DNA of 48,808 nt from Flavobacteriales bacterium (GTDB lineage: Bacteria > Bacteroidota > Bacteroidia > Flavobacteriales_D > Crocinitomicaceae). Every line of letters starts with the position of its first letter. Positions within the stretch are counted from its first letter, which is position 1. The translations under genes were made by a program, and so were the position numbers. The stretch is from contig CANJNE010000008.1 of the NCBI GenBank assembly GCA_947475275.1, forward strand, positions 1-48,808, read 5' to 3'. Shown piece after piece: positions 1 through 48,808 of the stretch. Below the pieces are notes generated by a model. It saw only the letters and a program-made list of their open reading frames with translations, searched no databases and was not told where the DNA came from.

Positions 1-756
1 CTTAATTCTATCATTTAGGATTTCACCCCATTCATGAAATATCACCTTGATTGGGTTGTTTGTTTTTATGTTTTTGGTAATTCCAAAGACAATTGGCTCT
101 TCTTTCTTCTCTTCGATGAAAGTACCGAACATCCTGTCAAAAATGATGAGCACATTTCCATAATTGTGATTGATGTATTCTGGATTCGAGGCATGATGAA
201 TTTTGTGATTTCGTGGGGTATTGAACCAAAACTCCATCCATCCCAAATGACCTATGAGTTTCGTGTGTTGAAAAACACCAAACAAAAAACCGATATTGGA
301 AACTGCAAATACCATGTAAGGATTAAATCCAAGCAAGATTAAAGGTGTCCAAAAAGTAATGTGGACAAGAATATTTAAAAAAGGAAGTCGAGCAGCAGTT
401 GTAAAGTTGAACAATTGGGAAGAGTGGTGATTAACATGAATCGCCCAAAGTATGCGCCACTCATGACTCAAACGATGGAACCAATAATAAACGAATTCAT
501 TAACAATAAAAAGTAAGATCCAAACAGGGATACTGTTCTGGAATTTCCAAATGGAGTATTGAGACAGATAAATCCATAATCCAAGCCATAATCCTTCAAA
601 AATAACGCGATTCAAAACGGCAAGAATTCCGAGTGAGATATTTAATACCGAGTCTTTTAAGTCGTATAGTTTTAATTGATGTTTGCGGTCATAGTTCACC
701 TCAAAAGCTATTGCTGCGGTGTATAAAATGATAAATATGACAAATGACAATGACAT
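1..756 (-). CDS. Sterol desaturase / fatty acid hydroxylase family protein (3' end outside window)
   Basis: Membrane-bound di-iron oxygenase of the fatty acid hydroxylase superfamily (PF04116 type). The frame reads from the ATG at 756 through 252 codons without a stop and leaves the window, so the C-terminus is missing. All three histidine clusters that hold the iron pair are visible: HRLSH at residues 94-98, HVNHH at 107-111 and HKIHH at 184-188. Hydrophobic stretches lie at about 3-19, 40-65, 75-93 and 125-163. Family members hydroxylate or desaturate sterols, carotenoids, ether lipids or fatty acyl chains; the substrate here cannot be read. It starts 4 bp after the stop of the alpha/beta-hydrolase and is the last visible gene of the operon that begins at 6818, so an acyl chain made by that operon is the likely substrate (inference). 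Confidence 0.9.
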   Translation of the reverse strand, partial: MSLSFVIFIILYTAAIAFEVNYDRKHQLKLYDLKDSVLNISLGILAVLNRVIFEGLWLGLWIYLSQYSIWKFQNSIPVWILLFIVNEFVYYWFHRLSHEWRILWAIHVNHHSSQLFNFTTAARLPFLNILVHITFWTPLILLGFNPYMVFAVSNIGFLFGVFQHTKLIGHLGWMEFWFNTPRNHKIHHASNPEYINHNYGNVLIIFDRMFGTFIEEKKEEPIVFGITKNIKTNNPIKVIFHEWGEILNDRIK

Positions 757-760
757 AAGA

Positions 761-1603
761 CTATGTTTTTGATAAGTAAGACGCAATAATATCGTTTACT
801 TTTTCAGGTTGTTCATACATGCACAAATGACCCGTGTTTTCTACGATTTCAAAGTTTTTGGTTTGAAGCAATTTGCGATGCACATTTCCGTGTCTTTTAA
901 GTAGCGTTACTTTGTTATGTCTGCTCCAAACCAATAGGTGTTCTGGTATCTCATAATCTTTTGTAATTAAATCCATGTTAAAGGTATGGACGGAAAAAAA
1001 CAAATTTACTCTGGATCGCGTGTGCTGAGGATCTTTCAATTTTGACAAATACCTTAGGAATAATGGTGTTTTGTTATCTACTTTTTTACCGAAAAGCACT
1101 TTAGGAAATTGCGTTTTAACAGGTGTTTTGGTGAATAAAAACGTGAAAAATCGTTCCAGAAATTTCTTGCGTTTAGGCTTGACATGCACAGAACTAATAA
1201 GATTTCTCAATGGCTTCAACGGAAAAATTAAACTTCCTGGACAAGGGTTGAAAAGAATGAGCTTTTTAATGTTTCTGTTTTTTTGAATTACATAATTCAA
1301 TGCAGCTGAAGCACCAATACAATTACCTATTAGTATGGGATTTTTCAATTCCAATTTTTCAATGAACTCCGCTAAAACTTGCGTCAACAATTCAAGTGAT
1401 ATCATTCCTTTCGGTGTTGATGATTTCCCGAAACCAGGCCAATCGATACCGAAAACCCGATAAGATTTTGAGAAATGCTCGATTTGATATTCCCAACTGT
1501 ACCAAAAACCACCGCCATTATGCAAAAATAGCATGGGCTCGCCCGAACCTGCTTCTACATAATTGATTGCTAAATCCGATATTTTGATATGCTGTTCTGT
1601 CAT
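761..1603 (-). CDS. Alpha/beta-hydrolase with Cys nucleophile
   Basis: A 280-residue alpha/beta-hydrolase fold protein of usual length with no signal peptide. The oxyanion segment HNGGG lies at 28-32, the nucleophile elbow GNCIG at 93-97 and the general base His259 in NTGHLC. Two catalytic positions are atypical: the nucleophile is Cys95 rather than Ser, and the usual acid position after strand 7 (LLVWSRHNKV) carries Asn230 instead of Asp. Cys at the elbow is known from PHA synthases and dienelactone hydrolase, so acyl transfer is as plausible as hydrolysis. Its ATG overlaps the sulfotransferase stop by 4 bp, indicating translational coupling. In olefin (Ole) clusters the comparable gene is oleB, but OleB uses Asp. 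Substrate unknown. Confidence 0.85.
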   Translation of the reverse strand: MTEQHIKISDLAINYVEAGSGEPMLFLHNGGGFWYSWEYQIEHFSKSYRVFGIDWPGFGKSSTPKGMISLELLTQVLAEFIEKLELKNPILIGNCIGASAALNYVIQKNRNIKKLILFNPCPGSLIFPLKPLRNLISSVHVKPKRKKFLERFFTFLFTKTPVKTQFPKVLFGKKVDNKTPLFLRYLSKLKDPQHTRSRVNLFFSVHTFNMDLITKDYEIPEHLLVWSRHNKVTLLKRHGNVHRKLLQTKNFEIVENTGHLCMYEQPEKVNDIIASYLSKT

Positions 1604-2742
1604 TTTTGAGACTTAGACGGTGAACAAAACGGTTTCAAAAAAGCCAATTCTTCAAGTATAGCTGCAGTTTCTTCTTCATTCAGTTTTTCATATGAACTTT
1701 TACTTTTATGACCAACTTTTTCTTTCCGTTCATCCATTTTGATTATTCCTTCTGGAAATTCAAGGAAATTTGAAATACGTTGCCATTCATTGGAATTGGT
1801 ATCGACTAAATCGTAAAAATTGATTTTAAGAAATTGGTTATTGTAATGCAAGTTCAAATTTTCTTCGGCCATTTTGTACCAGCTGATTAAAAGGCTTTTC
1901 GTTTCTTGTTTTACACGCTCATTTTGTGGAATAGACGTGAAAATGCCATACAATGAGTGTCCCAAGTGGATAGTTGAAGGAATCGTTTCTTTCGGATTGC
2001 GATTGATGTTGAGAATTTTAGCATCAGGAAAAATGCGACTTAAAGCACCAATTTTATTCATCATTAAAGGGTTCTTTGAAACGAAACGACGGCTGTTATT
2101 TCTATTGAAAACAAAGTTATGTCTTTGCACCAAACGGAAATACCTGTTCATTATTCTTTGCTTTCTTTTCTCAGGCATCGTGTCATCGAATTGTAAAAAT
2201 TCTTGAAAAAATTTCGAATCCGCATAGAAAAAGTTGAAGTAAAGTGTGGTCAGGTTCCAAACCAATAGTCCTTCATCTTCCTCTGGCATATTCAAACCTA
2301 TCAAATGAATGGTTTTTAATTTTCCGATCACCAAGTTTTCTAATCCTAGAATGATGCGTTTCAATGGAGCACCAATCAGCTTATCCAATTTGAATATTCC
2401 CCATATCAGATATTTCTGCAGAATTGAAGGCGCAAATACAATTTCCCAGAGTTTTACTGCGGTAAAGTGATCTCGATTATTAGCAAATGAATGGAAAAGA
2501 AAGGTTGTTCCACTTCGCGGTGCGGCAATGATAAAGACCGGATTTGAAATTTTTTGCCAAAAAAATCTAGGAAAGAAAATAAAATCCAGGGCAAGAAATA
2601 AATTGTTCATGAACAGCAGAGCAAGGAAAAGAGGACAAACGAGAATACAAACAACAATTCTTTTTAAATTGAACCATCGCATATTCTTCTTGTCAAAAGA
2701 AAATATTCCGAATAGGAATTGAAACAAAAGTTTTAACGTCAT
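1600..2742 (-). CDS. Membrane-anchored sulfotransferase family protein
   Basis: A 380-residue protein of the PAPS-dependent sulfotransferase superfamily (Sulfotransfer_3 type). The 5'-phosphosulfate-binding loop PRSGTTFLF is at 75-83. The 3'-phosphate-binding segment NINRNPKETIPS is at 245-256, with a basic GHKSKSS stretch near 344-350. A hydrophobic segment at about 28-58 precedes the catalytic domain and should anchor it at the inner membrane with the active site in the cytoplasm. Known relatives transfer sulfate from PAPS to hydroxyl groups of lipids, glycans or peptides. It lies 5 bp downstream of the KAS III gene and overlaps the hydrolase gene by 4 bp, so the acceptor is probably the lipid product of this operon (inference). 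PAPS-synthesis genes are not in the window. Confidence 0.85.
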   Translation of the reverse strand: MTLKLLFQFLFGIFSFDKKNMRWFNLKRIVVCILVCPLFLALLFMNNLFLALDFIFFPRFFWQKISNPVFIIAAPRSGTTFLFHSFANNRDHFTAVKLWEIVFAPSILQKYLIWGIFKLDKLIGAPLKRIILGLENLVIGKLKTIHLIGLNMPEEDEGLLVWNLTTLYFNFFYADSKFFQEFLQFDDTMPEKRKQRIMNRYFRLVQRHNFVFNRNNSRRFVSKNPLMMNKIGALSRIFPDAKILNINRNPKETIPSTIHLGHSLYGIFTSIPQNERVKQETKSLLISWYKMAEENLNLHYNNQFLKINFYDLVDTNSNEWQRISNFLEFPEGIIKMDERKEKVGHKSKSSYEKLNEEETAAILEELAFLKPFCSPSKSQK

Positions 2743-2747
2743 TCAGA

Positions 2748-3743
2748 TCAATACTTTAACAATACACTACCGATTGAAAATCCAGCCGATGTTCCACTAA
2801 GTAAACAAATATCGCCTCTTTTGATTTCATTTTTTTCAACTGCATCAATAAAAGTTAATGGTATGGAAGCTGCAATGCAGTTACCATATTTATAAAGCGT
2901 TACCTTCATTTGTTCTTGTCTCAATTTATAAAGTTTCGTAAATACGCCCATCCCCATTCTAGACGCTTGATGAGGAACGATGATGTCTGTAGTTGAAACA
3001 GTATAAGGCAGATCATCAAAAAACCAATCCATAAAATCGGGGATATAATGTTTAGCCATTTTTAATAACTTTCTGCCATTCATTTTAAAGGAATGCAGTT
3101 CTTGATTGTAAGCATGTTCTTTAAAAAAGAATTTATTTCCCCCACCTTCAATAATGGTATCGTAAACACCTTCAGAATAGGTGCGCTGACCTCCTTTGAT
3201 GAACTGTGAAGATTGATTTTCATCATAACTCAAAACCATCGCTGCAGCACCATCGCCAAATAGCGTAAGCGTTTCCCAGTTTTTCGGATTGATACCTTTT
3301 GAAGAAATCTCTGAGCTTACTATCAAAATATTCTTGTATGATTTGCCATCAAGCAATTTGGATGCGAAATCAAATGCAGCAACAAAACTTAGGCATGTGC
3401 TGTCAATATCGATTGCAGGAACATGGTATTTTTCTCCACCTTTCATTTTTGCTTTAATGATGCTTGCTTGATTCGGTAAGGGATAATCATAGGTGCCACT
3501 TCCCGAGATAATCATGTCCAAATCTGAAAGTTTCAGTCCTGCATCTTCAAGTGCAGCTTCTGCAGCTTTAGCACCCATAAATCCGTTGCACTCATGCGAA
3601 GCAATATGGCGTTGTTGTACACCGGAATATTTTTCAGACCAGCCTTTAGGAAGATTGAACTTGTTCTCCATTTCTTGTGAAGTAACCAAATTTGGGAGGT
3701 ATTTGCCCATCCCAACAATGCGTATTGGTTTAGATTGATTCAT
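2748..3743 (-). CDS. 3-oxoacyl-ACP synthase III family (KAS III / OleA-like) condensing enzyme
   Basis: A 331-residue thiolase-fold condensing enzyme. The complete KAS III triad is present: Cys117 in DSTCLSF, His258 in VPHQAS and Asn288 in YGNCIAAS. The C-terminal glycine loop LSGTSAGFSIG is at 315-325. FabH itself starts fatty acid synthesis from acetyl-CoA and malonyl-ACP, whereas OleA-type relatives join two acyl-CoAs head to head without decarboxylation. The setting among an adenylating enzyme, a reductase and a hydrolase, rather than among fab genes, argues for a dedicated secondary lipid role. The start at 3743 overlaps the upstream adenylating-enzyme gene by 14 bp. Choosing FabH-like or OleA-like chemistry needs a tree or a structure model. 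Confidence 0.88.
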   Translation of the reverse strand: MNQSKPIRIVGMGKYLPNLVTSQEMENKFNLPKGWSEKYSGVQQRHIASHECNGFMGAKAAEAALEDAGLKLSDLDMIISGSGTYDYPLPNQASIIKAKMKGGEKYHVPAIDIDSTCLSFVAAFDFASKLLDGKSYKNILIVSSEISSKGINPKNWETLTLFGDGAAAMVLSYDENQSSQFIKGGQRTYSEGVYDTIIEGGGNKFFFKEHAYNQELHSFKMNGRKLLKMAKHYIPDFMDWFFDDLPYTVSTTDIIVPHQASRMGMGVFTKLYKLRQEQMKVTLYKYGNCIAASIPLTFIDAVEKNEIKRGDICLLSGTSAGFSIGSVLLKY

Positions 3744-5004
3744 TTTTTATACGTCTAAGTTTTGATCCGCGTTCAAATGGGAGGTTTTCCAATCTGCTGA
3801 CTTGAACATCAAAACAGTTATTGAATTCGAGTAATTTTTGAATTTCATGCTGAGCTTTTAAAAAAAGATCTGAACTGCCATCAATGAATAAATTTAATTG
3901 TGACTTGCTTTTTTGAATGAGGATGTAATTATGAATGCCTGAATCGGCAAGAATAATTGCCCGGCGAAAAAAATCAGGATAAATGCTTATTTCGATCCTG
4001 TCTTTGTTTATAAAACAAAGTTTATCGTCAGATCTTCCTTCAATTTGAGCAATCGCTGTCGATTTTAATCCGCATGGACAGTTTTTTAATTCGTGAATGA
4101 TATCATTCAGTTCATATCGAACAACAGGTTGTGTTGAACGCATCAAATCTGTAATTATAGGATGAAAACGCGTTTGTTCTTCATCCAAATATTTTTTCTC
4201 AATGATTAAATAATCTTCATGAAAATGAAGGTTTCCTTCTTCGCAAGTGCTTGCCAAAAGTCCTTCTGTACATTGGTAAACTTGATGGATTTTCTGATTG
4301 AATATTTTTTCCAAATAACGTTTGTCTTCGGGGTACAGAACCTCTGCAACTGAGATTACTTTTTCAGGTTTGATTTGCAGCTGTTTTGATTCGATGTATT
4401 TGGCTAATTCAATCAGGCAACTTGGCTGCGCAACAAGGATATTGGGTTGAAGTTCAATTAAAGATTTGAGGTGTTTTTCAACAGGAATCAAAAGATCATA
4501 AAATTCAAATCGCAACAGTTTTGAAGCAACTGAATTGTATAAATTACTATTTGCCCTTAAGAAAAACGCCACTTTACGTTTTTTAAATTGGAATCCAATA
4601 ACACGATTGAGTACCGCAGCAACCCATTGCGCGCGTTCGTTATCAGATGCCAAAAACAGTCCTCGATTTCCGCTTGTGCCTGATGAAAGTCCAACTGTAA
4701 TTCCATTTATTGTTGGCGCAAAATCACGCGAATTTTCAGCTTCAAGTGCGATATGCATGGCATCTTCTAGTTCAATACCTGTGGTGTTTATTGATGTGAA
4801 ATTTTCCATGAACGCTTGCTTTTGCATTATTGGAAATTCCTTAAGCTTTTTGTCTGAAAATTTGTTGTAAAAAGGTGATTTGGAAAGTACTTTTTTGAAG
4901 TTCCTCCATCGTTTAGACTGAAGTGCGCCTATTTTTGAACCATAGCGAAAATGTGTCCATTTAAAGCGAACGAGATAACCAAGTATTTTTAATTTAAAGC
5001 GCAT
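3730..5004 (-). CDS. PaaK / coenzyme F390 synthetase-like adenylate-forming enzyme
   Basis: A 424-residue member of the ANL superfamily, in the phenylacetate-CoA ligase / F390 synthetase branch. The phosphate-binding loop SSGTSGN is at 108-113. QCTEG at 244-248 matches the adenine-binding region, followed by RYELND near 296-301 and the CPCG turn at 309-312 that precedes GRSDD at 323-327. Cys254, Cys309, Cys311 and nearby His261/His263 could form the zinc knuckle seen in some PaaK-like proteins (inference). It should activate a carboxylate as acyl-AMP and then form a thioester, amide or lactone. It overlaps the genes on both sides (11 bp and 14 bp). OleC, the ligase of olefin clusters, is a classical AMP-binding protein, so this would be a different solution to the same step. 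Confidence 0.82.
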   Translation of the reverse strand: MRFKLKILGYLVRFKWTHFRYGSKIGALQSKRWRNFKKVLSKSPFYNKFSDKKLKEFPIMQKQAFMENFTSINTTGIELEDAMHIALEAENSRDFAPTINGITVGLSSGTSGNRGLFLASDNERAQWVAAVLNRVIGFQFKKRKVAFFLRANSNLYNSVASKLLRFEFYDLLIPVEKHLKSLIELQPNILVAQPSCLIELAKYIESKQLQIKPEKVISVAEVLYPEDKRYLEKIFNQKIHQVYQCTEGLLASTCEEGNLHFHEDYLIIEKKYLDEEQTRFHPIITDLMRSTQPVVRYELNDIIHELKNCPCGLKSTAIAQIEGRSDDKLCFINKDRIEISIYPDFFRRAIILADSGIHNYILIQKSKSQLNLFIDGSSDLFLKAQHEIQKLLEFNNCFDVQVSRLENLPFERGSKLRRIKNESI

Positions 5005-5842
5005 GGAAATCTATTTTATCACTTACCAATTTATCAGTCGTTTGACTACAATGTGTTGGAACGAGTTTGACATCTGAATGCAATTGGTGAAAGGTATTTA
5101 ATTTCATAACCGTTGCTTTGAAGTCGCTCCAGGAATGAAAGAACAATCTCACAATGGGATTTGGTAAGTGCATTTTTCTATAGGTTTCTTCATTCCAACA
5201 AGCATCGGCGATGAGGAAATAGGATTGTTTTTGGGTTTCTAGTTTGACGCCAATTTGTCCGGCAGCATGTCCTGGAAGAGGAACAATAATTAGACTTTTA
5301 TCATGGAATATATCGTATGTTGTCCCAAATATTTCATCATTTTTCGGTTCGGAAATTTCTTCAACAAAAGCGATTCTTTTTTCTAAATCAGCTGGTAATA
5401 AATCCTTTAAAACTCCTTTAGTGAATGCCAATTTACTTTTGAGTTTTTTGGTGTAATGGTATGCCGTTGAAGAAGTGTAAATTGTTGCATTCGGAAAATC
5501 TAAAAGGCCACCAATGTGATCGGCATGAAAATGTGTGAGAATGATATGTTTTATCTCCTCAGGATCTATGCCATTTCGAAGCAATTGATTTTTTATCTCG
5601 TCCTCCTTTTTAATTTCAACCTTTGTGATTTTCGAATAGATGTTGTTTGGAAAACGTCGTGTTGCCTCATAAAATCTTCCGGTATATGCGGTGTCGTACA
5701 AAATCAAGCCTTTTTCCGGATGTTCAATCAAACCCCATAATGCGTGAAATTTGATGTTGCGCTTTTTACCGTTGCGTAATGCATGGTTTTCTTTTGCCCA
5801 ACAAAATCCGGCGTAATTGAGATGTAGCTTAGTTTTCCTCAT
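4994..5842 (-). CDS. Metallo-beta-lactamase-fold hydrolase
   Basis: A 282-residue MBL-fold protein with a complete dinuclear zinc site: HFHADH at 104-109, His192 in PGHAAGQ, Asp213 in IADACWN and His264 in PTHCSQ. It has no signal peptide and resembles the AHL-lactonase / glyoxalase II branch more than true beta-lactamases. I start it at the ATG at 5842; the frame stays open to a TTG at 5863, but the ATG gives a 14-bp overlap with the upstream reductase gene, matching the overlap style of this operon. Hydrolysis of a thioester or lactone intermediate of the pathway is the likely role (inference). Confidence 0.85.
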   Translation of the reverse strand: MRKTKLHLNYAGFCWAKENHALRNGKKRNIKFHALWGLIEHPEKGLILYDTAYTGRFYEATRRFPNNIYSKITKVEIKKEDEIKNQLLRNGIDPEEIKHIILTHFHADHIGGLLDFPNATIYTSSTAYHYTKKLKSKLAFTKGVLKDLLPADLEKRIAFVEEISEPKNDEIFGTTYDIFHDKSLIIVPLPGHAAGQIGVKLETQKQSYFLIADACWNEETYRKMHLPNPIVRLFFHSWSDFKATVMKLNTFHQLHSDVKLVPTHCSQTTDKLVSDKIDFHAL

Positions 5843-6818
5843 TATTTCTGTACCATTGAACAAACTCCATTATTGCCTCATCTGTACTCACCTTCGGAAC
5901 ATAACCAAGAAATTCCTTCGCCTTCGTAATATCCATAGTAAAAGACTTGGCTAGCGTACCAACACCATATACAGTCAAGGTTGGTTCTTTTTTATTTGTG
6001 ATTTGTGATTTCAATTCCATCACGCCTGCAATTGTTTTAACAATTCCGTAAGGGATTTTTTTATGGGTAAGTTGGCGATTCATTTCTGCCAGTACCAGGC
6101 TTATTTTGTCCCACAATACGACAGGTTCACCATTTGTAATATTGTAATGTTGTCTTAATGCTTGGTTTGGAGCATAAATTGAAAGCTGAATTGCATCAAC
6201 TACATTCTCAACAGAAGTTAAATCAACGATATTCTTGCCATCACCAATTATTCGGAGACGACCTTCATCAAAAGCGCGCACCAAGCGAGGCATGATTACC
6301 GTATCACCACGACCGGTTAAAGCTCTTGGTCTTAATGAGATGAAATCCAAGTTTGATTGTTCCAATTCCATTTCTGCCATTCGTTTGGTTTTGGCATATT
6401 CATTAATGAACCGATGGGGCAGAGGATCGCTTTCCTTGATGTTGAAACGGTCTTTTCCATTAAAGTACATACTTGGCGTGGAAATATAAATGAATCGTTT
6501 TACACCATTCAATTCGGCGAAATGAATCAAATTTTGAATGCTTTTTACATTTGCTGAATGAAACATATCGTAACTTCCCCATGGAGAAGAAAGTGCAGCT
6601 GCATGAATAATCGCATCAACGCCAGAAACGATTTTTGCAACAAATTCTTTATCTGCTAGATCTCCGAGTTCGTAACTCACTTTTGGATCAAAAATATGAT
6701 GGGTGGGTTTGATGGTTCTACCCGTTGCCGTAATTTTATCAATTCCTTGATTTGCAATGAGTTTTTCCAAGGTTCTAAATCCCAAAAATCCTGTAGCTCC
6801 GGTTAATAGTATGTGCAC
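5829..6818 (-). CDS. NAD(P)-dependent epimerase/dehydratase (3-beta-HSD / OleD-like reductase)
   Basis: First gene of the lipid-type operon. It is a 329-residue extended short-chain dehydrogenase. The nucleotide-binding GATGFLG is at 7-13 directly after the first strand, the catalytic Tyr/Lys pair YAKTK at 141-145, and Ser113/Ser116 in ISTPS. The start codon is GTG at 6818; the Rossmann strand follows at once, so a later start would destroy the fold. Relatives include 3-beta-hydroxysteroid dehydrogenases and OleD, which reduces a 2-alkyl-3-oxo acid. Reduction of the keto group left by the KAS III of this operon is therefore the simplest reading (inference). A possible promoter lies at 6838-6868. 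Confidence 0.85.
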   Translation of the reverse strand: MHILLTGATGFLGFRTLEKLIANQGIDKITATGRTIKPTHHIFDPKVSYELGDLADKEFVAKIVSGVDAIIHAAALSSPWGSYDMFHSANVKSIQNLIHFAELNGVKRFIYISTPSMYFNGKDRFNIKESDPLPHRFINEYAKTKRMAEMELEQSNLDFISLRPRALTGRGDTVIMPRLVRAFDEGRLRIIGDGKNIVDLTSVENVVDAIQLSIYAPNQALRQHYNITNGEPVVLWDKISLVLAEMNRQLTHKKIPYGIVKTIAGVMELKSQITNKKEPTLTVYGVGTLAKSFTMDITKAKEFLGYVPKVSTDEAIMEFVQWYRNNEEN

Positions 6819-6837
6819 TGACTTCGCTTTAGTTTGG

Positions 6838-6868
6838 TAAATATAAACTTAATGGGCAAGGAACTAAA
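6838..6868 (-). promoter_or_regulatory. Possible promoter of the lipid-type operon
   Basis: On the minus strand TATATTTA (6845-6838) lies 19 nt downstream of TTTA (6868-6865). This is one mismatch in each box from the Bacteroidota pattern TTTG-N19-TAnnTTTG. The -7 box ends 19 nt before the GTG at 6818, a distance shared with other candidate promoters in this window. Confidence 0.4.
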
Positions 6869-6921
6869 ACGAAATAACGCAATGCAGTAAAGGTGAGTTG
6901 TGAAATTCGTAATTACAAGTG

Positions 6922-7362
6922 TTATCTCAAGGCATCATCTTTCAAAATATGAATAAAATGAAAGCCTTTAGGGCCAAAACCTTCGTTGTAAAATAATTTG
7001 TGTGCTTTGAAATTTGTGGTATAGGAATCTAGAGCCACCATGGAGCAGTTTTCTTGAACTGCCTTTTCTTTTAGATAATCTATGATTGCTTTTCCAATTC
7101 CTTGTGAACGGTATGCTTGAGCAACAATAAAATTGTCTATTTCCAAATATTTTCCACACCAAAGCTTGTAACCTATCCAAAAACCAGTAACCCCAGCGCA
7201 AACTTCGCCATCAAATGCTGCAACTTGACCGTATTGATTATTGGGTAGCATCAATTCCAATTCCTCCATGTATTGTTCTTTTGTCAAACTCGGATACAAT
7301 TCATGAAGAACAGGAAAAACGACAAGCATTTCTTCCTTCGTTTTTAATTCTTTGATTATCAT
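6922..7362 (-). CDS. GNAT family N-acetyltransferase
   Basis: A 146-residue, single-domain GNAT protein. The acetyl-CoA pyrophosphate loop is RSQGIGKA at 85-92 (Q/RxxGxG/A motif A), preceded by the strand YLEIDNFIV and followed by the C-terminal NFKAHKLFYNEGF that supplies the usual aromatic contact. Function is acetyl transfer from acetyl-CoA to an amine; the acceptor cannot be deduced. Its ATG overlaps the stop of the S9 peptidase gene by 4 bp, so the two are co-translated. A protein-, peptide- or amino-acid-directed role is possible but not shown. Confidence 0.88.
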   Translation of the reverse strand: MIIKELKTKEEMLVVFPVLHELYPSLTKEQYMEELELMLPNNQYGQVAAFDGEVCAGVTGFWIGYKLWCGKYLEIDNFIVAQAYRSQGIGKAIIDYLKEKAVQENCSMVALDSYTTNFKAHKLFYNEGFGPKGFHFIHILKDDALR

Positions 7363-9695
7363 CTCGCAAAAATTAATTCTTCAGTAAACATTTCATAAAT
7401 TCTTCGGTATTCATCATACCAAGAGCTGCTTTCGGTAAAAGAATGTGCTTCAACAGGAAAAACAGCAAGTTCCCAATTTTCCTTACCCAATTCAATAAAT
7501 TTTTGAGAAAGTCTTACTACATCTTGAAATTGCACGTTATCATCCACCATTCCGTGTAACATAAGTAGTCTGTCTTGTAAATTATTCGCGTAATAAATCG
7601 GTGAACTTTTTCGGTATGCATCTGGGTCTGTGTTAGGATAATTTAAAATGTTGGAAGTGTATTCGTGATTGTAATGGAACCAATCTGTAACGCTTCTCAG
7701 TGCAGCGCCGCAAGCAAAAGTACCAGGTTTGGTTAATAAGCCCATCAGTGTGATGAATCCACCATATGAACCACCATAAATCCCAACGCGATTGGAATCT
7801 ATATTCAACTGATTAACCAAATAATTTTTTGCATCCACAAAATCTTCTAGATCTCGACCGCCCATATGTCGGTATATCGCGGTTCGATAAGCTCTGCCAT
7901 ATCCTTCACTTGCTCGGTAATCAACATCCAAAACAGTATATCCTTCGGCGACAAGCATATTATGGAACATGTATTCTCTGAAATAATGACTCCAATAGTT
8001 ATGTGCATTTTGCAGGTAACCTGCCCCATGAACAAACAAAACGGCGGCTCCATTACTTTGAGAAGTTTCAGGTTTGTATAATCTTGCATAAACAGGAATG
8101 CCGTCGGAAGCAGTAATGGTAATTACCTCAGGTTTGATCCAATTAATCCCTTTGAATTCATCAGAAGTGGAGTAGGTGAGACGTGTCCATTTTGCGTTCG
8201 GTTTATTTTCGGTTAGGTACAATTCCCATGGAAGATCAGAAGCGGAAAACCTCACAACCAATTGTTTTTCATCAGGAGAAACAACAACATCATGAAAACC
8301 ATCTTTTGTTAGAATTGGGATTAATTTACCATCACTAATTTGTAAATGATAGAAATCGCGATTTCCAGGATGCGTCTTGTTTGCAGTGATATAAAAAAGT
8401 TTCCCGTTTGAAGAAAGTTGAACATTGTGAACTTCCCAATTACCATTTGTAAGTTGTGTTCTTTTTTTTGTAGTTGTGGAATAGGTGTACAAATGAGAAT
8501 ATCCACTTACTTCTGATTGAAAATAAATGGTTTCATTATCCTTCAACCATCCCAAAGTTCCAGATTCCTCGTTCCAAGAACCAATCCCAGGACCTCCAAT
8601 CCATGCTTCATCATGTTGGTGATCGATTTCGGTAAATTTTCCGGAGGTCAAATCAATTAGCACGATCCAAAAATCTTTATTGTCATAGCTTCTTACATCG
8701 CAAAGTGCGGTGTTTTTTACCTCGTTAAAAACTAATGGATGCATTATGATGTTTCTGTCTTTTTCGTATTTCGCAGTATCGTTGAGGTAAGCTGGTTTTT
8801 TGCGAATAGCTGTGAGTGCAGAAAAATCGATGTAAAAAACCGTGTCTAATTCACGATTGTAGAGACCTAATTTGTGTGAAGGATCTTCATTACTTACTTT
8901 GTTTCTAGCTGGAAATGTATGGGCATGACCATCAGAACTTATGAATTCCATGACTTCAGTTTCTTTATTTTCAGGATAATCTGAAAGCATAAAACTGATG
9001 AAATTGCTACTTGGATCGATTTGAAGATTTTCAACGTATCTGCCATCCTTTGAAATTATTTTGGGTTTATCGAGTAAACTAAATTCATTTTCTGTATACC
9101 AATCGTTGAGATTTTCTTGTTTTTTTAGGAATTCAAAATGTTCCAACTCCTCTTTTTCCATTAAAGAAGAATCTTTGGTTTTTTCTTCAGAAAGTTCATC
9201 AGAAAATTCAGTTAGCTGAATAACCGATGCTGCACTTTTGTCATAAAGAAACAAATTACTACCCTGCTTAAACGCTACCAAATTTGGGTTATTTAACCTC
9301 TGAATTTTAGAAATGTCCGAATTCGTTTGGTAAACTACTTTAGGGAGATTCAATCCTTCGGTAACATAAATCAAAGCGCCCTCTAATTCGTAGTACCGGT
9401 CACAATATTGTGCTTGTTTTGGATCGAAGTATTCGAACCATTCGTCTTTAACTTTTGTGTAATTTATGAGTGATTTTGTGATGTCAAAATAATAACTTGA
9501 GCTTCCTGGATTTCGTTCCGGATTCCAATTGAAAAGTATCTTTTTCCCATCACGACTCCAATTTGCTGATTCTGGAAGATAACCGACAAAATCATGACCT
9601 TTCATGATATCCTTAAGAACTATTCCTGATGGGGAATCTGTGTTTTGAGAAAAAACGGTAAATGAAAAAATAAGAAATACAAAAATGATTCGCAT
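7359..9695 (-). CDS. Secreted S9 family prolyl oligopeptidase / dipeptidyl peptidase
   Basis: A serine peptidase of about 778 residues with the S9 layout: a signal peptide (MRIIFVFLIFSFTVFS), an N-terminal beta-propeller with WD/TolB-like strands, and a C-terminal alpha/beta-hydrolase domain. The triad is complete: Ser643 in GGSYGG, Asp718 in HGMVDDN and His751 in EAHSF. HGAGY forms the oxyanion region. It should remove dipeptides or cut short proline-containing peptides in the periplasm. The frame extends to an ATG at 9728, but the ATG at 9695 puts the signal peptide at the N-terminus and leaves the -7-like box at 9717-9724 outside the gene. It is followed by the GNAT gene with a 4-bp overlap. 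Confidence 0.9.
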   Translation of the reverse strand: MRIIFVFLIFSFTVFSQNTDSPSGIVLKDIMKGHDFVGYLPESANWSRDGKKILFNWNPERNPGSSSYYFDITKSLINYTKVKDEWFEYFDPKQAQYCDRYYELEGALIYVTEGLNLPKVVYQTNSDISKIQRLNNPNLVAFKQGSNLFLYDKSAASVIQLTEFSDELSEEKTKDSSLMEKEELEHFEFLKKQENLNDWYTENEFSLLDKPKIISKDGRYVENLQIDPSSNFISFMLSDYPENKETEVMEFISSDGHAHTFPARNKVSNEDPSHKLGLYNRELDTVFYIDFSALTAIRKKPAYLNDTAKYEKDRNIIMHPLVFNEVKNTALCDVRSYDNKDFWIVLIDLTSGKFTEIDHQHDEAWIGGPGIGSWNEESGTLGWLKDNETIYFQSEVSGYSHLYTYSTTTKKRTQLTNGNWEVHNVQLSSNGKLFYITANKTHPGNRDFYHLQISDGKLIPILTKDGFHDVVVSPDEKQLVVRFSASDLPWELYLTENKPNAKWTRLTYSTSDEFKGINWIKPEVITITASDGIPVYARLYKPETSQSNGAAVLFVHGAGYLQNAHNYWSHYFREYMFHNMLVAEGYTVLDVDYRASEGYGRAYRTAIYRHMGGRDLEDFVDAKNYLVNQLNIDSNRVGIYGGSYGGFITLMGLLTKPGTFACGAALRSVTDWFHYNHEYTSNILNYPNTDPDAYRKSSPIYYANNLQDRLLMLHGMVDDNVQFQDVVRLSQKFIELGKENWELAVFPVEAHSFTESSSWYDEYRRIYEMFTEELIFAR

Positions 9696-9716
9696 AATAA
9701 GACTTTCTTTAGATTT

Positions 9717-9724
9717 CAAAAATA
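9717..9724 (-). promoter_or_regulatory. Candidate -7 box for the S9 peptidase gene
   Basis: TATTTTTG on the minus strand fits TAnnTTTG and ends 21 nt before the chosen ATG at 9695. No convincing -33 TTTG is found at the expected distance, so the site may be chance in AT-rich DNA. Confidence 0.3.
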
Positions 9725-9757
9725 CCAAATCTTTTAAGATGCCTAATCAGCGTTTGA

Positions 9758-10264
9758 TCATTCCGATTTCAAAACATACATGTTGTATTTAAACTCCAAA
9801 TTAAAAGTCTTTTTCGCTGCTAACAGATAAAGTGGACTCGCATAAAAAGGTTCAAAAATGAGCACTGCAGCACTTCCAATACCCATGGGAATTGTGATAG
9901 CAGTAATGCTTCCTAAAATTGCCCCAAAGATGCGTATACCTTTATTAGGTTTTTTGATGATCTGAATGGATGAAATTGGAATTTCTTTTCCTGAAACTAC
10001 TATTGTAGCGCTATTTTTGATTTGGAGAAATCCCTTTATTTTTTCTTCATTTCTAGTAATGACAACAACTTTCTGATTTTCCATTATATAATGTGATTTC
10101 GAATCATCTGTTTTTTTCTGAAGGGCAAGAATAAATTGCTTTTCGCTTGCACTAGATTTTGGAATATCTTTAATTTCCGAGGTTGAATGATTAATATCTT
10201 GACTTAAACATATAGGAGTTGAAATTAAAACAAGTAAAAGGCTTAAAAAAGTATTCATATTCAT
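9758..10264 (-). CDS. Exported hypothetical protein, paralog of the gene upstream
   Basis: I do not recognise a named family. The 168-residue product starts with a signal peptide (MNMNTFLSLLLVLISTPICLS). A central part, VVVITRNEEKIKGFLQI followed by VSGKEIPISSIQII, has the look of a small SH3/Sm-like barrel. It ends in a glycine-rich hydrophobic stretch (about 118-150) that may span or touch a membrane. The same order (charged strand pair, KGxxxxG, hydrophobic tail, closing aromatic strand) recurs in the product of 10270-11010, five bases upstream, so the two arose by tandem duplication. Probably an envelope protein; partner unknown. Confidence 0.7.
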   Translation of the reverse strand: MNMNTFLSLLLVLISTPICLSQDINHSTSEIKDIPKSSASEKQFILALQKKTDDSKSHYIMENQKVVVITRNEEKIKGFLQIKNSATIVVSGKEIPISSIQIIKKPNKGIRIFGAILGSITAITIPMGIGSAAVLIFEPFYASPLYLLAAKKTFNLEFKYNMYVLKSE

Positions 10265-10269
10265 TGTTT

Positions 10270-11010
10270 TTAATGTAAATAGTAAATCTCGTAATCGTTT
10301 ACAAGGTCATATTTTTTCTTAATTAGCATCAACAAAAAGGGAGTAGCGGAAGCTGGTATGAAAAGAACAGGAATTCCCCATCCCACAAGATATAATGTAA
10401 AAAGGGTAGTAGTTGAACCTGTAATTCCGCCTGCGACCTTCAAACCTTTTGAACTTTTTGTAAGTGTTTTAATGTCATTTAGAAAAAGTTGTTTACCTCC
10501 AATGTATATTTCATTATTGTTGCCGAAAGAAAGTTTCCCCTTTATGACTTCATTAAGTTTCGTCACAACCTTTACATGGCTTTCTTTTTTAATTATGATT
10601 GTTTTCTGATTTCCTGACTTCTTTTTAAGCATCAGAATTTTAATGTTATGCCCTAATTGGGAATGAACATTGTTATTGCTATCAATGGCATACATTGAAT
10701 CAATATTTGATTCAGTAAATTGGTAAGTATTAGTGGTTTCTGGATAAAACCGTTTTTTTGAAGCAACAGATAGAATTATTGTGTCTATCAATTCTCTTTT
10801 GATTTCCCTGGGCACTGCGCAAACATCACAACAAATAAAATAAATGATTTTTCGTTTTTGAATTTCTTGAATTAAACAGGTCATTGTTTCGCCTGAATTA
10901 AGGATAATGGAGTCACACGCTAGCACATTTTTTGTCGAATCATCAAGTGTTTGAGATTTGAATTGAAGCGGAAAAAGCGACAGAATTAATAGGCAGATAA
11001 TTGTTTTCAT
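10270..11010 (-). CDS. Exported hypothetical protein with two Sm-like segments
   Basis: A 246-residue protein with a signal peptide (MKTIICLLILSLFPLQFKS). The first segment (DSIILNSGETMTCLIQEI, then CCDVCAVPREIKRELIDTI) resembles the small exported domain common in Bacteroidota that usually reads as a noun-gene-like strand pair D-x-I-x-L-x-x-G-E. The second segment (VKVVTKLNEVIKGKLSF, then GGKQLFLNDIKTL) matches the core of the next gene's product. A hydrophobic tail at about 193-230 follows. The CCDVC cluster may bind metal or form disulfides. The family match is by eye, and function is unknown. Gap to the downstream paralog is 5 bp. Confidence 0.7.
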   Translation of the reverse strand: MKTIICLLILSLFPLQFKSQTLDDSTKNVLACDSIILNSGETMTCLIQEIQKRKIIYFICCDVCAVPREIKRELIDTIILSVASKKRFYPETTNTYQFTESNIDSMYAIDSNNNVHSQLGHNIKILMLKKKSGNQKTIIIKKESHVKVVTKLNEVIKGKLSFGNNNEIYIGGKQLFLNDIKTLTKSSKGLKVAGGITGSTTTLFTLYLVGWGIPVLFIPASATPFLLMLIKKKYDLVNDYEIYYLH

Positions 11011-11035
11011 TAATAGAAGTTGGTGTTTTTTTATG

Positions 11036-11069
11036 CAATTATAGTTGAAATTTGTTCGGTTTATTCAAA
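11036..11069 (-). promoter_or_regulatory. Possible promoter for the 11010 gene
   Basis: Minus strand TTTG (11069-11066), a 22-nt spacer, then TATAATTG (11043-11036), one mismatch from TAnnTTTG. The -33 box sits in the U-rich end of the terminator of the preceding gene. The spacing is slightly long. Confidence 0.3.
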
Positions 11070-11104
11070 CAAAACTCCGAATATGCCAAAGCATATCCGA
11101 AGTT
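11066..11104 (-). terminator. Intrinsic terminator after the 11128-12330 gene
   Basis: Read on the minus strand, a 14-bp stem (11104-11091 with 11086-11073) contains two G-U pairs, closes a TTTG loop and is followed by TTGTTTG. The wobble pairs are G-U only in minus-strand RNA, so the hairpin is directional and serves the upstream envelope-protein gene. Confidence 0.7.
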
Positions 11105-11127
11105 CTTGTTGTTCTAGTTGTAAAACT

Positions 11128-12330
11128 TTATTTGTTAATTGGCGTTTTGCTTTTTTGAACATTGAATCCAACATTTAAACCTACCATACCACCTTTTCGT
11201 TGGGAGGAATAAAATGCATTCACTGGAATATTCAAAGCTCCTGCGTGGAACGTTCTTCCAAATGCAACCACGAACATGGTGCTGATACCTAAGTCACCTC
11301 TTGTGTCTCCATATTTCGTATCGAAATTGTACTTTGAATTAAATTGGTCAGGACTTGGCGTTGTAAAAAAACCATTCACCAAATATTGAGGGTCTGTTGA
11401 ATAGGTTTCGTATGCATAATTGTTCCAATCGTTTTGAGAAAAATACCTTCCGTCAGCTGAAAATGTTTTATCTTCATCAAAGAAGCCATATGAGGATTTC
11501 TTTATTGTAAATCCAGGTCCGAAAGCAAATTCCCAACCTGCTTTACCGAAACGCAAACCGTTTAATAATGTAATAGAAGGAATAAATTTACCTTGTTCGA
11601 GTCCGTTTACATTTACGATTCCTTCTACCAATGCTGAAAAGTTTTCTGTACCAACGTATTGTGCCTCCAGTTGATAGCCAATCATGCTCACCGCAGGAAA
11701 AATATCCAATCCTCCTTGATCTTGACTTCTAGTTGCGAATTCATTCATAGATCCAACCATATAAGCATATCCAATTCTAGGTCCGCTATTGTTGATTCTT
11801 CCTACATTGTTTGACGTGATAGGTTCGTTTTTAAAAGCCAATTTGTCGGTTAGCTCTTTCTCAACTGCCACTCCCATCATTTCTTTAATCAATACTTCAA
11901 TCATACGTTGCAATTCCAACTCTTGATTGTCGTATTCACCAACAGCACTTTTGAATACTTGCTGGTTTTTAACATCAATCATCTTCAGTGTGATTGCGAT
12001 TTTGTTACCTAATCCATCAAAGCTACCGCACATTACATAGTCAACATTCAATTTTTGACCTAATTTAATTAGGCAAGATTGCCCATAACAATCACTTTGA
12101 AAATTGGAATCTCCTTCAATAACATCTGCCATATCGAATTCATCTAAAACACTATGCTGGCTCAATTTAATGAGTTCCAATCGCATCATTTTGGCTACAG
12201 TGGTCGGTTTGTTTTGTAAGTTATTCACATTAGGATTCGCAACTGCAATTGTTGGTTTAATTGTTTGTGCGAAAAAATAGATTGGCATTATCGCCATTAA
12301 AATCAATGATATTTTTCTAATTGTTTTCAT
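11128..12330 (-). CDS. Envelope protein with TolB/CsgG-like N-terminal domain and beta-rich C-terminal half
   Basis: A 400-residue protein with a signal peptide (MKTIRKISLILMAIMPIYFFA). Residues about 25-150 alternate strands and helices in the manner of the TolB-N/CsgG/FlgO-type fold: VAKMMRLELIKL, a DMADV segment, CYGQSC, then LNVDYVMCGSF and KIAITLKMIDV. The rest is glycine- and aromatic-rich with strands typical of Bacteroidota outer-membrane proteins (for example GLRFGKAGWEFAFGPG and a closing VGLNVGFNVQ). The frame extends to a TTG at 12351, but the ATG at 12330 starts the signal peptide. It may sense or hold another envelope component (inference). It has its own promoter and terminator. 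Confidence 0.72.
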   Translation of the reverse strand: MKTIRKISLILMAIMPIYFFAQTIKPTIAVANPNVNNLQNKPTTVAKMMRLELIKLSQHSVLDEFDMADVIEGDSNFQSDCYGQSCLIKLGQKLNVDYVMCGSFDGLGNKIAITLKMIDVKNQQVFKSAVGEYDNQELELQRMIEVLIKEMMGVAVEKELTDKLAFKNEPITSNNVGRINNSGPRIGYAYMVGSMNEFATRSQDQGGLDIFPAVSMIGYQLEAQYVGTENFSALVEGIVNVNGLEQGKFIPSITLLNGLRFGKAGWEFAFGPGFTIKKSSYGFFDEDKTFSADGRYFSQNDWNNYAYETYSTDPQYLVNGFFTTPSPDQFNSKYNFDTKYGDTRGDLGISTMFVVAFGRTFHAGALNIPVNAFYSSQRKGGMVGLNVGFNVQKSKTPINK

Positions 12331-12348
12331 AATTAAGTTTTTGTTGAA

Positions 12349-12380
12349 CAAATATTTGCCATTTAATTGTGTATATCAAA
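12349..12380 (-). promoter_or_regulatory. Promoter of the 11128-12330 envelope gene
   Basis: Minus strand TTTG (12380-12377), a 20-nt spacer, then AATATTTG (12356-12349), one mismatch from TAnnTTTG. It ends 18 nt before the ATG at 12330, which supports that start over the TTG at 12351. Confidence 0.5.
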
Positions 12381-12436
12381 ACTGAATACCGAAGGTTGAA
12401 TTCCATTAGTTGCGTTAAACGCAATTAATGCAAAGT

Positions 12437-13462
12437 TTAGCTCAATTCTAAATCAGCTGCCATTTTATTTTTGAAATTATTAATCGTGCGATCAAATTCA
12501 TAAAAGAAGTTGTTTCGTTGTCTTTCATTGACCTCACTTATTAAACTAGAATTGGCAATTTGTTTATCAATAATATGCTGCGTGTCGGCTAAATAAGCTG
12601 GGTCATTTGTATCCAAGTAATTCATTACGTTGTGCGTTATAAACAAACCGGATGCATTTTTACTTTTATACAAGAATGTAGAATCTGTATTTACGGTTTC
12701 ATTCAAATACATTTGGAAGGTATTCCCAGAGGCTGGAGCTTGGGTACCGAATGTGAATTTTTTTCCAAGTATTGCTTGTTCTTTAAGGTGCGCTGATAAC
12801 AATAGCATTCGATCACAAAGGAAAAGCGCATAATCAGGATTCTTGAATTGATGGCAATTAAAGTAGTAGAGCATTTGTCTTAAAAATCCACGCATGAATT
12901 CTTGGTCATAGATTTCTGTTGATGGTATACTATTGTATAATTGCAAAATATCTCTGCCTATTGCAAATGCATTGTCGCTGGTTTTTTCATGTTCAAACAT
13001 TACGTCCCGATAATCCTCGAGGTGTAAATGCGTTTTTGCCCAGAAAAACAATCGGAATCGAACAAGTTGCGGAAAGTTAAGCAATTGAAAAAATTGGGTG
13101 TTGTTTACTGAAATTATTATTTCAGGTTGTTCCATTGATTTCAATCTTTGGAATGCTTTTAAAATTCCTTCAAGGTAGGATTCCAATTTGAAATCGTAGG
13201 TATTAAGTGGCGGATAACTGAAGGTTACATGACCTACAGATAATTCCATCAAGGAGTCAAAAGAGATGGAGAAATGCTTACATATTTTTCTTACCTCTTC
13301 AATAGTCAATAAAGTTTCTCCACGGTATCTTCTGTAAACTGCGTCGGTACTGACACTAAGCACTTCAGACAATACGTTTCCTAATGTATCTTGACCTGAA
13401 ATCCGATGTTTGATGATTTGAAAAAGTGTAGATTGAATATCCTGCTTCATAGTTCTGAACAT
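12437..13462 (-). CDS. Helix-turn-helix transcriptional regulator (hypothetical family)
   Basis: A 341-residue cytoplasmic protein. Residues about 24-74 form an XRE-like helix-turn-helix: DTLGNVLSEVLSVSTDAVYR carries the recognition region, and the helix IEEVRKICKHFSISFDSLM closes the domain. The remaining 265 residues are mostly helical, with no enzyme motif seen, and could be a ligand-binding or oligomerisation domain. Two ATGs (13462, 13450) are possible starts; the first is used. It reads toward the envelope-protein gene with 106 bp between them, and lies divergent from rpsP. Regulation of the neighbouring envelope gene is possible, but no operator is visible. Confidence 0.72.
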   Translation of the reverse strand: MFRTMKQDIQSTLFQIIKHRISGQDTLGNVLSEVLSVSTDAVYRRYRGETLLTIEEVRKICKHFSISFDSLMELSVGHVTFSYPPLNTYDFKLESYLEGILKAFQRLKSMEQPEIIISVNNTQFFQLLNFPQLVRFRLFFWAKTHLHLEDYRDVMFEHEKTSDNAFAIGRDILQLYNSIPSTEIYDQEFMRGFLRQMLYYFNCHQFKNPDYALFLCDRMLLLSAHLKEQAILGKKFTFGTQAPASGNTFQMYLNETVNTDSTFLYKSKNASGLFITHNVMNYLDTNDPAYLADTQHIIDKQIANSSLISEVNERQRNNFFYEFDRTINNFKNKMAADLELS

Positions 13463-13522
13463 AAATATCGCATTAATATTTTAAATTTACCATATCAAAC
13501 TAGGACTTCTCGAAAAATAGTG

Positions 13523-13530
13523 TACCTTTG
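13523..13530 (+). promoter_or_regulatory. -7 box of the rpsP promoter
   Basis: TACCTTTG followed by C is an exact match to the Bacteroidota TAnnTTTG -7 element. It lies 62 nt before the rpsP ATG. A -33 TTTG is not found at 19-21 nt upstream. Confidence 0.6.
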
Positions 13531-13559
13531 CACCCTTAAATTCACATTATTTATAAACC

Positions 13560-13574
13560 GAGGTTTCGAACCTC
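13560..13574 (+). promoter_or_regulatory. Hairpin in the rpsP leader
   Basis: GAGGTT-TCG-AACCTC is a perfect 6-bp stem with a 3-nt loop. It lies between the -7 box and the rpsP start, 18 nt before the ATG. It could be a leader site for autoregulation by S16, or simply mRNA-stabilising. It has no U-tract, so it is not a terminator. Confidence 0.4.
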
Positions 13575-13592
13575 ATATTGTAAACTTAAATT

Positions 13593-14288
13593 ATGGCAAC
13601 TAGAATTAGATTGCAAAGACACGGTAAGAAAGGGAAGGCTTTCTTTCATTTAGTAGCTGCAGACAGCCGTGCAAAAAGAGATGGTAAATTCATCGAGAAA
13701 TTGGGTACTTATAACCCTAATACAAATCCAGCCACAATTAACATCAATTTTGAAAGAACTTTAAGTTGGGTTCAAGTTGGAGCTGAAATGAGTGATACAG
13801 CAAGAGCGATTCTTTCTTATAAAGGCGTTTTGCACAAAAACCATTTATTGAAAGGTGTAACTAAAGGTGCCTTAACATTGGAGCAAGCTGAGGAAAAATT
13901 TAATGCTTGGTTGGCTGAGAAAGATTCTAAAATTACAGGTAAAAAAGATGGTTTGGCTAAAAATGCTGCTGAGGATAAGGCTGCAAGATTGAAAGCTGAA
14001 GCTGATGTTAACGCTGCTAAAGCTGCTGCTGTTGAAGCTAAAAACAATCCTGTAGTTGAAGAGGAAGTTATTGCTGAAGCTGAAGAAACTGCAACTGAAG
14101 AAGAAACTTTAACAGAAGAAGGAACAACAGAAGCAGGAACAATAGAAGAAGTTGCATCTGAAGGTGAAACTTCAGAAGAAACTGTAACAGAAGAAGGAAC
14201 AACAGAAGCAGGAACAATAGAAGAAGTTGCATCTGAAGGTGAAACTTCAGAAGAAACGGCAACAGAAGAGCCAGCTTCAGAACAATAA
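13593..14288 (+). CDS. rpsP: 30S ribosomal protein S16 with long acidic C-terminal tail
   Basis: The first 80 or so residues are an ordinary S16: MATRIRLQRHGKKGKAFFH, then the ADSRAKRDGKFIEKLGTYNP signature at 22-41. S16 binds 16S rRNA and is needed for 30S assembly. Ordinary S16 is about 80-90 residues; this one is 231. The extension starts with an Ala/Lys-rich helical part (about 110-152) and ends in a Glu/Thr-rich acidic tail holding a 25-residue unit twice (encoded by 14100-14249). Longer S16 tails are usual in Bacteroidota, but the doubled unit looks recent. rimM follows after 4 bp, the expected partner, since RimM acts on the same 30S domain. Confidence 0.95.
   Translation: MATRIRLQRHGKKGKAFFHLVAADSRAKRDGKFIEKLGTYNPNTNPATININFERTLSWVQVGAEMSDTARAILSYKGVLHKNHLLKGVTKGALTLEQAEEKFNAWLAEKDSKITGKKDGLAKNAAEDKAARLKAEADVNAAKAAAVEAKNNPVVEEEVIAEAEETATEEETLTEEGTTEAGTIEEVASEGETSEETVTEEGTTEAGTIEEVASEGETSEETATEEPASEQ
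14100..14249 (+). repeat. Tandem 75-bp direct repeat inside rpsP
   Basis: Two adjacent 75-bp units (14100-14174 and 14175-14249) are identical apart from one base (14109 T versus 14184 G, a Leu to Val change), with the first bases of a third unit following. The period is a multiple of three, so copy-number change keeps the frame. Each unit encodes 25 acidic residues including EGTTEAGTIEEVASEGETS. Confidence 0.93.
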
Positions 14289-14292
14289 AATA

Positions 14293-14820
14293 ATGAATAA
14301 AGCAGATTGCTTTCATTTAGGTTATATTGCGAAACTTCACGGATTTAAAGGTGAAGTTTCGTTGTTTTTAGACGTTACCAATCCATCAGATTACCAAACC
14401 CTTGATGCTGTTTTTATTGAAATCAACGCTCAATTGATTCCTTTCTTTATTGAATCCATTAAGTTGAAAAACAAAGGTTTTGCGGCAGTAAAGTTCGAAG
14501 GTGTAGACGACGAAACGAGTGCAAGGAAATTGCTTCGAATGCAAGTGTTTCTGCCCGAACAAATCTTACCTAAACTAACTGGTATTAATTTTTACGACCA
14601 CGAAGTGGTGGGGTTCAAAGTTATAGATGTAACTTACGGTGAGGTAGGGATTTTAGAAGCCGTTATTGATTTCCAAGTGAATCCGTTGATTCAAATAATG
14701 AATGAAGATAAAGAAGTGCTCATTCCATTAAGAGAAGGCTTGGTTCAGAAAATTGATCGCAAAAACAAAGTCATGCATATTGATGCACCTCCCGGACTTA
14801 TCGAATTGTATCTAGGATAG
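14293..14820 (+). CDS. rimM: Ribosome maturation factor RimM
   Basis: A 175-residue RimM of normal length with the N-terminal barrel (CFHLGYIAKLHGFKGEVS at 6-23) and the C-terminal PRC-barrel part (NPLIQIMNEDKEVLIPL). The sequence LRMQVFLPEQ bridges the two. RimM binds near S19 and helps late 30S head assembly and 16S processing. The start is the ATG at 14293, 4 bp after rpsP; the frame is open to 14227, but that part overlaps the S16 tail and has no RimM character. The usual next genes trmD and rplS are absent here. Confidence 0.95.
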   Translation: MNKADCFHLGYIAKLHGFKGEVSLFLDVTNPSDYQTLDAVFIEINAQLIPFFIESIKLKNKGFAAVKFEGVDDETSARKLLRMQVFLPEQILPKLTGINFYDHEVVGFKVIDVTYGEVGILEAVIDFQVNPLIQIMNEDKEVLIPLREGLVQKIDRKNKVMHIDAPPGLIELYLG

Positions 14821-14867
14821 TTTAAGATTTATTGTAAATTTTCACCGATATTGTAAAAAATAGTCTT

Positions 14868-16346
14868 ATGATACGAAACCTTTTTCTGTTATTAGTGATT
14901 TGTAGCGCTAATAACTTCTATTCCCAAAATCAATTTGATTCAAAATATTTCTCTTCGGTTCCAATTAGAGCAGAAGACTTTATTTTAGATGGAGAAAATT
15001 CAATTGTCATAGGAAATACTGAATTCGGAAACAGCGGATTTTTTTCTACAATTAATAATTCTGGTGACATCAATTTTAAACTTAAATTTTCTAGTTCAAA
15101 TGCATTAGGTCTAAAGAAAATAATTCGATTAAAGGATTCCTCATTTGTTACTGTGGGGTACGCGAATTCTTCCGATGGTTTGTGCGTTCGACTAAATAGT
15201 CAAGGTGATACCTTGTGGACAAAAACATTTGGAAACGCCACAGGTACGGATGTAATCGTTAAAGATATTGTTGAAGACCAAGACAGCAATTTAATTTTGG
15301 TGGGTAATAGCGGAACTCGCGGAATTGTTTTGAAACTGTCTAGCGCCGGAAGTATTGTTTGGTCCAAAGAATTGAATTCTACAAATGTTAGTGTTGCATT
15401 TTTTGAATTGAATGCCTTAGATGTGCAATCGAATGGGAATGTCGTTATTGCAGGAACTGAAACGATAACTGGACAAGGTGGAAAAGGTTTTCTTATCGAA
15501 TTGGATTCTAACGGTTCGGCTGTTCAATCAATAAGATGCAACGAATCGACAAGTTTTCGAGATTTGAAAATTATCAATGGAACAGTGTATGGATTTGATG
15601 AGATGCAGGGTTCTTTGTTTCAAGTTGACCAAAATTTTAATTTTCAATGGGCCAATACCTACTGTAACTTCATGAGTAGCCAAATGGGGAACGATGCCTT
15701 CATCGAGCAGGATAATGCCAATAATGTGCTTTTTACACTCAACGATGGGTTTTACGGTCACGTTTTAAAGATTGATTCATTGGGCAATCCTTTGAATGAA
15801 CGCTCTGTAATAGGAATGTCTATAAAGTCTTTGGAAAAACAGGATGGAACACCTGTGGTTTTAAGTAACGGGCCAGTTTTAGGTTTAAAGTCATCTTTTG
15901 TCAGTATTCCACACTTTGGTTTGATGCATGGTGTTTCCAATCAATGTTCTTTTGAGCAGAGTTCATTTGCTTTTCCATATCAATTTACCTCAAGTCCGCT
16001 TCAGTTGATCGAAACGGGAACAATCATTCCAACGCAAATACCCATTTCTATTTCTGAGATTGATTTACAATCAGAACAAGGATGCATTGATATTCTTGGA
16101 GATTTGACTGATTTGGATGCAAAGGAACAGATTGTTGTTTCACCGAATCCAAGTTCAGGTTTACTAAATATAGAATCTACATTTTCAGTTCCAACAACGG
16201 TTTCGATAGTAGATGCTTATGGTAAAGAATGTGCTCATTTTATTTTGGAGCATAGCAATTCACTTTTGGATATATCGTGCCTCGATGCAGGGGTGTATTT
16301 CATCAAAACGGAATCTGTCTCTCAGCGAATGGTACTCATAAAGTAA
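14868..16346 (+). CDS. Secreted beta-propeller-like protein with T9SS sorting domain
   Basis: A 492-residue protein with a signal peptide (MIRNLFLLLVICSANNFYS). The body has repeated strands of the type FVTVGYANSSDGL, then RLNSQGDTLWTKTFG, and LILVGNSGTRG, then LSSAGSIVWSKEL. These resemble delta-60/propeller repeats found in Bacteroidota surface proteins. The last 70 residues are a type A T9SS sorting domain: VVSPNPSSGLLNI, VSIVDAYGKE, LDAGVYFIK and a closing MVLIK. It should cross the outer membrane by the Por/type IX system and lose the tail. No catalytic motif is seen, and function is unknown. It is the gene that stands where trmD often follows rimM. Confidence 0.85.
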   Translation: MIRNLFLLLVICSANNFYSQNQFDSKYFSSVPIRAEDFILDGENSIVIGNTEFGNSGFFSTINNSGDINFKLKFSSSNALGLKKIIRLKDSSFVTVGYANSSDGLCVRLNSQGDTLWTKTFGNATGTDVIVKDIVEDQDSNLILVGNSGTRGIVLKLSSAGSIVWSKELNSTNVSVAFFELNALDVQSNGNVVIAGTETITGQGGKGFLIELDSNGSAVQSIRCNESTSFRDLKIINGTVYGFDEMQGSLFQVDQNFNFQWANTYCNFMSSQMGNDAFIEQDNANNVLFTLNDGFYGHVLKIDSLGNPLNERSVIGMSIKSLEKQDGTPVVLSNGPVLGLKSSFVSIPHFGLMHGVSNQCSFEQSSFAFPYQFTSSPLQLIETGTIIPTQIPISISEIDLQSEQGCIDILGDLTDLDAKEQIVVSPNPSSGLLNIESTFSVPTTVSIVDAYGKECAHFILEHSNSLLDISCLDAGVYFIKTESVSQRMVLIK

Positions 16347-16362
16347 TTTGCAAATTGTCGAA

Positions 16363-17067
16363 ATGTCTGTATTTAGTTTCAAGGAATTCGAAATATTCCA
16401 GGCCAATTCCTCACTAAAAGTGGGGACAGACGCCATGATTTTTGGTGCATTTGTAAATACTGAAGGTAAGCAAAATGCCTTAGATATTGGAGCCGGAACA
16501 GGCGTACTCTCTCTTATGGTGGCACAACGCAACGAGGATCTTCAAATTGAAGCTATTGAAGTTGAAGAAGCGGCTGTTCATGATTGTCATTTAAACTTTG
16601 AAAATTCCAATTGGTCAAATAATTTAACACTACATAACGGGGATTTTTTACAATTTCAATTCGAAAAGAAATTTGATCTCATTTTTACCAATCCACCTTT
16701 TTACTACAAGGGATTATTATCTGGTTCCAATGCAACCAACCTTGCAAAACATAACGACTCACTTCCTTTTGAAAGCCTTTTTAAAAGAGTTTCAGAGTTA
16801 TTATCTAATTACGGAGATTTTTGGATCATAGTTCCATTCGAACTTGAAAGCCTAATGATGTCATTGTCGTCAAGTGTCGATTTAGTGGTTTTCAAAAAAA
16901 TAAATGTTTTTGCCAAACCAGGAAGAACCTCTAGAATTATTTTGGGTTTTTCAAATGCTACCAAATCTATTTCGGAAGAGTCATTTATTATCAGAGAAGA
17001 ATCAGGAAAATACTCACAGGATTACAAAATCCTTACTCAAGATTTTCATGGTACAATCATAAATTAA
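16363..17067 (+). CDS. trmN6: tRNA1(Val) (adenine(37)-N6)-methyltransferase-like protein
   Basis: A 234-residue class I methyltransferase of the YfiC/TrmN6 group, which makes m6A37 in tRNA1(Val). The SAM-binding loop DIGAGTG is at 41-47 and the amino-methyltransferase motif NPPF at 110-113. The N-terminal KVGTDAMIFGAF is typical of this family. I start at the ATG at 16363; the frame also offers a TTG at 16348, one base after the upstream stop, but the ATG fits the family length. Assignment to this exact tRNA site is by family and not proven. A 156-bp gap with a promoter-like site separates it from nuoA. Confidence 0.82.
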   Translation: MSVFSFKEFEIFQANSSLKVGTDAMIFGAFVNTEGKQNALDIGAGTGVLSLMVAQRNEDLQIEAIEVEEAAVHDCHLNFENSNWSNNLTLHNGDFLQFQFEKKFDLIFTNPPFYYKGLLSGSNATNLAKHNDSLPFESLFKRVSELLSNYGDFWIIVPFELESLMMSLSSSVDLVVFKKINVFAKPGRTSRIILGFSNATKSISEESFIIREESGKYSQDYKILTQDFHGTIIN

Positions 17068-17121
17068 ATAATCACTTTAGGAACAATTTAAATTTTATCA
17101 TTAAATAATTTGAAAAATCCC

Positions 17122-17151
17122 TTTCAAAGATGAAACTAAAGAATAAATTTG
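17122..17151 (+). promoter_or_regulatory. Candidate promoter of the nuo operon
   Basis: TAAATTTG (17144-17151) exactly fits TAnnTTTG. TTTC (17122-17125), one mismatch from the -33 box, lies 18 nt upstream. It leaves a leader of about 65 nt before nuoA and is the only good site in the gap after the methyltransferase gene. Confidence 0.5.
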
Positions 17152-17223
17152 CAGGTGAAATTTTAATCTGTTGAATAAAATTGAAATTTCAAGGTTTCTT
17201 CCTTTAATTAAAAAGATTTAGAT

Positions 17224-17592
17224 ATGAATACAGGAAGTGTTGATTATTTACCGATTCTCCTCCAAATTGCTTTTATAGGTGGTTTCGTTTCTTTCGTGCT
17301 TGTAATCACTCATTATTTAGGGCCAAGATTAAAATCAAAGAAAAAAGATGCCAACTGGGAGTGCGGTATTGAGTCAGATGGTGATGCAAGGTTTCCTGTT
17401 TCGATTCGGTATTTCATGACCGCGATTCTTTTTGTACTCTTTGATGTTGAGGTTATATTTTTCTATCCATACGCAGTGAATTTTAAAGCACTTGAACTAG
17501 AAGGACTTTTAGCTGTTGTATTATTTGTAGCCTTATTTTTAACGGGCTTTTTCTATGTACTGAAAAAAGGAGCATTAGAATGGGAAAAATAG
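17224..17592 (+). CDS. nuoA: NADH-quinone oxidoreductase subunit A
   Basis: First gene of a 14-gene complex I operon. The 122-residue membrane subunit has three hydrophobic helices (about 9-31, 61-83, 93-114). The conserved loop WECGIESDGDARFPVSIRYF lies between helices 1 and 2, with the Cys that sits near the quinone cavity. An acidic DVEVIFFYPYA segment is in helix 2. It helps seat the quinone channel with NuoH, NuoJ and NuoK. The gene overlaps nuoB by 13 bp. Confidence 0.96.
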   Translation: MNTGSVDYLPILLQIAFIGGFVSFVLVITHYLGPRLKSKKKDANWECGIESDGDARFPVSIRYFMTAILFVLFDVEVIFFYPYAVNFKALELEGLLAVVLFVALFLTGFFYVLKKGALEWEK

Positions 17593-18125
17593 AAGATTTA
17601 CAAGTTATTAATGGTGAAGGATATCAGCTGGGGCGCCTAGAGAAAGTAGTTGCTGCTGCCAGAGCAAATTCAGTTTGGCCTTTACCTTTCGCAACATCTT
17701 GCTGTGGTATTGAATATATGGCAACGATGGGAAGTAATTACGATTTGGCTAGATTTGGAATGGAACGTATGTCGTTTTCTCCGCGTCAAGCTGATTTATT
17801 AATCGTAGCAGGAACAATTTCTAAAAAATTAGGTCCAATCTTAAAACAGGTATACGAGCAAATGGCAGAACCGAAATGGGTTTTATCTGTAGGTGCATGT
17901 GCATCTTCTGGAGGGATTTTCGACACCTACAGCGTTTTGCAAGGTATTGATAGAGTCATTCCAGTTGACGTTTATGTGCCTGGATGCCCACCTCGACCTG
18001 AACAAATTATTGATGGAATCATGAAGATTCACGATATGGTTAGAAATGAACCTTTGAGAAGAAGGTATTCTGATGAATACAAATCACTGCTCAATAAATA
18101 CGAAATCGAAGGAAATGAAGAATAG
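17580..18125 (+). CDS. nuoB: NADH-quinone oxidoreductase subunit B
   Basis: The 181-residue NuoB carries cluster N2, the last iron-sulfur centre before quinone. Its ligands are the tandem Cys pair in TSCCGIEYMA (about 38-39), the Cys in GACASSGG (about 103) and the Cys in VPGCPPRPE (about 133). The length is normal. It starts inside the end of nuoA, and nuoC begins inside its last codons, so translation of the three is coupled. Cytoplasmic arm, bound to NuoCD and NuoI. Confidence 0.97.
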   Translation: MGKIEDLQVINGEGYQLGRLEKVVAAARANSVWPLPFATSCCGIEYMATMGSNYDLARFGMERMSFSPRQADLLIVAGTISKKLGPILKQVYEQMAEPKWVLSVGACASSGGIFDTYSVLQGIDRVIPVDVYVPGCPPRPEQIIDGIMKIHDMVRNEPLRRRYSDEYKSLLNKYEIEGNEE

Positions 18126-18624
18126 TTTAACAAATGATGCTGTTCTTCAGCAATTGAAATCGGAATTTGGTGAAGCTATAATGTCTTCAGAGAACCCATT
18201 CGATTTATTAACTGTGGAAGTGGAGACCTCTAAATGTAAAGACATTATTGGATGGTTGAAAACAAATCCTGAATTGCAAATAAATTATCTTACCAACATC
18301 GGAGCTGTTCATTATCCTGATTTAAGAGGTCGTGAATTGGCAATGGTTTATCATATTCATAGTTTGGTGAATAACTTCAGAATTCGCTTAAAAGCATTCC
18401 TTTCAATTGATAGACCCGAAATTGATTCTATTGTGGATTTATATGCAGGTGCTAATTGGATGGAACGTGAGACATTTGATTTTTACGGAGTAATTTTCAA
18501 TGGGCATCCCAATTTAAAACGTATTCTGAATGAAGATAGCATGGATTATTTTCCGCTTCGTAAAGAATACCATCTAGAAGATGCTACACGTGAGGATAAA
18601 GACGATAGATTTTTTGGAAGATAA
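18115..18624 (+). CDS. nuoC: NADH-quinone oxidoreductase subunit C (30 kDa)
   Basis: The 169-residue peripheral-arm subunit carries the 30-kDa signature: ERETFDFYGVIFNGHPNLKR and DYFPLRKEY near the C-terminus. It is a separate gene rather than fused to nuoD as in enterobacteria. The frame is open back to 18073, deep inside nuoB, but the ATG at 18115 gives the family N-terminus with an 11-bp overlap. It has no cofactor; it scaffolds NuoB and NuoD. Confidence 0.95.
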   Translation: MKNSLTNDAVLQQLKSEFGEAIMSSENPFDLLTVEVETSKCKDIIGWLKTNPELQINYLTNIGAVHYPDLRGRELAMVYHIHSLVNNFRIRLKAFLSIDRPEIDSIVDLYAGANWMERETFDFYGVIFNGHPNLKRILNEDSMDYFPLRKEYHLEDATREDKDDRFFGR

Positions 18625-18636
18625 ATAGTTGAAAAA

Positions 18637-19866
18637 ATGACGAATCTAGAAAATAATACTGCTGCTAATTCTTCTGAGTTTTTGTCTGACGAAACCATCG
18701 ATGGAACGATTACCACATTGAATTTAGGACCTACGCATCCAGCAACTCACGGCATATTTCAAAATGTATTGAAAGTTGATGGAGAAAAAATCCTTTCATC
18801 TGAACAAACTGTGGGTTATATTCACCGTGCTTTTGAAAAACTAGCAGAAAGAAGACCTTACAATCAAATTACGCCAATAACGGATCGTTTAAACTATTGT
18901 TCGTCCCCAATCAACAACATGGGATGGCACATGACAGTAGAAAAATTAATTCAAGCTGATATTCCAAAAAGAGCGCAATACATGAGAGTAATTATCATGG
19001 AATTGGCAAGAATTGCAGATCACTTGGTTTGTAATTCGGTAATTGGAGTTGATACCGGTGCGCTTACTGGTTTTACATATGTATTTCAAGAAAGAGAAAA
19101 AATATACGACCTTTATGAGGAAGTATGTGGTGCCCGTTTGACAACCAATGTTGGGAGAATTGGAGGATTTGAAAGAGATTTTTCACCTCGTTTTCATGAA
19201 AAATTGAAAGACTTTTTAAAGACTTTCCCGAAAGTTTTAAATGAATTTGATAGCCTACTATCGAGAAATAGAATTTTCATGGACAGAACCATCGGAGCCG
19301 GACCTATTTCAGCTCAACGTGCATTGGATTATTCCTTTTCTGGACCAAATCTAAGAGCAGCCGGTGTAGATTATGATGTTCGTGTAATGAATCCATATTC
19401 TTCTTATGAAGATTTCGATTTTATAATTCCCGTGGGAACGCAAGGAGACACTTACGATCGTTTTCAAGTTCGTCAGGAAGAAATCAGACAGAGTTTAAAG
19501 ATAATAGAACAAGCATACAACAATTTACCTGAAGGATCCTATAAAGGCGATGTTCCTGAATTTTATCTTCCTCCAAAAGATGATGTTTATAACAATATGG
19601 AGGCACTTATTTACCACTTTAAAATTGTAATGGGTGAAACAGCCATTCCTGCAGGCGAAGTTTATCATGCAGTGGAAGGTGGAAATGGAGAATTGGGTTA
19701 TTATCTGATTTCTGATGGTGGTAGATCGCCATATAGACTTCAATTTAGAAGACCTTGTTTCATATATTATCAAGCTTATCCAGAAATGATTACAGGTCAA
19801 AATATCAGTGACGCTGTTTTGACCATGAGTAGTATGAACGTAATAGCAGGAGAATTAGACGCATAA
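18637..19866 (+). CDS. nuoD: NADH-quinone oxidoreductase subunit D (49 kDa)
   Basis: The 409-residue NuoD is the quinone-site subunit related to the large subunit of NiFe hydrogenases. The loop with the quinone-headgroup His is seen in GPTHPATHG (about 31-39). MGWHMTVEKL and the C-terminal EGGNGELGYYLISDGG and RLQFRRPCF are characteristic. The N-terminal 25 residues are a variable leader. It lies 12 bp after nuoC. Together with NuoB it forms the quinone-reduction pocket at the membrane surface. Confidence 0.96.
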   Translation: MTNLENNTAANSSEFLSDETIDGTITTLNLGPTHPATHGIFQNVLKVDGEKILSSEQTVGYIHRAFEKLAERRPYNQITPITDRLNYCSSPINNMGWHMTVEKLIQADIPKRAQYMRVIIMELARIADHLVCNSVIGVDTGALTGFTYVFQEREKIYDLYEEVCGARLTTNVGRIGGFERDFSPRFHEKLKDFLKTFPKVLNEFDSLLSRNRIFMDRTIGAGPISAQRALDYSFSGPNLRAAGVDYDVRVMNPYSSYEDFDFIIPVGTQGDTYDRFQVRQEEIRQSLKIIEQAYNNLPEGSYKGDVPEFYLPPKDDVYNNMEALIYHFKIVMGETAIPAGEVYHAVEGGNGELGYYLISDGGRSPYRLQFRRPCFIYYQAYPEMITGQNISDAVLTMSSMNVIAGELDA

Positions 19867-19868
19867 TC

Positions 19869-20408
19869 ATGAGTAATACACACATTGATTTAAATAAAAG
19901 GCATTCTGAAAAACCGGAATTCAGTCCGGAAAGAATGGCGCAGGTTAAAGAATTGATGAATAGATTGCCAGAAGGCAAGCATAAAAGTGCATTGATTCGC
20001 ATTTTGCACATGGCTGAAGAAGATTTTGGTGGATGGCTAAGTATCGAGACAATGGATTATGTTGCTGAAATATTAAATATTCAGCCAATAGAAGTTTATG
20101 AAGTAGCTACTTTCTACACCATGTTTAACCTTGACCCTGTTGGTAAGTATGTTTTTGAAGTTTGTAGAACAGGACCATGCATGCTCGTTGGAAGTGATCA
20201 AATCATAGAATACATTGAGAACAAATTGGATATTAAAGTTGGTCAAACAACATCCGACGGAATGTTTACATTGAAAACTGCTGAATGTCTTGGTGCTTGT
20301 GGATATGCTCCAATGTTGCAGTGTGGTAAAAAATACCATGAGCATCTCACAAAAGAGCGCGTGGATGAAATTATTAACACTTACCGTTCTGGTCAAGTAC
20401 CTAATTGA
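19869..20408 (+). CDS. nuoE: NADH-quinone oxidoreductase subunit E (24 kDa)
   Basis: The 179-residue thioredoxin-like-fold subunit carries the N1a [2Fe-2S] cluster. The four ligands are visible as the pair in CRTGPC (about 99-104) and in CLGACGYAP (about 140-144). It partners NuoF in the NADH-oxidising tip. Its start is 2 bp after nuoD, and its TGA shares a base with the nuoF ATG. Confidence 0.96.
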   Translation: MSNTHIDLNKRHSEKPEFSPERMAQVKELMNRLPEGKHKSALIRILHMAEEDFGGWLSIETMDYVAEILNIQPIEVYEVATFYTMFNLDPVGKYVFEVCRTGPCMLVGSDQIIEYIENKLDIKVGQTTSDGMFTLKTAECLGACGYAPMLQCGKKYHEHLTKERVDEIINTYRSGQVPN

Positions 20409-21757
20409 TGAGTAAGATGGGAAGAAAATTATTATTAGAATACGATCACGTTCCAGGAATTGAAACTTTCGATGTTTATCGAAAAAATGGAGGCTACCGG
20501 TCTGTTGAAAAAGCATTGAAATCAATGTCTCCTGAACAAATTGTTGAGGAAGTTCAAAAATCAGGATTAAGAGGTAGAGGTGGAGCAGGTTTTCCAACTG
20601 GGATGAAATGGTCGTTTTTAGCGAAACCAGAAGGTGTTCCGCGTTATTTGTTATGTAATGCAGATGAATCCGAACCTGGAACTTTCAAGGACAGATATTT
20701 AATGGAACGTATTCCGCATCTTTTGATAGAAGGGATGATTGTTTCCAGTTTTGCTTTAGGAGCCAAATTGTCTTTCATTTATATCCGAGGTGAATACATG
20801 TGGATTCTCGATATTCTTGAGAAGGCTATTGATGAAGCTTATGCTAACGGTTTTCTTGGTAAAAACATCTTAGGATCCGGTTTCGATTTGGATTTAAGAG
20901 TAATGCCAGGCGGTGGAGCATACATTTGTGGAGAAGAAACTGCTTTAATTGAATCTTTAGAAGGGAAGAGAGGTAATCCACGTATGAAGCCACCTTTTCC
21001 TGCAGTTAAAGGATTGTGGGGGTGCCCAACTGTTGTGAATAATGTTGAAAGTATTGCTGCTGTAGTTCCTATTGTGAACGATGGCGGGGATGAATATGCT
21101 AAAATCGGCCTTGGAAAAAGTACCGGTACCAAATTGATTTCTGCTGGAGGTAATCTTGTTCGCCCGGGCGTTTATGAAATCGAAATGGGTATTACCGTTG
21201 AGGAATTTATTTACGGTGATGATTATTGTCGTGGCATCGCAAACAATAAAAAGTTGAAAGCTTGTGTTCCTGGTGGTTCATCCGTTCCGATTCTTCCGGC
21301 GCATTTGGTTACTAAAACTGCAACAGGAGAAGATCGTTTGATGACCTATGAAAGTCTTGCTGATGGAGGTTTTGCTTCGGGATCCATGTTGGGTTCTGGT
21401 GGATTTATTGCATTTGATGAAGACCAGTGTATTGTTCGTAACACATGGAATTTTGCTCGATTCTATTCGCATGAATCTTGTGGCCAATGTTCACCATGTA
21501 GAGAAGGAACGGGTTGGATGGAAAAAGTACTACACAGACTTGAAATCGGTCAGGGAACTATGCGTGACATAGATTTATTGGCTGACATAAATAAAAAGAT
21601 TGAAGGTAATACAATTTGTCCCCTTGGGGATGCAGCAGCATGGCCAGTAGCAGCTGCAATTCGACATTTTAGAGAAGAATTTGAATGGCATGTTACACAT
21701 CCGGAAGAAGCGCAAATGCGCAACTTTGGATTGTTGAAAAATGTAATTGTTGCCTAA
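20408..21757 (+). CDS. nuoF: NADH-quinone oxidoreductase subunit F (51 kDa)
   Basis: The 449-residue subunit binds NADH, FMN and cluster N3. The nucleotide-binding GRGGAGFPTG is at 56-65 and the FMN region AYICGEETALIESLEG near 172-187. N3 ligands are Cys358, Cys361 and Cys364 in CGQCSPC plus Cys404 in ICPLGD. The start is the ATG at 20408, joined to nuoE as TGATG; the in-frame TTG just before it is not needed. It is the electron entry point of the complex. Confidence 0.97.
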   Translation: MSKMGRKLLLEYDHVPGIETFDVYRKNGGYRSVEKALKSMSPEQIVEEVQKSGLRGRGGAGFPTGMKWSFLAKPEGVPRYLLCNADESEPGTFKDRYLMERIPHLLIEGMIVSSFALGAKLSFIYIRGEYMWILDILEKAIDEAYANGFLGKNILGSGFDLDLRVMPGGGAYICGEETALIESLEGKRGNPRMKPPFPAVKGLWGCPTVVNNVESIAAVVPIVNDGGDEYAKIGLGKSTGTKLISAGGNLVRPGVYEIEMGITVEEFIYGDDYCRGIANNKKLKACVPGGSSVPILPAHLVTKTATGEDRLMTYESLADGGFASGSMLGSGGFIAFDEDQCIVRNTWNFARFYSHESCGQCSPCREGTGWMEKVLHRLEIGQGTMRDIDLLADINKKIEGNTICPLGDAAAWPVAAAIRHFREEFEWHVTHPEEAQMRNFGLLKNVIVA

Positions 21758-21775
21758 ATTTAAAAATTAACGAAT

Positions 21776-22747
21776 ATGGTAAAGGTTACCATTGATGATG
21801 TACAGATTGAGGTAGAACCGGGAACATCGATTCTCAACGCCGCCAGACAAATTGGTGGTGAGGTTGTTCCGCCTGCAATGTGTTATTACAGTAAACTTCC
21901 AGGGACTGGAGGTAAATGTCGTACCTGTTTGGTTGAAGTTGCTCAGGGTTCAGAAAAAGACCCGAGACCAATGCCGAAATTAGTGGCGTCATGTTCCACT
22001 CCCGTTATGGATGGGATGGTCGTAAAAAATAAAACAAGTGAAAGGGTTCACGAAAATCGCGGAGGTGTAGTTGAGTTCTTATTGATTAACCATCCATTAG
22101 ATTGTCCAATTTGTGACCAAGCCGGAGAATGTCATCTTCAGGATTTGGGATACGAACATGGTGCTGCCGGAACACGTTACGAGGAAGAACGAAGAACTTT
22201 TGATCCAATCGATATTGGAAATAAAATCAAGTTGCACATGAACCGCTGTATTTTGTGTTACAGATGTGTTCATATAGCCAATCAGTTGACAGACAAAAGA
22301 GTTCATGGCGTTTTGCATAGAGGCGAGCATGCTGAAATAAGCACTTACATCGAAAATGCAATTGATAATGATTTCTCGGGTAACATGATTGATGTATGTC
22401 CTGTTGGAGCATTAACAGATAAAACATTCCGATTTAAAAGTCGTGTATGGTTTTTAAAACCAATGGAAGCAAGTTGTGAATGTACAAAGTGCTCCGGTAA
22501 AGCTGTTGTCTGGATGTTTGGAAATGAAATTTACCGCGTAACTGCTAGAAAAGATAAATACGGAGAAGTTGAAGATCAAGATGGTAAAACAGGCTGGATT
22601 TGCAATGACTGTCGCTTCGATAAAAAAGATGTCTCCAAATGGAATATTGAAGGTCCAAGAAAGATTAACAGACATTCTGTTATTTCTCAAGGTCAGTATT
22701 TAAGTCCAAGGTCAAACGCTAAACAAATTACAGATGGCAACCAGTGA
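21776..22747 (+). CDS. nuoG: NADH-quinone oxidoreductase subunit G, short form
   Basis: The 323-residue product holds only the N-terminal, cluster-bearing part of NuoG. Ligand sets seen: Cys36, 48, 51 and 73 (N1b, 2Fe-2S); His106 with Cys110, 113 and 119 (N5); Cys158, 161, 164 and 208 (N4). A further CECTKC (234-239) with CNDC (276-279) resembles the start of the molybdopterin-oxidoreductase domain and could hold a fourth (N7-like) cluster. The remaining several hundred residues of the usual NuoG are absent, and nuoH begins inside its 3' end by 14 bp, so this is a natural short form, not a frameshift. Confidence 0.93.
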   Translation: MVKVTIDDVQIEVEPGTSILNAARQIGGEVVPPAMCYYSKLPGTGGKCRTCLVEVAQGSEKDPRPMPKLVASCSTPVMDGMVVKNKTSERVHENRGGVVEFLLINHPLDCPICDQAGECHLQDLGYEHGAAGTRYEEERRTFDPIDIGNKIKLHMNRCILCYRCVHIANQLTDKRVHGVLHRGEHAEISTYIENAIDNDFSGNMIDVCPVGALTDKTFRFKSRVWFLKPMEASCECTKCSGKAVVWMFGNEIYRVTARKDKYGEVEDQDGKTGWICNDCRFDKKDVSKWNIEGPRKINRHSVISQGQYLSPRSNAKQITDGNQ

Positions 22748-23765
22748 ATTTATTGAAAAGTTTGTTTTCATCTTTATCCTTTTTGCGGTAACCTTGGGGA
22801 TTGCGGCTTACGCAACTTATTTCGAACGTAAGGTAGCCGCTTGGTTTCAAGATCGAATAGGTCCAGATAGAGCAGGGCCATTTGGTATATTGCAGCCTTT
22901 GGCAGATGGCGCTAAGTTGTTTGTTAAAGAAGATTTTATTCCAGAAAGAGCGGAAAAATGGCTCTTCATTTTAGGTCCTGGAATCGCAATGTTTACAGCT
23001 TTGATGACGGGCTCTGTAATTCCTTGGGGAAAAGACTTAGATCTATTCGGACAGTCAATACAATTACAAGTAGCTGATGTAAATATTGGAATTTTATTTA
23101 TTATGGGATTCTTGTCAATTGGTGTATATGGTATCATGATTGGCGGTTGGGCATCTAATAATAAGTATTCTTTATACGGAGCTATTCGGGCAAGCTCACA
23201 AATGATTTCCTATGAGTTAGCTATGGGAATTTGTGTAATTACCATCGTAATGCTTTCTGGAAGTTTAAGTTTGAGAAATATCGTTGAAGAACAGCATGGC
23301 ATGAATTGGAATATTTTCTATCAGCCTCTGGGGTTCATCATATTTTTTGTTTGTGCCCTTGCTGAAACCAATCGCGCACCTTTCGATTTACCTGAATGTG
23401 AAAGTGAATTAATTGGTGGATATCATACAGAGTATGGATCTATGAAAATGGGATTCTACCTGTTTGCTGAATACGTTGCATTATTTACGTCATCTGCAGT
23501 TATTTCAGTACTGTTTTTCGGTGGTTACAACTTCCCAGGAATGGATTACTTTTCAGGGAATACGCTTGCTATTCTTGGTGTTTTAGCAATGTTTACCAAA
23601 ACGTTTTTCTTCGTATTCGTATTCATGTGGATACGTTGGACATTACCAAGATTTAGATTCGATCAATTGATGCACTTGGGTTGGAAAAGTTTAATTCCAA
23701 TTTCATTATTCAACTTGTTGATCACAGCAATAATAATAGCAATTAAAGAAGGTTGGTTTCATTAA
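22734..23765 (+). CDS. nuoH: NADH-quinone oxidoreductase subunit H
   Basis: The 343-residue eight-helix membrane subunit connects the peripheral arm to the proton pumps. The quinone-cavity loop ETNRAPFDLPECESELIGG is followed by YHTEYGSMKMG. The first loop AAWFQDRIGPDRAGPFG is also a family signature. It starts within nuoG (14 bp overlap) with an ATG, and nuoI follows after 8 bp. Confidence 0.97.
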   Translation: MATSEFIEKFVFIFILFAVTLGIAAYATYFERKVAAWFQDRIGPDRAGPFGILQPLADGAKLFVKEDFIPERAEKWLFILGPGIAMFTALMTGSVIPWGKDLDLFGQSIQLQVADVNIGILFIMGFLSIGVYGIMIGGWASNNKYSLYGAIRASSQMISYELAMGICVITIVMLSGSLSLRNIVEEQHGMNWNIFYQPLGFIIFFVCALAETNRAPFDLPECESELIGGYHTEYGSMKMGFYLFAEYVALFTSSAVISVLFFGGYNFPGMDYFSGNTLAILGVLAMFTKTFFFVFVFMWIRWTLPRFRFDQLMHLGWKSLIPISLFNLLITAIIIAIKEGWFH

Positions 23766-23773
23766 ATTAAAAC

Positions 23774-24316
23774 ATGGAAAGTTTATCCAATAGAAAGCAG
23801 GTTGTTTCCAAAAAAGAAATGACGTTCATGGAAAAAATCTATCTACCGGCTATTTTAGGTGGTATGTGGATTACTTTCAAACATCTTTTCAGAAAGAATA
23901 ATACAACTAAATATCCTGAGGAAGTTAGAGAATTTGCTCCAGTATACAGAGGTCAACATGTCTTAAAAAGAGATGAACAAGGTCGCGAAAATTGCACAGC
24001 TTGTGGATTGTGCGCAGTTGCCTGTCCTGCAGAAGCAATTACAATGGTTGCTGAAGAAAGAGTTAAGGGCGAGGAGCACCTTTATCGCGAGGAAAAATAT
24101 GCTTCAACTTATGAAATAAACATGTTGCGTTGCATTTTCTGCGGTCTTTGTGAAGAGGCTTGCCCAAAAGAAGCAATATTCCTTACTGATAGAATTGTTC
24201 CTTCAAATTTTGAAAGAGGTGAGTTCATTTACGGTAAAGACCAATTGGTGGAGACAATGGAAGAAAGAATTGATATCACCAAACGACAACATACAGGTAA
24301 AAGAGGTAAAAAATGA
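23774..24316 (+). CDS. nuoI: NADH-quinone oxidoreductase subunit I
   Basis: The 180-residue ferredoxin-like subunit carries clusters N6a and N6b. The two 8-Cys motif halves are CTACGLCAVACP (about 74-85) and CIFCGLCEEACP (about 119-130). The N-terminal amphipathic part, MEKIYLPAILGGMWITFKHL, lies on the membrane. It passes electrons from NuoG to NuoB. Its end overlaps nuoJ by 4 bp (ATGA). Confidence 0.97.
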   Translation: MESLSNRKQVVSKKEMTFMEKIYLPAILGGMWITFKHLFRKNNTTKYPEEVREFAPVYRGQHVLKRDEQGRENCTACGLCAVACPAEAITMVAEERVKGEEHLYREEKYASTYEINMLRCIFCGLCEEACPKEAIFLTDRIVPSNFERGEFIYGKDQLVETMEERIDITKRQHTGKRGKK

Positions 24317-24825
24317 GTTTAGAATTAATAGCTACAATTTTAGGTGGACTCACAATCGGATCTGCCTTGATGGTTGTCATCAGTAAGCACCCTGTTAGAA
24401 GCGTGTTGTATTTGGTTTTGACCTTTTTCATGATTTCTGCAAATTATGTACTAATGAACGCCCAATTTTTGGCAATCGTCAACATCATAGTATATGCCGG
24501 AGCTATCATGGTATTGTTTTTATTCGTTTTAATGCTCCTTAATTTGAGTAAAGAAAATGAACCCAAAACAAATTTATTTATCAAATTAGCTTCAGTGGTT
24601 ACTGGCGGACTTTTGTTTGTTGTGCTAATTGCAGCATTTAAAGATGGGGTAATCGTTGCACAAACTCCTGGCATAGATGGAAATGATCAAGGTTTAGTTC
24701 AAAATCTAGGTCAGCTTTTGTTTAGCAAATATGTTGTTCCTTTTGAAGTTTCTTCAGTTCTCTTTATCGCTTCAATGGTTGGAGCAATTCTTTTAGCAAA
24801 AAGAGAAAAACAAACTATAGATTAA
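24313..24825 (+). CDS. nuoJ: NADH-quinone oxidoreductase subunit J
   Basis: The 170-residue membrane subunit has five hydrophobic helices. The conserved helix-3 region reads VNIIVYAGAIMVLFLFVLML (about 56-75), whose pi-bulge is thought to rotate during coupling. It ends in a charged KREKQTID tail. It starts with a 4-bp overlap with nuoI, and nuoK begins 1 bp after its stop. Confidence 0.95.
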   Translation: MSLELIATILGGLTIGSALMVVISKHPVRSVLYLVLTFFMISANYVLMNAQFLAIVNIIVYAGAIMVLFLFVLMLLNLSKENEPKTNLFIKLASVVTGGLLFVVLIAAFKDGVIVAQTPGIDGNDQGLVQNLGQLLFSKYVVPFEVSSVLFIASMVGAILLAKREKQTID

Positions 24826-24826
24826 T

Positions 24827-25162
24827 ATGATTCTAGCAAGTATTTTTCAATCTGGTGTAAGTATCGAATTTTACATTGTTCTTGCAACAATGTTATTCTG
24901 TATTGGTGCTGTTGGTGTTTTAATAAGACGAAACGCAATTATTTTATTGATGTGCATTGAATTGATGTTGAATGCAGTAAACCTTCTTCTAGTGGCATTC
25001 TCTACCTACTTCGGAAAAGCAGAAGCCGATGCGCAGATTTTTGTCTTTTTCATAATGGTGGTTGCAGCAGCAGAAGCAACAGTTGGTTTATCGATTTTGG
25101 TAATGGCTTACCGTAAATTGAGAACAACAGATATTGGATTATTTAACAATTTAAAAGGCTAA
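24827..25162 (+). CDS. nuoK: NADH-quinone oxidoreductase subunit K
   Basis: The 111-residue, three-helix subunit is homologous to MrpC. The buried helix-2 Glu lies in LLMCIELMLNAVNL, and a second Glu is in helix 3 (AAAEATVGLSILV); both belong to the proton path. The length is normal for the family, with a slightly long N-terminus (ILASIFQSGVSIEFY). Confidence 0.95.
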   Translation: MILASIFQSGVSIEFYIVLATMLFCIGAVGVLIRRNAIILLMCIELMLNAVNLLLVAFSTYFGKAEADAQIFVFFIMVVAAAEATVGLSILVMAYRKLRTTDIGLFNNLKG

Positions 25163-25165
25163 ATC

Positions 25166-27085
25166 ATGTCGATAGAACAATTGGTTTTATTAGTCTTGGC
25201 ACTTCCTCTTTTGGGAGCATTGATCAATGGAACAATAGGTAAAAATTTACCAAAGGTAGTTTCTGGAGCCATTGCGACAGGTGTGATGTTTATTGCATTT
25301 GCCTTGTCTATGGTAATCTTTAATTCAAACGGAGAGCAAAGAATCATTCACCTTTTCAATATTCTTTCATATGAGGATTTAAAGTTGAGTGCAAATTTGA
25401 TGGTTGATTCACTTTCAACTTGGATGCTATTAATTGTTACGGGTGTAGGATCTTTGATTCATCTTTTCTCTATGGGTTACATGAGTCACGATAAAGGATA
25501 TTATAAATTTTTCACTTATCTGAATTGCTTCATTTTCGCAATGCTAATACTTGTTTTAGGAAGCAATTATTTCATGTTGTTTTTCGGATGGGAAGGCGTT
25601 GGAATTTGTTCCTACCTCTTGATTTCTTTCCATTACAGCGACAAGGAAAAAGGGATGCTTAACGGTATCGCTGCAAGAAAAGCCTTCATCATGAATAGAA
25701 TTGGTGACCTTGGATTATTGATTGGATTATTCTTAATCTTGATTCAATTCGGATCTTTGGAATACAATGATGTTGCTCAGCAAATTTTGGTTAATGGTAT
25801 CCGTCCAACCGAAGCTATGAGCTTCGCAATTACTTTATTTTTATTCGTTGGGGCTACTGGAAAGTCGGCACAAATTCCTTTGTTTACTTGGTTACCTGAT
25901 GCAATGGCTGGTCCTACACCAGTTTCAGCTTTGATTCACGCGGCAACGATGGTGACAGCAGGTATATTCTTGGTTGTGAGATCAAACTTCTTATTCGAGT
26001 TGGCACCAACTACTCAAGATATTATGCTTTACGTTGGATTGGCTACCTCATTAGTCGCAGCATTTATTGCCTTGCGTCAAAACGACATCAAAAAGGTGTT
26101 GGCTTATTCAACAGTCTCGCAATTGGGATTGTTATTCGTTGCCTTGGGCATGGGTGCATACACTGCAGCAATGTTTCACGTAACTACGCATGCTTTCTTT
26201 AAAGCTTTGCTTTTCCTTGGGTCAGGAAGTGTTATTCATGCAATGTCTGATGAACAAGATATTCGTTTAATGGGTGGATTGAAAAAATTCATTCCGATAA
26301 CGCATATAACTTTTCTTATTGGAACTTTAGCAATCGCAGGATTCCCATTATTGTCTGGGTTTTACTCGAAAGACGAAATTCTTGCACATGCAGCGCATCA
26401 CAATATCGGAATCTATTTGGTTTTAATGGTATCCGTAGCCTTAACTGCAATTTATATGTTCCGTCTTTACTTTTTAGTGTTTCATGGTTCCTTCAGAGGA
26501 AGCGATGAGGCGAAAAGTCATTTGCATGAAAGTCCATTGAACATGACATTGCCTTTGATGGTACTGGCTGTGCTTTCTGTTGTAGGTGGTTTGTTAAATT
26601 TACCTGGAATCATTTTCCATTCTGGTGCACATTGGTTGTCACATTATCTCGAACTCAACACAGCAGGATTAAACTTAATTCAGCCGATGCACCTTGAAAG
26701 TGATCAAGCCATGTTGTTAATGGGTGGCGCTGTTGTTTTATCCTTAGGGATATTGTTGGTGTCTTTTGTAGTTTATGTCAAAAGAAGTACAACTGCTAAA
26801 GATGATGATCAACTTTCTGGATGGGAAATGTTGTCCGCGAAAAAATTATACTTCGACGAAATATATAATTTCCTTTTTGTGAAACCTACAGAATGGCTCT
26901 CAAAACAATTCCATGCGATAATTGAAATAGGAATTTTAAATAAATCAATAAATGGAATTACACTTATGCTAAGTCATTCAGGAGAATTGATTAGAAAATG
27001 GCAATCAGGAATGGTTGCAAGTTATTTGCTTTGGATGGTGTTGGGAATAGTGGGAATGGTGTTGTATTACCTTATTAAATTTTAA
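25166..27085 (+). CDS. nuoL: NADH-quinone oxidoreductase subunit L
   Basis: The 639-residue distal antiporter-like pump is homologous to MrpA. The discontinuous helix with GWEGVGICSYLLI and Glu (about 142), the KSAQIPLFTWLPDAMAGPTP block with the pumping Lys (about 232), and SALIHAATMVTAG are all present. The C-terminal part after about 540 should form the long lateral helix along the arm (FDEIYNFLFVKPTEWLS and beyond). It starts 3 bp after nuoK. Confidence 0.97.
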   Translation: MSIEQLVLLVLALPLLGALINGTIGKNLPKVVSGAIATGVMFIAFALSMVIFNSNGEQRIIHLFNILSYEDLKLSANLMVDSLSTWMLLIVTGVGSLIHLFSMGYMSHDKGYYKFFTYLNCFIFAMLILVLGSNYFMLFFGWEGVGICSYLLISFHYSDKEKGMLNGIAARKAFIMNRIGDLGLLIGLFLILIQFGSLEYNDVAQQILVNGIRPTEAMSFAITLFLFVGATGKSAQIPLFTWLPDAMAGPTPVSALIHAATMVTAGIFLVVRSNFLFELAPTTQDIMLYVGLATSLVAAFIALRQNDIKKVLAYSTVSQLGLLFVALGMGAYTAAMFHVTTHAFFKALLFLGSGSVIHAMSDEQDIRLMGGLKKFIPITHITFLIGTLAIAGFPLLSGFYSKDEILAHAAHHNIGIYLVLMVSVALTAIYMFRLYFLVFHGSFRGSDEAKSHLHESPLNMTLPLMVLAVLSVVGGLLNLPGIIFHSGAHWLSHYLELNTAGLNLIQPMHLESDQAMLLMGGAVVLSLGILLVSFVVYVKRSTTAKDDDQLSGWEMLSAKKLYFDEIYNFLFVKPTEWLSKQFHAIIEIGILNKSINGITLMLSHSGELIRKWQSGMVASYLLWMVLGIVGMVLYYLIKF

Positions 27086-27088
27086 ATT

Positions 27089-28528
27089 TTGGAACTTTTA
27101 TTAATACCTCTTTTGTTTGCATTAATTGTTGCAATCGCTCCGAAAAATCTTTCAAAATGGATTGGTCTTTTGGGTTCATTGGTTACATTCATTGCTGTAA
27201 TTGCTCGATTAGCAGCTTTTGTGCCTACTGAGAAAGTTGACCTTCTTCATACTGATGTTATCACGAGCTTTAAAATGACCTTTAACATGGGTTATGATGG
27301 AATGTCATTATTGATGGTGATACTTACAGCTGTAGTTGTACCTCTAATCCTTTTAACCAGTTTAAACAGAAGTGAAGGACAGCAGCGCGGATTTAACGCG
27401 ATGGTATTGTTGATGGAATTTGGACTTATAGGAGTATTTACGGCACTTGATGGTTTATTATTCTATGTGTTTTGGGAGTTAACTTTAATTCCAATTTTCT
27501 TGATAGCATTGTGGTATGGTGCAGAAGACAGAAAGCGCGTATTGATTAAGTTTTTCATTTACACGTTTGTGGGATCTTTAGCAATGCTTATTTCTTTAAT
27601 CGCCTTAGGTAATTTAGCCAAGGATTTCTCCTACGAAAGTTTGTTGGAGGTTACGTTGCCGATTAAAACAGCATTTTGGGTAATGGGTGGGTTCTTTCTC
27701 GCTTTTGCAATAAAAATTCCTTTATTCCCTTTTCATACTTGGCAACCTTCAACATACACCGTAGCGCCTTCTGCAGGTACTATGCTGTTGAGTGCCTTGA
27801 TGCTCAAAATGGCACTATATGGGATGATTCGTTGGATGATTCCTCTTGCACCTGAAGTTTTGGAAGATTATAAGTACATAATCATTACATTAGGTCTAAT
27901 CGGTATTGTATACGGTGCTATCATCGCAATCAAACAAATGGATATTAAAAGGCTGATTGCATTTTCCTCAATCAGTCACGTTGGGTTAATTGCAGCCGGT
28001 ATAGTTTTGTTTACTGAACAATCATTGTCTGCATCATACATTCAAATGGTCAATCACGCCTTAGTTGCGGTTGGATTGTTTTTGGCCGCTGGAATTCTTG
28101 AAGATCGACTCAAAACCAGAGATCTTTCTGAAATGGGAGGAATTGCAGTTTTAGCCCCAAAGTTTGCATTTTGGTTTGCAGTAATTAGTTTTGCAGCTGT
28201 TTCGGTGCCGTTCACATCAGGTTTTATTGGTGAATTTCTTTTGCTTAAAGGACTGTTTTACGAACATTGGATTATTGGTACTATTGCTGGTACAACTTTA
28301 GTTTTTGGTGCTGTTTATACATTGAGAGCTTATCAATTGAGTATGTTTGGCTCTCCACGATTTGAGTCTTTCGAAGATTTAAAATGGAATGAAATTATTG
28401 TATTTGCGGTAATTACACTCCTTGTTGTATTGATTGGACTATTTCCTCAATTTATTACTGATTTAATCGAACCAAGTTTGGATAGAATTTACAATTATAT
28501 CCATTCCGTAACTTTTCAAGCAGCTTAA
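27089..28528 (+). CDS. nuoM: NADH-quinone oxidoreductase subunit M
   Basis: The 479-residue antiporter-like pump is homologous to MrpD. FYVFWELTLIPIFLI contains the helix-5 Glu, and KIPLFPFHTWQPSTY the pumping Lys, followed by AYPSAG-like TVAPSAGTMLLSA. The start codon is TTG at 27089: the next internal Met is residue 63, which would delete the first helix. It lies 3 bp after nuoL. Confidence 0.96.
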   Translation: MELLLIPLLFALIVAIAPKNLSKWIGLLGSLVTFIAVIARLAAFVPTEKVDLLHTDVITSFKMTFNMGYDGMSLLMVILTAVVVPLILLTSLNRSEGQQRGFNAMVLLMEFGLIGVFTALDGLLFYVFWELTLIPIFLIALWYGAEDRKRVLIKFFIYTFVGSLAMLISLIALGNLAKDFSYESLLEVTLPIKTAFWVMGGFFLAFAIKIPLFPFHTWQPSTYTVAPSAGTMLLSALMLKMALYGMIRWMIPLAPEVLEDYKYIIITLGLIGIVYGAIIAIKQMDIKRLIAFSSISHVGLIAAGIVLFTEQSLSASYIQMVNHALVAVGLFLAAGILEDRLKTRDLSEMGGIAVLAPKFAFWFAVISFAAVSVPFTSGFIGEFLLLKGLFYEHWIIGTIAGTTLVFGAVYTLRAYQLSMFGSPRFESFEDLKWNEIIVFAVITLLVVLIGLFPQFITDLIEPSLDRIYNYIHSVTFQAA

Positions 28529-28531
28529 AAT

Positions 28532-29917
28532 ATGGACGCTTTAATATTATTGTTTTTTACAGGTTTAGTAGTAATGTTCACGGCAATGCTGAAAAAACCT
28601 CAGTTGGTCCTTGTAACATCTACTTTTGGAATTGCAGCCTCACTTGGATTAGTGGTGCGTCAAATTTTAGGAAGTACAAGTTTAATCACCTGGTCCTATC
28701 AAGGATTAGAATTTGATTCGAATAATTTGTTGTATGTTGCTCTAGTTCTATTCTTAGGGTTACTTATTGTAACAAGTGGATACGAGGCCTTTAAAAGAGA
28801 ACCAGAGCACACTGGAGAATACATTTCTTTAATCATATTCTCTATGGTCGGAGCGCTTTGCATGATTGGGTTTACAGACATGTTTATGTTCTTCATCGGT
28901 TTGGAAATTCTTTCTATTCCAATTTATGTTTTAGCCGGAACCAACAAAAAGGATATACGTTCAACCGAAGCATCCATAAAATATTTTTTCACAGGTGCAT
29001 TTGCCACTGGTATTTTACTTTTTGGAATTGCCTTAATTTTCGGTGCAACGGGAAGTTTTGATTTAAAGTCTATTCACGATACAATTATTAAATCGGTAAG
29101 CTTTGGGCCACTGATTTATGTCGGTATATTATTCATTTTAGCTTCCTTTCTTTTTAAAGTTGGTGCTGCCCCTTTCCATTTCTGGAGCCCGGATGTGTAT
29201 TCTGGTAGTCCAACAATGGTAACTGGTTATATGGCTGCTGTTGTTAAGCTAGCTGCTATGTTTGCCTTTATGAAAATGTTTAATTATGTTTTTGTTGGTG
29301 CCATTTCATTTTGGTCAGATTTGTTATTTGCAGTGATAATTCTTACCATGTTTGTTGGTAATTTATCGGCACTAGGTCAAACCAAGTTCAAGAGACTTTT
29401 AGCTTATTCAAGTATTTCTAACGCTGCTTACGCACTTATCGCAATGATGGTGGCTTCATCTAGCACCATGAATAACTTGTGGATTTATCTTGCCGGTTAT
29501 GGTTTGGCAGTAATCGTTCTTGTCACTATTGGTCAAATGGTAAATGATAGTGAAGATAATATTTCATCGTTCAAGGGTATTGGACGTAAATACCCATTAA
29601 TAGGTGTAGCTTTAGCTTTGGCTGTTTTGTCATTAGCTGGTGTTCCACCACTTCTCGGTTTTATGGGGAAATATATGGTGTTCTCAAGTGCCTTTAATGA
29701 ATATCCAATTCTAGTTATTATTGCTATTGTCAATTCTGGAATCGGTATTTATTATTACCTCAGATTGTTAATGGTTGCGCTTTCTTCAAACGAAAATGAT
29801 GAAGTTCGTGAAATCAAGCCATCTGCATTGCAATACCTTGTATTGGCTGTTTGTGGTGTGCTTTTGGTTTTTGGAGGAGCTTTAGATTATGTTTTGAATA
29901 ATCTAATTAGCTATTAA
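28532..29917 (+). CDS. nuoN: NADH-quinone oxidoreductase subunit N
   Basis: The 461-residue third antiporter-like pump is the last gene of the operon. FFIGLEILSIPIYVL has the helix-5 Glu, and FKVGAAPFHFWSPDVYSGSP holds the pumping Lys and helix break. The C-terminal GVPPLLGFMGKYMVF is a family signature. It lies 3 bp after nuoM and converges on the thioredoxin-like gene 18 bp away; only a weak AT-rich inverted repeat lies between them. Confidence 0.96.
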   Translation: MDALILLFFTGLVVMFTAMLKKPQLVLVTSTFGIAASLGLVVRQILGSTSLITWSYQGLEFDSNNLLYVALVLFLGLLIVTSGYEAFKREPEHTGEYISLIIFSMVGALCMIGFTDMFMFFIGLEILSIPIYVLAGTNKKDIRSTEASIKYFFTGAFATGILLFGIALIFGATGSFDLKSIHDTIIKSVSFGPLIYVGILFILASFLFKVGAAPFHFWSPDVYSGSPTMVTGYMAAVVKLAAMFAFMKMFNYVFVGAISFWSDLLFAVIILTMFVGNLSALGQTKFKRLLAYSSISNAAYALIAMMVASSSTMNNLWIYLAGYGLAVIVLVTIGQMVNDSEDNISSFKGIGRKYPLIGVALALAVLSLAGVPPLLGFMGKYMVFSSAFNEYPILVIIAIVNSGIGIYYYLRLLMVALSSNENDEVREIKPSALQYLVLAVCGVLLVFGGALDYVLNNLISY

Positions 29918-29935
29918 ATTAAAATTCTAAATTTT

Positions 29936-30502
29936 TTAGAAATACATGATTGTTTCCAAAAGAGATTTTATTTCATTTTGTAAACTTTCCCCCTTATCAT
30001 AATTGTACCAATCCTGTAGCGCCTTTTTCAGTTCGACAAAAGCAAGTTCTTTTGATTTCATTTCATTAAAAACTTCTTGGCATTTTTCAGGTCGTGGTCC
30101 CCATCTAAATAAATCTTTCCCATTTGCGTCACGAACGACTAGAATAGGAATAGATTTGGATTCATTGGTTAAGTAATTACCTATTTCAGAATTATCAGCA
30201 TCTCGAAGTTGGATTTCAAGATTAATGTTCGGATTAAGTTGAGCAAGCATACAAATAAAAGGAACACTGTGCGATGCATCACCACACCAAGGCTCTGTAA
30301 TTAATATCCAGTGTTGTGGCTTATTTATTCTTTCTACTATTCCCTGAAGCTCATGGTTGATTTCACCTTTTTTTAACCACCTGTTTTGACGACTTTTATT
30401 GAGTTTGGTATATTCTAAAAAATGCTCATCGTCATAAGGGGGCGATGTTACCTTTCCGTCTAAGATGTCATCAAATAAATCTTGATAATCTTGAAAAGTC
30501 AT
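29936..30502 (-). CDS. Thioredoxin-like protein with single active-site Cys
   Basis: A 188-residue cytoplasmic protein of the Thioredoxin_9 type. The thioredoxin strand ILITEPWCGDAS (67-77) has Cys73 but no second Cys three residues on, so the site is CGDA rather than CxxC. The cis-Pro loop SIPILVV is near 115. No signal peptide is present. A lone Cys suggests a thiol-binding or monothiol role rather than dithiol exchange (inference). It lies 3 bp after the fused E1 gene and should share its transcript; a role in protecting or sensing that enzyme is possible but unsupported beyond position. Confidence 0.8.
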   Translation of the reverse strand: MTFQDYQDLFDDILDGKVTSPPYDDEHFLEYTKLNKSRQNRWLKKGEINHELQGIVERINKPQHWILITEPWCGDASHSVPFICMLAQLNPNINLEIQLRDADNSEIGNYLTNESKSIPILVVRDANGKDLFRWGPRPEKCQEVFNEMKSKELAFVELKKALQDWYNYDKGESLQNEIKSLLETIMYF

Positions 30503-30505
30503 GAT

Positions 30506-32947
30506 TTAATAGATGCCAGGGTAGTCAGTTGGGTTGTATTCATGCATGATGCCATACACCTTTTCTACAATATCATCAATGCTCGGTTTTGAGAAATAAT
30601 CCCCATCGGAACCATAAGCTGGCCTGTGGTCCTTTGCACTCAATGTTACTGGAGATGCATCAAGATGATAATATCCGTTCTGCTCAACTAAAACCTTATC
30701 CAAAATGAATCCAGTTGCTCCGCTGCTAACGTCTTCATCTACGATAATTAACTTATTCGTTTTTGCAATCGATTTGCTAATTAAATGGTCAATATCAAAT
30801 GGAAGTAAAGTTTGAACATCTATCAATTCCACATCTACGCCGATTTCTTGTAATTCTTTAGCTGCAACTTCACATAAATTGAACGTTGATCCATAGGAAA
30901 CCAAGGTAATATCTTTTCCTTCTTTTACGATTTCAGGAACACCTAATGCTTCTTTAAATTCACCGATATTTGATGGCACACGTTCTTTAGATCTATAACC
31001 ATTCAAAGGTTCTATAACCAATGCAGGTTCGTCTGCTTCCATTAATAAATTGTAAAACCCAGCTGCTTTGGTCATGTTTCTTGGAACACATACATGTATG
31101 CCCCTAACGGCATTAATTATCATTCCCATCGGAGAACCACTGTGCCAAATTCCTTCCAATCGATGCCCACGTGTACTGATAATAAGAGGAGCTTTTTGTC
31201 CACCTTTTGTTCGGTATTGAACTGTAGCTAAATCATCCGACATGATTTGAATCGCGTAAAGCAAATAATCAAGATACTGAATTTCAGCAATAGGTCTAAG
31301 ACCACGCATTGCCATTCCAATTCCTTGACCAATAATTGTACATTCTCTAATTCCGGTATCAGATACACGCAAATCACCAAATTCTTCTTGTAAACCTTCC
31401 AATGTTTGATTTACACCTCCGATTTTTCCGGCATCTTCACCAAAAACCAATGCTTGAGGATATTTCTTCAATAATTCCCGATAATTTTCTCTAAGAATAA
31501 TTCTGCCATCATCTATTTTGTCAGTGTTGTATTCAGGGGCTACGGCTTTAATCTTTAGTGCAGAAAATTCTGATTCCGAATTTAAGTAAGAACTGTATCG
31601 AGTTTTATTTTGTTCCAACTGATTGTTGATCCATCCAATAAGTGCATTTTTTTGAGCTGAGGATTCGTTTCTTAACAATCTTGACACCTTTCTTGCAGCG
31701 CCTAAAATTTCTTTACGAATTGCATCTTTTGTCTGCTCAAGCACTTTAATTTCATTCAAAATGAGTTCTTGATGAGATGAAACATCAGCTAAATCTTTTA
31801 AAATCGGTAGCACTCCAATTAAATCATTTTTAATATCCTCAGTGAAAAGTTTCCAAGCTTTATTCTTCTCATCCTTAACATGGTTTTTTGCCTCGGATTG
31901 AATGGTTTCCAATTCCTCTTCAGTCGCAAGATTGTTGCCTTCTGCAGAGAAACTCAACACCCATTCTTTAAATTTCTGAATGCAATCAAATGTGCTTTCC
32001 CATTCTAATCGTTCCGTAGATTTGTATCTTTCATGGGAACCTGAGGTTGAATGTCCTTGGGGTTGATTAACTTCCTTAACATGAACAAGTACAGGCACAT
32101 GTTCCTTGCGTGCAATTGCAACAGCCTTTTCATAGGTCTCACAAAGATGCCCGTAATCCCAACCTCTCGTTACAAAAATTTCATATCCGTTCGAATTTTT
32201 TGTACGTTGCATTCCCGAAAGTGCCTCAGAGATACTTCCTTTAGTCGTTTGAAATTCTCTTGGTACTGAAATGCCATATCCATCATCCCATACAGACATG
32301 ACTAATGGAACTTGAAGCACTCCTGCCGCGTTGATCGTTTCCCAAAACAATCCTTCTGATGTTGATGCGTCTCCAATTGTTCCGAATGCTACCTCATTAC
32401 CTTTATTACTGAACTTATTAAATTCTTCAATCTCTTGAAGTTCTTTGTGATTGCGATATATTTTGGAAGCCTGTGCTAATCCTAAAAGTCTCGGCATTTG
32501 CCCACCAGTAGGTGAAATATCAGCAGAACTGTTTTTTTGTTCCATGAGATTTTTCCAGTTTCCATTGGCATCCAAATTACGTGTGGAATAATGTCCACCC
32601 ATTTGGCGTCCTGCTGATTGGGGTTCGATGTTCTCGTCTGTATGCGCATATAATCCTGAAAAATATTGCTGAACATCAAGCTGACCAATTGCCATCATTA
32701 ATGTTTGGTCACGGTAATAACCGGATCGGAAATCACCATTGCGAAATTGTTTTGCCAGTGCAATTTGTGCCAATTCCTTGCCATCGCCAAAAATTCCAAA
32801 CTTTGCCTTTCCTGTCAATACTTCTTTTCGACCTAAAAGAGATGCCTCTCTCGAAATACATGCTAACCTAAAGTCCTTGAGTACTTGATTTTTAAAAGAT
32901 TGAAAATCTACCGCTTCTTCGGTTTCAATTGATTTTTCCTTGGCCAT
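30506..32947 (-). CDS. Fused 2-oxo-acid dehydrogenase E1 alpha-beta
   Basis: An 813-residue protein joins both E1 subunits of a thiamine-diphosphate 2-oxo-acid dehydrogenase. The alpha half (1 to about 380) has GGHYST, the cofactor site GDASTSEG at 192-199 and WDDGYGIS near 220-227. A charged linker with helices follows. The beta half (from about 470) has VFGEDAGKIGG, EIQYLDYLLYA, ISTRGHRLEGIWHS and the C-terminal VDEDVSSGATG. E1 decarboxylates the 2-oxo acid and acylates the lipoyl group of E2; a branched-chain (2-oxoisovalerate) or pyruvate-type substrate fits, and I cannot choose between them. E2 and E3 are not in the window. Branched-chain acyl-CoA made by such a complex starts the iso-fatty acids typical of this phylum. 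Confidence 0.9.
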   Translation of the reverse strand: MAKEKSIETEEAVDFQSFKNQVLKDFRLACISREASLLGRKEVLTGKAKFGIFGDGKELAQIALAKQFRNGDFRSGYYRDQTLMMAIGQLDVQQYFSGLYAHTDENIEPQSAGRQMGGHYSTRNLDANGNWKNLMEQKNSSADISPTGGQMPRLLGLAQASKIYRNHKELQEIEEFNKFSNKGNEVAFGTIGDASTSEGLFWETINAAGVLQVPLVMSVWDDGYGISVPREFQTTKGSISEALSGMQRTKNSNGYEIFVTRGWDYGHLCETYEKAVAIARKEHVPVLVHVKEVNQPQGHSTSGSHERYKSTERLEWESTFDCIQKFKEWVLSFSAEGNNLATEEELETIQSEAKNHVKDEKNKAWKLFTEDIKNDLIGVLPILKDLADVSSHQELILNEIKVLEQTKDAIRKEILGAARKVSRLLRNESSAQKNALIGWINNQLEQNKTRYSSYLNSESEFSALKIKAVAPEYNTDKIDDGRIILRENYRELLKKYPQALVFGEDAGKIGGVNQTLEGLQEEFGDLRVSDTGIRECTIIGQGIGMAMRGLRPIAEIQYLDYLLYAIQIMSDDLATVQYRTKGGQKAPLIISTRGHRLEGIWHSGSPMGMIINAVRGIHVCVPRNMTKAAGFYNLLMEADEPALVIEPLNGYRSKERVPSNIGEFKEALGVPEIVKEGKDITLVSYGSTFNLCEVAAKELQEIGVDVELIDVQTLLPFDIDHLISKSIAKTNKLIIVDEDVSSGATGFILDKVLVEQNGYYHLDASPVTLSAKDHRPAYGSDGDYFSKPSIDDIVEKVYGIMHEYNPTDYPGIY

Positions 32948-32966
32948 AGCGCGTTAATTTGTTGAA

Positions 32967-32974
32967 CAAATATA
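32967..32974 (-). promoter_or_regulatory. -7 box for the fused E1 gene
   Basis: TATATTTG on the minus strand exactly fits TAnnTTTG and ends 19 nt before the ATG at 32947. No -33 TTTG is found at the usual distance. Confidence 0.5.
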
Positions 32975-33048
32975 ATCATTTTCATCCTTTTGTTGCCTGT
33001 TTTTAGCTATCTTAGACATATTAAACTTTTATTAATTTCACCTGTTAA

Positions 33049-33159
33049 ATGAATAAAATTACAAACTGGTATAAGAAGTATTTTCCTTATTTCGTCGACG
33101 TATGGCAATACCTTGCTATTATTGTGATATTTATCTTAGCAGCTATTTTTTTTCTTTAA
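33049..33159 (+). CDS. 36-residue single-pass membrane protein
   Basis: A short frame opens with ATG at 33049 and ends at TAA 33157-33159. The peptide has an aromatic, basic head (MNKITNWYKKYFPYF), then a linker VDVWQY and a strongly hydrophobic end (LAIIVIFILAAIFFL), so it should be a type II or tail-like single helix with the basic head inside. It is the only coding-like element in the 251-bp gap between the divergent E1 and the T9SS gene. The aromatic/basic head with a clean helix is more ordered than random AT-rich DNA would give. Conservation cannot be tested here; function unknown. Confidence 0.6.
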   Translation: MNKITNWYKKYFPYFVDVWQYLAIIVIFILAAIFFL

Positions 33160-33198
33160 CGATTATTTAATGTCAAATATTAAGAAGACAATTTTATT

Positions 33199-35523
33199 AT
33201 GAAAATATTATCGCTGGTTTTTCTAACACTTTTAAGTTCAACCTTATGGTCACAATTGAACATGGATTCACTTTCTCATGTTGATTACCAATCCTTGCAT
33301 GATGCCAATTTAAATGATGTTTGGGGTTATGTTGATGAGTTAGGAAATGAATATGCGATTGTAGGAACCTCAAAAGGAACCTCAATTGTAGATGTTACAA
33401 ACCCGTCAGCTCCTCAAGAAGTGTTTTGGATCAGTGGAACTGAATCCATTTGGCGCGACCCAAGTGTTTATGGTAATTATGCGTATGTAACTACAGAAGC
33501 CGAGGATGGTTTACTTATTATTGATTTAAATCCACTACCACAATCAACGAATTTACCAACTGCTGTCTATACTGGACCTTTGGGTAATCCATGGCAGTCT
33601 GCGCATACTTGTTTTCTGGATGAAAATGGTTACGCCTATATTTTTGGATCCAATCGCGGAAATGGCGGTGCAATAATTTTGGACGTTTTTACAAATCCCA
33701 TGAGCCCTGTTGAAGTTGGCACTTTCGATAATTGGTATGTGCATGATGGATTTGTTCGAAATGATACCATGTATTTGGCGCATATTTCAGACGGTTTTTT
33801 TAGTATTGTGGATGGTTCCAACAAAGCAAATCCCCTTTTATTAGCAACCCAAACAACTCCAAACAATTTTACGCACAACATTTGGCCAACTAATGATGGA
33901 AATTATGCATTTACAACTGATGAAGTATCAGGGGCATATATTGCGAGTTATAACATTTCAGACTTAAATAATATTTTTGAGGTTGACCGCACGCAAAATT
34001 CACCCGGTACTGGTGTAATACCACATAATGTACATGTTAAAAATAACTTTCTGATTACGAGTTATTATTCAGATGGTGTTGTTATCCATGATGCGACTTA
34101 TCCATACAATATTATAAAAGTTGGACAATACGATACTTATCCAACTCAAACTCCTGGTTTTGACGGTTGCTGGGGCGTATATCCTTTTTTACCTTCTGGA
34201 ACCATTCTCGCCGCAGATATTACAGATGGTTTGTTTGTTTTAGGTGCAACTTATGCTCAAGCTTCTTATTTAGAAGGAACTATCACAGATTTTTTGTCAG
34301 CAGCTCCTCTTGAAAATGTTAAAGTTCAAATTGTGGGCAATGATCAATATGACTTGTCCAAGTTGAACGGAACATACGCAACCGGAATTTTAAATGGTGG
34401 AAATTATAATGTAGAATTTAGTAAAGTTGGATATTTTCCGCAAATCCATACTGTGTTTCTGACAAATGGTAATATAACTAATTTCAACGTTCAAATGGTA
34501 GCCATTCCACCTTATCCGCTTCAAATTAACGTTATTGAAAGTGGTACCGGTATTCCTATCGCTGATGCAAATATCATTTTACAAACTGCATTGATAGAAA
34601 CCACAGGATTGTCGAATGCACTTGGTCAAGAAAATCTCACCCTGTTTTACCAAGAGCCTTATTGGATTTCTGTTGGAAAATGGGGGTACTATACAAATTG
34701 CTTCGAGCAAGTCATAGATAATGGAACAGGTACGCTTACAGTTCAATTAACAAAAGGTTATCACGATGAGTTCTCCTTTGATAATGGTTGGATTGTCAGT
34801 GGCACAGCAACAACAGGGGTTTGGGAAAGAGGTGTACCGAATCCAACAAATGGCGGTTCTGCACCCGGTATTGATATGGATTATGATTGTTCTGATAAAG
34901 CGTTCGTTACAGGAAATGACCCGTCTCTCAATGACGATATTGATGATGTTGATGGAGGATTTACAATATTAACATCACCAACAATGGATTTAACTAGTTA
35001 CAGTGATCCACACATAAATTTTTCACGATGGTTTTTCTGCATGCATGGGAATCCACCAGACGATACGCTCAAGGTTATTGTTTCAAACGGAATTACAAGT
35101 TTAGTGATTGATCAAACGGGATCCAATTCTAGCGAATTTTATCAATGGATCCCGAAAAGTATACGTTTATTAGATTATATCTCACCTACATCCTCCATGC
35201 AAGTGTCCTTCAGGGTTTCAGATGAAGATGGAAATGTGAATATTACCGAGGCAGGGATTGATTATTTCCATGTGTCAAATGCAAATGTTCTTGAAATACC
35301 AGAACATTTTGATACTATTGAGATTTTTCCTAATCCCGTTAGTAATGAACTAAGTGTAAAAGGCGCCAAATCAGGTGAAGATTATTTTATTATCGATCTT
35401 AATGGTAGGATACTGATGCGAGGTATCGCTGAAGAAAATTTTACTATAGATATGTCTCCATTGGTATGTGGAACTTATTTTATTCATTTCGGAAGCACGA
35501 ATTTGAAAGTTATTAAAATTTGA
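33199..35523 (+). CDS. Choice-of-anchor B family secreted protein with T9SS sorting domain
   Basis: A 774-residue protein with a signal peptide (MKILSLVFLTLLSSTLWS). Residues about 30-350 form the choice-of-anchor B domain, an LVIVD-type beta-propeller: VWGYVDELGNEYAIVGTS, SIVDVTNPSAP, HTCFLDENGYAYIFGSN and TDGLFVLG repeats. It continues with carboxypeptidase-regulatory-like Ig modules (about 355-510: LEGTITDFLSAAPLENVKV and IPIADANIIL). A jelly-roll/MAM-like segment follows (about 515-690), then a type A T9SS sorting tail: IEIFPNPVSNELSV, IIDLNGRILMRG, CGTYFIHFG. It is exported to the surface or medium. No enzyme motif; adhesion or display is likely. Confidence 0.88.
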   Translation: MKILSLVFLTLLSSTLWSQLNMDSLSHVDYQSLHDANLNDVWGYVDELGNEYAIVGTSKGTSIVDVTNPSAPQEVFWISGTESIWRDPSVYGNYAYVTTEAEDGLLIIDLNPLPQSTNLPTAVYTGPLGNPWQSAHTCFLDENGYAYIFGSNRGNGGAIILDVFTNPMSPVEVGTFDNWYVHDGFVRNDTMYLAHISDGFFSIVDGSNKANPLLLATQTTPNNFTHNIWPTNDGNYAFTTDEVSGAYIASYNISDLNNIFEVDRTQNSPGTGVIPHNVHVKNNFLITSYYSDGVVIHDATYPYNIIKVGQYDTYPTQTPGFDGCWGVYPFLPSGTILAADITDGLFVLGATYAQASYLEGTITDFLSAAPLENVKVQIVGNDQYDLSKLNGTYATGILNGGNYNVEFSKVGYFPQIHTVFLTNGNITNFNVQMVAIPPYPLQINVIESGTGIPIADANIILQTALIETTGLSNALGQENLTLFYQEPYWISVGKWGYYTNCFEQVIDNGTGTLTVQLTKGYHDEFSFDNGWIVSGTATTGVWERGVPNPTNGGSAPGIDMDYDCSDKAFVTGNDPSLNDDIDDVDGGFTILTSPTMDLTSYSDPHINFSRWFFCMHGNPPDDTLKVIVSNGITSLVIDQTGSNSSEFYQWIPKSIRLLDYISPTSSMQVSFRVSDEDGNVNITEAGIDYFHVSNANVLEIPEHFDTIEIFPNPVSNELSVKGAKSGEDYFIIDLNGRILMRGIAEENFTIDMSPLVCGTYFIHFGSTNLKVIKI

Positions 35524-35571
35524 TTTTTAATCATATTTGTGCGATCGAAGAATAAGCTGAAAAGCATTCCT

Positions 35572-35579
35572 TATATTTG
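35572..35579 (+). promoter_or_regulatory. -7 box before the GT2 gene
   Basis: TATATTTG followed by C exactly fits TAnnTTTG and ends 19 nt before the TTG start at 35599. A -33 TTTG at 19-21 nt is not present. Confidence 0.5.
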
Positions 35580-35598
35580 CTAATCAATTATAATTTGA

Positions 35599-36549
35599 TT
35601 GGAAACTAAATTAGATATATCAGTAGTTGTTCCCTTGTTTAATGAGGCTGAATCGCTTCCTGAATTGCATGATTGGATACACAAGGTCATGTCCGAAAAT
35701 TCTTTCTCCTATGAAATCATTTTTATAGATGATGGGAGTAAAGATGGTTCGTGGGATTTAATCGAAGATTTAAATAAAAAAAATAATGCTGTTCGAGGCA
35801 TTAAATTTCAAAGAAATTATGGAAAGTCTGCGGCATTGCAAAAAGGATTCGAAGCTGCTCAAGGTGATGTTGTTGTAACTATGGACGCAGATCTTCAGGA
35901 TTCACCCGATGAAATTCCTGAATTATTTAAAATGATCAAAGAACAGGATTTCGACCTGGTCTCTGGTTGGAAAAAGAAAAGATACGATCCAATTACTAAA
36001 ACAATACCCACCAAGCTATACAATTGGGCGGCAAGACGACTTACTGGAATTTACCTCCATGACTTTAACTGTGGTTTAAAGGCATATAAAAAAGTTGTTG
36101 TTAAGAGTGTTGAATTGTATGGTGATATGCATCGATATATTCCAGCTTTAGCCAAATACGCAGGTTTCAATCACATCGGTGAAAAAGTGGTTCAACATCA
36201 ATCAAGAAAATACGGAACAACAAAATTTGGATTGAACAGATTCCTCAATGGACCATTGGATTTGTTGACAGTGGTATTCATGGGGAAATTTGGTAAAAAA
36301 CCAATGCATTTTTTTGGAGCTATTGGAACACTCATGTTTCTTATAGGTTTTGGATTCGCACTATATCTAGGAATTGATAAACTATTTATTGATAAAACAG
36401 CAAGATTATTGGCAGAAAGAACCGAGTTTTTTATAGCACTCGTTGCGATGATTATTGGGGTGCAATTCTTTTTAGCTGGTTTTATTGCAGAAATCATTGG
36501 GCGAAATTCTTCAACCCGCAATGTCTATCTTGTAGAGAAAGAATGTTAA
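35599..36549 (+). CDS. Glycosyltransferase family 2, polyprenyl-phosphate sugar transferase type
   Basis: A 316-residue membrane glycosyltransferase of the DPM1/GtrB/ArnC type. The GT-A domain starts with VVVPLFNEAESL (9-20), has IFIDDGSKDGS (41-51) and the metal-binding DADLQD at 96-101. The C-terminal third has two hydrophobic helices (about 234-256 and 272-297). It should load a sugar from a nucleotide sugar onto a polyprenyl phosphate at the inner membrane. The start is TTG at 35599: TGA lies directly before it in frame, and the next Met (residue 31) would remove the first strand. It overlaps the HAD gene by 7 bp. Confidence 0.88.
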   Translation: METKLDISVVVPLFNEAESLPELHDWIHKVMSENSFSYEIIFIDDGSKDGSWDLIEDLNKKNNAVRGIKFQRNYGKSAALQKGFEAAQGDVVVTMDADLQDSPDEIPELFKMIKEQDFDLVSGWKKKRYDPITKTIPTKLYNWAARRLTGIYLHDFNCGLKAYKKVVVKSVELYGDMHRYIPALAKYAGFNHIGEKVVQHQSRKYGTTKFGLNRFLNGPLDLLTVVFMGKFGKKPMHFFGAIGTLMFLIGFGFALYLGIDKLFIDKTARLLAERTEFFIALVAMIIGVQFFLAGFIAEIIGRNSSTRNVYLVEKEC

Positions 36550-37088
36550 AATGGAAGGTTGACAATTCTTGGACCTTGTTCCTTGATCGTGATGGGGTTA
36601 TCAATGAAAGACTTGAAAATGATTATGTCAAATCTCAACAAGAATTTAAGTTCATTTCAGGTTCAGATGATGCAATTGTTTCTTTGTCAAAGATCTTCGG
36701 ATGGGTATTTGTGGTTACCAATCAGCAAGGAATAGGAAAAGGGTTAATGACAGAAAGTAACCTTTATGAAATTCATCGTTTAATGGAGCAAACTATTGAA
36801 GCAAAAGGTGGAAAAATAAGCAAGGTTTATTATGCGCCGGGTATGTCATCACCGGATAATTACATGAGGAAACCTAAACCGGGAATGGCACTTTTGGCTC
36901 AGAGACAACATAAAGGCGTAGATTTTAATAAGTCCATTATGGTTGGTGATACAGATACGGATATCATATTTGGAAGCAAACTTGGAATGAAAACTGTAAG
37001 AATATTCTCAGAAGGTGAAGTGGTGAAGGTTATTGCGGATATTACAATTGGAAGTTTGAAGGAAATAAATAATTATTTGGAAATATGA
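36543..37088 (+). CDS. HAD-IIIA phosphatase, GmhB/HisB-N-like
   Basis: A 181-residue HAD-superfamily phosphatase. Motif I is FLDRDGVIN with Asp15 and Asp17, motif II VVTNQQGIGKG near 55-65, the motif III Lys is in RKPKPGM, and motif IV is MVGDTDTDI. These are the marks of the D,D-heptose 1,7-bisphosphate phosphatase / histidinol-phosphatase group. The zinc-binding Cys/His loop of classical GmhB is missing: the matching region reads YYAPGMSSPDNYMRKP, with no Cys. A sugar-phosphate substrate fits the flanking glycosyltransferase. Overlaps at both ends (7 and 4 bp). Confidence 0.85.
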   Translation: MLKWKVDNSWTLFLDRDGVINERLENDYVKSQQEFKFISGSDDAIVSLSKIFGWVFVVTNQQGIGKGLMTESNLYEIHRLMEQTIEAKGGKISKVYYAPGMSSPDNYMRKPKPGMALLAQRQHKGVDFNKSIMVGDTDTDIIFGSKLGMKTVRIFSEGEVVKVIADITIGSLKEINNYLEI

Positions 37089-37840
37089 AAATTGCTTTTT
37101 TGATTTCGTTTTTCATTTTTTCTTTGGGTCAAAATAATGCACAAAATTTAACTGACGCAAAAGGTTTGAAACAGGGGGCTTGGTCGAAAGCTTATCCTGG
37201 AACCAATGTCCTTCAATATTCAGGTCAATTTAAAGATAATATTCCATACGGGACATTCACTTATTTTTATGAAACTGGCAAAACGAAAGCGATTGTTTTA
37301 CACGGTGACAAGGCGCTAAGGTCCGAGGCTTTCTTTTATTACCCAAGTGGGAAGTTGATGACTTACGGGATTTATCGCAATCAAAAAAAGGATTCTGTTT
37401 GGTCGAATTACAATGAAAATGAAGATTTGGTTTACACAGAAACTTTTCAAAATGATTTACTAAACGGTAAAAAAACAACTAACTATCTTTCTGATGCAAC
37501 TCAAGGTCAGGCAAATGTAGTTGCCTCTATTTCTAGCTATGTAAAAGGTAAACTTTCAGGTGATTATACTGAGTATTTTATAAATGGAACTATTAAAGTA
37601 AAAGGCCAATATAAGGATGATGTTATGGATGGAGTTTGGATAAAAAACAATCCAAATGGCACGAAAATGATGGAAGAGCGTTTTAAAAATGGCAAAACTC
37701 ATGGCTGGCAGTATTCCTATGATGAAAGTGGTAAAGAAATTGGGAAATCTTATTATTACAATGGTGAGAAATTGGAAGGTAAAGTCTTAGATGCCAAATT
37801 AGAATACTTCAAAAAAAATGAAATTGATCCGAATCAATAG
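37085..37840 (+). CDS. Exported YwqK/MORN-repeat protein
   Basis: A 251-residue protein with a signal peptide (MKIAFLISFFIFSLGQNNAQ). It is then built of repeated strands of the type GxxxYYYxxGKLxxxGxYxNxxxDxxW, seen as KQGAWSKAYPGTNVLQYSGQ, FYYPSGKLMTYGIYRN, EYFINGTIKVKGQYKDD and NPNGTKMMEERFKNG. This is the YwqK (MORN-variant) family. In databases it is often labelled toxin-antitoxin, but nothing here supports a toxin pair. It starts with a 4-bp overlap with the HAD gene. An envelope protein of unknown job. Confidence 0.82.
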   Translation: MKIAFLISFFIFSLGQNNAQNLTDAKGLKQGAWSKAYPGTNVLQYSGQFKDNIPYGTFTYFYETGKTKAIVLHGDKALRSEAFFYYPSGKLMTYGIYRNQKKDSVWSNYNENEDLVYTETFQNDLLNGKKTTNYLSDATQGQANVVASISSYVKGKLSGDYTEYFINGTIKVKGQYKDDVMDGVWIKNNPNGTKMMEERFKNGKTHGWQYSYDESGKEIGKSYYYNGEKLEGKVLDAKLEYFKKNEIDPNQ

Positions 37841-37863
37841 CGTTTTTTAACTATTTTAGCCTC

Positions 37864-38532
37864 ATGCGATTTCTTGGTAAAATTCTTTTGTTTTCCTTTT
37901 TAGTTTTGTTGTTTTCATGCAAAAAAGACAATTCCATTCCGGAATTGAATTTAGACTATTATGGTCTTCAAAAAGGTGCATTTATTGAATATCAAGTGAC
38001 TGAGATTTCACATGACATTGATGGTCTTGTCCAACACGATACCATGACTTATTTTTTACGCACAGTTATCGGAGATACTTTTGTTGATAATGAGGGAAGG
38101 ATAGCAAATGAATTTTTCAGATTTAAACGAATAAGTTTATTAGAAGATTGGCAATTAATTGATGTTTGGACTACTATCATTGCTGATAATAGAGCAGAAC
38201 TAGTTGAAGAAAATCAAAGAGTCATAAAATTGGTTTTTCCACCATCAAAAGGAAAGGAATGGAATCCCAATGCGTTTAACAATTCAAATAAAGAGGAATA
38301 TTATTACGCCAATATTCATAGTCCGTTTGAAAATTTTGACAGTACTTTGTTTGTTGAGCAAGATGATTTTTTTTCTTTGGTGGACAGAAGAAAAAAACAT
38401 GAGGTCTATGCAAAAGGCGTTGGATTGGTTCACAAATACTTCAAAGATTTGAAAATCTCAGGTTTTGATACCACCAATGTCCAACTAGGAAAAGAACTAT
38501 ATTACAATTATTTGAACCACGGAGTTCAATGA
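37864..38532 (+). CDS. Hypothetical lipoprotein
   Basis: A 222-residue protein with a lipoprotein signal: MRFLGKILLFSFLVLLFSC with the lipobox Cys at 19, followed by KKDN. The mature part is rich in strands and acidic residues (ELNLDYYGLQKGAFIEYQV opens it); I recognise no enzyme motif. Proteins of this layout are common in Bacteroidota envelopes. Its stop overlaps the GT4 start by 4 bp (ATGA), so it belongs to the same transcript as the sugar-transfer genes. Confidence 0.75.
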   Translation: MRFLGKILLFSFLVLLFSCKKDNSIPELNLDYYGLQKGAFIEYQVTEISHDIDGLVQHDTMTYFLRTVIGDTFVDNEGRIANEFFRFKRISLLEDWQLIDVWTTIIADNRAELVEENQRVIKLVFPPSKGKEWNPNAFNNSNKEEYYYANIHSPFENFDSTLFVEQDDFFSLVDRRKKHEVYAKGVGLVHKYFKDLKISGFDTTNVQLGKELYYNYLNHGVQ

Positions 38533-39668
38533 AAAATATGTCAAAATCATTGAAAAAGGTAGCAGTTTTTTCTGCCTTTTATCCTTTTCGTGGCGGAATA
38601 GCTCAGTTTAACGCAAAATTATTCCGGTCTCTCGAAAAAATTAGCGATGTAAAAGCTTTTACATTCAAAAAACAATATCCTAACCTCTTGTTTCCGGGTA
38701 AAAGTCAATACGTTTCGGAAAAAGATATTGCTGACAAAATTCCTGCAGAAAGAATCGTTAGTACCTTTAACCCGCTATCATACGGAAAAGCTGCAAGACA
38801 AATTCATTCTTTTAAACCTGATATTTTTATTGCGAATTTCTGGATGTCATTTTTTGGCCTCTTCTTAAGTAGAATGGCAAGAAAACAGGATAAAAATGTA
38901 AAGAAGATTGCCTTGATTCATAATTTAATTCCTCATGAAAAAAGATTCTTTGACCAGTACCTTATCATGAAAATGTTGAAGAGTTATGATGCTTTTATTG
39001 TTTTATCTGATGCTGTAGAACGAGATTTGTTAACCATGATCCCAAATGCGAAATACATGAAAATGGAGCATCCATGGTATGATCATTTCGGCGAAACAAT
39101 ACCTAAGGAAAAAGCCAGATTCGAGTTAAAAGTATTAGAAAATAAAAAAACACTACTTTTCTTCGGACTTATAAGAGATTACAAGGGGTTGGATATATTA
39201 CTAAAGGCTTTTTCAGACCTGGACGATTCTTTTCAGCTTATCATTGCAGGAGAAATTTATGGTAAAAGCGATAAGTATTTTCAGTTAATAGAAAATTCGA
39301 AGAATAAGAATATTTTCTTGTTCAACCAGTATATTCCTGATGACGAGGTTAATCTTTATTTTTCAGCTGCTGATTTGTGTGTATTGCCCTACAGATCGGC
39401 AACGCAATCGGGTATAACAGGAACATCATTTCATTTTGAAGTCCCGGTTGTCGCTGCAGATGTTGGAGGCCTCAGAGAAGCACTTAAAGATGGATTGTTA
39501 GGGGAGGTGGTTGAAGCTGAAAATCCTCAAGCACTTGGGATGGCAATTCAAAAAATGTTCAACGATAACTGCATGGAAAAGTTAAAACTCCAAATTCAAA
39601 AGGAGAAATCTTCAAACAGCTGGGATTCCTTTGCAGAGAACCTTCTTGAATTTGCATCAAACATTTAA
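38529..39668 (+). CDS. Glycosyltransferase family 4 (GT-B fold)
   Basis: A 379-residue GT-B enzyme of GT4 type. The N-terminal acceptor domain opens with VAVFSAFYPFRGGIAQFN. The donor domain has LLFFGLIRDYKGLDILLKAF (about 206-225), LIIAGEIYG and the nucleotide-sugar site PYRSATQSGITGTSFHFEVP, with DVGGLREAL after it. It should retain the donor anomeric configuration. The acceptor may be the lipid-linked sugar made by the GT2 of this operon (inference). An alternative ATG at 38538 would shorten the N-terminus by three residues. Confidence 0.87.
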   Translation: MKNMSKSLKKVAVFSAFYPFRGGIAQFNAKLFRSLEKISDVKAFTFKKQYPNLLFPGKSQYVSEKDIADKIPAERIVSTFNPLSYGKAARQIHSFKPDIFIANFWMSFFGLFLSRMARKQDKNVKKIALIHNLIPHEKRFFDQYLIMKMLKSYDAFIVLSDAVERDLLTMIPNAKYMKMEHPWYDHFGETIPKEKARFELKVLENKKTLLFFGLIRDYKGLDILLKAFSDLDDSFQLIIAGEIYGKSDKYFQLIENSKNKNIFLFNQYIPDDEVNLYFSAADLCVLPYRSATQSGITGTSFHFEVPVVAADVGGLREALKDGLLGEVVEAENPQALGMAIQKMFNDNCMEKLKLQIQKEKSSNSWDSFAENLLEFASNI

Positions 39669-39723
39669 AGCAGAGTAAATTCAATAGTTTTTTGCCCGGA
39701 ATCAAATTAATGATGTACTCTTT

Positions 39724-39754
39724 TTTGAATTAATAATCCTAAATCCTATATTTG
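39724..39754 (+). promoter_or_regulatory. Promoter of secDF
   Basis: TTTG (39724-39727), exactly 19 nt, then TATATTTG (39747-39754) followed by C. This is a full match to the Bacteroidota promoter pattern TTTG-N19-TAnnTTTG and the best promoter in the window. It leaves a short leader before the ATG at 39787. Confidence 0.78.
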
Positions 39755-39786
39755 CAGGCTTAATTTATAAATAACCCATTTTCGAC

Positions 39787-42700
39787 ATGCGAAATAAAGG
39801 ATTTTTTTGGTTTATATCAGGTGCTTTAGTATTGGCTTGTATCTACATGCTTTCATTCACCTTTGTTACTAATTCTGTAGAAAAAGAAGCGGAATTAGAG
39901 GCCGAAGACTTGGTTCTAGAATACAAAAAGAAAGCTGCGGCTTCTGGTGACAGCATTTTGTTACCTAACGGTACTTATGCACATTTCAATCAACCTGACG
40001 GTGAAGCTATTGCTAAATCTGCTATTCTAAATCATATTTTAAAGAATAGAGCAGATTCATCTGCATACCCGGTTTTTGGATCAACATTTAAAGATTGCAA
40101 AAACAGAAGTTTAGCATTAGGATTAGATTTAGTTGGGGGAATGAGCGTTACGCTTGAAATTTCTATTCCTGACATGGTTAAGAACTTTGCTCGAAATCCA
40201 AGAGACATAAGATTTAAAGGACCATATGAGAAAGCAAAAGAAGTTTATCAAACCAAAGGAGGTGATTTTATTTCTTTGTTCGTAGCAGAGAACACAAAAA
40301 CCAACAAAACAGCCTTAGCTAGACTTTTCGAAACTTCTGAAATGGAAGGCCTAAATAGTAAATCATCAGATTCCGAGGTTGAAGCGTTTTTAAGAAAAAT
40401 CGCGGCTTCTTCAATGGAGGGTGTTGAGGATATCATGGGACGCCGAATCAATCAATTTGGTGTAGCACAACCTAATATTCAAAGAGACAAGGTAAATAAT
40501 AGGCTATACATCGAGTTGCCTGGTGTGCAAGATGAAAGCACAGTAGCACAAAAATTACAATCGACTGCAAACCTACAGTTCTTCGAAACATATGCGATGA
40601 GTGAAATCGCTACAGCTTGGGATCAGGCTAAGAATTTAAGTAAGGCAGCAGAAATTAAAAAAGAAGAAATTACTGCAGTTAAAGACACAACTTCAATTGC
40701 TAAAAAAGATTCTACTGATACGGTAAAAAAAGATGATAAGGTAAAATCCGATAACGTATCCTCTCCTTTAAACACGACTCAGAAAGGACTCGGAGATTAT
40801 GTAGTTCCTGTTGGAGATTATGCTGTAGGATATGTTTCTATTGCCAACAAAGAAGTCGCAAACAGCTTATTAAGAAGAAACGATATCTTGGAAGTGCTTC
40901 CTGAAGATTTAAAATTCATGTGGGGAGCTGAGCCAGAGTCAATTGGTGAAGATTCAGAGGAAAAGGCATATTACCTTTATGCAATCAGAATTCCAGAAGA
41001 TGGTAAAGCTCGAGTAGGAGGGAAAGATGTTAAGTCTGCTCGACAGGATTTCGACCAAAATGGAAAAATCACGGTTGATGTTACCATGTCTGCTGAAGGT
41101 GCCGATAAATGGTCTGAAATGACCGAAGATAATGTGAACAGAATTGTTGCCATTACAATGGATGAGGTTGTTTATAGTGCTCCTCGAGTAATGAACAAAA
41201 TTTCTGGAGGGAATACACAAATTTCTGGTTCATTCAGTATGAAAGAAGCGAAAGATTTGGCTTCATTGCTTAATGGCGGTGCTTTACCGGCTCCTTGTAT
41301 TATTAAAGAACAAACTAAAGTTGGTCCTACAATTGGAGCGGAAAATTCTGAATCAGGACTTATTTCTTTCTTGATAGCATTTCTAGCAGTATTGATTTAC
41401 ATGTACTTATATTATGGTAAGTCAGGTATTTCAGCAAATATTGCCTTAATTGTAAACGTTATTTTAATTTTTGGTTGTCTTGCCCAATTTGGTGCTGTTT
41501 TAACACTTGCTGGTATTGCTGGAATTGTGCTTACGATTGGTACTGCAGTTGATGCGAATATTCTCATCTTTGAAAGGATTAGGGAAGAACAGTATCGAGG
41601 AGTTGACCAGGCGACATCCATTGCCGTTGGATTTAAAAAGGCTTTACCTTCAATTATTGATGCAAATGTTACACACTTGTTGGTTGCAATCATTCTTAAG
41701 GTTTTCGGTACAGGTGAAATCAATTCTTTTGCTACAACTTTGATAATAGGAATTTTCACTTCGTTGTTTTCAGCAATTATCATTTCCAGATTGATTATCA
41801 ATTCTTGGATGGAGAAAGGAAAAGAGATTTCTTTTTTCACCAAGATTTCAAAAGGATTGTTCCAAAATCTTTCTTTTGACTGGGTAGGTAAAAGAAAATA
41901 TTTCTACATGTTCTCAATCGCGATAACCATACTTGGAGTTGTTGGGATGGTATCTAGAGGGTTGAAGACGAGTGTTGAATTTACCGGAGGTAGAACATTT
42001 GTTGTCAAGTTTGATAATGCCGCTGATATCGAATATTTAAGAGGTAAATTGGAGGCTGCATTCGTTGAGAATGGTGAAGCAGCATCTATAGACTTAAAAA
42101 CCAAATCGAATGATTATAATGTGGAAATCGTTACAAACTATATGGTGAATAACGATGGGGCAATGGAAGAGGTAAAAACAAAATTGAATACAGCTCTTGA
42201 TGCTTGTAAAGATAAATTTGGAAATCACCAAATCGTCGAGTCAAGAAGTATTAGTGCCTCAATTTCGAATCAATTGTCCTCTCAGTCTATCATAATGATC
42301 GTGTTATCTTTTGTTGCAATTTTTGGATACATTTTACTTCGCTTCGGTCAGTGGCAATATTCATTAGGTGCAATTTTAGGATTGATTCACGATGCGTTCT
42401 TTGTAGTTTCTATTTTCTCATTGCTTCACGGAATTCTTCCTTTCAGTTTGGATGTAAATCAAGCATTCATCGCAGCTATTCTAACAGTAATCGGTTATTC
42501 AATGAACGATACGGTTATTGTTTTTGATAGAATTCGCGAGAATTTGAGAAATAGTAAGGAAGGTGATGATCATAAAGAAATCATTAATAAGTCATTGAAT
42601 ACAACTTTAAGTAGAACTTTTAACACTTCCATGATTTTATTTGTGGTAGTATTAATCATGTTTATTTTCGGTGGCCCTGCAATTAAAGGATTCTTATTTG

Positions 42701-42792
42701 CTCTGCTAGTTGGTGTTGTAATTGGAACGTATTCATCTCTATGTGTAGCCACACCAATTTTGATTGACTTCTCCAAGAAATTGAAATCTTAA
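39787..42792 (+). CDS. secDF: Protein translocase subunit SecDF (single chain)
   Basis: A 1001-residue fusion of SecD and SecF, the proton-driven accessory of the Sec translocon. The first helix is at about 6-27. The SecD signature LGLDLVGGMSVTLEI is at 111-125, followed by the large periplasmic P1 domain. A Lys/Ser/Thr-rich stretch (about 285-330) is an insertion in this domain. The SecD helices start near 520 (LISFLIAFLAVLIYMYLYY) and include VDANILIFERIREE, while SecF starts near 690, with FTGGRTF and YSMNDTVIVFDRIREN. It uses the proton gradient to pull exported proteins outward. Monocistronic: own promoter and terminator. Confidence 0.97.
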   Translation: MRNKGFFWFISGALVLACIYMLSFTFVTNSVEKEAELEAEDLVLEYKKKAAASGDSILLPNGTYAHFNQPDGEAIAKSAILNHILKNRADSSAYPVFGSTFKDCKNRSLALGLDLVGGMSVTLEISIPDMVKNFARNPRDIRFKGPYEKAKEVYQTKGGDFISLFVAENTKTNKTALARLFETSEMEGLNSKSSDSEVEAFLRKIAASSMEGVEDIMGRRINQFGVAQPNIQRDKVNNRLYIELPGVQDESTVAQKLQSTANLQFFETYAMSEIATAWDQAKNLSKAAEIKKEEITAVKDTTSIAKKDSTDTVKKDDKVKSDNVSSPLNTTQKGLGDYVVPVGDYAVGYVSIANKEVANSLLRRNDILEVLPEDLKFMWGAEPESIGEDSEEKAYYLYAIRIPEDGKARVGGKDVKSARQDFDQNGKITVDVTMSAEGADKWSEMTEDNVNRIVAITMDEVVYSAPRVMNKISGGNTQISGSFSMKEAKDLASLLNGGALPAPCIIKEQTKVGPTIGAENSESGLISFLIAFLAVLIYMYLYYGKSGISANIALIVNVILIFGCLAQFGAVLTLAGIAGIVLTIGTAVDANILIFERIREEQYRGVDQATSIAVGFKKALPSIIDANVTHLLVAIILKVFGTGEINSFATTLIIGIFTSLFSAIIISRLIINSWMEKGKEISFFTKISKGLFQNLSFDWVGKRKYFYMFSIAITILGVVGMVSRGLKTSVEFTGGRTFVVKFDNAADIEYLRGKLEAAFVENGEAASIDLKTKSNDYNVEIVTNYMVNNDGAMEEVKTKLNTALDACKDKFGNHQIVESRSISASISNQLSSQSIIMIVLSFVAIFGYILLRFGQWQYSLGAILGLIHDAFFVVSIFSLLHGILPFSLDVNQAFIAAILTVIGYSMNDTVIVFDRIRENLRNSKEGDDHKEIINKSLNTTLSRTFNTSMILFVVVLIMFIFGGPAIKGFLFALLVGVVIGTYSSLCVATPILIDFSKKLKS

Positions 42793-42812
42793 GGATTTAA
42801 AATTTTGATATT

Positions 42813-42837
42813 AAAAAGCCGGTTCGCCGGCTTTTTT
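42813..42837 (+). terminator. Bidirectional intrinsic terminator between secDF and the exonuclease gene
   Basis: AAAAAGCCGG-TTCG-CCGGC followed by six T. The 5-bp GC core (10 bp with A-T pairs) closes a UUCG tetraloop, one of the most stable loops. The A-run on the other side makes it work for both convergent genes. Confidence 0.93.
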
Positions 42838-42841
42838 GGTT

Positions 42842-44212
42842 TTACAGATTTATTATTTTGCTCGATTTTTCTTTTCTTAAAAAGCCATTTAGAATCGTTT
42901 TTGCATCCCGATCTTCAACATGTCGTTCAATAAATCGATTCCATTTTAAAGGGTGCAGATGATTGAAATGAAAGGGTGCATAACCAAATCCAATTATGCT
43001 TCCTTGTTCAACTAGGACGATGCTTTTTTCACTTTTGTTTCGACCTTTGTCAATAACATAAAAGCTTTCGCGATTGAAAGTTAGCTTATCTATAAGATTT
43101 TGAATTCGTTTGTTATAACTTTCTGCGTCTTCATCCTGAATACAAGCACCTTTACAAAGCTTAATAGTGTAATGAAAACATGAATCTTTTGAAGGGTACA
43201 TGTCACAAAGTTTTTGACACAATTCAAATTTTTCAATCCATTGGGAAATAGTGTTTGTTGCTTCTTTTTTTGTTGAAAAACTTGCAAAAGGAATCTCAGG
43301 ATTTTTGGATGTTTGCGCGTGATAAATCCGTAAGTAACCGTTTTCATCAGTATAATCGTAAACACCAATTGGAAATCGGCTATTTCTTAATTGGCGATTA
43401 TATATGGGCTTGTTAATTTTGATGAGTTGAGACTCTTTTAATAACGCAATGAGTTCCGAACCTGTTTCTTCAAATTCAACACGTGCAATTTCCATTTTCA
43501 TTTTCGCACCCTTTTTTGTAGTGTTGTTACGCAAATGTTGTTCAACGCGTTGTTTAATGTTCTTACTTTTCCCTATATAAATGAGTTGGTTATTTTCATT
43601 AAACAATTTATAAATACCAGTTTTACCAGGTAGCTCATCCAAGCTTGATATATTTAAATTAGGATGAAGGATTTTGGGATTAATCTCTTCTTGAATAAAC
43701 GTATTGAGTTTATTTTTATCTTTTTCATAAAGTATTCCGAAAAGTTCAGCAGTAGCAAGTGCATCGCCGCCTGCTCTATGTCTTCCTTCAATTGAGATTT
43801 GAAAATGATCGGCAATTTTTCCTAAACTGTAGGATGGTAGTCCTGGAATAACATATCTCGATGCGCGAACAGTACACAAATGAGGCAATCGAAAATCATA
43901 TCCTAAATTCTTGTACTCCTGTCTTAAGGTGCCGTAATCAAAACCAACATTGTGTGCAACAAAAATACATTCCTTTGAAAACTCAATTATCTTTTTTGCT
44001 ACCTCGTAAAATTTTGGAGCATTCTCTACCATTTTGTTATTGATACCCGTGAGCCGAACGATAAATTCAGGAATGTTAATCTCCGGATTGATTAAGGTTT
44101 CAAACTTTTCGATAATGCGCTCCCCGTCATGCTTGATTAATGCAATTTCAGTAATTTTTGAGTTCTTTGGACTTCCACCAGTGGTTTCAATATCAACGAT
44201 TACGTAGTTCAT
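42842..44212 (-). CDS. DEDDh exonuclease fused to a GIY-YIG (UvrC-like) nuclease
   Basis: A 456-residue DNA-processing protein. Residues 1-165 are a DnaQ-type 3'-5' exonuclease: Asp7 and Glu9 in VDIETTG, Asp92 in HNVGFDYG, His145 and Asp150 in HRAGGDALAT. Residues about 195-285 are a GIY-YIG nuclease like the first half of UvrC (KTGIYKLF at 198-205, IYIGKSKNIKQRV at 211-223). A Cys-rich segment follows (four Cys in CQKLC, KDSC and CKGAC) as in UvrC and Cho. It may cut and trim damaged DNA in one polypeptide (inference). Similar fusions exist in several phyla. Convergent with secDF. Confidence 0.88.
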   Translation of the reverse strand: MNYVIVDIETTGGSPKNSKITEIALIKHDGERIIEKFETLINPEINIPEFIVRLTGINNKMVENAPKFYEVAKKIIEFSKECIFVAHNVGFDYGTLRQEYKNLGYDFRLPHLCTVRASRYVIPGLPSYSLGKIADHFQISIEGRHRAGGDALATAELFGILYEKDKNKLNTFIQEEINPKILHPNLNISSLDELPGKTGIYKLFNENNQLIYIGKSKNIKQRVEQHLRNNTTKKGAKMKMEIARVEFEETGSELIALLKESQLIKINKPIYNRQLRNSRFPIGVYDYTDENGYLRIYHAQTSKNPEIPFASFSTKKEATNTISQWIEKFELCQKLCDMYPSKDSCFHYTIKLCKGACIQDEDAESYNKRIQNLIDKLTFNRESFYVIDKGRNKSEKSIVLVEQGSIIGFGYAPFHFNHLHPLKWNRFIERHVEDRDAKTILNGFLRKEKSSKIINL

Positions 44213-44307
44213 TCATTTCAAAAATACGATTAATTATTGATTCAAATCCTCAGACAAAACGATTCGTTGTGTTCTGAAATGTTGTAACTTAGCCAAAAAA
44301 TTATAAT

Positions 44308-45609
44308 ATGAAATGTTTACTTATTTTTTCCTTTCTTTTAACAACTTTATTCAGTTTTTCCCAAAGTAATCTTACTATTTTTAGTAATGACGGGAAACAG
44401 TTTTATGCTATTATGAATGGTATAAAGCAAAATTCTTTGCCTAAAACCAATGTATACATCAGTGGTATCAAAAATGGTAATTATGCTGTTAAAATAATAT
44501 TTGCTGACGGTGTAACTGCAGATATCGATAAGAATATAATGCTTACGGAACCATCTGATATTACAACTAAAATCGCTTTTAAGAAGGGGAAAGGAAAATT
44601 ACAATTGATAAGTTTAGAGCCTACGCACGGTGTATTAACTGATCCTTCGACTGTTGTTTATAGATCTACAGATGCTTCAGTATATACAGATGCTCCAGTT
44701 GTTACTCAAACGGTTACTACAACAAGCACAACAACTACTCAAAGGAACGACAATCAAAACGGAGGTGTAAATATGAATGTTGGTGTTTCTGGAAATGCAG
44801 CTAATCAAGGAATGAATCAAACAACCACTATTACCAATACTTCAAATCAAAGTACAAATGGAGGTATGAATATGAATGTTAACGTTAACGATCCAAACAA
44901 TTCTAACGGAAATATGGGAATGAATATGAATGTTAACGTTACTGATCCTACTTATAACAATAACAATAATAATGGAGGTATGAACATGAACATGAATGTT
45001 AGTGATCCAAACAATCCCAATGGTAACATGGGGATCAATATGAATGTTAATGTAACGGACCCAACAATGACTAATGGCACTGGTGGTATCAATATGAATA
45101 TTGATATGAGTGGAATGGGTATGGATATGGACATGAGTGGAACTGGCAATGGCAATGGAACAACTCAGTCGACGTCATCGTCTTCCACAACTACAACTGT
45201 TACTACAACACAAACTTCTTCATCCTCAAGTTCTTCTCATGGCTCCACGAGTATAAATACGAATAGCTCAGGAAATTCTACTGCGGTTACAAATAATTCG
45301 TCAAACAATGGTGGAAGCATCAATTGCAAAAACATCTTAGTTGATGATGCAACATTCGTTAATGATATTAAAGGTCTAAGCTTTGATTCGGATAAAGTTG
45401 ATTTGATTCGTGGAGATTTGCAGAATTATTGTATTACAGCAAGCCAAGCTTATAAAATTGTTGAAACATTAACTTACGATTCTGATCGTTTGGATATTTC
45501 TAAATTTTTGTACGACAGAATGATTGATAAGGACAAAGCAAATGTTTTGCTTCCATTGTTGACTTATGATTCAGACAAGATGGAATTTAAAGAGTATACA
45601 AGAAAATAA
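44308..45609 (+). CDS. Exported DUF4476 protein with Met/Asn-rich repeats
   Basis: A 433-residue protein with a signal peptide (MKCLLIFSFLLTTLFSFSQ). A small N-terminal beta domain (about 20-125) is followed by a Thr/Ser-rich linker, then repeats with the core MNMNVNVTDP (about 185-275) and another Ser/Thr linker. The last 90 residues are a DUF4476 domain, recognisable by FVNDIKGLSFDSDKVDLI, then three LTYDSD-like turns each followed by a helix. DUF4476 is found in exported Bacteroidota proteins and has no known activity. The repeat region is too simple to fold alone and may act as a spacer or bind metal through Met (inference). It stands alone between divergent and convergent neighbours. Confidence 0.82.
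   Translation: MKCLLIFSFLLTTLFSFSQSNLTIFSNDGKQFYAIMNGIKQNSLPKTNVYISGIKNGNYAVKIIFADGVTADIDKNIMLTEPSDITTKIAFKKGKGKLQLISLEPTHGVLTDPSTVVYRSTDASVYTDAPVVTQTVTTTSTTTTQRNDNQNGGVNMNVGVSGNAANQGMNQTTTITNTSNQSTNGGMNMNVNVNDPNNSNGNMGMNMNVNVTDPTYNNNNNNGGMNMNMNVSDPNNPNGNMGINMNVNVTDPTMTNGTGGINMNIDMSGMGMDMDMSGTGNGNGTTQSTSSSSTTTTVTTTQTSSSSSSSHGSTSINTNSSGNSTAVTNNSSNNGGSINCKNILVDDATFVNDIKGLSFDSDKVDLIRGDLQNYCITASQAYKIVETLTYDSDRLDISKFLYDRMIDKDKANVLLPLLTYDSDKMEFKEYTRK
44859..45110 (+). repeat. Imperfect Met/Asn-rich coding repeats
   Basis: Five diverged units of about 50-60 bases encode [GN]GMNMNVNV-[TNS]-DP followed by an Asn/Gly spacer. The first four are close at protein level but differ at many third positions, so they are older than the rpsP repeat. 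Confidence 0.75.
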
Positions 45610-45623
45610 AAAATATTGGGTAT

Positions 45624-45652
45624 AAAAAAAAGTGGCGAGAGCCACTTTTTTT
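45624..45652. terminator. Bidirectional intrinsic terminator between the DUF4476 gene and sucD
   Basis: A run of A, GTGGC, the loop GAGA (a GNRA tetraloop), GCCAC and a run of T form a 12-bp stem. It has U-tracts on both strands and lies between two convergent genes. Confidence 0.93.
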
Positions 45653-45694
45653 GTTTTATCTAAATTGAAAATATTTATTTTGATGATTTTTAAA

Positions 45695-46573
45695 TTAAGC
45701 TAGTACGCCAAGAACTTCCGCCATTTTCTTTCCAATATGAGCTGGAGAATCTACGACATGAATGCCGCATTCTCTCATAATACGTTTCTTAGCTTCTGCA
45801 GTATCATCAGCGCCACCAACAATAGCCCCTGCATGTCCCATTGTTCTACCTTTAGGGGCAGTTTCACCAGCAATAAATCCTACTACAGGCTTTTTAGAAT
45901 TTTCTTTAATCCATTTTGCTGCAATTGCCTCAAGATTACCTCCAATTTCACCAATCATGATAATTCCTTCAGTTTCAGGATCATTCATTAATAATTCTAC
46001 TGCTTCTTTTGTAGTAGTTCCAATGATTGGGTCTCCACCAATTCCTATTGCAGTTGTTATTCCAAGTCCAGCTTTAGCAACTTGATCAGCAGCTTCATAG
46101 GTTAAAGTTCCAGATTTTGACACAATACCTATTTTCCCTTTCTTGAAGACAAAACCAGGCATGATCCCAACTTTTGCTTCTCCAGCAGTAATAACCCCAG
46201 GACAATTTGGACCAATCAATCGGCAATCGAAACCTTTGATATACTCACGAGCAATTACCATATCTTTTACTGGAATACCTTCTGTAATACATACAATTAC
46301 TTTGATTCCAGCTTCGGCCGCTTCCATTATCGCATCAGCTGCAAATGCCGGTGGAACGAAAATAATCGAAACATCCGCACCTGTTTGATCAACTGCATCT
46401 TTAACAGTGTTAAAAACAGGTCTTTCTAAATGTTGTGACCCACCTTTACCAGGCGTAACACCACCAACTACATTGGTGCCATATTCGATCATTTGTCCGG
46501 CATGAAAGGTACCTTCACTTCCGGTAAATCCTTGAACAATTACTTTGGAATCTTTATTTACGAGTACACTCAT
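45695..46573 (-). CDS. sucD: Succinyl-CoA synthetase (ADP-forming) subunit alpha
   Basis: A 292-residue alpha subunit of the TCA-cycle enzyme that makes ATP or GTP from succinyl-CoA. The CoA-binding loop GFTGSEGT is at 15-22, and the phosphorylated active-site His247 lies in [19 protein letters not shown] near 121-126 is also diagnostic. The length is normal. The beta subunit gene sucC is not next to it, as often happens in this phylum. It has its own promoter and shares a terminator with the convergent gene. Confidence 0.97.
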
Positions 46574-46608
46574 TTTTCGAGTTTTTTATTTCTAGTTTAT
46601 ATTGTATA

Positions 46609-46639
46609 CAAAATTAAACGTTTGCTTGCTTTGTGCAAG
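46609..46639 (-). promoter_or_regulatory. Promoter of sucD
   Basis: Minus strand CTTG (46639-46636), 19 nt, then TAATTTTG (46616-46609). The -7 box is exact and the -33 box has one mismatch. It leaves a 35-nt stretch before the ATG. Confidence 0.55.
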
Positions 46640-46661
46640 GATTGGAACCTTTTTTATTGCA

Positions 46662-47111
46662 TTATTTTACGGCAAATATTTTCATTTCGAATTGTAGAAT
46701 CGAATTTTCTGGTATTGAATCTAATTTGTATTCGCCATAGGCCAATTGTGGAGGTGAAATCATGAATACTTCTGCTCCTGGTTTAAGTTCCAATGCGATT
46801 TCCTTCCATGCCGCAATTAAGTCTTTTACAGCAAACTGCACTAATTCCTTTTGTTCATCAACAATTTTCCCACTTAACAATGAAGCTTTATAGGTAAATT
46901 GAATACTATCCTGATAACGTATGAATTTACCAGCTCCAGGGGTGATAATTTTATAGTGCAAACCGGAATTGGATTGAATACAAGAGACTCCCTTTTTAGC
47001 CAAATAAGACTTGATTTCTTTATCAAAATTAACTTTATCGGATTCAGAATATGTTTGGCATCCAAAAAGTAATACCGATATAAATAAGTAGGTAAGAATA
47101 TGCCACTTCAT
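46662..47111 (-). CDS. FKBP-type peptidyl-prolyl isomerase lipoprotein
   Basis: A 149-residue lipoprotein: signal with lipobox LLFGC, Cys18. The rest is one FKBP domain with GLHYKIITPGAGKF, the flap YKASLLSGKIVDEQ, WKEIALELKPGAEVFMISPP and the closing IPENSILQFEMKIF. Members speed prolyl bond isomerisation in envelope proteins. The classical AYG near the C-terminus is present (QLAYGEYK). It lies 2 bp after the methyltransferase gene, in the same transcript. Confidence 0.85.
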   Translation of the reverse strand: MKWHILTYLFISVLLFGCQTYSESDKVNFDKEIKSYLAKKGVSCIQSNSGLHYKIITPGAGKFIRYQDSIQFTYKASLLSGKIVDEQKELVQFAVKDLIAAWKEIALELKPGAEVFMISPPQLAYGEYKLDSIPENSILQFEMKIFAVK

Positions 47112-47113
47112 AA

Positions 47114-47824
47114 TTATGAAACAAGTATTAGTTCGGCCAAATAGTGGTCATCCATTTCGTACACTTTCGACGCCTTGTAACCAGTATTTTTTGCAGCTTG
47201 AAATAAATTGTCAAAATCCACATATAACCAGTCAAACCATTCACTTTTTTCTGTTTTGTATTGCATTTGAAACCTGAAGTTTCCGTAATATTCCGTATTT
47301 AAATCAATCCAAAGCGATCCATCTTCATCTTCGTACAGGTATTTTATGTCTGATGAGTCACACAAGATTTTTCCACCTGGATTTAATAATTTTTTAGCAT
47401 GAATAAGTGTTGCTTCCAGATTGGAAAGTTTTCCTGCAATACCAACACCGTTCATTAAGAGCAGTAAAGTATCGAATTTACCACCTTCAAAATCGAAAAA
47501 ATCTTGTTGAACAGCATTTATTCCCATTGCTTTCATATGGCTGATTGCACCAGTTGAAGTATCAATGGCAAGAACCTTGTTACCTCTATCCATTAATTCG
47601 AGCGCATGGATACCTGCACCAGCACCAACATCTAAAACAGAGCCTTTCACAAGATTTAATGCTTGAAGTTCCAATTCTGGCATTTCAGAAAGCCCACGAA
47701 ATAATACCTCAACAGGAATAATGTCATCCTCGCAAATGTCTGATTTAACAATGATATCTGCAGGTTTTTTAGATTTTTGAAAGTCAAGTATTGCCTGACC
47801 AATAGGGTCGCCTTGTTTTGTCAT
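47114..47824 (-). CDS. Class I SAM-dependent methyltransferase
   Basis: A 236-residue cytoplasmic methyltransferase. Motif I is VLDVGAGAGIHALEL (about 64-78), motif II ends in VLAIDTS, and motif IV is in FDTLLLLMNGVGIAG. No acceptor-specific domain can be named; small-molecule or protein substrates are both possible. It follows the pRiA4b-like gene with no gap (start at the base after its stop), so the two are transcribed together. Confidence 0.85.
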   Translation of the reverse strand: MTKQGDPIGQAILDFQKSKKPADIIVKSDICEDDIIPVEVLFRGLSEMPELELQALNLVKGSVLDVGAGAGIHALELMDRGNKVLAIDTSTGAISHMKAMGINAVQQDFFDFEGGKFDTLLLLMNGVGIAGKLSNLEATLIHAKKLLNPGGKILCDSSDIKYLYEDEDGSLWIDLNTEYYGNFRFQMQYKTEKSEWFDWLYVDFDNLFQAAKNTGYKASKVYEMDDHYLAELILVS

Positions 47825-48382
47825 TTAATAATCGTATTCATCGTATTTTTCATATCCACCCAAATCTTCTTCATCATAGTCATCATCATAGCCATCGTAA
47901 CCAAACTCATCTTCTTCATCAATATCGCCAACAAACATGTTTTCATTGTCTTCAGCTGATTTTGAGTCTTCTGGTGGTGCGCCTCCTACTGATAATAACA
48001 ATTGAGGAGTTTGTGGTCCTTCTTTTTCGTAACCTATGAGTTCGATTAAAAAAATCCACATACGCATGAAATCGTAAACCAAAATAAATTTTTGATCTGG
48101 CTCTTCAAGATAATTTTTAATAATTGCATTCTTCATTATCGATGCTGGAGCATCAATATCATCGTCTTCGTAGGATAAATCCATTAAGCTGATTTCAAAA
48201 CCTTTATCCCAACTGTCGTTTGAAACATAAAAGCTCGCCATTTCATTACCACTGAAATTAAAGGAATTAACGATACTTTTATAAAACGATTCAAAATTAT
48301 CTTGATCATCAATGAGAATATCACGAAAAATTTCGTTGTCACTGTCTGTATCAAGAAGTACCCTGAATTTTAGTCCTGCCAT
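47825..48382 (-). CDS. pRiA4b ORF-3-like protein with acidic tail
   Basis: A 185-residue protein. The first 145 residues resemble the plasmid pRiA4b ORF-3 / IS1096 passenger TnpR family (LKFRVLLDTD, NFESFYKSIVNSF, FILVYDFMRMWIFLIELIG). The last 35 residues are almost only Asp, Glu, Tyr and Gly. Despite the family name there is no transposase, inverted repeat or target duplication here, and the neighbours are housekeeping genes. Function unknown; the acidic tail suggests binding to a basic partner. Confidence 0.75.
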   Translation of the reverse strand: MAGLKFRVLLDTDSDNEIFRDILIDDQDNFESFYKSIVNSFNFSGNEMASFYVSNDSWDKGFEISLMDLSYEDDDIDAPASIMKNAIIKNYLEEPDQKFILVYDFMRMWIFLIELIGYEKEGPQTPQLLLSVGGAPPEDSKSAEDNENMFVGDIDEEDEFGYDGYDDDYDEEDLGGYEKYDEYDY

Positions 48383-48421
48383 CTTTTTTATTTTCGTTAT
48401 ATAAATGTAATGGTTTTGAAT

Positions 48422-48808
48422 TTATTGAAGCTCATTTTTTAACTCGAGACCAAGATTCTTTCCTAAATTCAACATAAAACGATAAGCTTCATCGTAATCA
48501 TTTTCAATAATACCTTCGAGAATAGCTTCCTTTATTTGGGATTTTATTTTTCCAATTTCATTACAAGGTCCTATTCCGAACGTTTCCATAACCAATTCAC
48601 CTGAAATTGGGGGTTGAAAGTTTCGTATACGGTCTTTTTCTTCAACAAGAAGAAGTTTCTCCTTTACCTTCTTAAAGTTTTCCCGATAGCGTTTTACTTT
48701 AAACTCATTTTTAGAGGTAATGTCAGCATTACATAATATCATTAGATCTTCAATATCATCACCAGCCTCGCTTAAAAGTCGGCGAATTGCAGAATCGGTT
48801 ACTGAGCC
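48422..48808 (-). CDS. CCA tRNA nucleotidyltransferase, C-terminal part (5' end outside window)
   Basis: The frame runs from the right edge (48808) to the stop at 48422: 128 residues, no start inside needed. It carries DSAIRRLLSEAGDDIEDLM, CNADITSK, then FQPPISGELVMETFGIGPC and KIKSQIKEAILEGII. These belong to the helical C-terminal domain of class II CCA-adding enzymes with an HD domain. The enzyme builds or repairs the CCA end of tRNA. An internal ATG at 48742 is not the true start. It lies 39 bp upstream of the pRiA4b-like gene. Confidence 0.82.
   Translation of the reverse strand, partial: GSVTDSAIRRLLSEAGDDIEDLMILCNADITSKNEFKVKRYRENFKKVKEKLLLVEEKDRIRNFQPPISGELVMETFGIGPCNEIGKIKSQIKEAILEGIIENDYDEAYRFMLNLGKNLGLELKNELQ

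Follow-up and report, generated by a model that had tools for sequence, protein, structure and literature searches.

A putative lipid biosynthesis operon in a Flavobacteriales bacterium joins a four-enzyme core found across phyla to a lineage-specific tail with a sulfotransferase

The window analyzed here is a 48,808-nt stretch of a contig from a Flavobacteriales bacterium (Crocinitomicaceae). Open reading frame calls place seven genes, all on the minus strand, within window positions 1-6818. From high to low coordinates, these are as follows:

5829..6818, minus strand: core 1, extended SDR (3beta-HSD / OleD-like reductase); GTG start; PF01370, PF01073
4994..5842, minus strand: core 2, metallo-beta-lactamase-fold (MBL) hydrolase, AHL-lactonase-like, proposed thioesterase/lactonase; PF00753
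3730..5004, minus strand: core 3, adenylate-forming ligase, TIGR02304 "F390 synthetase-related"; 426 bits
2748..3743, minus strand: core 4, KAS III-type ketosynthase, nearest solved relatives MxnB/CorB; PF08541/PF08545
1600..2742, minus strand: tail 1, membrane-anchored PAPS sulfotransferase (Sulfotransfer_3); PF13469, 1.2e-20
761..1603, minus strand: tail 2, Cys-nucleophile alpha/beta-hydrolase-fold protein (hydrolase or acyltransferase); PF00561
1..756, minus strand: tail 3, membrane di-iron hydroxylase/desaturase (FA_hydroxylase), cut at the contig end; PF04116, 9.7e-28

The gene spacing given in a preliminary description of this DNA (overlaps of 14, 11, 14, and 4 bp and gaps of 5 and 4 bp) was reproduced exactly with ATG starts, placed at 5842 for the MBL gene, inside a longer TTG ORF reaching 5863, and at 756 for the FA_hydroxylase gene, inside a TTG ORF reaching 786. 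The protein families named there were each matched by Pfam and NCBIfam, the ligase via TIGR02304 and without a Pfam match. The seven-gene minus-strand array also stands, but it ends at 6818 and not at 6868. Base 1 is the end of the contig (C8), so the FA_hydroxylase gene lacks a few residues and the downstream sequence is out of view.

The block of SDR, MBL, ligase, and KAS III genes is present in Bacteroidota, Fusobacterium, Bacillota, and alpha-, beta-, and gammaproteobacteria, and this cross-phylum recurrence of the first four genes together puts the seven-gene arrangement far beyond chance. Core catalytic residues are invariant or nearly so across 26-28 loci, and the distance matrices of the core genes are congruent (r of 0.86-0.91, versus a permutation maximum of 0.40). 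Sequence comparison shows the four enzymes to be co-inherited, with their catalytic residues retained. The break-up of the gene set in relatives, envisaged as an outcome that would count against the original interpretation, was not seen, as the four-gene core is kept across phyla. The seven genes do not form a single unit, however; four constitute the core, and three a lineage-specific tail. Overall, the view of the genes as a genuine co-inherited operon is supported, and the preliminary interpretation as a whole is supported in part.

A literature search covering TIGR02304/PRK07204, "F390 synthetase-related", the ST131 desaturase, and Bacteroidota sulfated lipids returned no description of the core quartet. 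A contig search with the ligase as query found one locus, which by length and gene content is apparently contig C43 of genome G590 itself. We consider it reasonably probable that the quartet is the core of a so far undescribed class of lipid pathways spanning several phyla, in which one shared scaffold is finished differently in each lineage. Beside the core we identified a sulfotransferase and hydroxylases in Flavobacteriales, an ATP-grasp protein and a GNAT protein in Bacillota, Rhizobiales, and Burkholderiales, and PAP2 with a desaturase and a hydroxylase in lineages of E. coli that include ST131. On three Rhodobacterales plasmids, a sulfotransferase of another subfamily, unrelated to that of the window, adjoins the core divergently. 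The composition of the tail varies, and the exact tail of the window was found again in one other genus.

The SDR has OleD (NF042422) as its best NCBIfam match (1.2e-56), at 192 bits versus a cut-off of 580; it is a homologue 388 bits short of OleD at the equivalog level. Its nucleotide-binding TGxxGxLG motif and S113, Y141, and K145 show little or no variation among 26 sequences. For the MBL protein the best NCBIfam match is the AttM lactonase, at 81 bits versus a cut-off of 390. It thus scores below the AiiA/AttM cut-off for AHL lactonases. The metal site is intact: all 26 sequences keep H111, H113, D115, H116, H199, D220, and H271 (positions in the TTG ORF of 289 aa). The ligase scores 426 bits against the TIGR02304 cut-off of 252, over residues 4-420, which marks true membership of these F390 synthetase-related proteins, a family whose name rests on similarity alone. 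GxSxGTSG, E247, D301, GRxDD, and K415 are invariant or nearly so in 28 ligase sequences. No Pfam model matched, including AMP-binding, and the ligase is of the PaaK/F390 branch proposed initially, not an OleC-type AMP-binding beta-lactone synthetase. Further TIGR02304-like matches in the same genus, at about E 1e-11, resemble other PaaK-type ligases and were disregarded.

In the tail, the sulfotransferase has a long N-terminal hydrophobic helix (residues 26-56) and keeps both the 5' and 3' PAPS sites; the motif PRSGTT, R248, and S256 are conserved, with PR..TT and the two residues invariant in 17 homologues. Among readable Flavobacteriales loci, 20 of 22 have a membrane-anchored sulfotransferase at most two genes after KAS III, and in one locus (L019) its gene overlaps that of an APS kinase. 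The genome analyzed here itself encodes an APS kinase (6.6e-63). In 11 core genomes this kinase seemed to go cleanly with the sulfotransferase, a pattern that weakened once 39 more genomes were added. It is also frequent in relatives without the core, and in sulfotransferase-bearing genomes of one family (f9) it is weakly matched in most and not found in three; its presence is thus taken as allowing for PAPS supply and not as proof. That sulfation belongs to the operon in Flavobacteriales, as first suggested, is well supported. Given that the sulfotransferase is missing outside Flavobacteriales and Rhodobacterales, sulfation is not the purpose of the core. The Sulfotransfer_3 family acts on many kinds of substrate, so the lipid acceptor proposed here is deduced from context and the membrane helix.

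Hydroxylation was likewise anticipated as a cluster function, and hydroxylase/desaturase partners do recur beside the core in Flavobacteriales and E. coli. The FA_hydroxylase is 59% identical to the gene at the same position in another locus (L035) and shows weak similarity to OlsE. The second tail protein is Cys-based, as originally described, with GNCIG (Cys95) and H259 invariant in five homologues and Asn230 near the usual acid position. Fold comparison confirmed its alpha/beta-hydrolase fold. It lies outside the core and is absent from most clusters, including most of those with a sulfotransferase.

We favor, with moderate confidence, a role of the operon in lipid biosynthesis, in which a widely conserved four-enzyme core is joined by a Flavobacteriales tail for oxygenation and sulfation of the product. 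The ligase would activate a carboxylic acid, probably a fatty acid, and KAS III would form a new C-C bond to give a beta-ketoacyl thioester, using as second substrate either malonyl-ACP or, as in MxnB, a second beta-ketoacyl chain. The MBL enzyme may release the acid or open a lactone, and the SDR could reduce the ketone. Chain desaturation or hydroxylation is predicted for the membrane di-iron enzymes. The membrane-anchored sulfotransferase would transfer SO3 from PAPS to a hydroxyl, and in those genomes that have it the Cys-hydrolase may release or transfer an acyl group. The expected end product would be an anionic sulfate-ester lipid. The product is best read as a desaturated or hydroxylated, O-sulfated beta-hydroxyacyl lipid; both its nature and the order of steps are inferred. 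It is probably a hydroxylated, sulfated lipid that is so far undescribed. The core includes no carrier protein, and the substrates named above are therefore guesses.

If this reading is right, a lipid or polyketide-like pathway without a known product is shared by environmental Bacteroidota and ~12% of the complete genomes of E. coli, and a specific class of sulfate-ester lipid is predicted in Flavobacteriales. The system would also test the role of an MxnB-like KAS III outside antibiotic synthases and provide the first functional context for TIGR02304.

In KAS III, C117, H258, and N288 are invariant in 28 of 28 cluster sequences. The column of MxnB V94 and PpyS E105 holds Leu89 in the window protein and Leu or Ile in all 28; in OleA and PpyS this column carries a catalytic Glu, supplied by the partner subunit (PMC4578411). 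With this conserved Glu lacking, both the Ole-type condenser and the PpyS/PyrS head-to-head pyrone synthase were rejected at the residue level. The other outcome envisaged as refuting, a KAS III that groups with housekeeping FabH as the sole copy in the genome, does not apply: a separate FabH-like gene lies on contig C37. Its product shares 47% identity with FabH of Aquifex and 21% with the KAS III of the window, which has PHQAS and GNCIAAS in place of PHQAN and GNT.

The best PDB matches to KAS III are 4v2p and 4yuc, and the pyrone ketosynthases MxnB and CorB are its closest solved structures, by 60 bits. These share with it the CHN triad, a CLSF motif, and a hydrophobic residue replacing the PpyS glutamate. 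By analogy, KAS III could join two beta-ketoacyl thioesters into an alpha-pyrone or a similar ring, with reduction and decoration left to the remaining enzymes. We regard this as unlikely. Identity to the window protein is ~35% (28-40% across the cluster KAS III), MxnB and CorB branch in the tree outside the clade formed by the 28 cluster sequences, no polyketide synthase is present here to supply beta-ketoacyl chains, and a lone reductase better suits a hydroxyacyl product.

A second alternative, which we find doubtful, is the cyanobacterial Ols/CurM route divided among separate enzymes: KAS III extends a ligase-loaded fatty acid by two carbons, the SDR yields a 3-hydroxyacyl chain, the sulfotransferase sulfates it, and a hydrolase triggers decarboxylative sulfate loss to a terminal alkene, so that sulfate would be a leaving group and not part of the product. 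Each Ols function (ligase, KS, KR, ST, hydrolase) has an adjoining counterpart in the window, the sulfotransferase is coupled to KAS III in most Flavobacteriales, and the CurM and Ols ST domains are within its ten best fold matches, which also include TPST. However, STF1/STF9 fit the fold better, and the similarity to CurM and Ols is of fold only: the sulfotransferase has no solved relative by sequence, and 4gbm and 4gox (CurM/Ols ST) were unmatched even at E 10. The window encodes separate proteins without homology to the Ols megasynthase and without a carrier protein or acyltransferase domain. Its candidate hydrolases are Cys-based or MBL-fold, and the CurM TE is absent among the 50 fold matches listed for the Cys-hydrolase. 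Most sulfotransferase-bearing clusters lack that hydrolase, and in E. coli, among other carriers, no sulfotransferase accompanies the core.

The OleABCD olefin/beta-lactone cluster resembles the window operon in placing a thiolase-fold condenser, a 3beta-HSD-type reductase, and an adenylating enzyme together, here co-inherited. The nucleophile of the OleB hydrolase is Asp. A corresponding route would start with head-to-head joining of two acyl chains by KAS III; the 2-alkyl-3-keto acid freed by the MBL enzyme would be reduced by the SDR and cyclized by the ligase to a beta-lactone, later opened or sulfated. This appears improbable to us: although OleD is the best curated match of the SDR, KAS III lacks the OleA/PpyS glutamate, the hydrolase is Cys-based and non-core, and the ligase belongs to another family. 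Of the claim that the operon fills the same four roles, the demonstrably OleD-like reductase stands, and the condenser, hydrolase, and ligase do not. Unlike OleABCD, the operon adds an MBL enzyme and, in Flavobacteriales, a sulfotransferase and di-iron enzymes.

A conserved core with a lineage-specific tail, the reading we prefer, can also be compared with the narI-tyrT cluster of E. coli, where the core lies behind narI in 672 of 5,426 complete genomes (about one in eight), including ST131. The cluster begins ~110 bp past narI, and its seven genes encode KAS III, SDR, MBL, ligase, PAP2, a sterol desaturase family protein, and an acyl-CoA desaturase. KAS III comes first there and after the ligase in the window, and a PAP2 phosphatase is present with no sulfotransferase. 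As in the Flavobacteriales clusters, the four core proteins are accompanied by a homologous hydroxylase (40-42% identical to Flavobacteriales cluster members) and desaturase (~30%).

The seven minus-strand genes of the preliminary description, and the overlaps and gaps between them, are borne out with ATG starts at 5842 (MBL) and 756 (hydroxylase), and Pfam and NCBIfam agree with its family calls:

5829-6818, minus strand, SDR
4994-5842, minus strand, MBL
3730-5004, minus strand, ligase (TIGR02304)
2748-3743, minus strand, KAS III
1600-2742, minus strand, sulfotransferase (SULT)
761-1603, minus strand, Cys alpha/beta-hydrolase
1-756, minus strand, FA_hydroxylase

The source genome comprises 2.68 Mb in 183 contigs (95% complete), and base 1 of the window is base 1 of contig C8. 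The hydroxylase is short by a few residues because the window starts at this edge (the homologue at locus L035, 254 residues, aligns to residue 260 of 262), and genes past it fall outside the sequence. GC content is equal in the operon (35.9%) and the remaining window (35.7%). The surroundings are housekeeping genes, among them an unremarkable operon that includes complex I (NADH dehydrogenase) subunits (17224-29917) and SecDF (39787-42792), which places the putative sulfated-lipid operon in an otherwise normal chromosome region.

The preliminary account was incomplete in missing a widespread four-gene core. The window ligase genuinely belongs to TIGR02304, scoring 426 bits against a cut-off of 252. 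At E < 1e-60, and counting the window's own genome, such ligases are patchily distributed, occurring in 5/150 genomes of the window's family, 24/399 of its order, and 6/395 of a phylum sample; no further genome of the same genus passed this threshold in the samples searched. Where present, the ligase almost always adjoins the same partners, SDR, MBL, and KAS III. The gene order is SDR-MBL-ligase-KAS III in Bacteroidota and Fusobacterium, and KAS III-(ATP-grasp)-SDR-MBL-ligase in Pontibacillus, Paenibacillus, Paracoccus, Ketogulonicigenium, Rhizobium, Paraburkholderia, Pseudomonas sp. FeN3W, and E. coli. Exceptions are P. amygdali, with a solitary ligase, and Pseudomonas sp. Leaf58, with an MBL-ligase pair and the SDR farther off. 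Pairwise distances of the four proteins over 25 loci correlate at r 0.86-0.91 (500 permutations reach ≤0.40), so the four have moved together. Catalytic residues, compared over 26-28 loci from several phyla, are invariant:

KAS III: C117, H258, N288
SDR: S113, Y141, K145
MBL: H111, H113, D115, H116, H199, D220, H271
Ligase: GxSxGTSG region, E247, D301, GRxDD, K415

Judged from these alignments, the core enzymes are under selection as enzymes.

As a further exception, three genomes of one Bacteroidota genus (L039, L041, L043) carry the full core plus a second, solitary TIGR02304-like ligase, diverged to 27-30% identity and with its own conserved neighborhood. In G028 the KAS III reads as two ORFs (L019 7574-8563; 154 + 170 aa) in an otherwise intact cluster, owing either to gene disruption or to misassembly. 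ATP-grasp (PF02655, PRK06849-like) and/or GNAT/Acetyltransf_6 proteins flank the core at L045, L050, L055, L036, L051, and L057 (Bacillota, Burkholderiales, Rhizobiales, and one Bacteroidota genome), which suggests an amide-forming variant of the pathway.

The window KAS III is not the housekeeping FabH, because another KAS III in the same genome (contig C37; 21% identity to the window protein) is FabH-like, with 47% identity to Aquifex FabH and the motif PHQAN. Its nearest solved structures are MxnB (4v2p, 208 bits) and CorB (4yuc, 205 bits), which outscore every FabH (144 bits) and, by a wide margin, OleA (about 50 bits). MxnB and CorB branch outside the clade of 28 cluster KAS III proteins, and an MxnB-like ring product is unlikely. 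In OleA and PpyS a partner-subunit glutamate deprotonates the first chain, and the residue at the PpyS glutamate position is V94 in MxnB and CorB (PMC4578411). The valine 27 residues ahead of the MxnB cysteine, C121 (PMC5724707), is V94 in our alignment. Because this column holds Leu89 in the window protein and Leu/Ile in 28/28 cluster KAS III, the glutamate test rules out an Ole- or PpyS-type enzyme. The Ole equivalence proposed from OleABCD clusters is wrong, and we doubt an Ole-like beta-lactone route.

A SULT homologue is the first or second gene after KAS III in 20 of the 22 Flavobacteriales genomes with a readable flank; none was seen beside the core in G052, and in G093 a distant sulfotransferase lies on its opposite side. 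In the remaining five Bacteroidota genomes examined, the core lacks an accompanying SULT. In an alignment of 17 of the Flavobacteriales sulfotransferases the PAPS-site residues PR, TT, R248, and S256 are invariant and an N-terminal hydrophobic segment, modelled as a long helix (26-56), is conserved. At the level of sequence, these comparisons show an intact, co-inherited core and, in Flavobacteriales, an intact sulfotransferase tied to it. The SULT fold matches those of known sulfotransferases (STF1, STF9, TPST, and the CurM and Ols domains). An alkene pathway of the Ols kind, with sulfate as a leaving group, is improbable.

The window's genome encodes an APS kinase, and in G028 a gene for this kinase overlaps that of the sulfotransferase. 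The support this lends is weaker than it appears, since relatives commonly have APS kinase and family f9 yields only weak matches or none. Three Rhodobacterales plasmids carry a sulfotransferase gene next to the core, divergently oriented and accompanied by a TetR regulator; in Paracoccus alcaliphilus sulfate-uptake genes come next. Two of these three sulfotransferases were compared with the window SULT and had no significant similarity to it, apparently an independent association.

The window's tail order, sulfotransferase-Cys-hydrolase-FA_hydroxylase, recurs in G175 (49%, 49%, and 59% identity), and the first two genes are also paired in G739 and G767. Cys95 and His259 occur in all five hydrolase homologues, with an invariant Asn (N230) near the usual site of the acid; the Cys nucleophile would be as compatible with acyl transfer as with hydrolysis. 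Other recurring partners are PF00487 desaturases, PF04116 hydroxylases, and a Cupin_8/JmjC-type protein (probably an Fe/2-oxoglutarate oxygenase) that accompanies the cluster in f9 and in the Crocinitomicaceae-like family f3. Radical SAM proteins occur near the cluster in three genomes (two share 45% identity; one is immediately ahead of the SDR):

L091 3408-4403, Cupin_8/JmjC-type protein
L095 10987-11982, Cupin_8/JmjC-type protein
L100 2128-3135, Cupin_8/JmjC-type protein
L092 5200-6213, Cupin_8/JmjC-type protein
L101 5372-6496, Cupin_8/JmjC-type protein
L019 11635-12786, radical SAM protein
L034 13829-14995, radical SAM protein
L088 1268-2464, radical SAM protein

Just upstream of the G093 core (L033 12498-17569) are an FkbH-N-domain protein, the distant sulfotransferase, a 477-aa protein with no Pfam match, and a Cys-hydrolase homologue.

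In a urinary isolate, the E. coli cluster (KAS III-SDR-MBL-ligase-PAP2-sterol desaturase family-acyl-CoA desaturase) occupies the interval from narI to the tyrosine tRNA genes, starting ~110 bp past the former and ending beside the latter:

L044 7191-14072, E. coli cluster
L105 2451-9332, E. coli cluster

It occurs in 672 of 5,426 complete genomes (at least 80% of its length in 671), and O25b:H4-ST131 strains are among the carriers listed. Its hydroxylase matches the G052, G172, and G634 hydroxylases at 40-42% identity, and its desaturase matches three Flavobacteriales desaturases at ~30% (E 3e-44 to 1e-47), making six proteins, not four, common to E. coli and Flavobacteriales. The window hydroxylase is a shorter, more distant relative in this family; for the desaturase, the window's genome has homologues at other sites, with 31% and 29% identity. 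The cluster sits behind narI although the desaturase and hydroxylase families are oxygen-dependent. No paper on it was found in the literature searched, which left out most subscription papers and preprints and is not proof of novelty.

From family chemistry, the ligase would activate an acid, KAS III form a C-C bond, the SDR reduce a ketone, and the MBL hydrolyze a thioester or lactone, with oxygenation at the membrane and sulfation with PAPS. Reductases of the OleD type take free beta-keto acids as substrates, which would put the MBL ahead of the SDR; the ligase would then work either at the start, for loading, or at the end, to activate the product for transfer. We favor, with some reserve, a hydroxylated, sulfate-ester lipid as the product; the sulfation and undescribed lipid proposed earlier are probably right. 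The enzyme families are known, and their arrangement matches no described cluster type among those tested.
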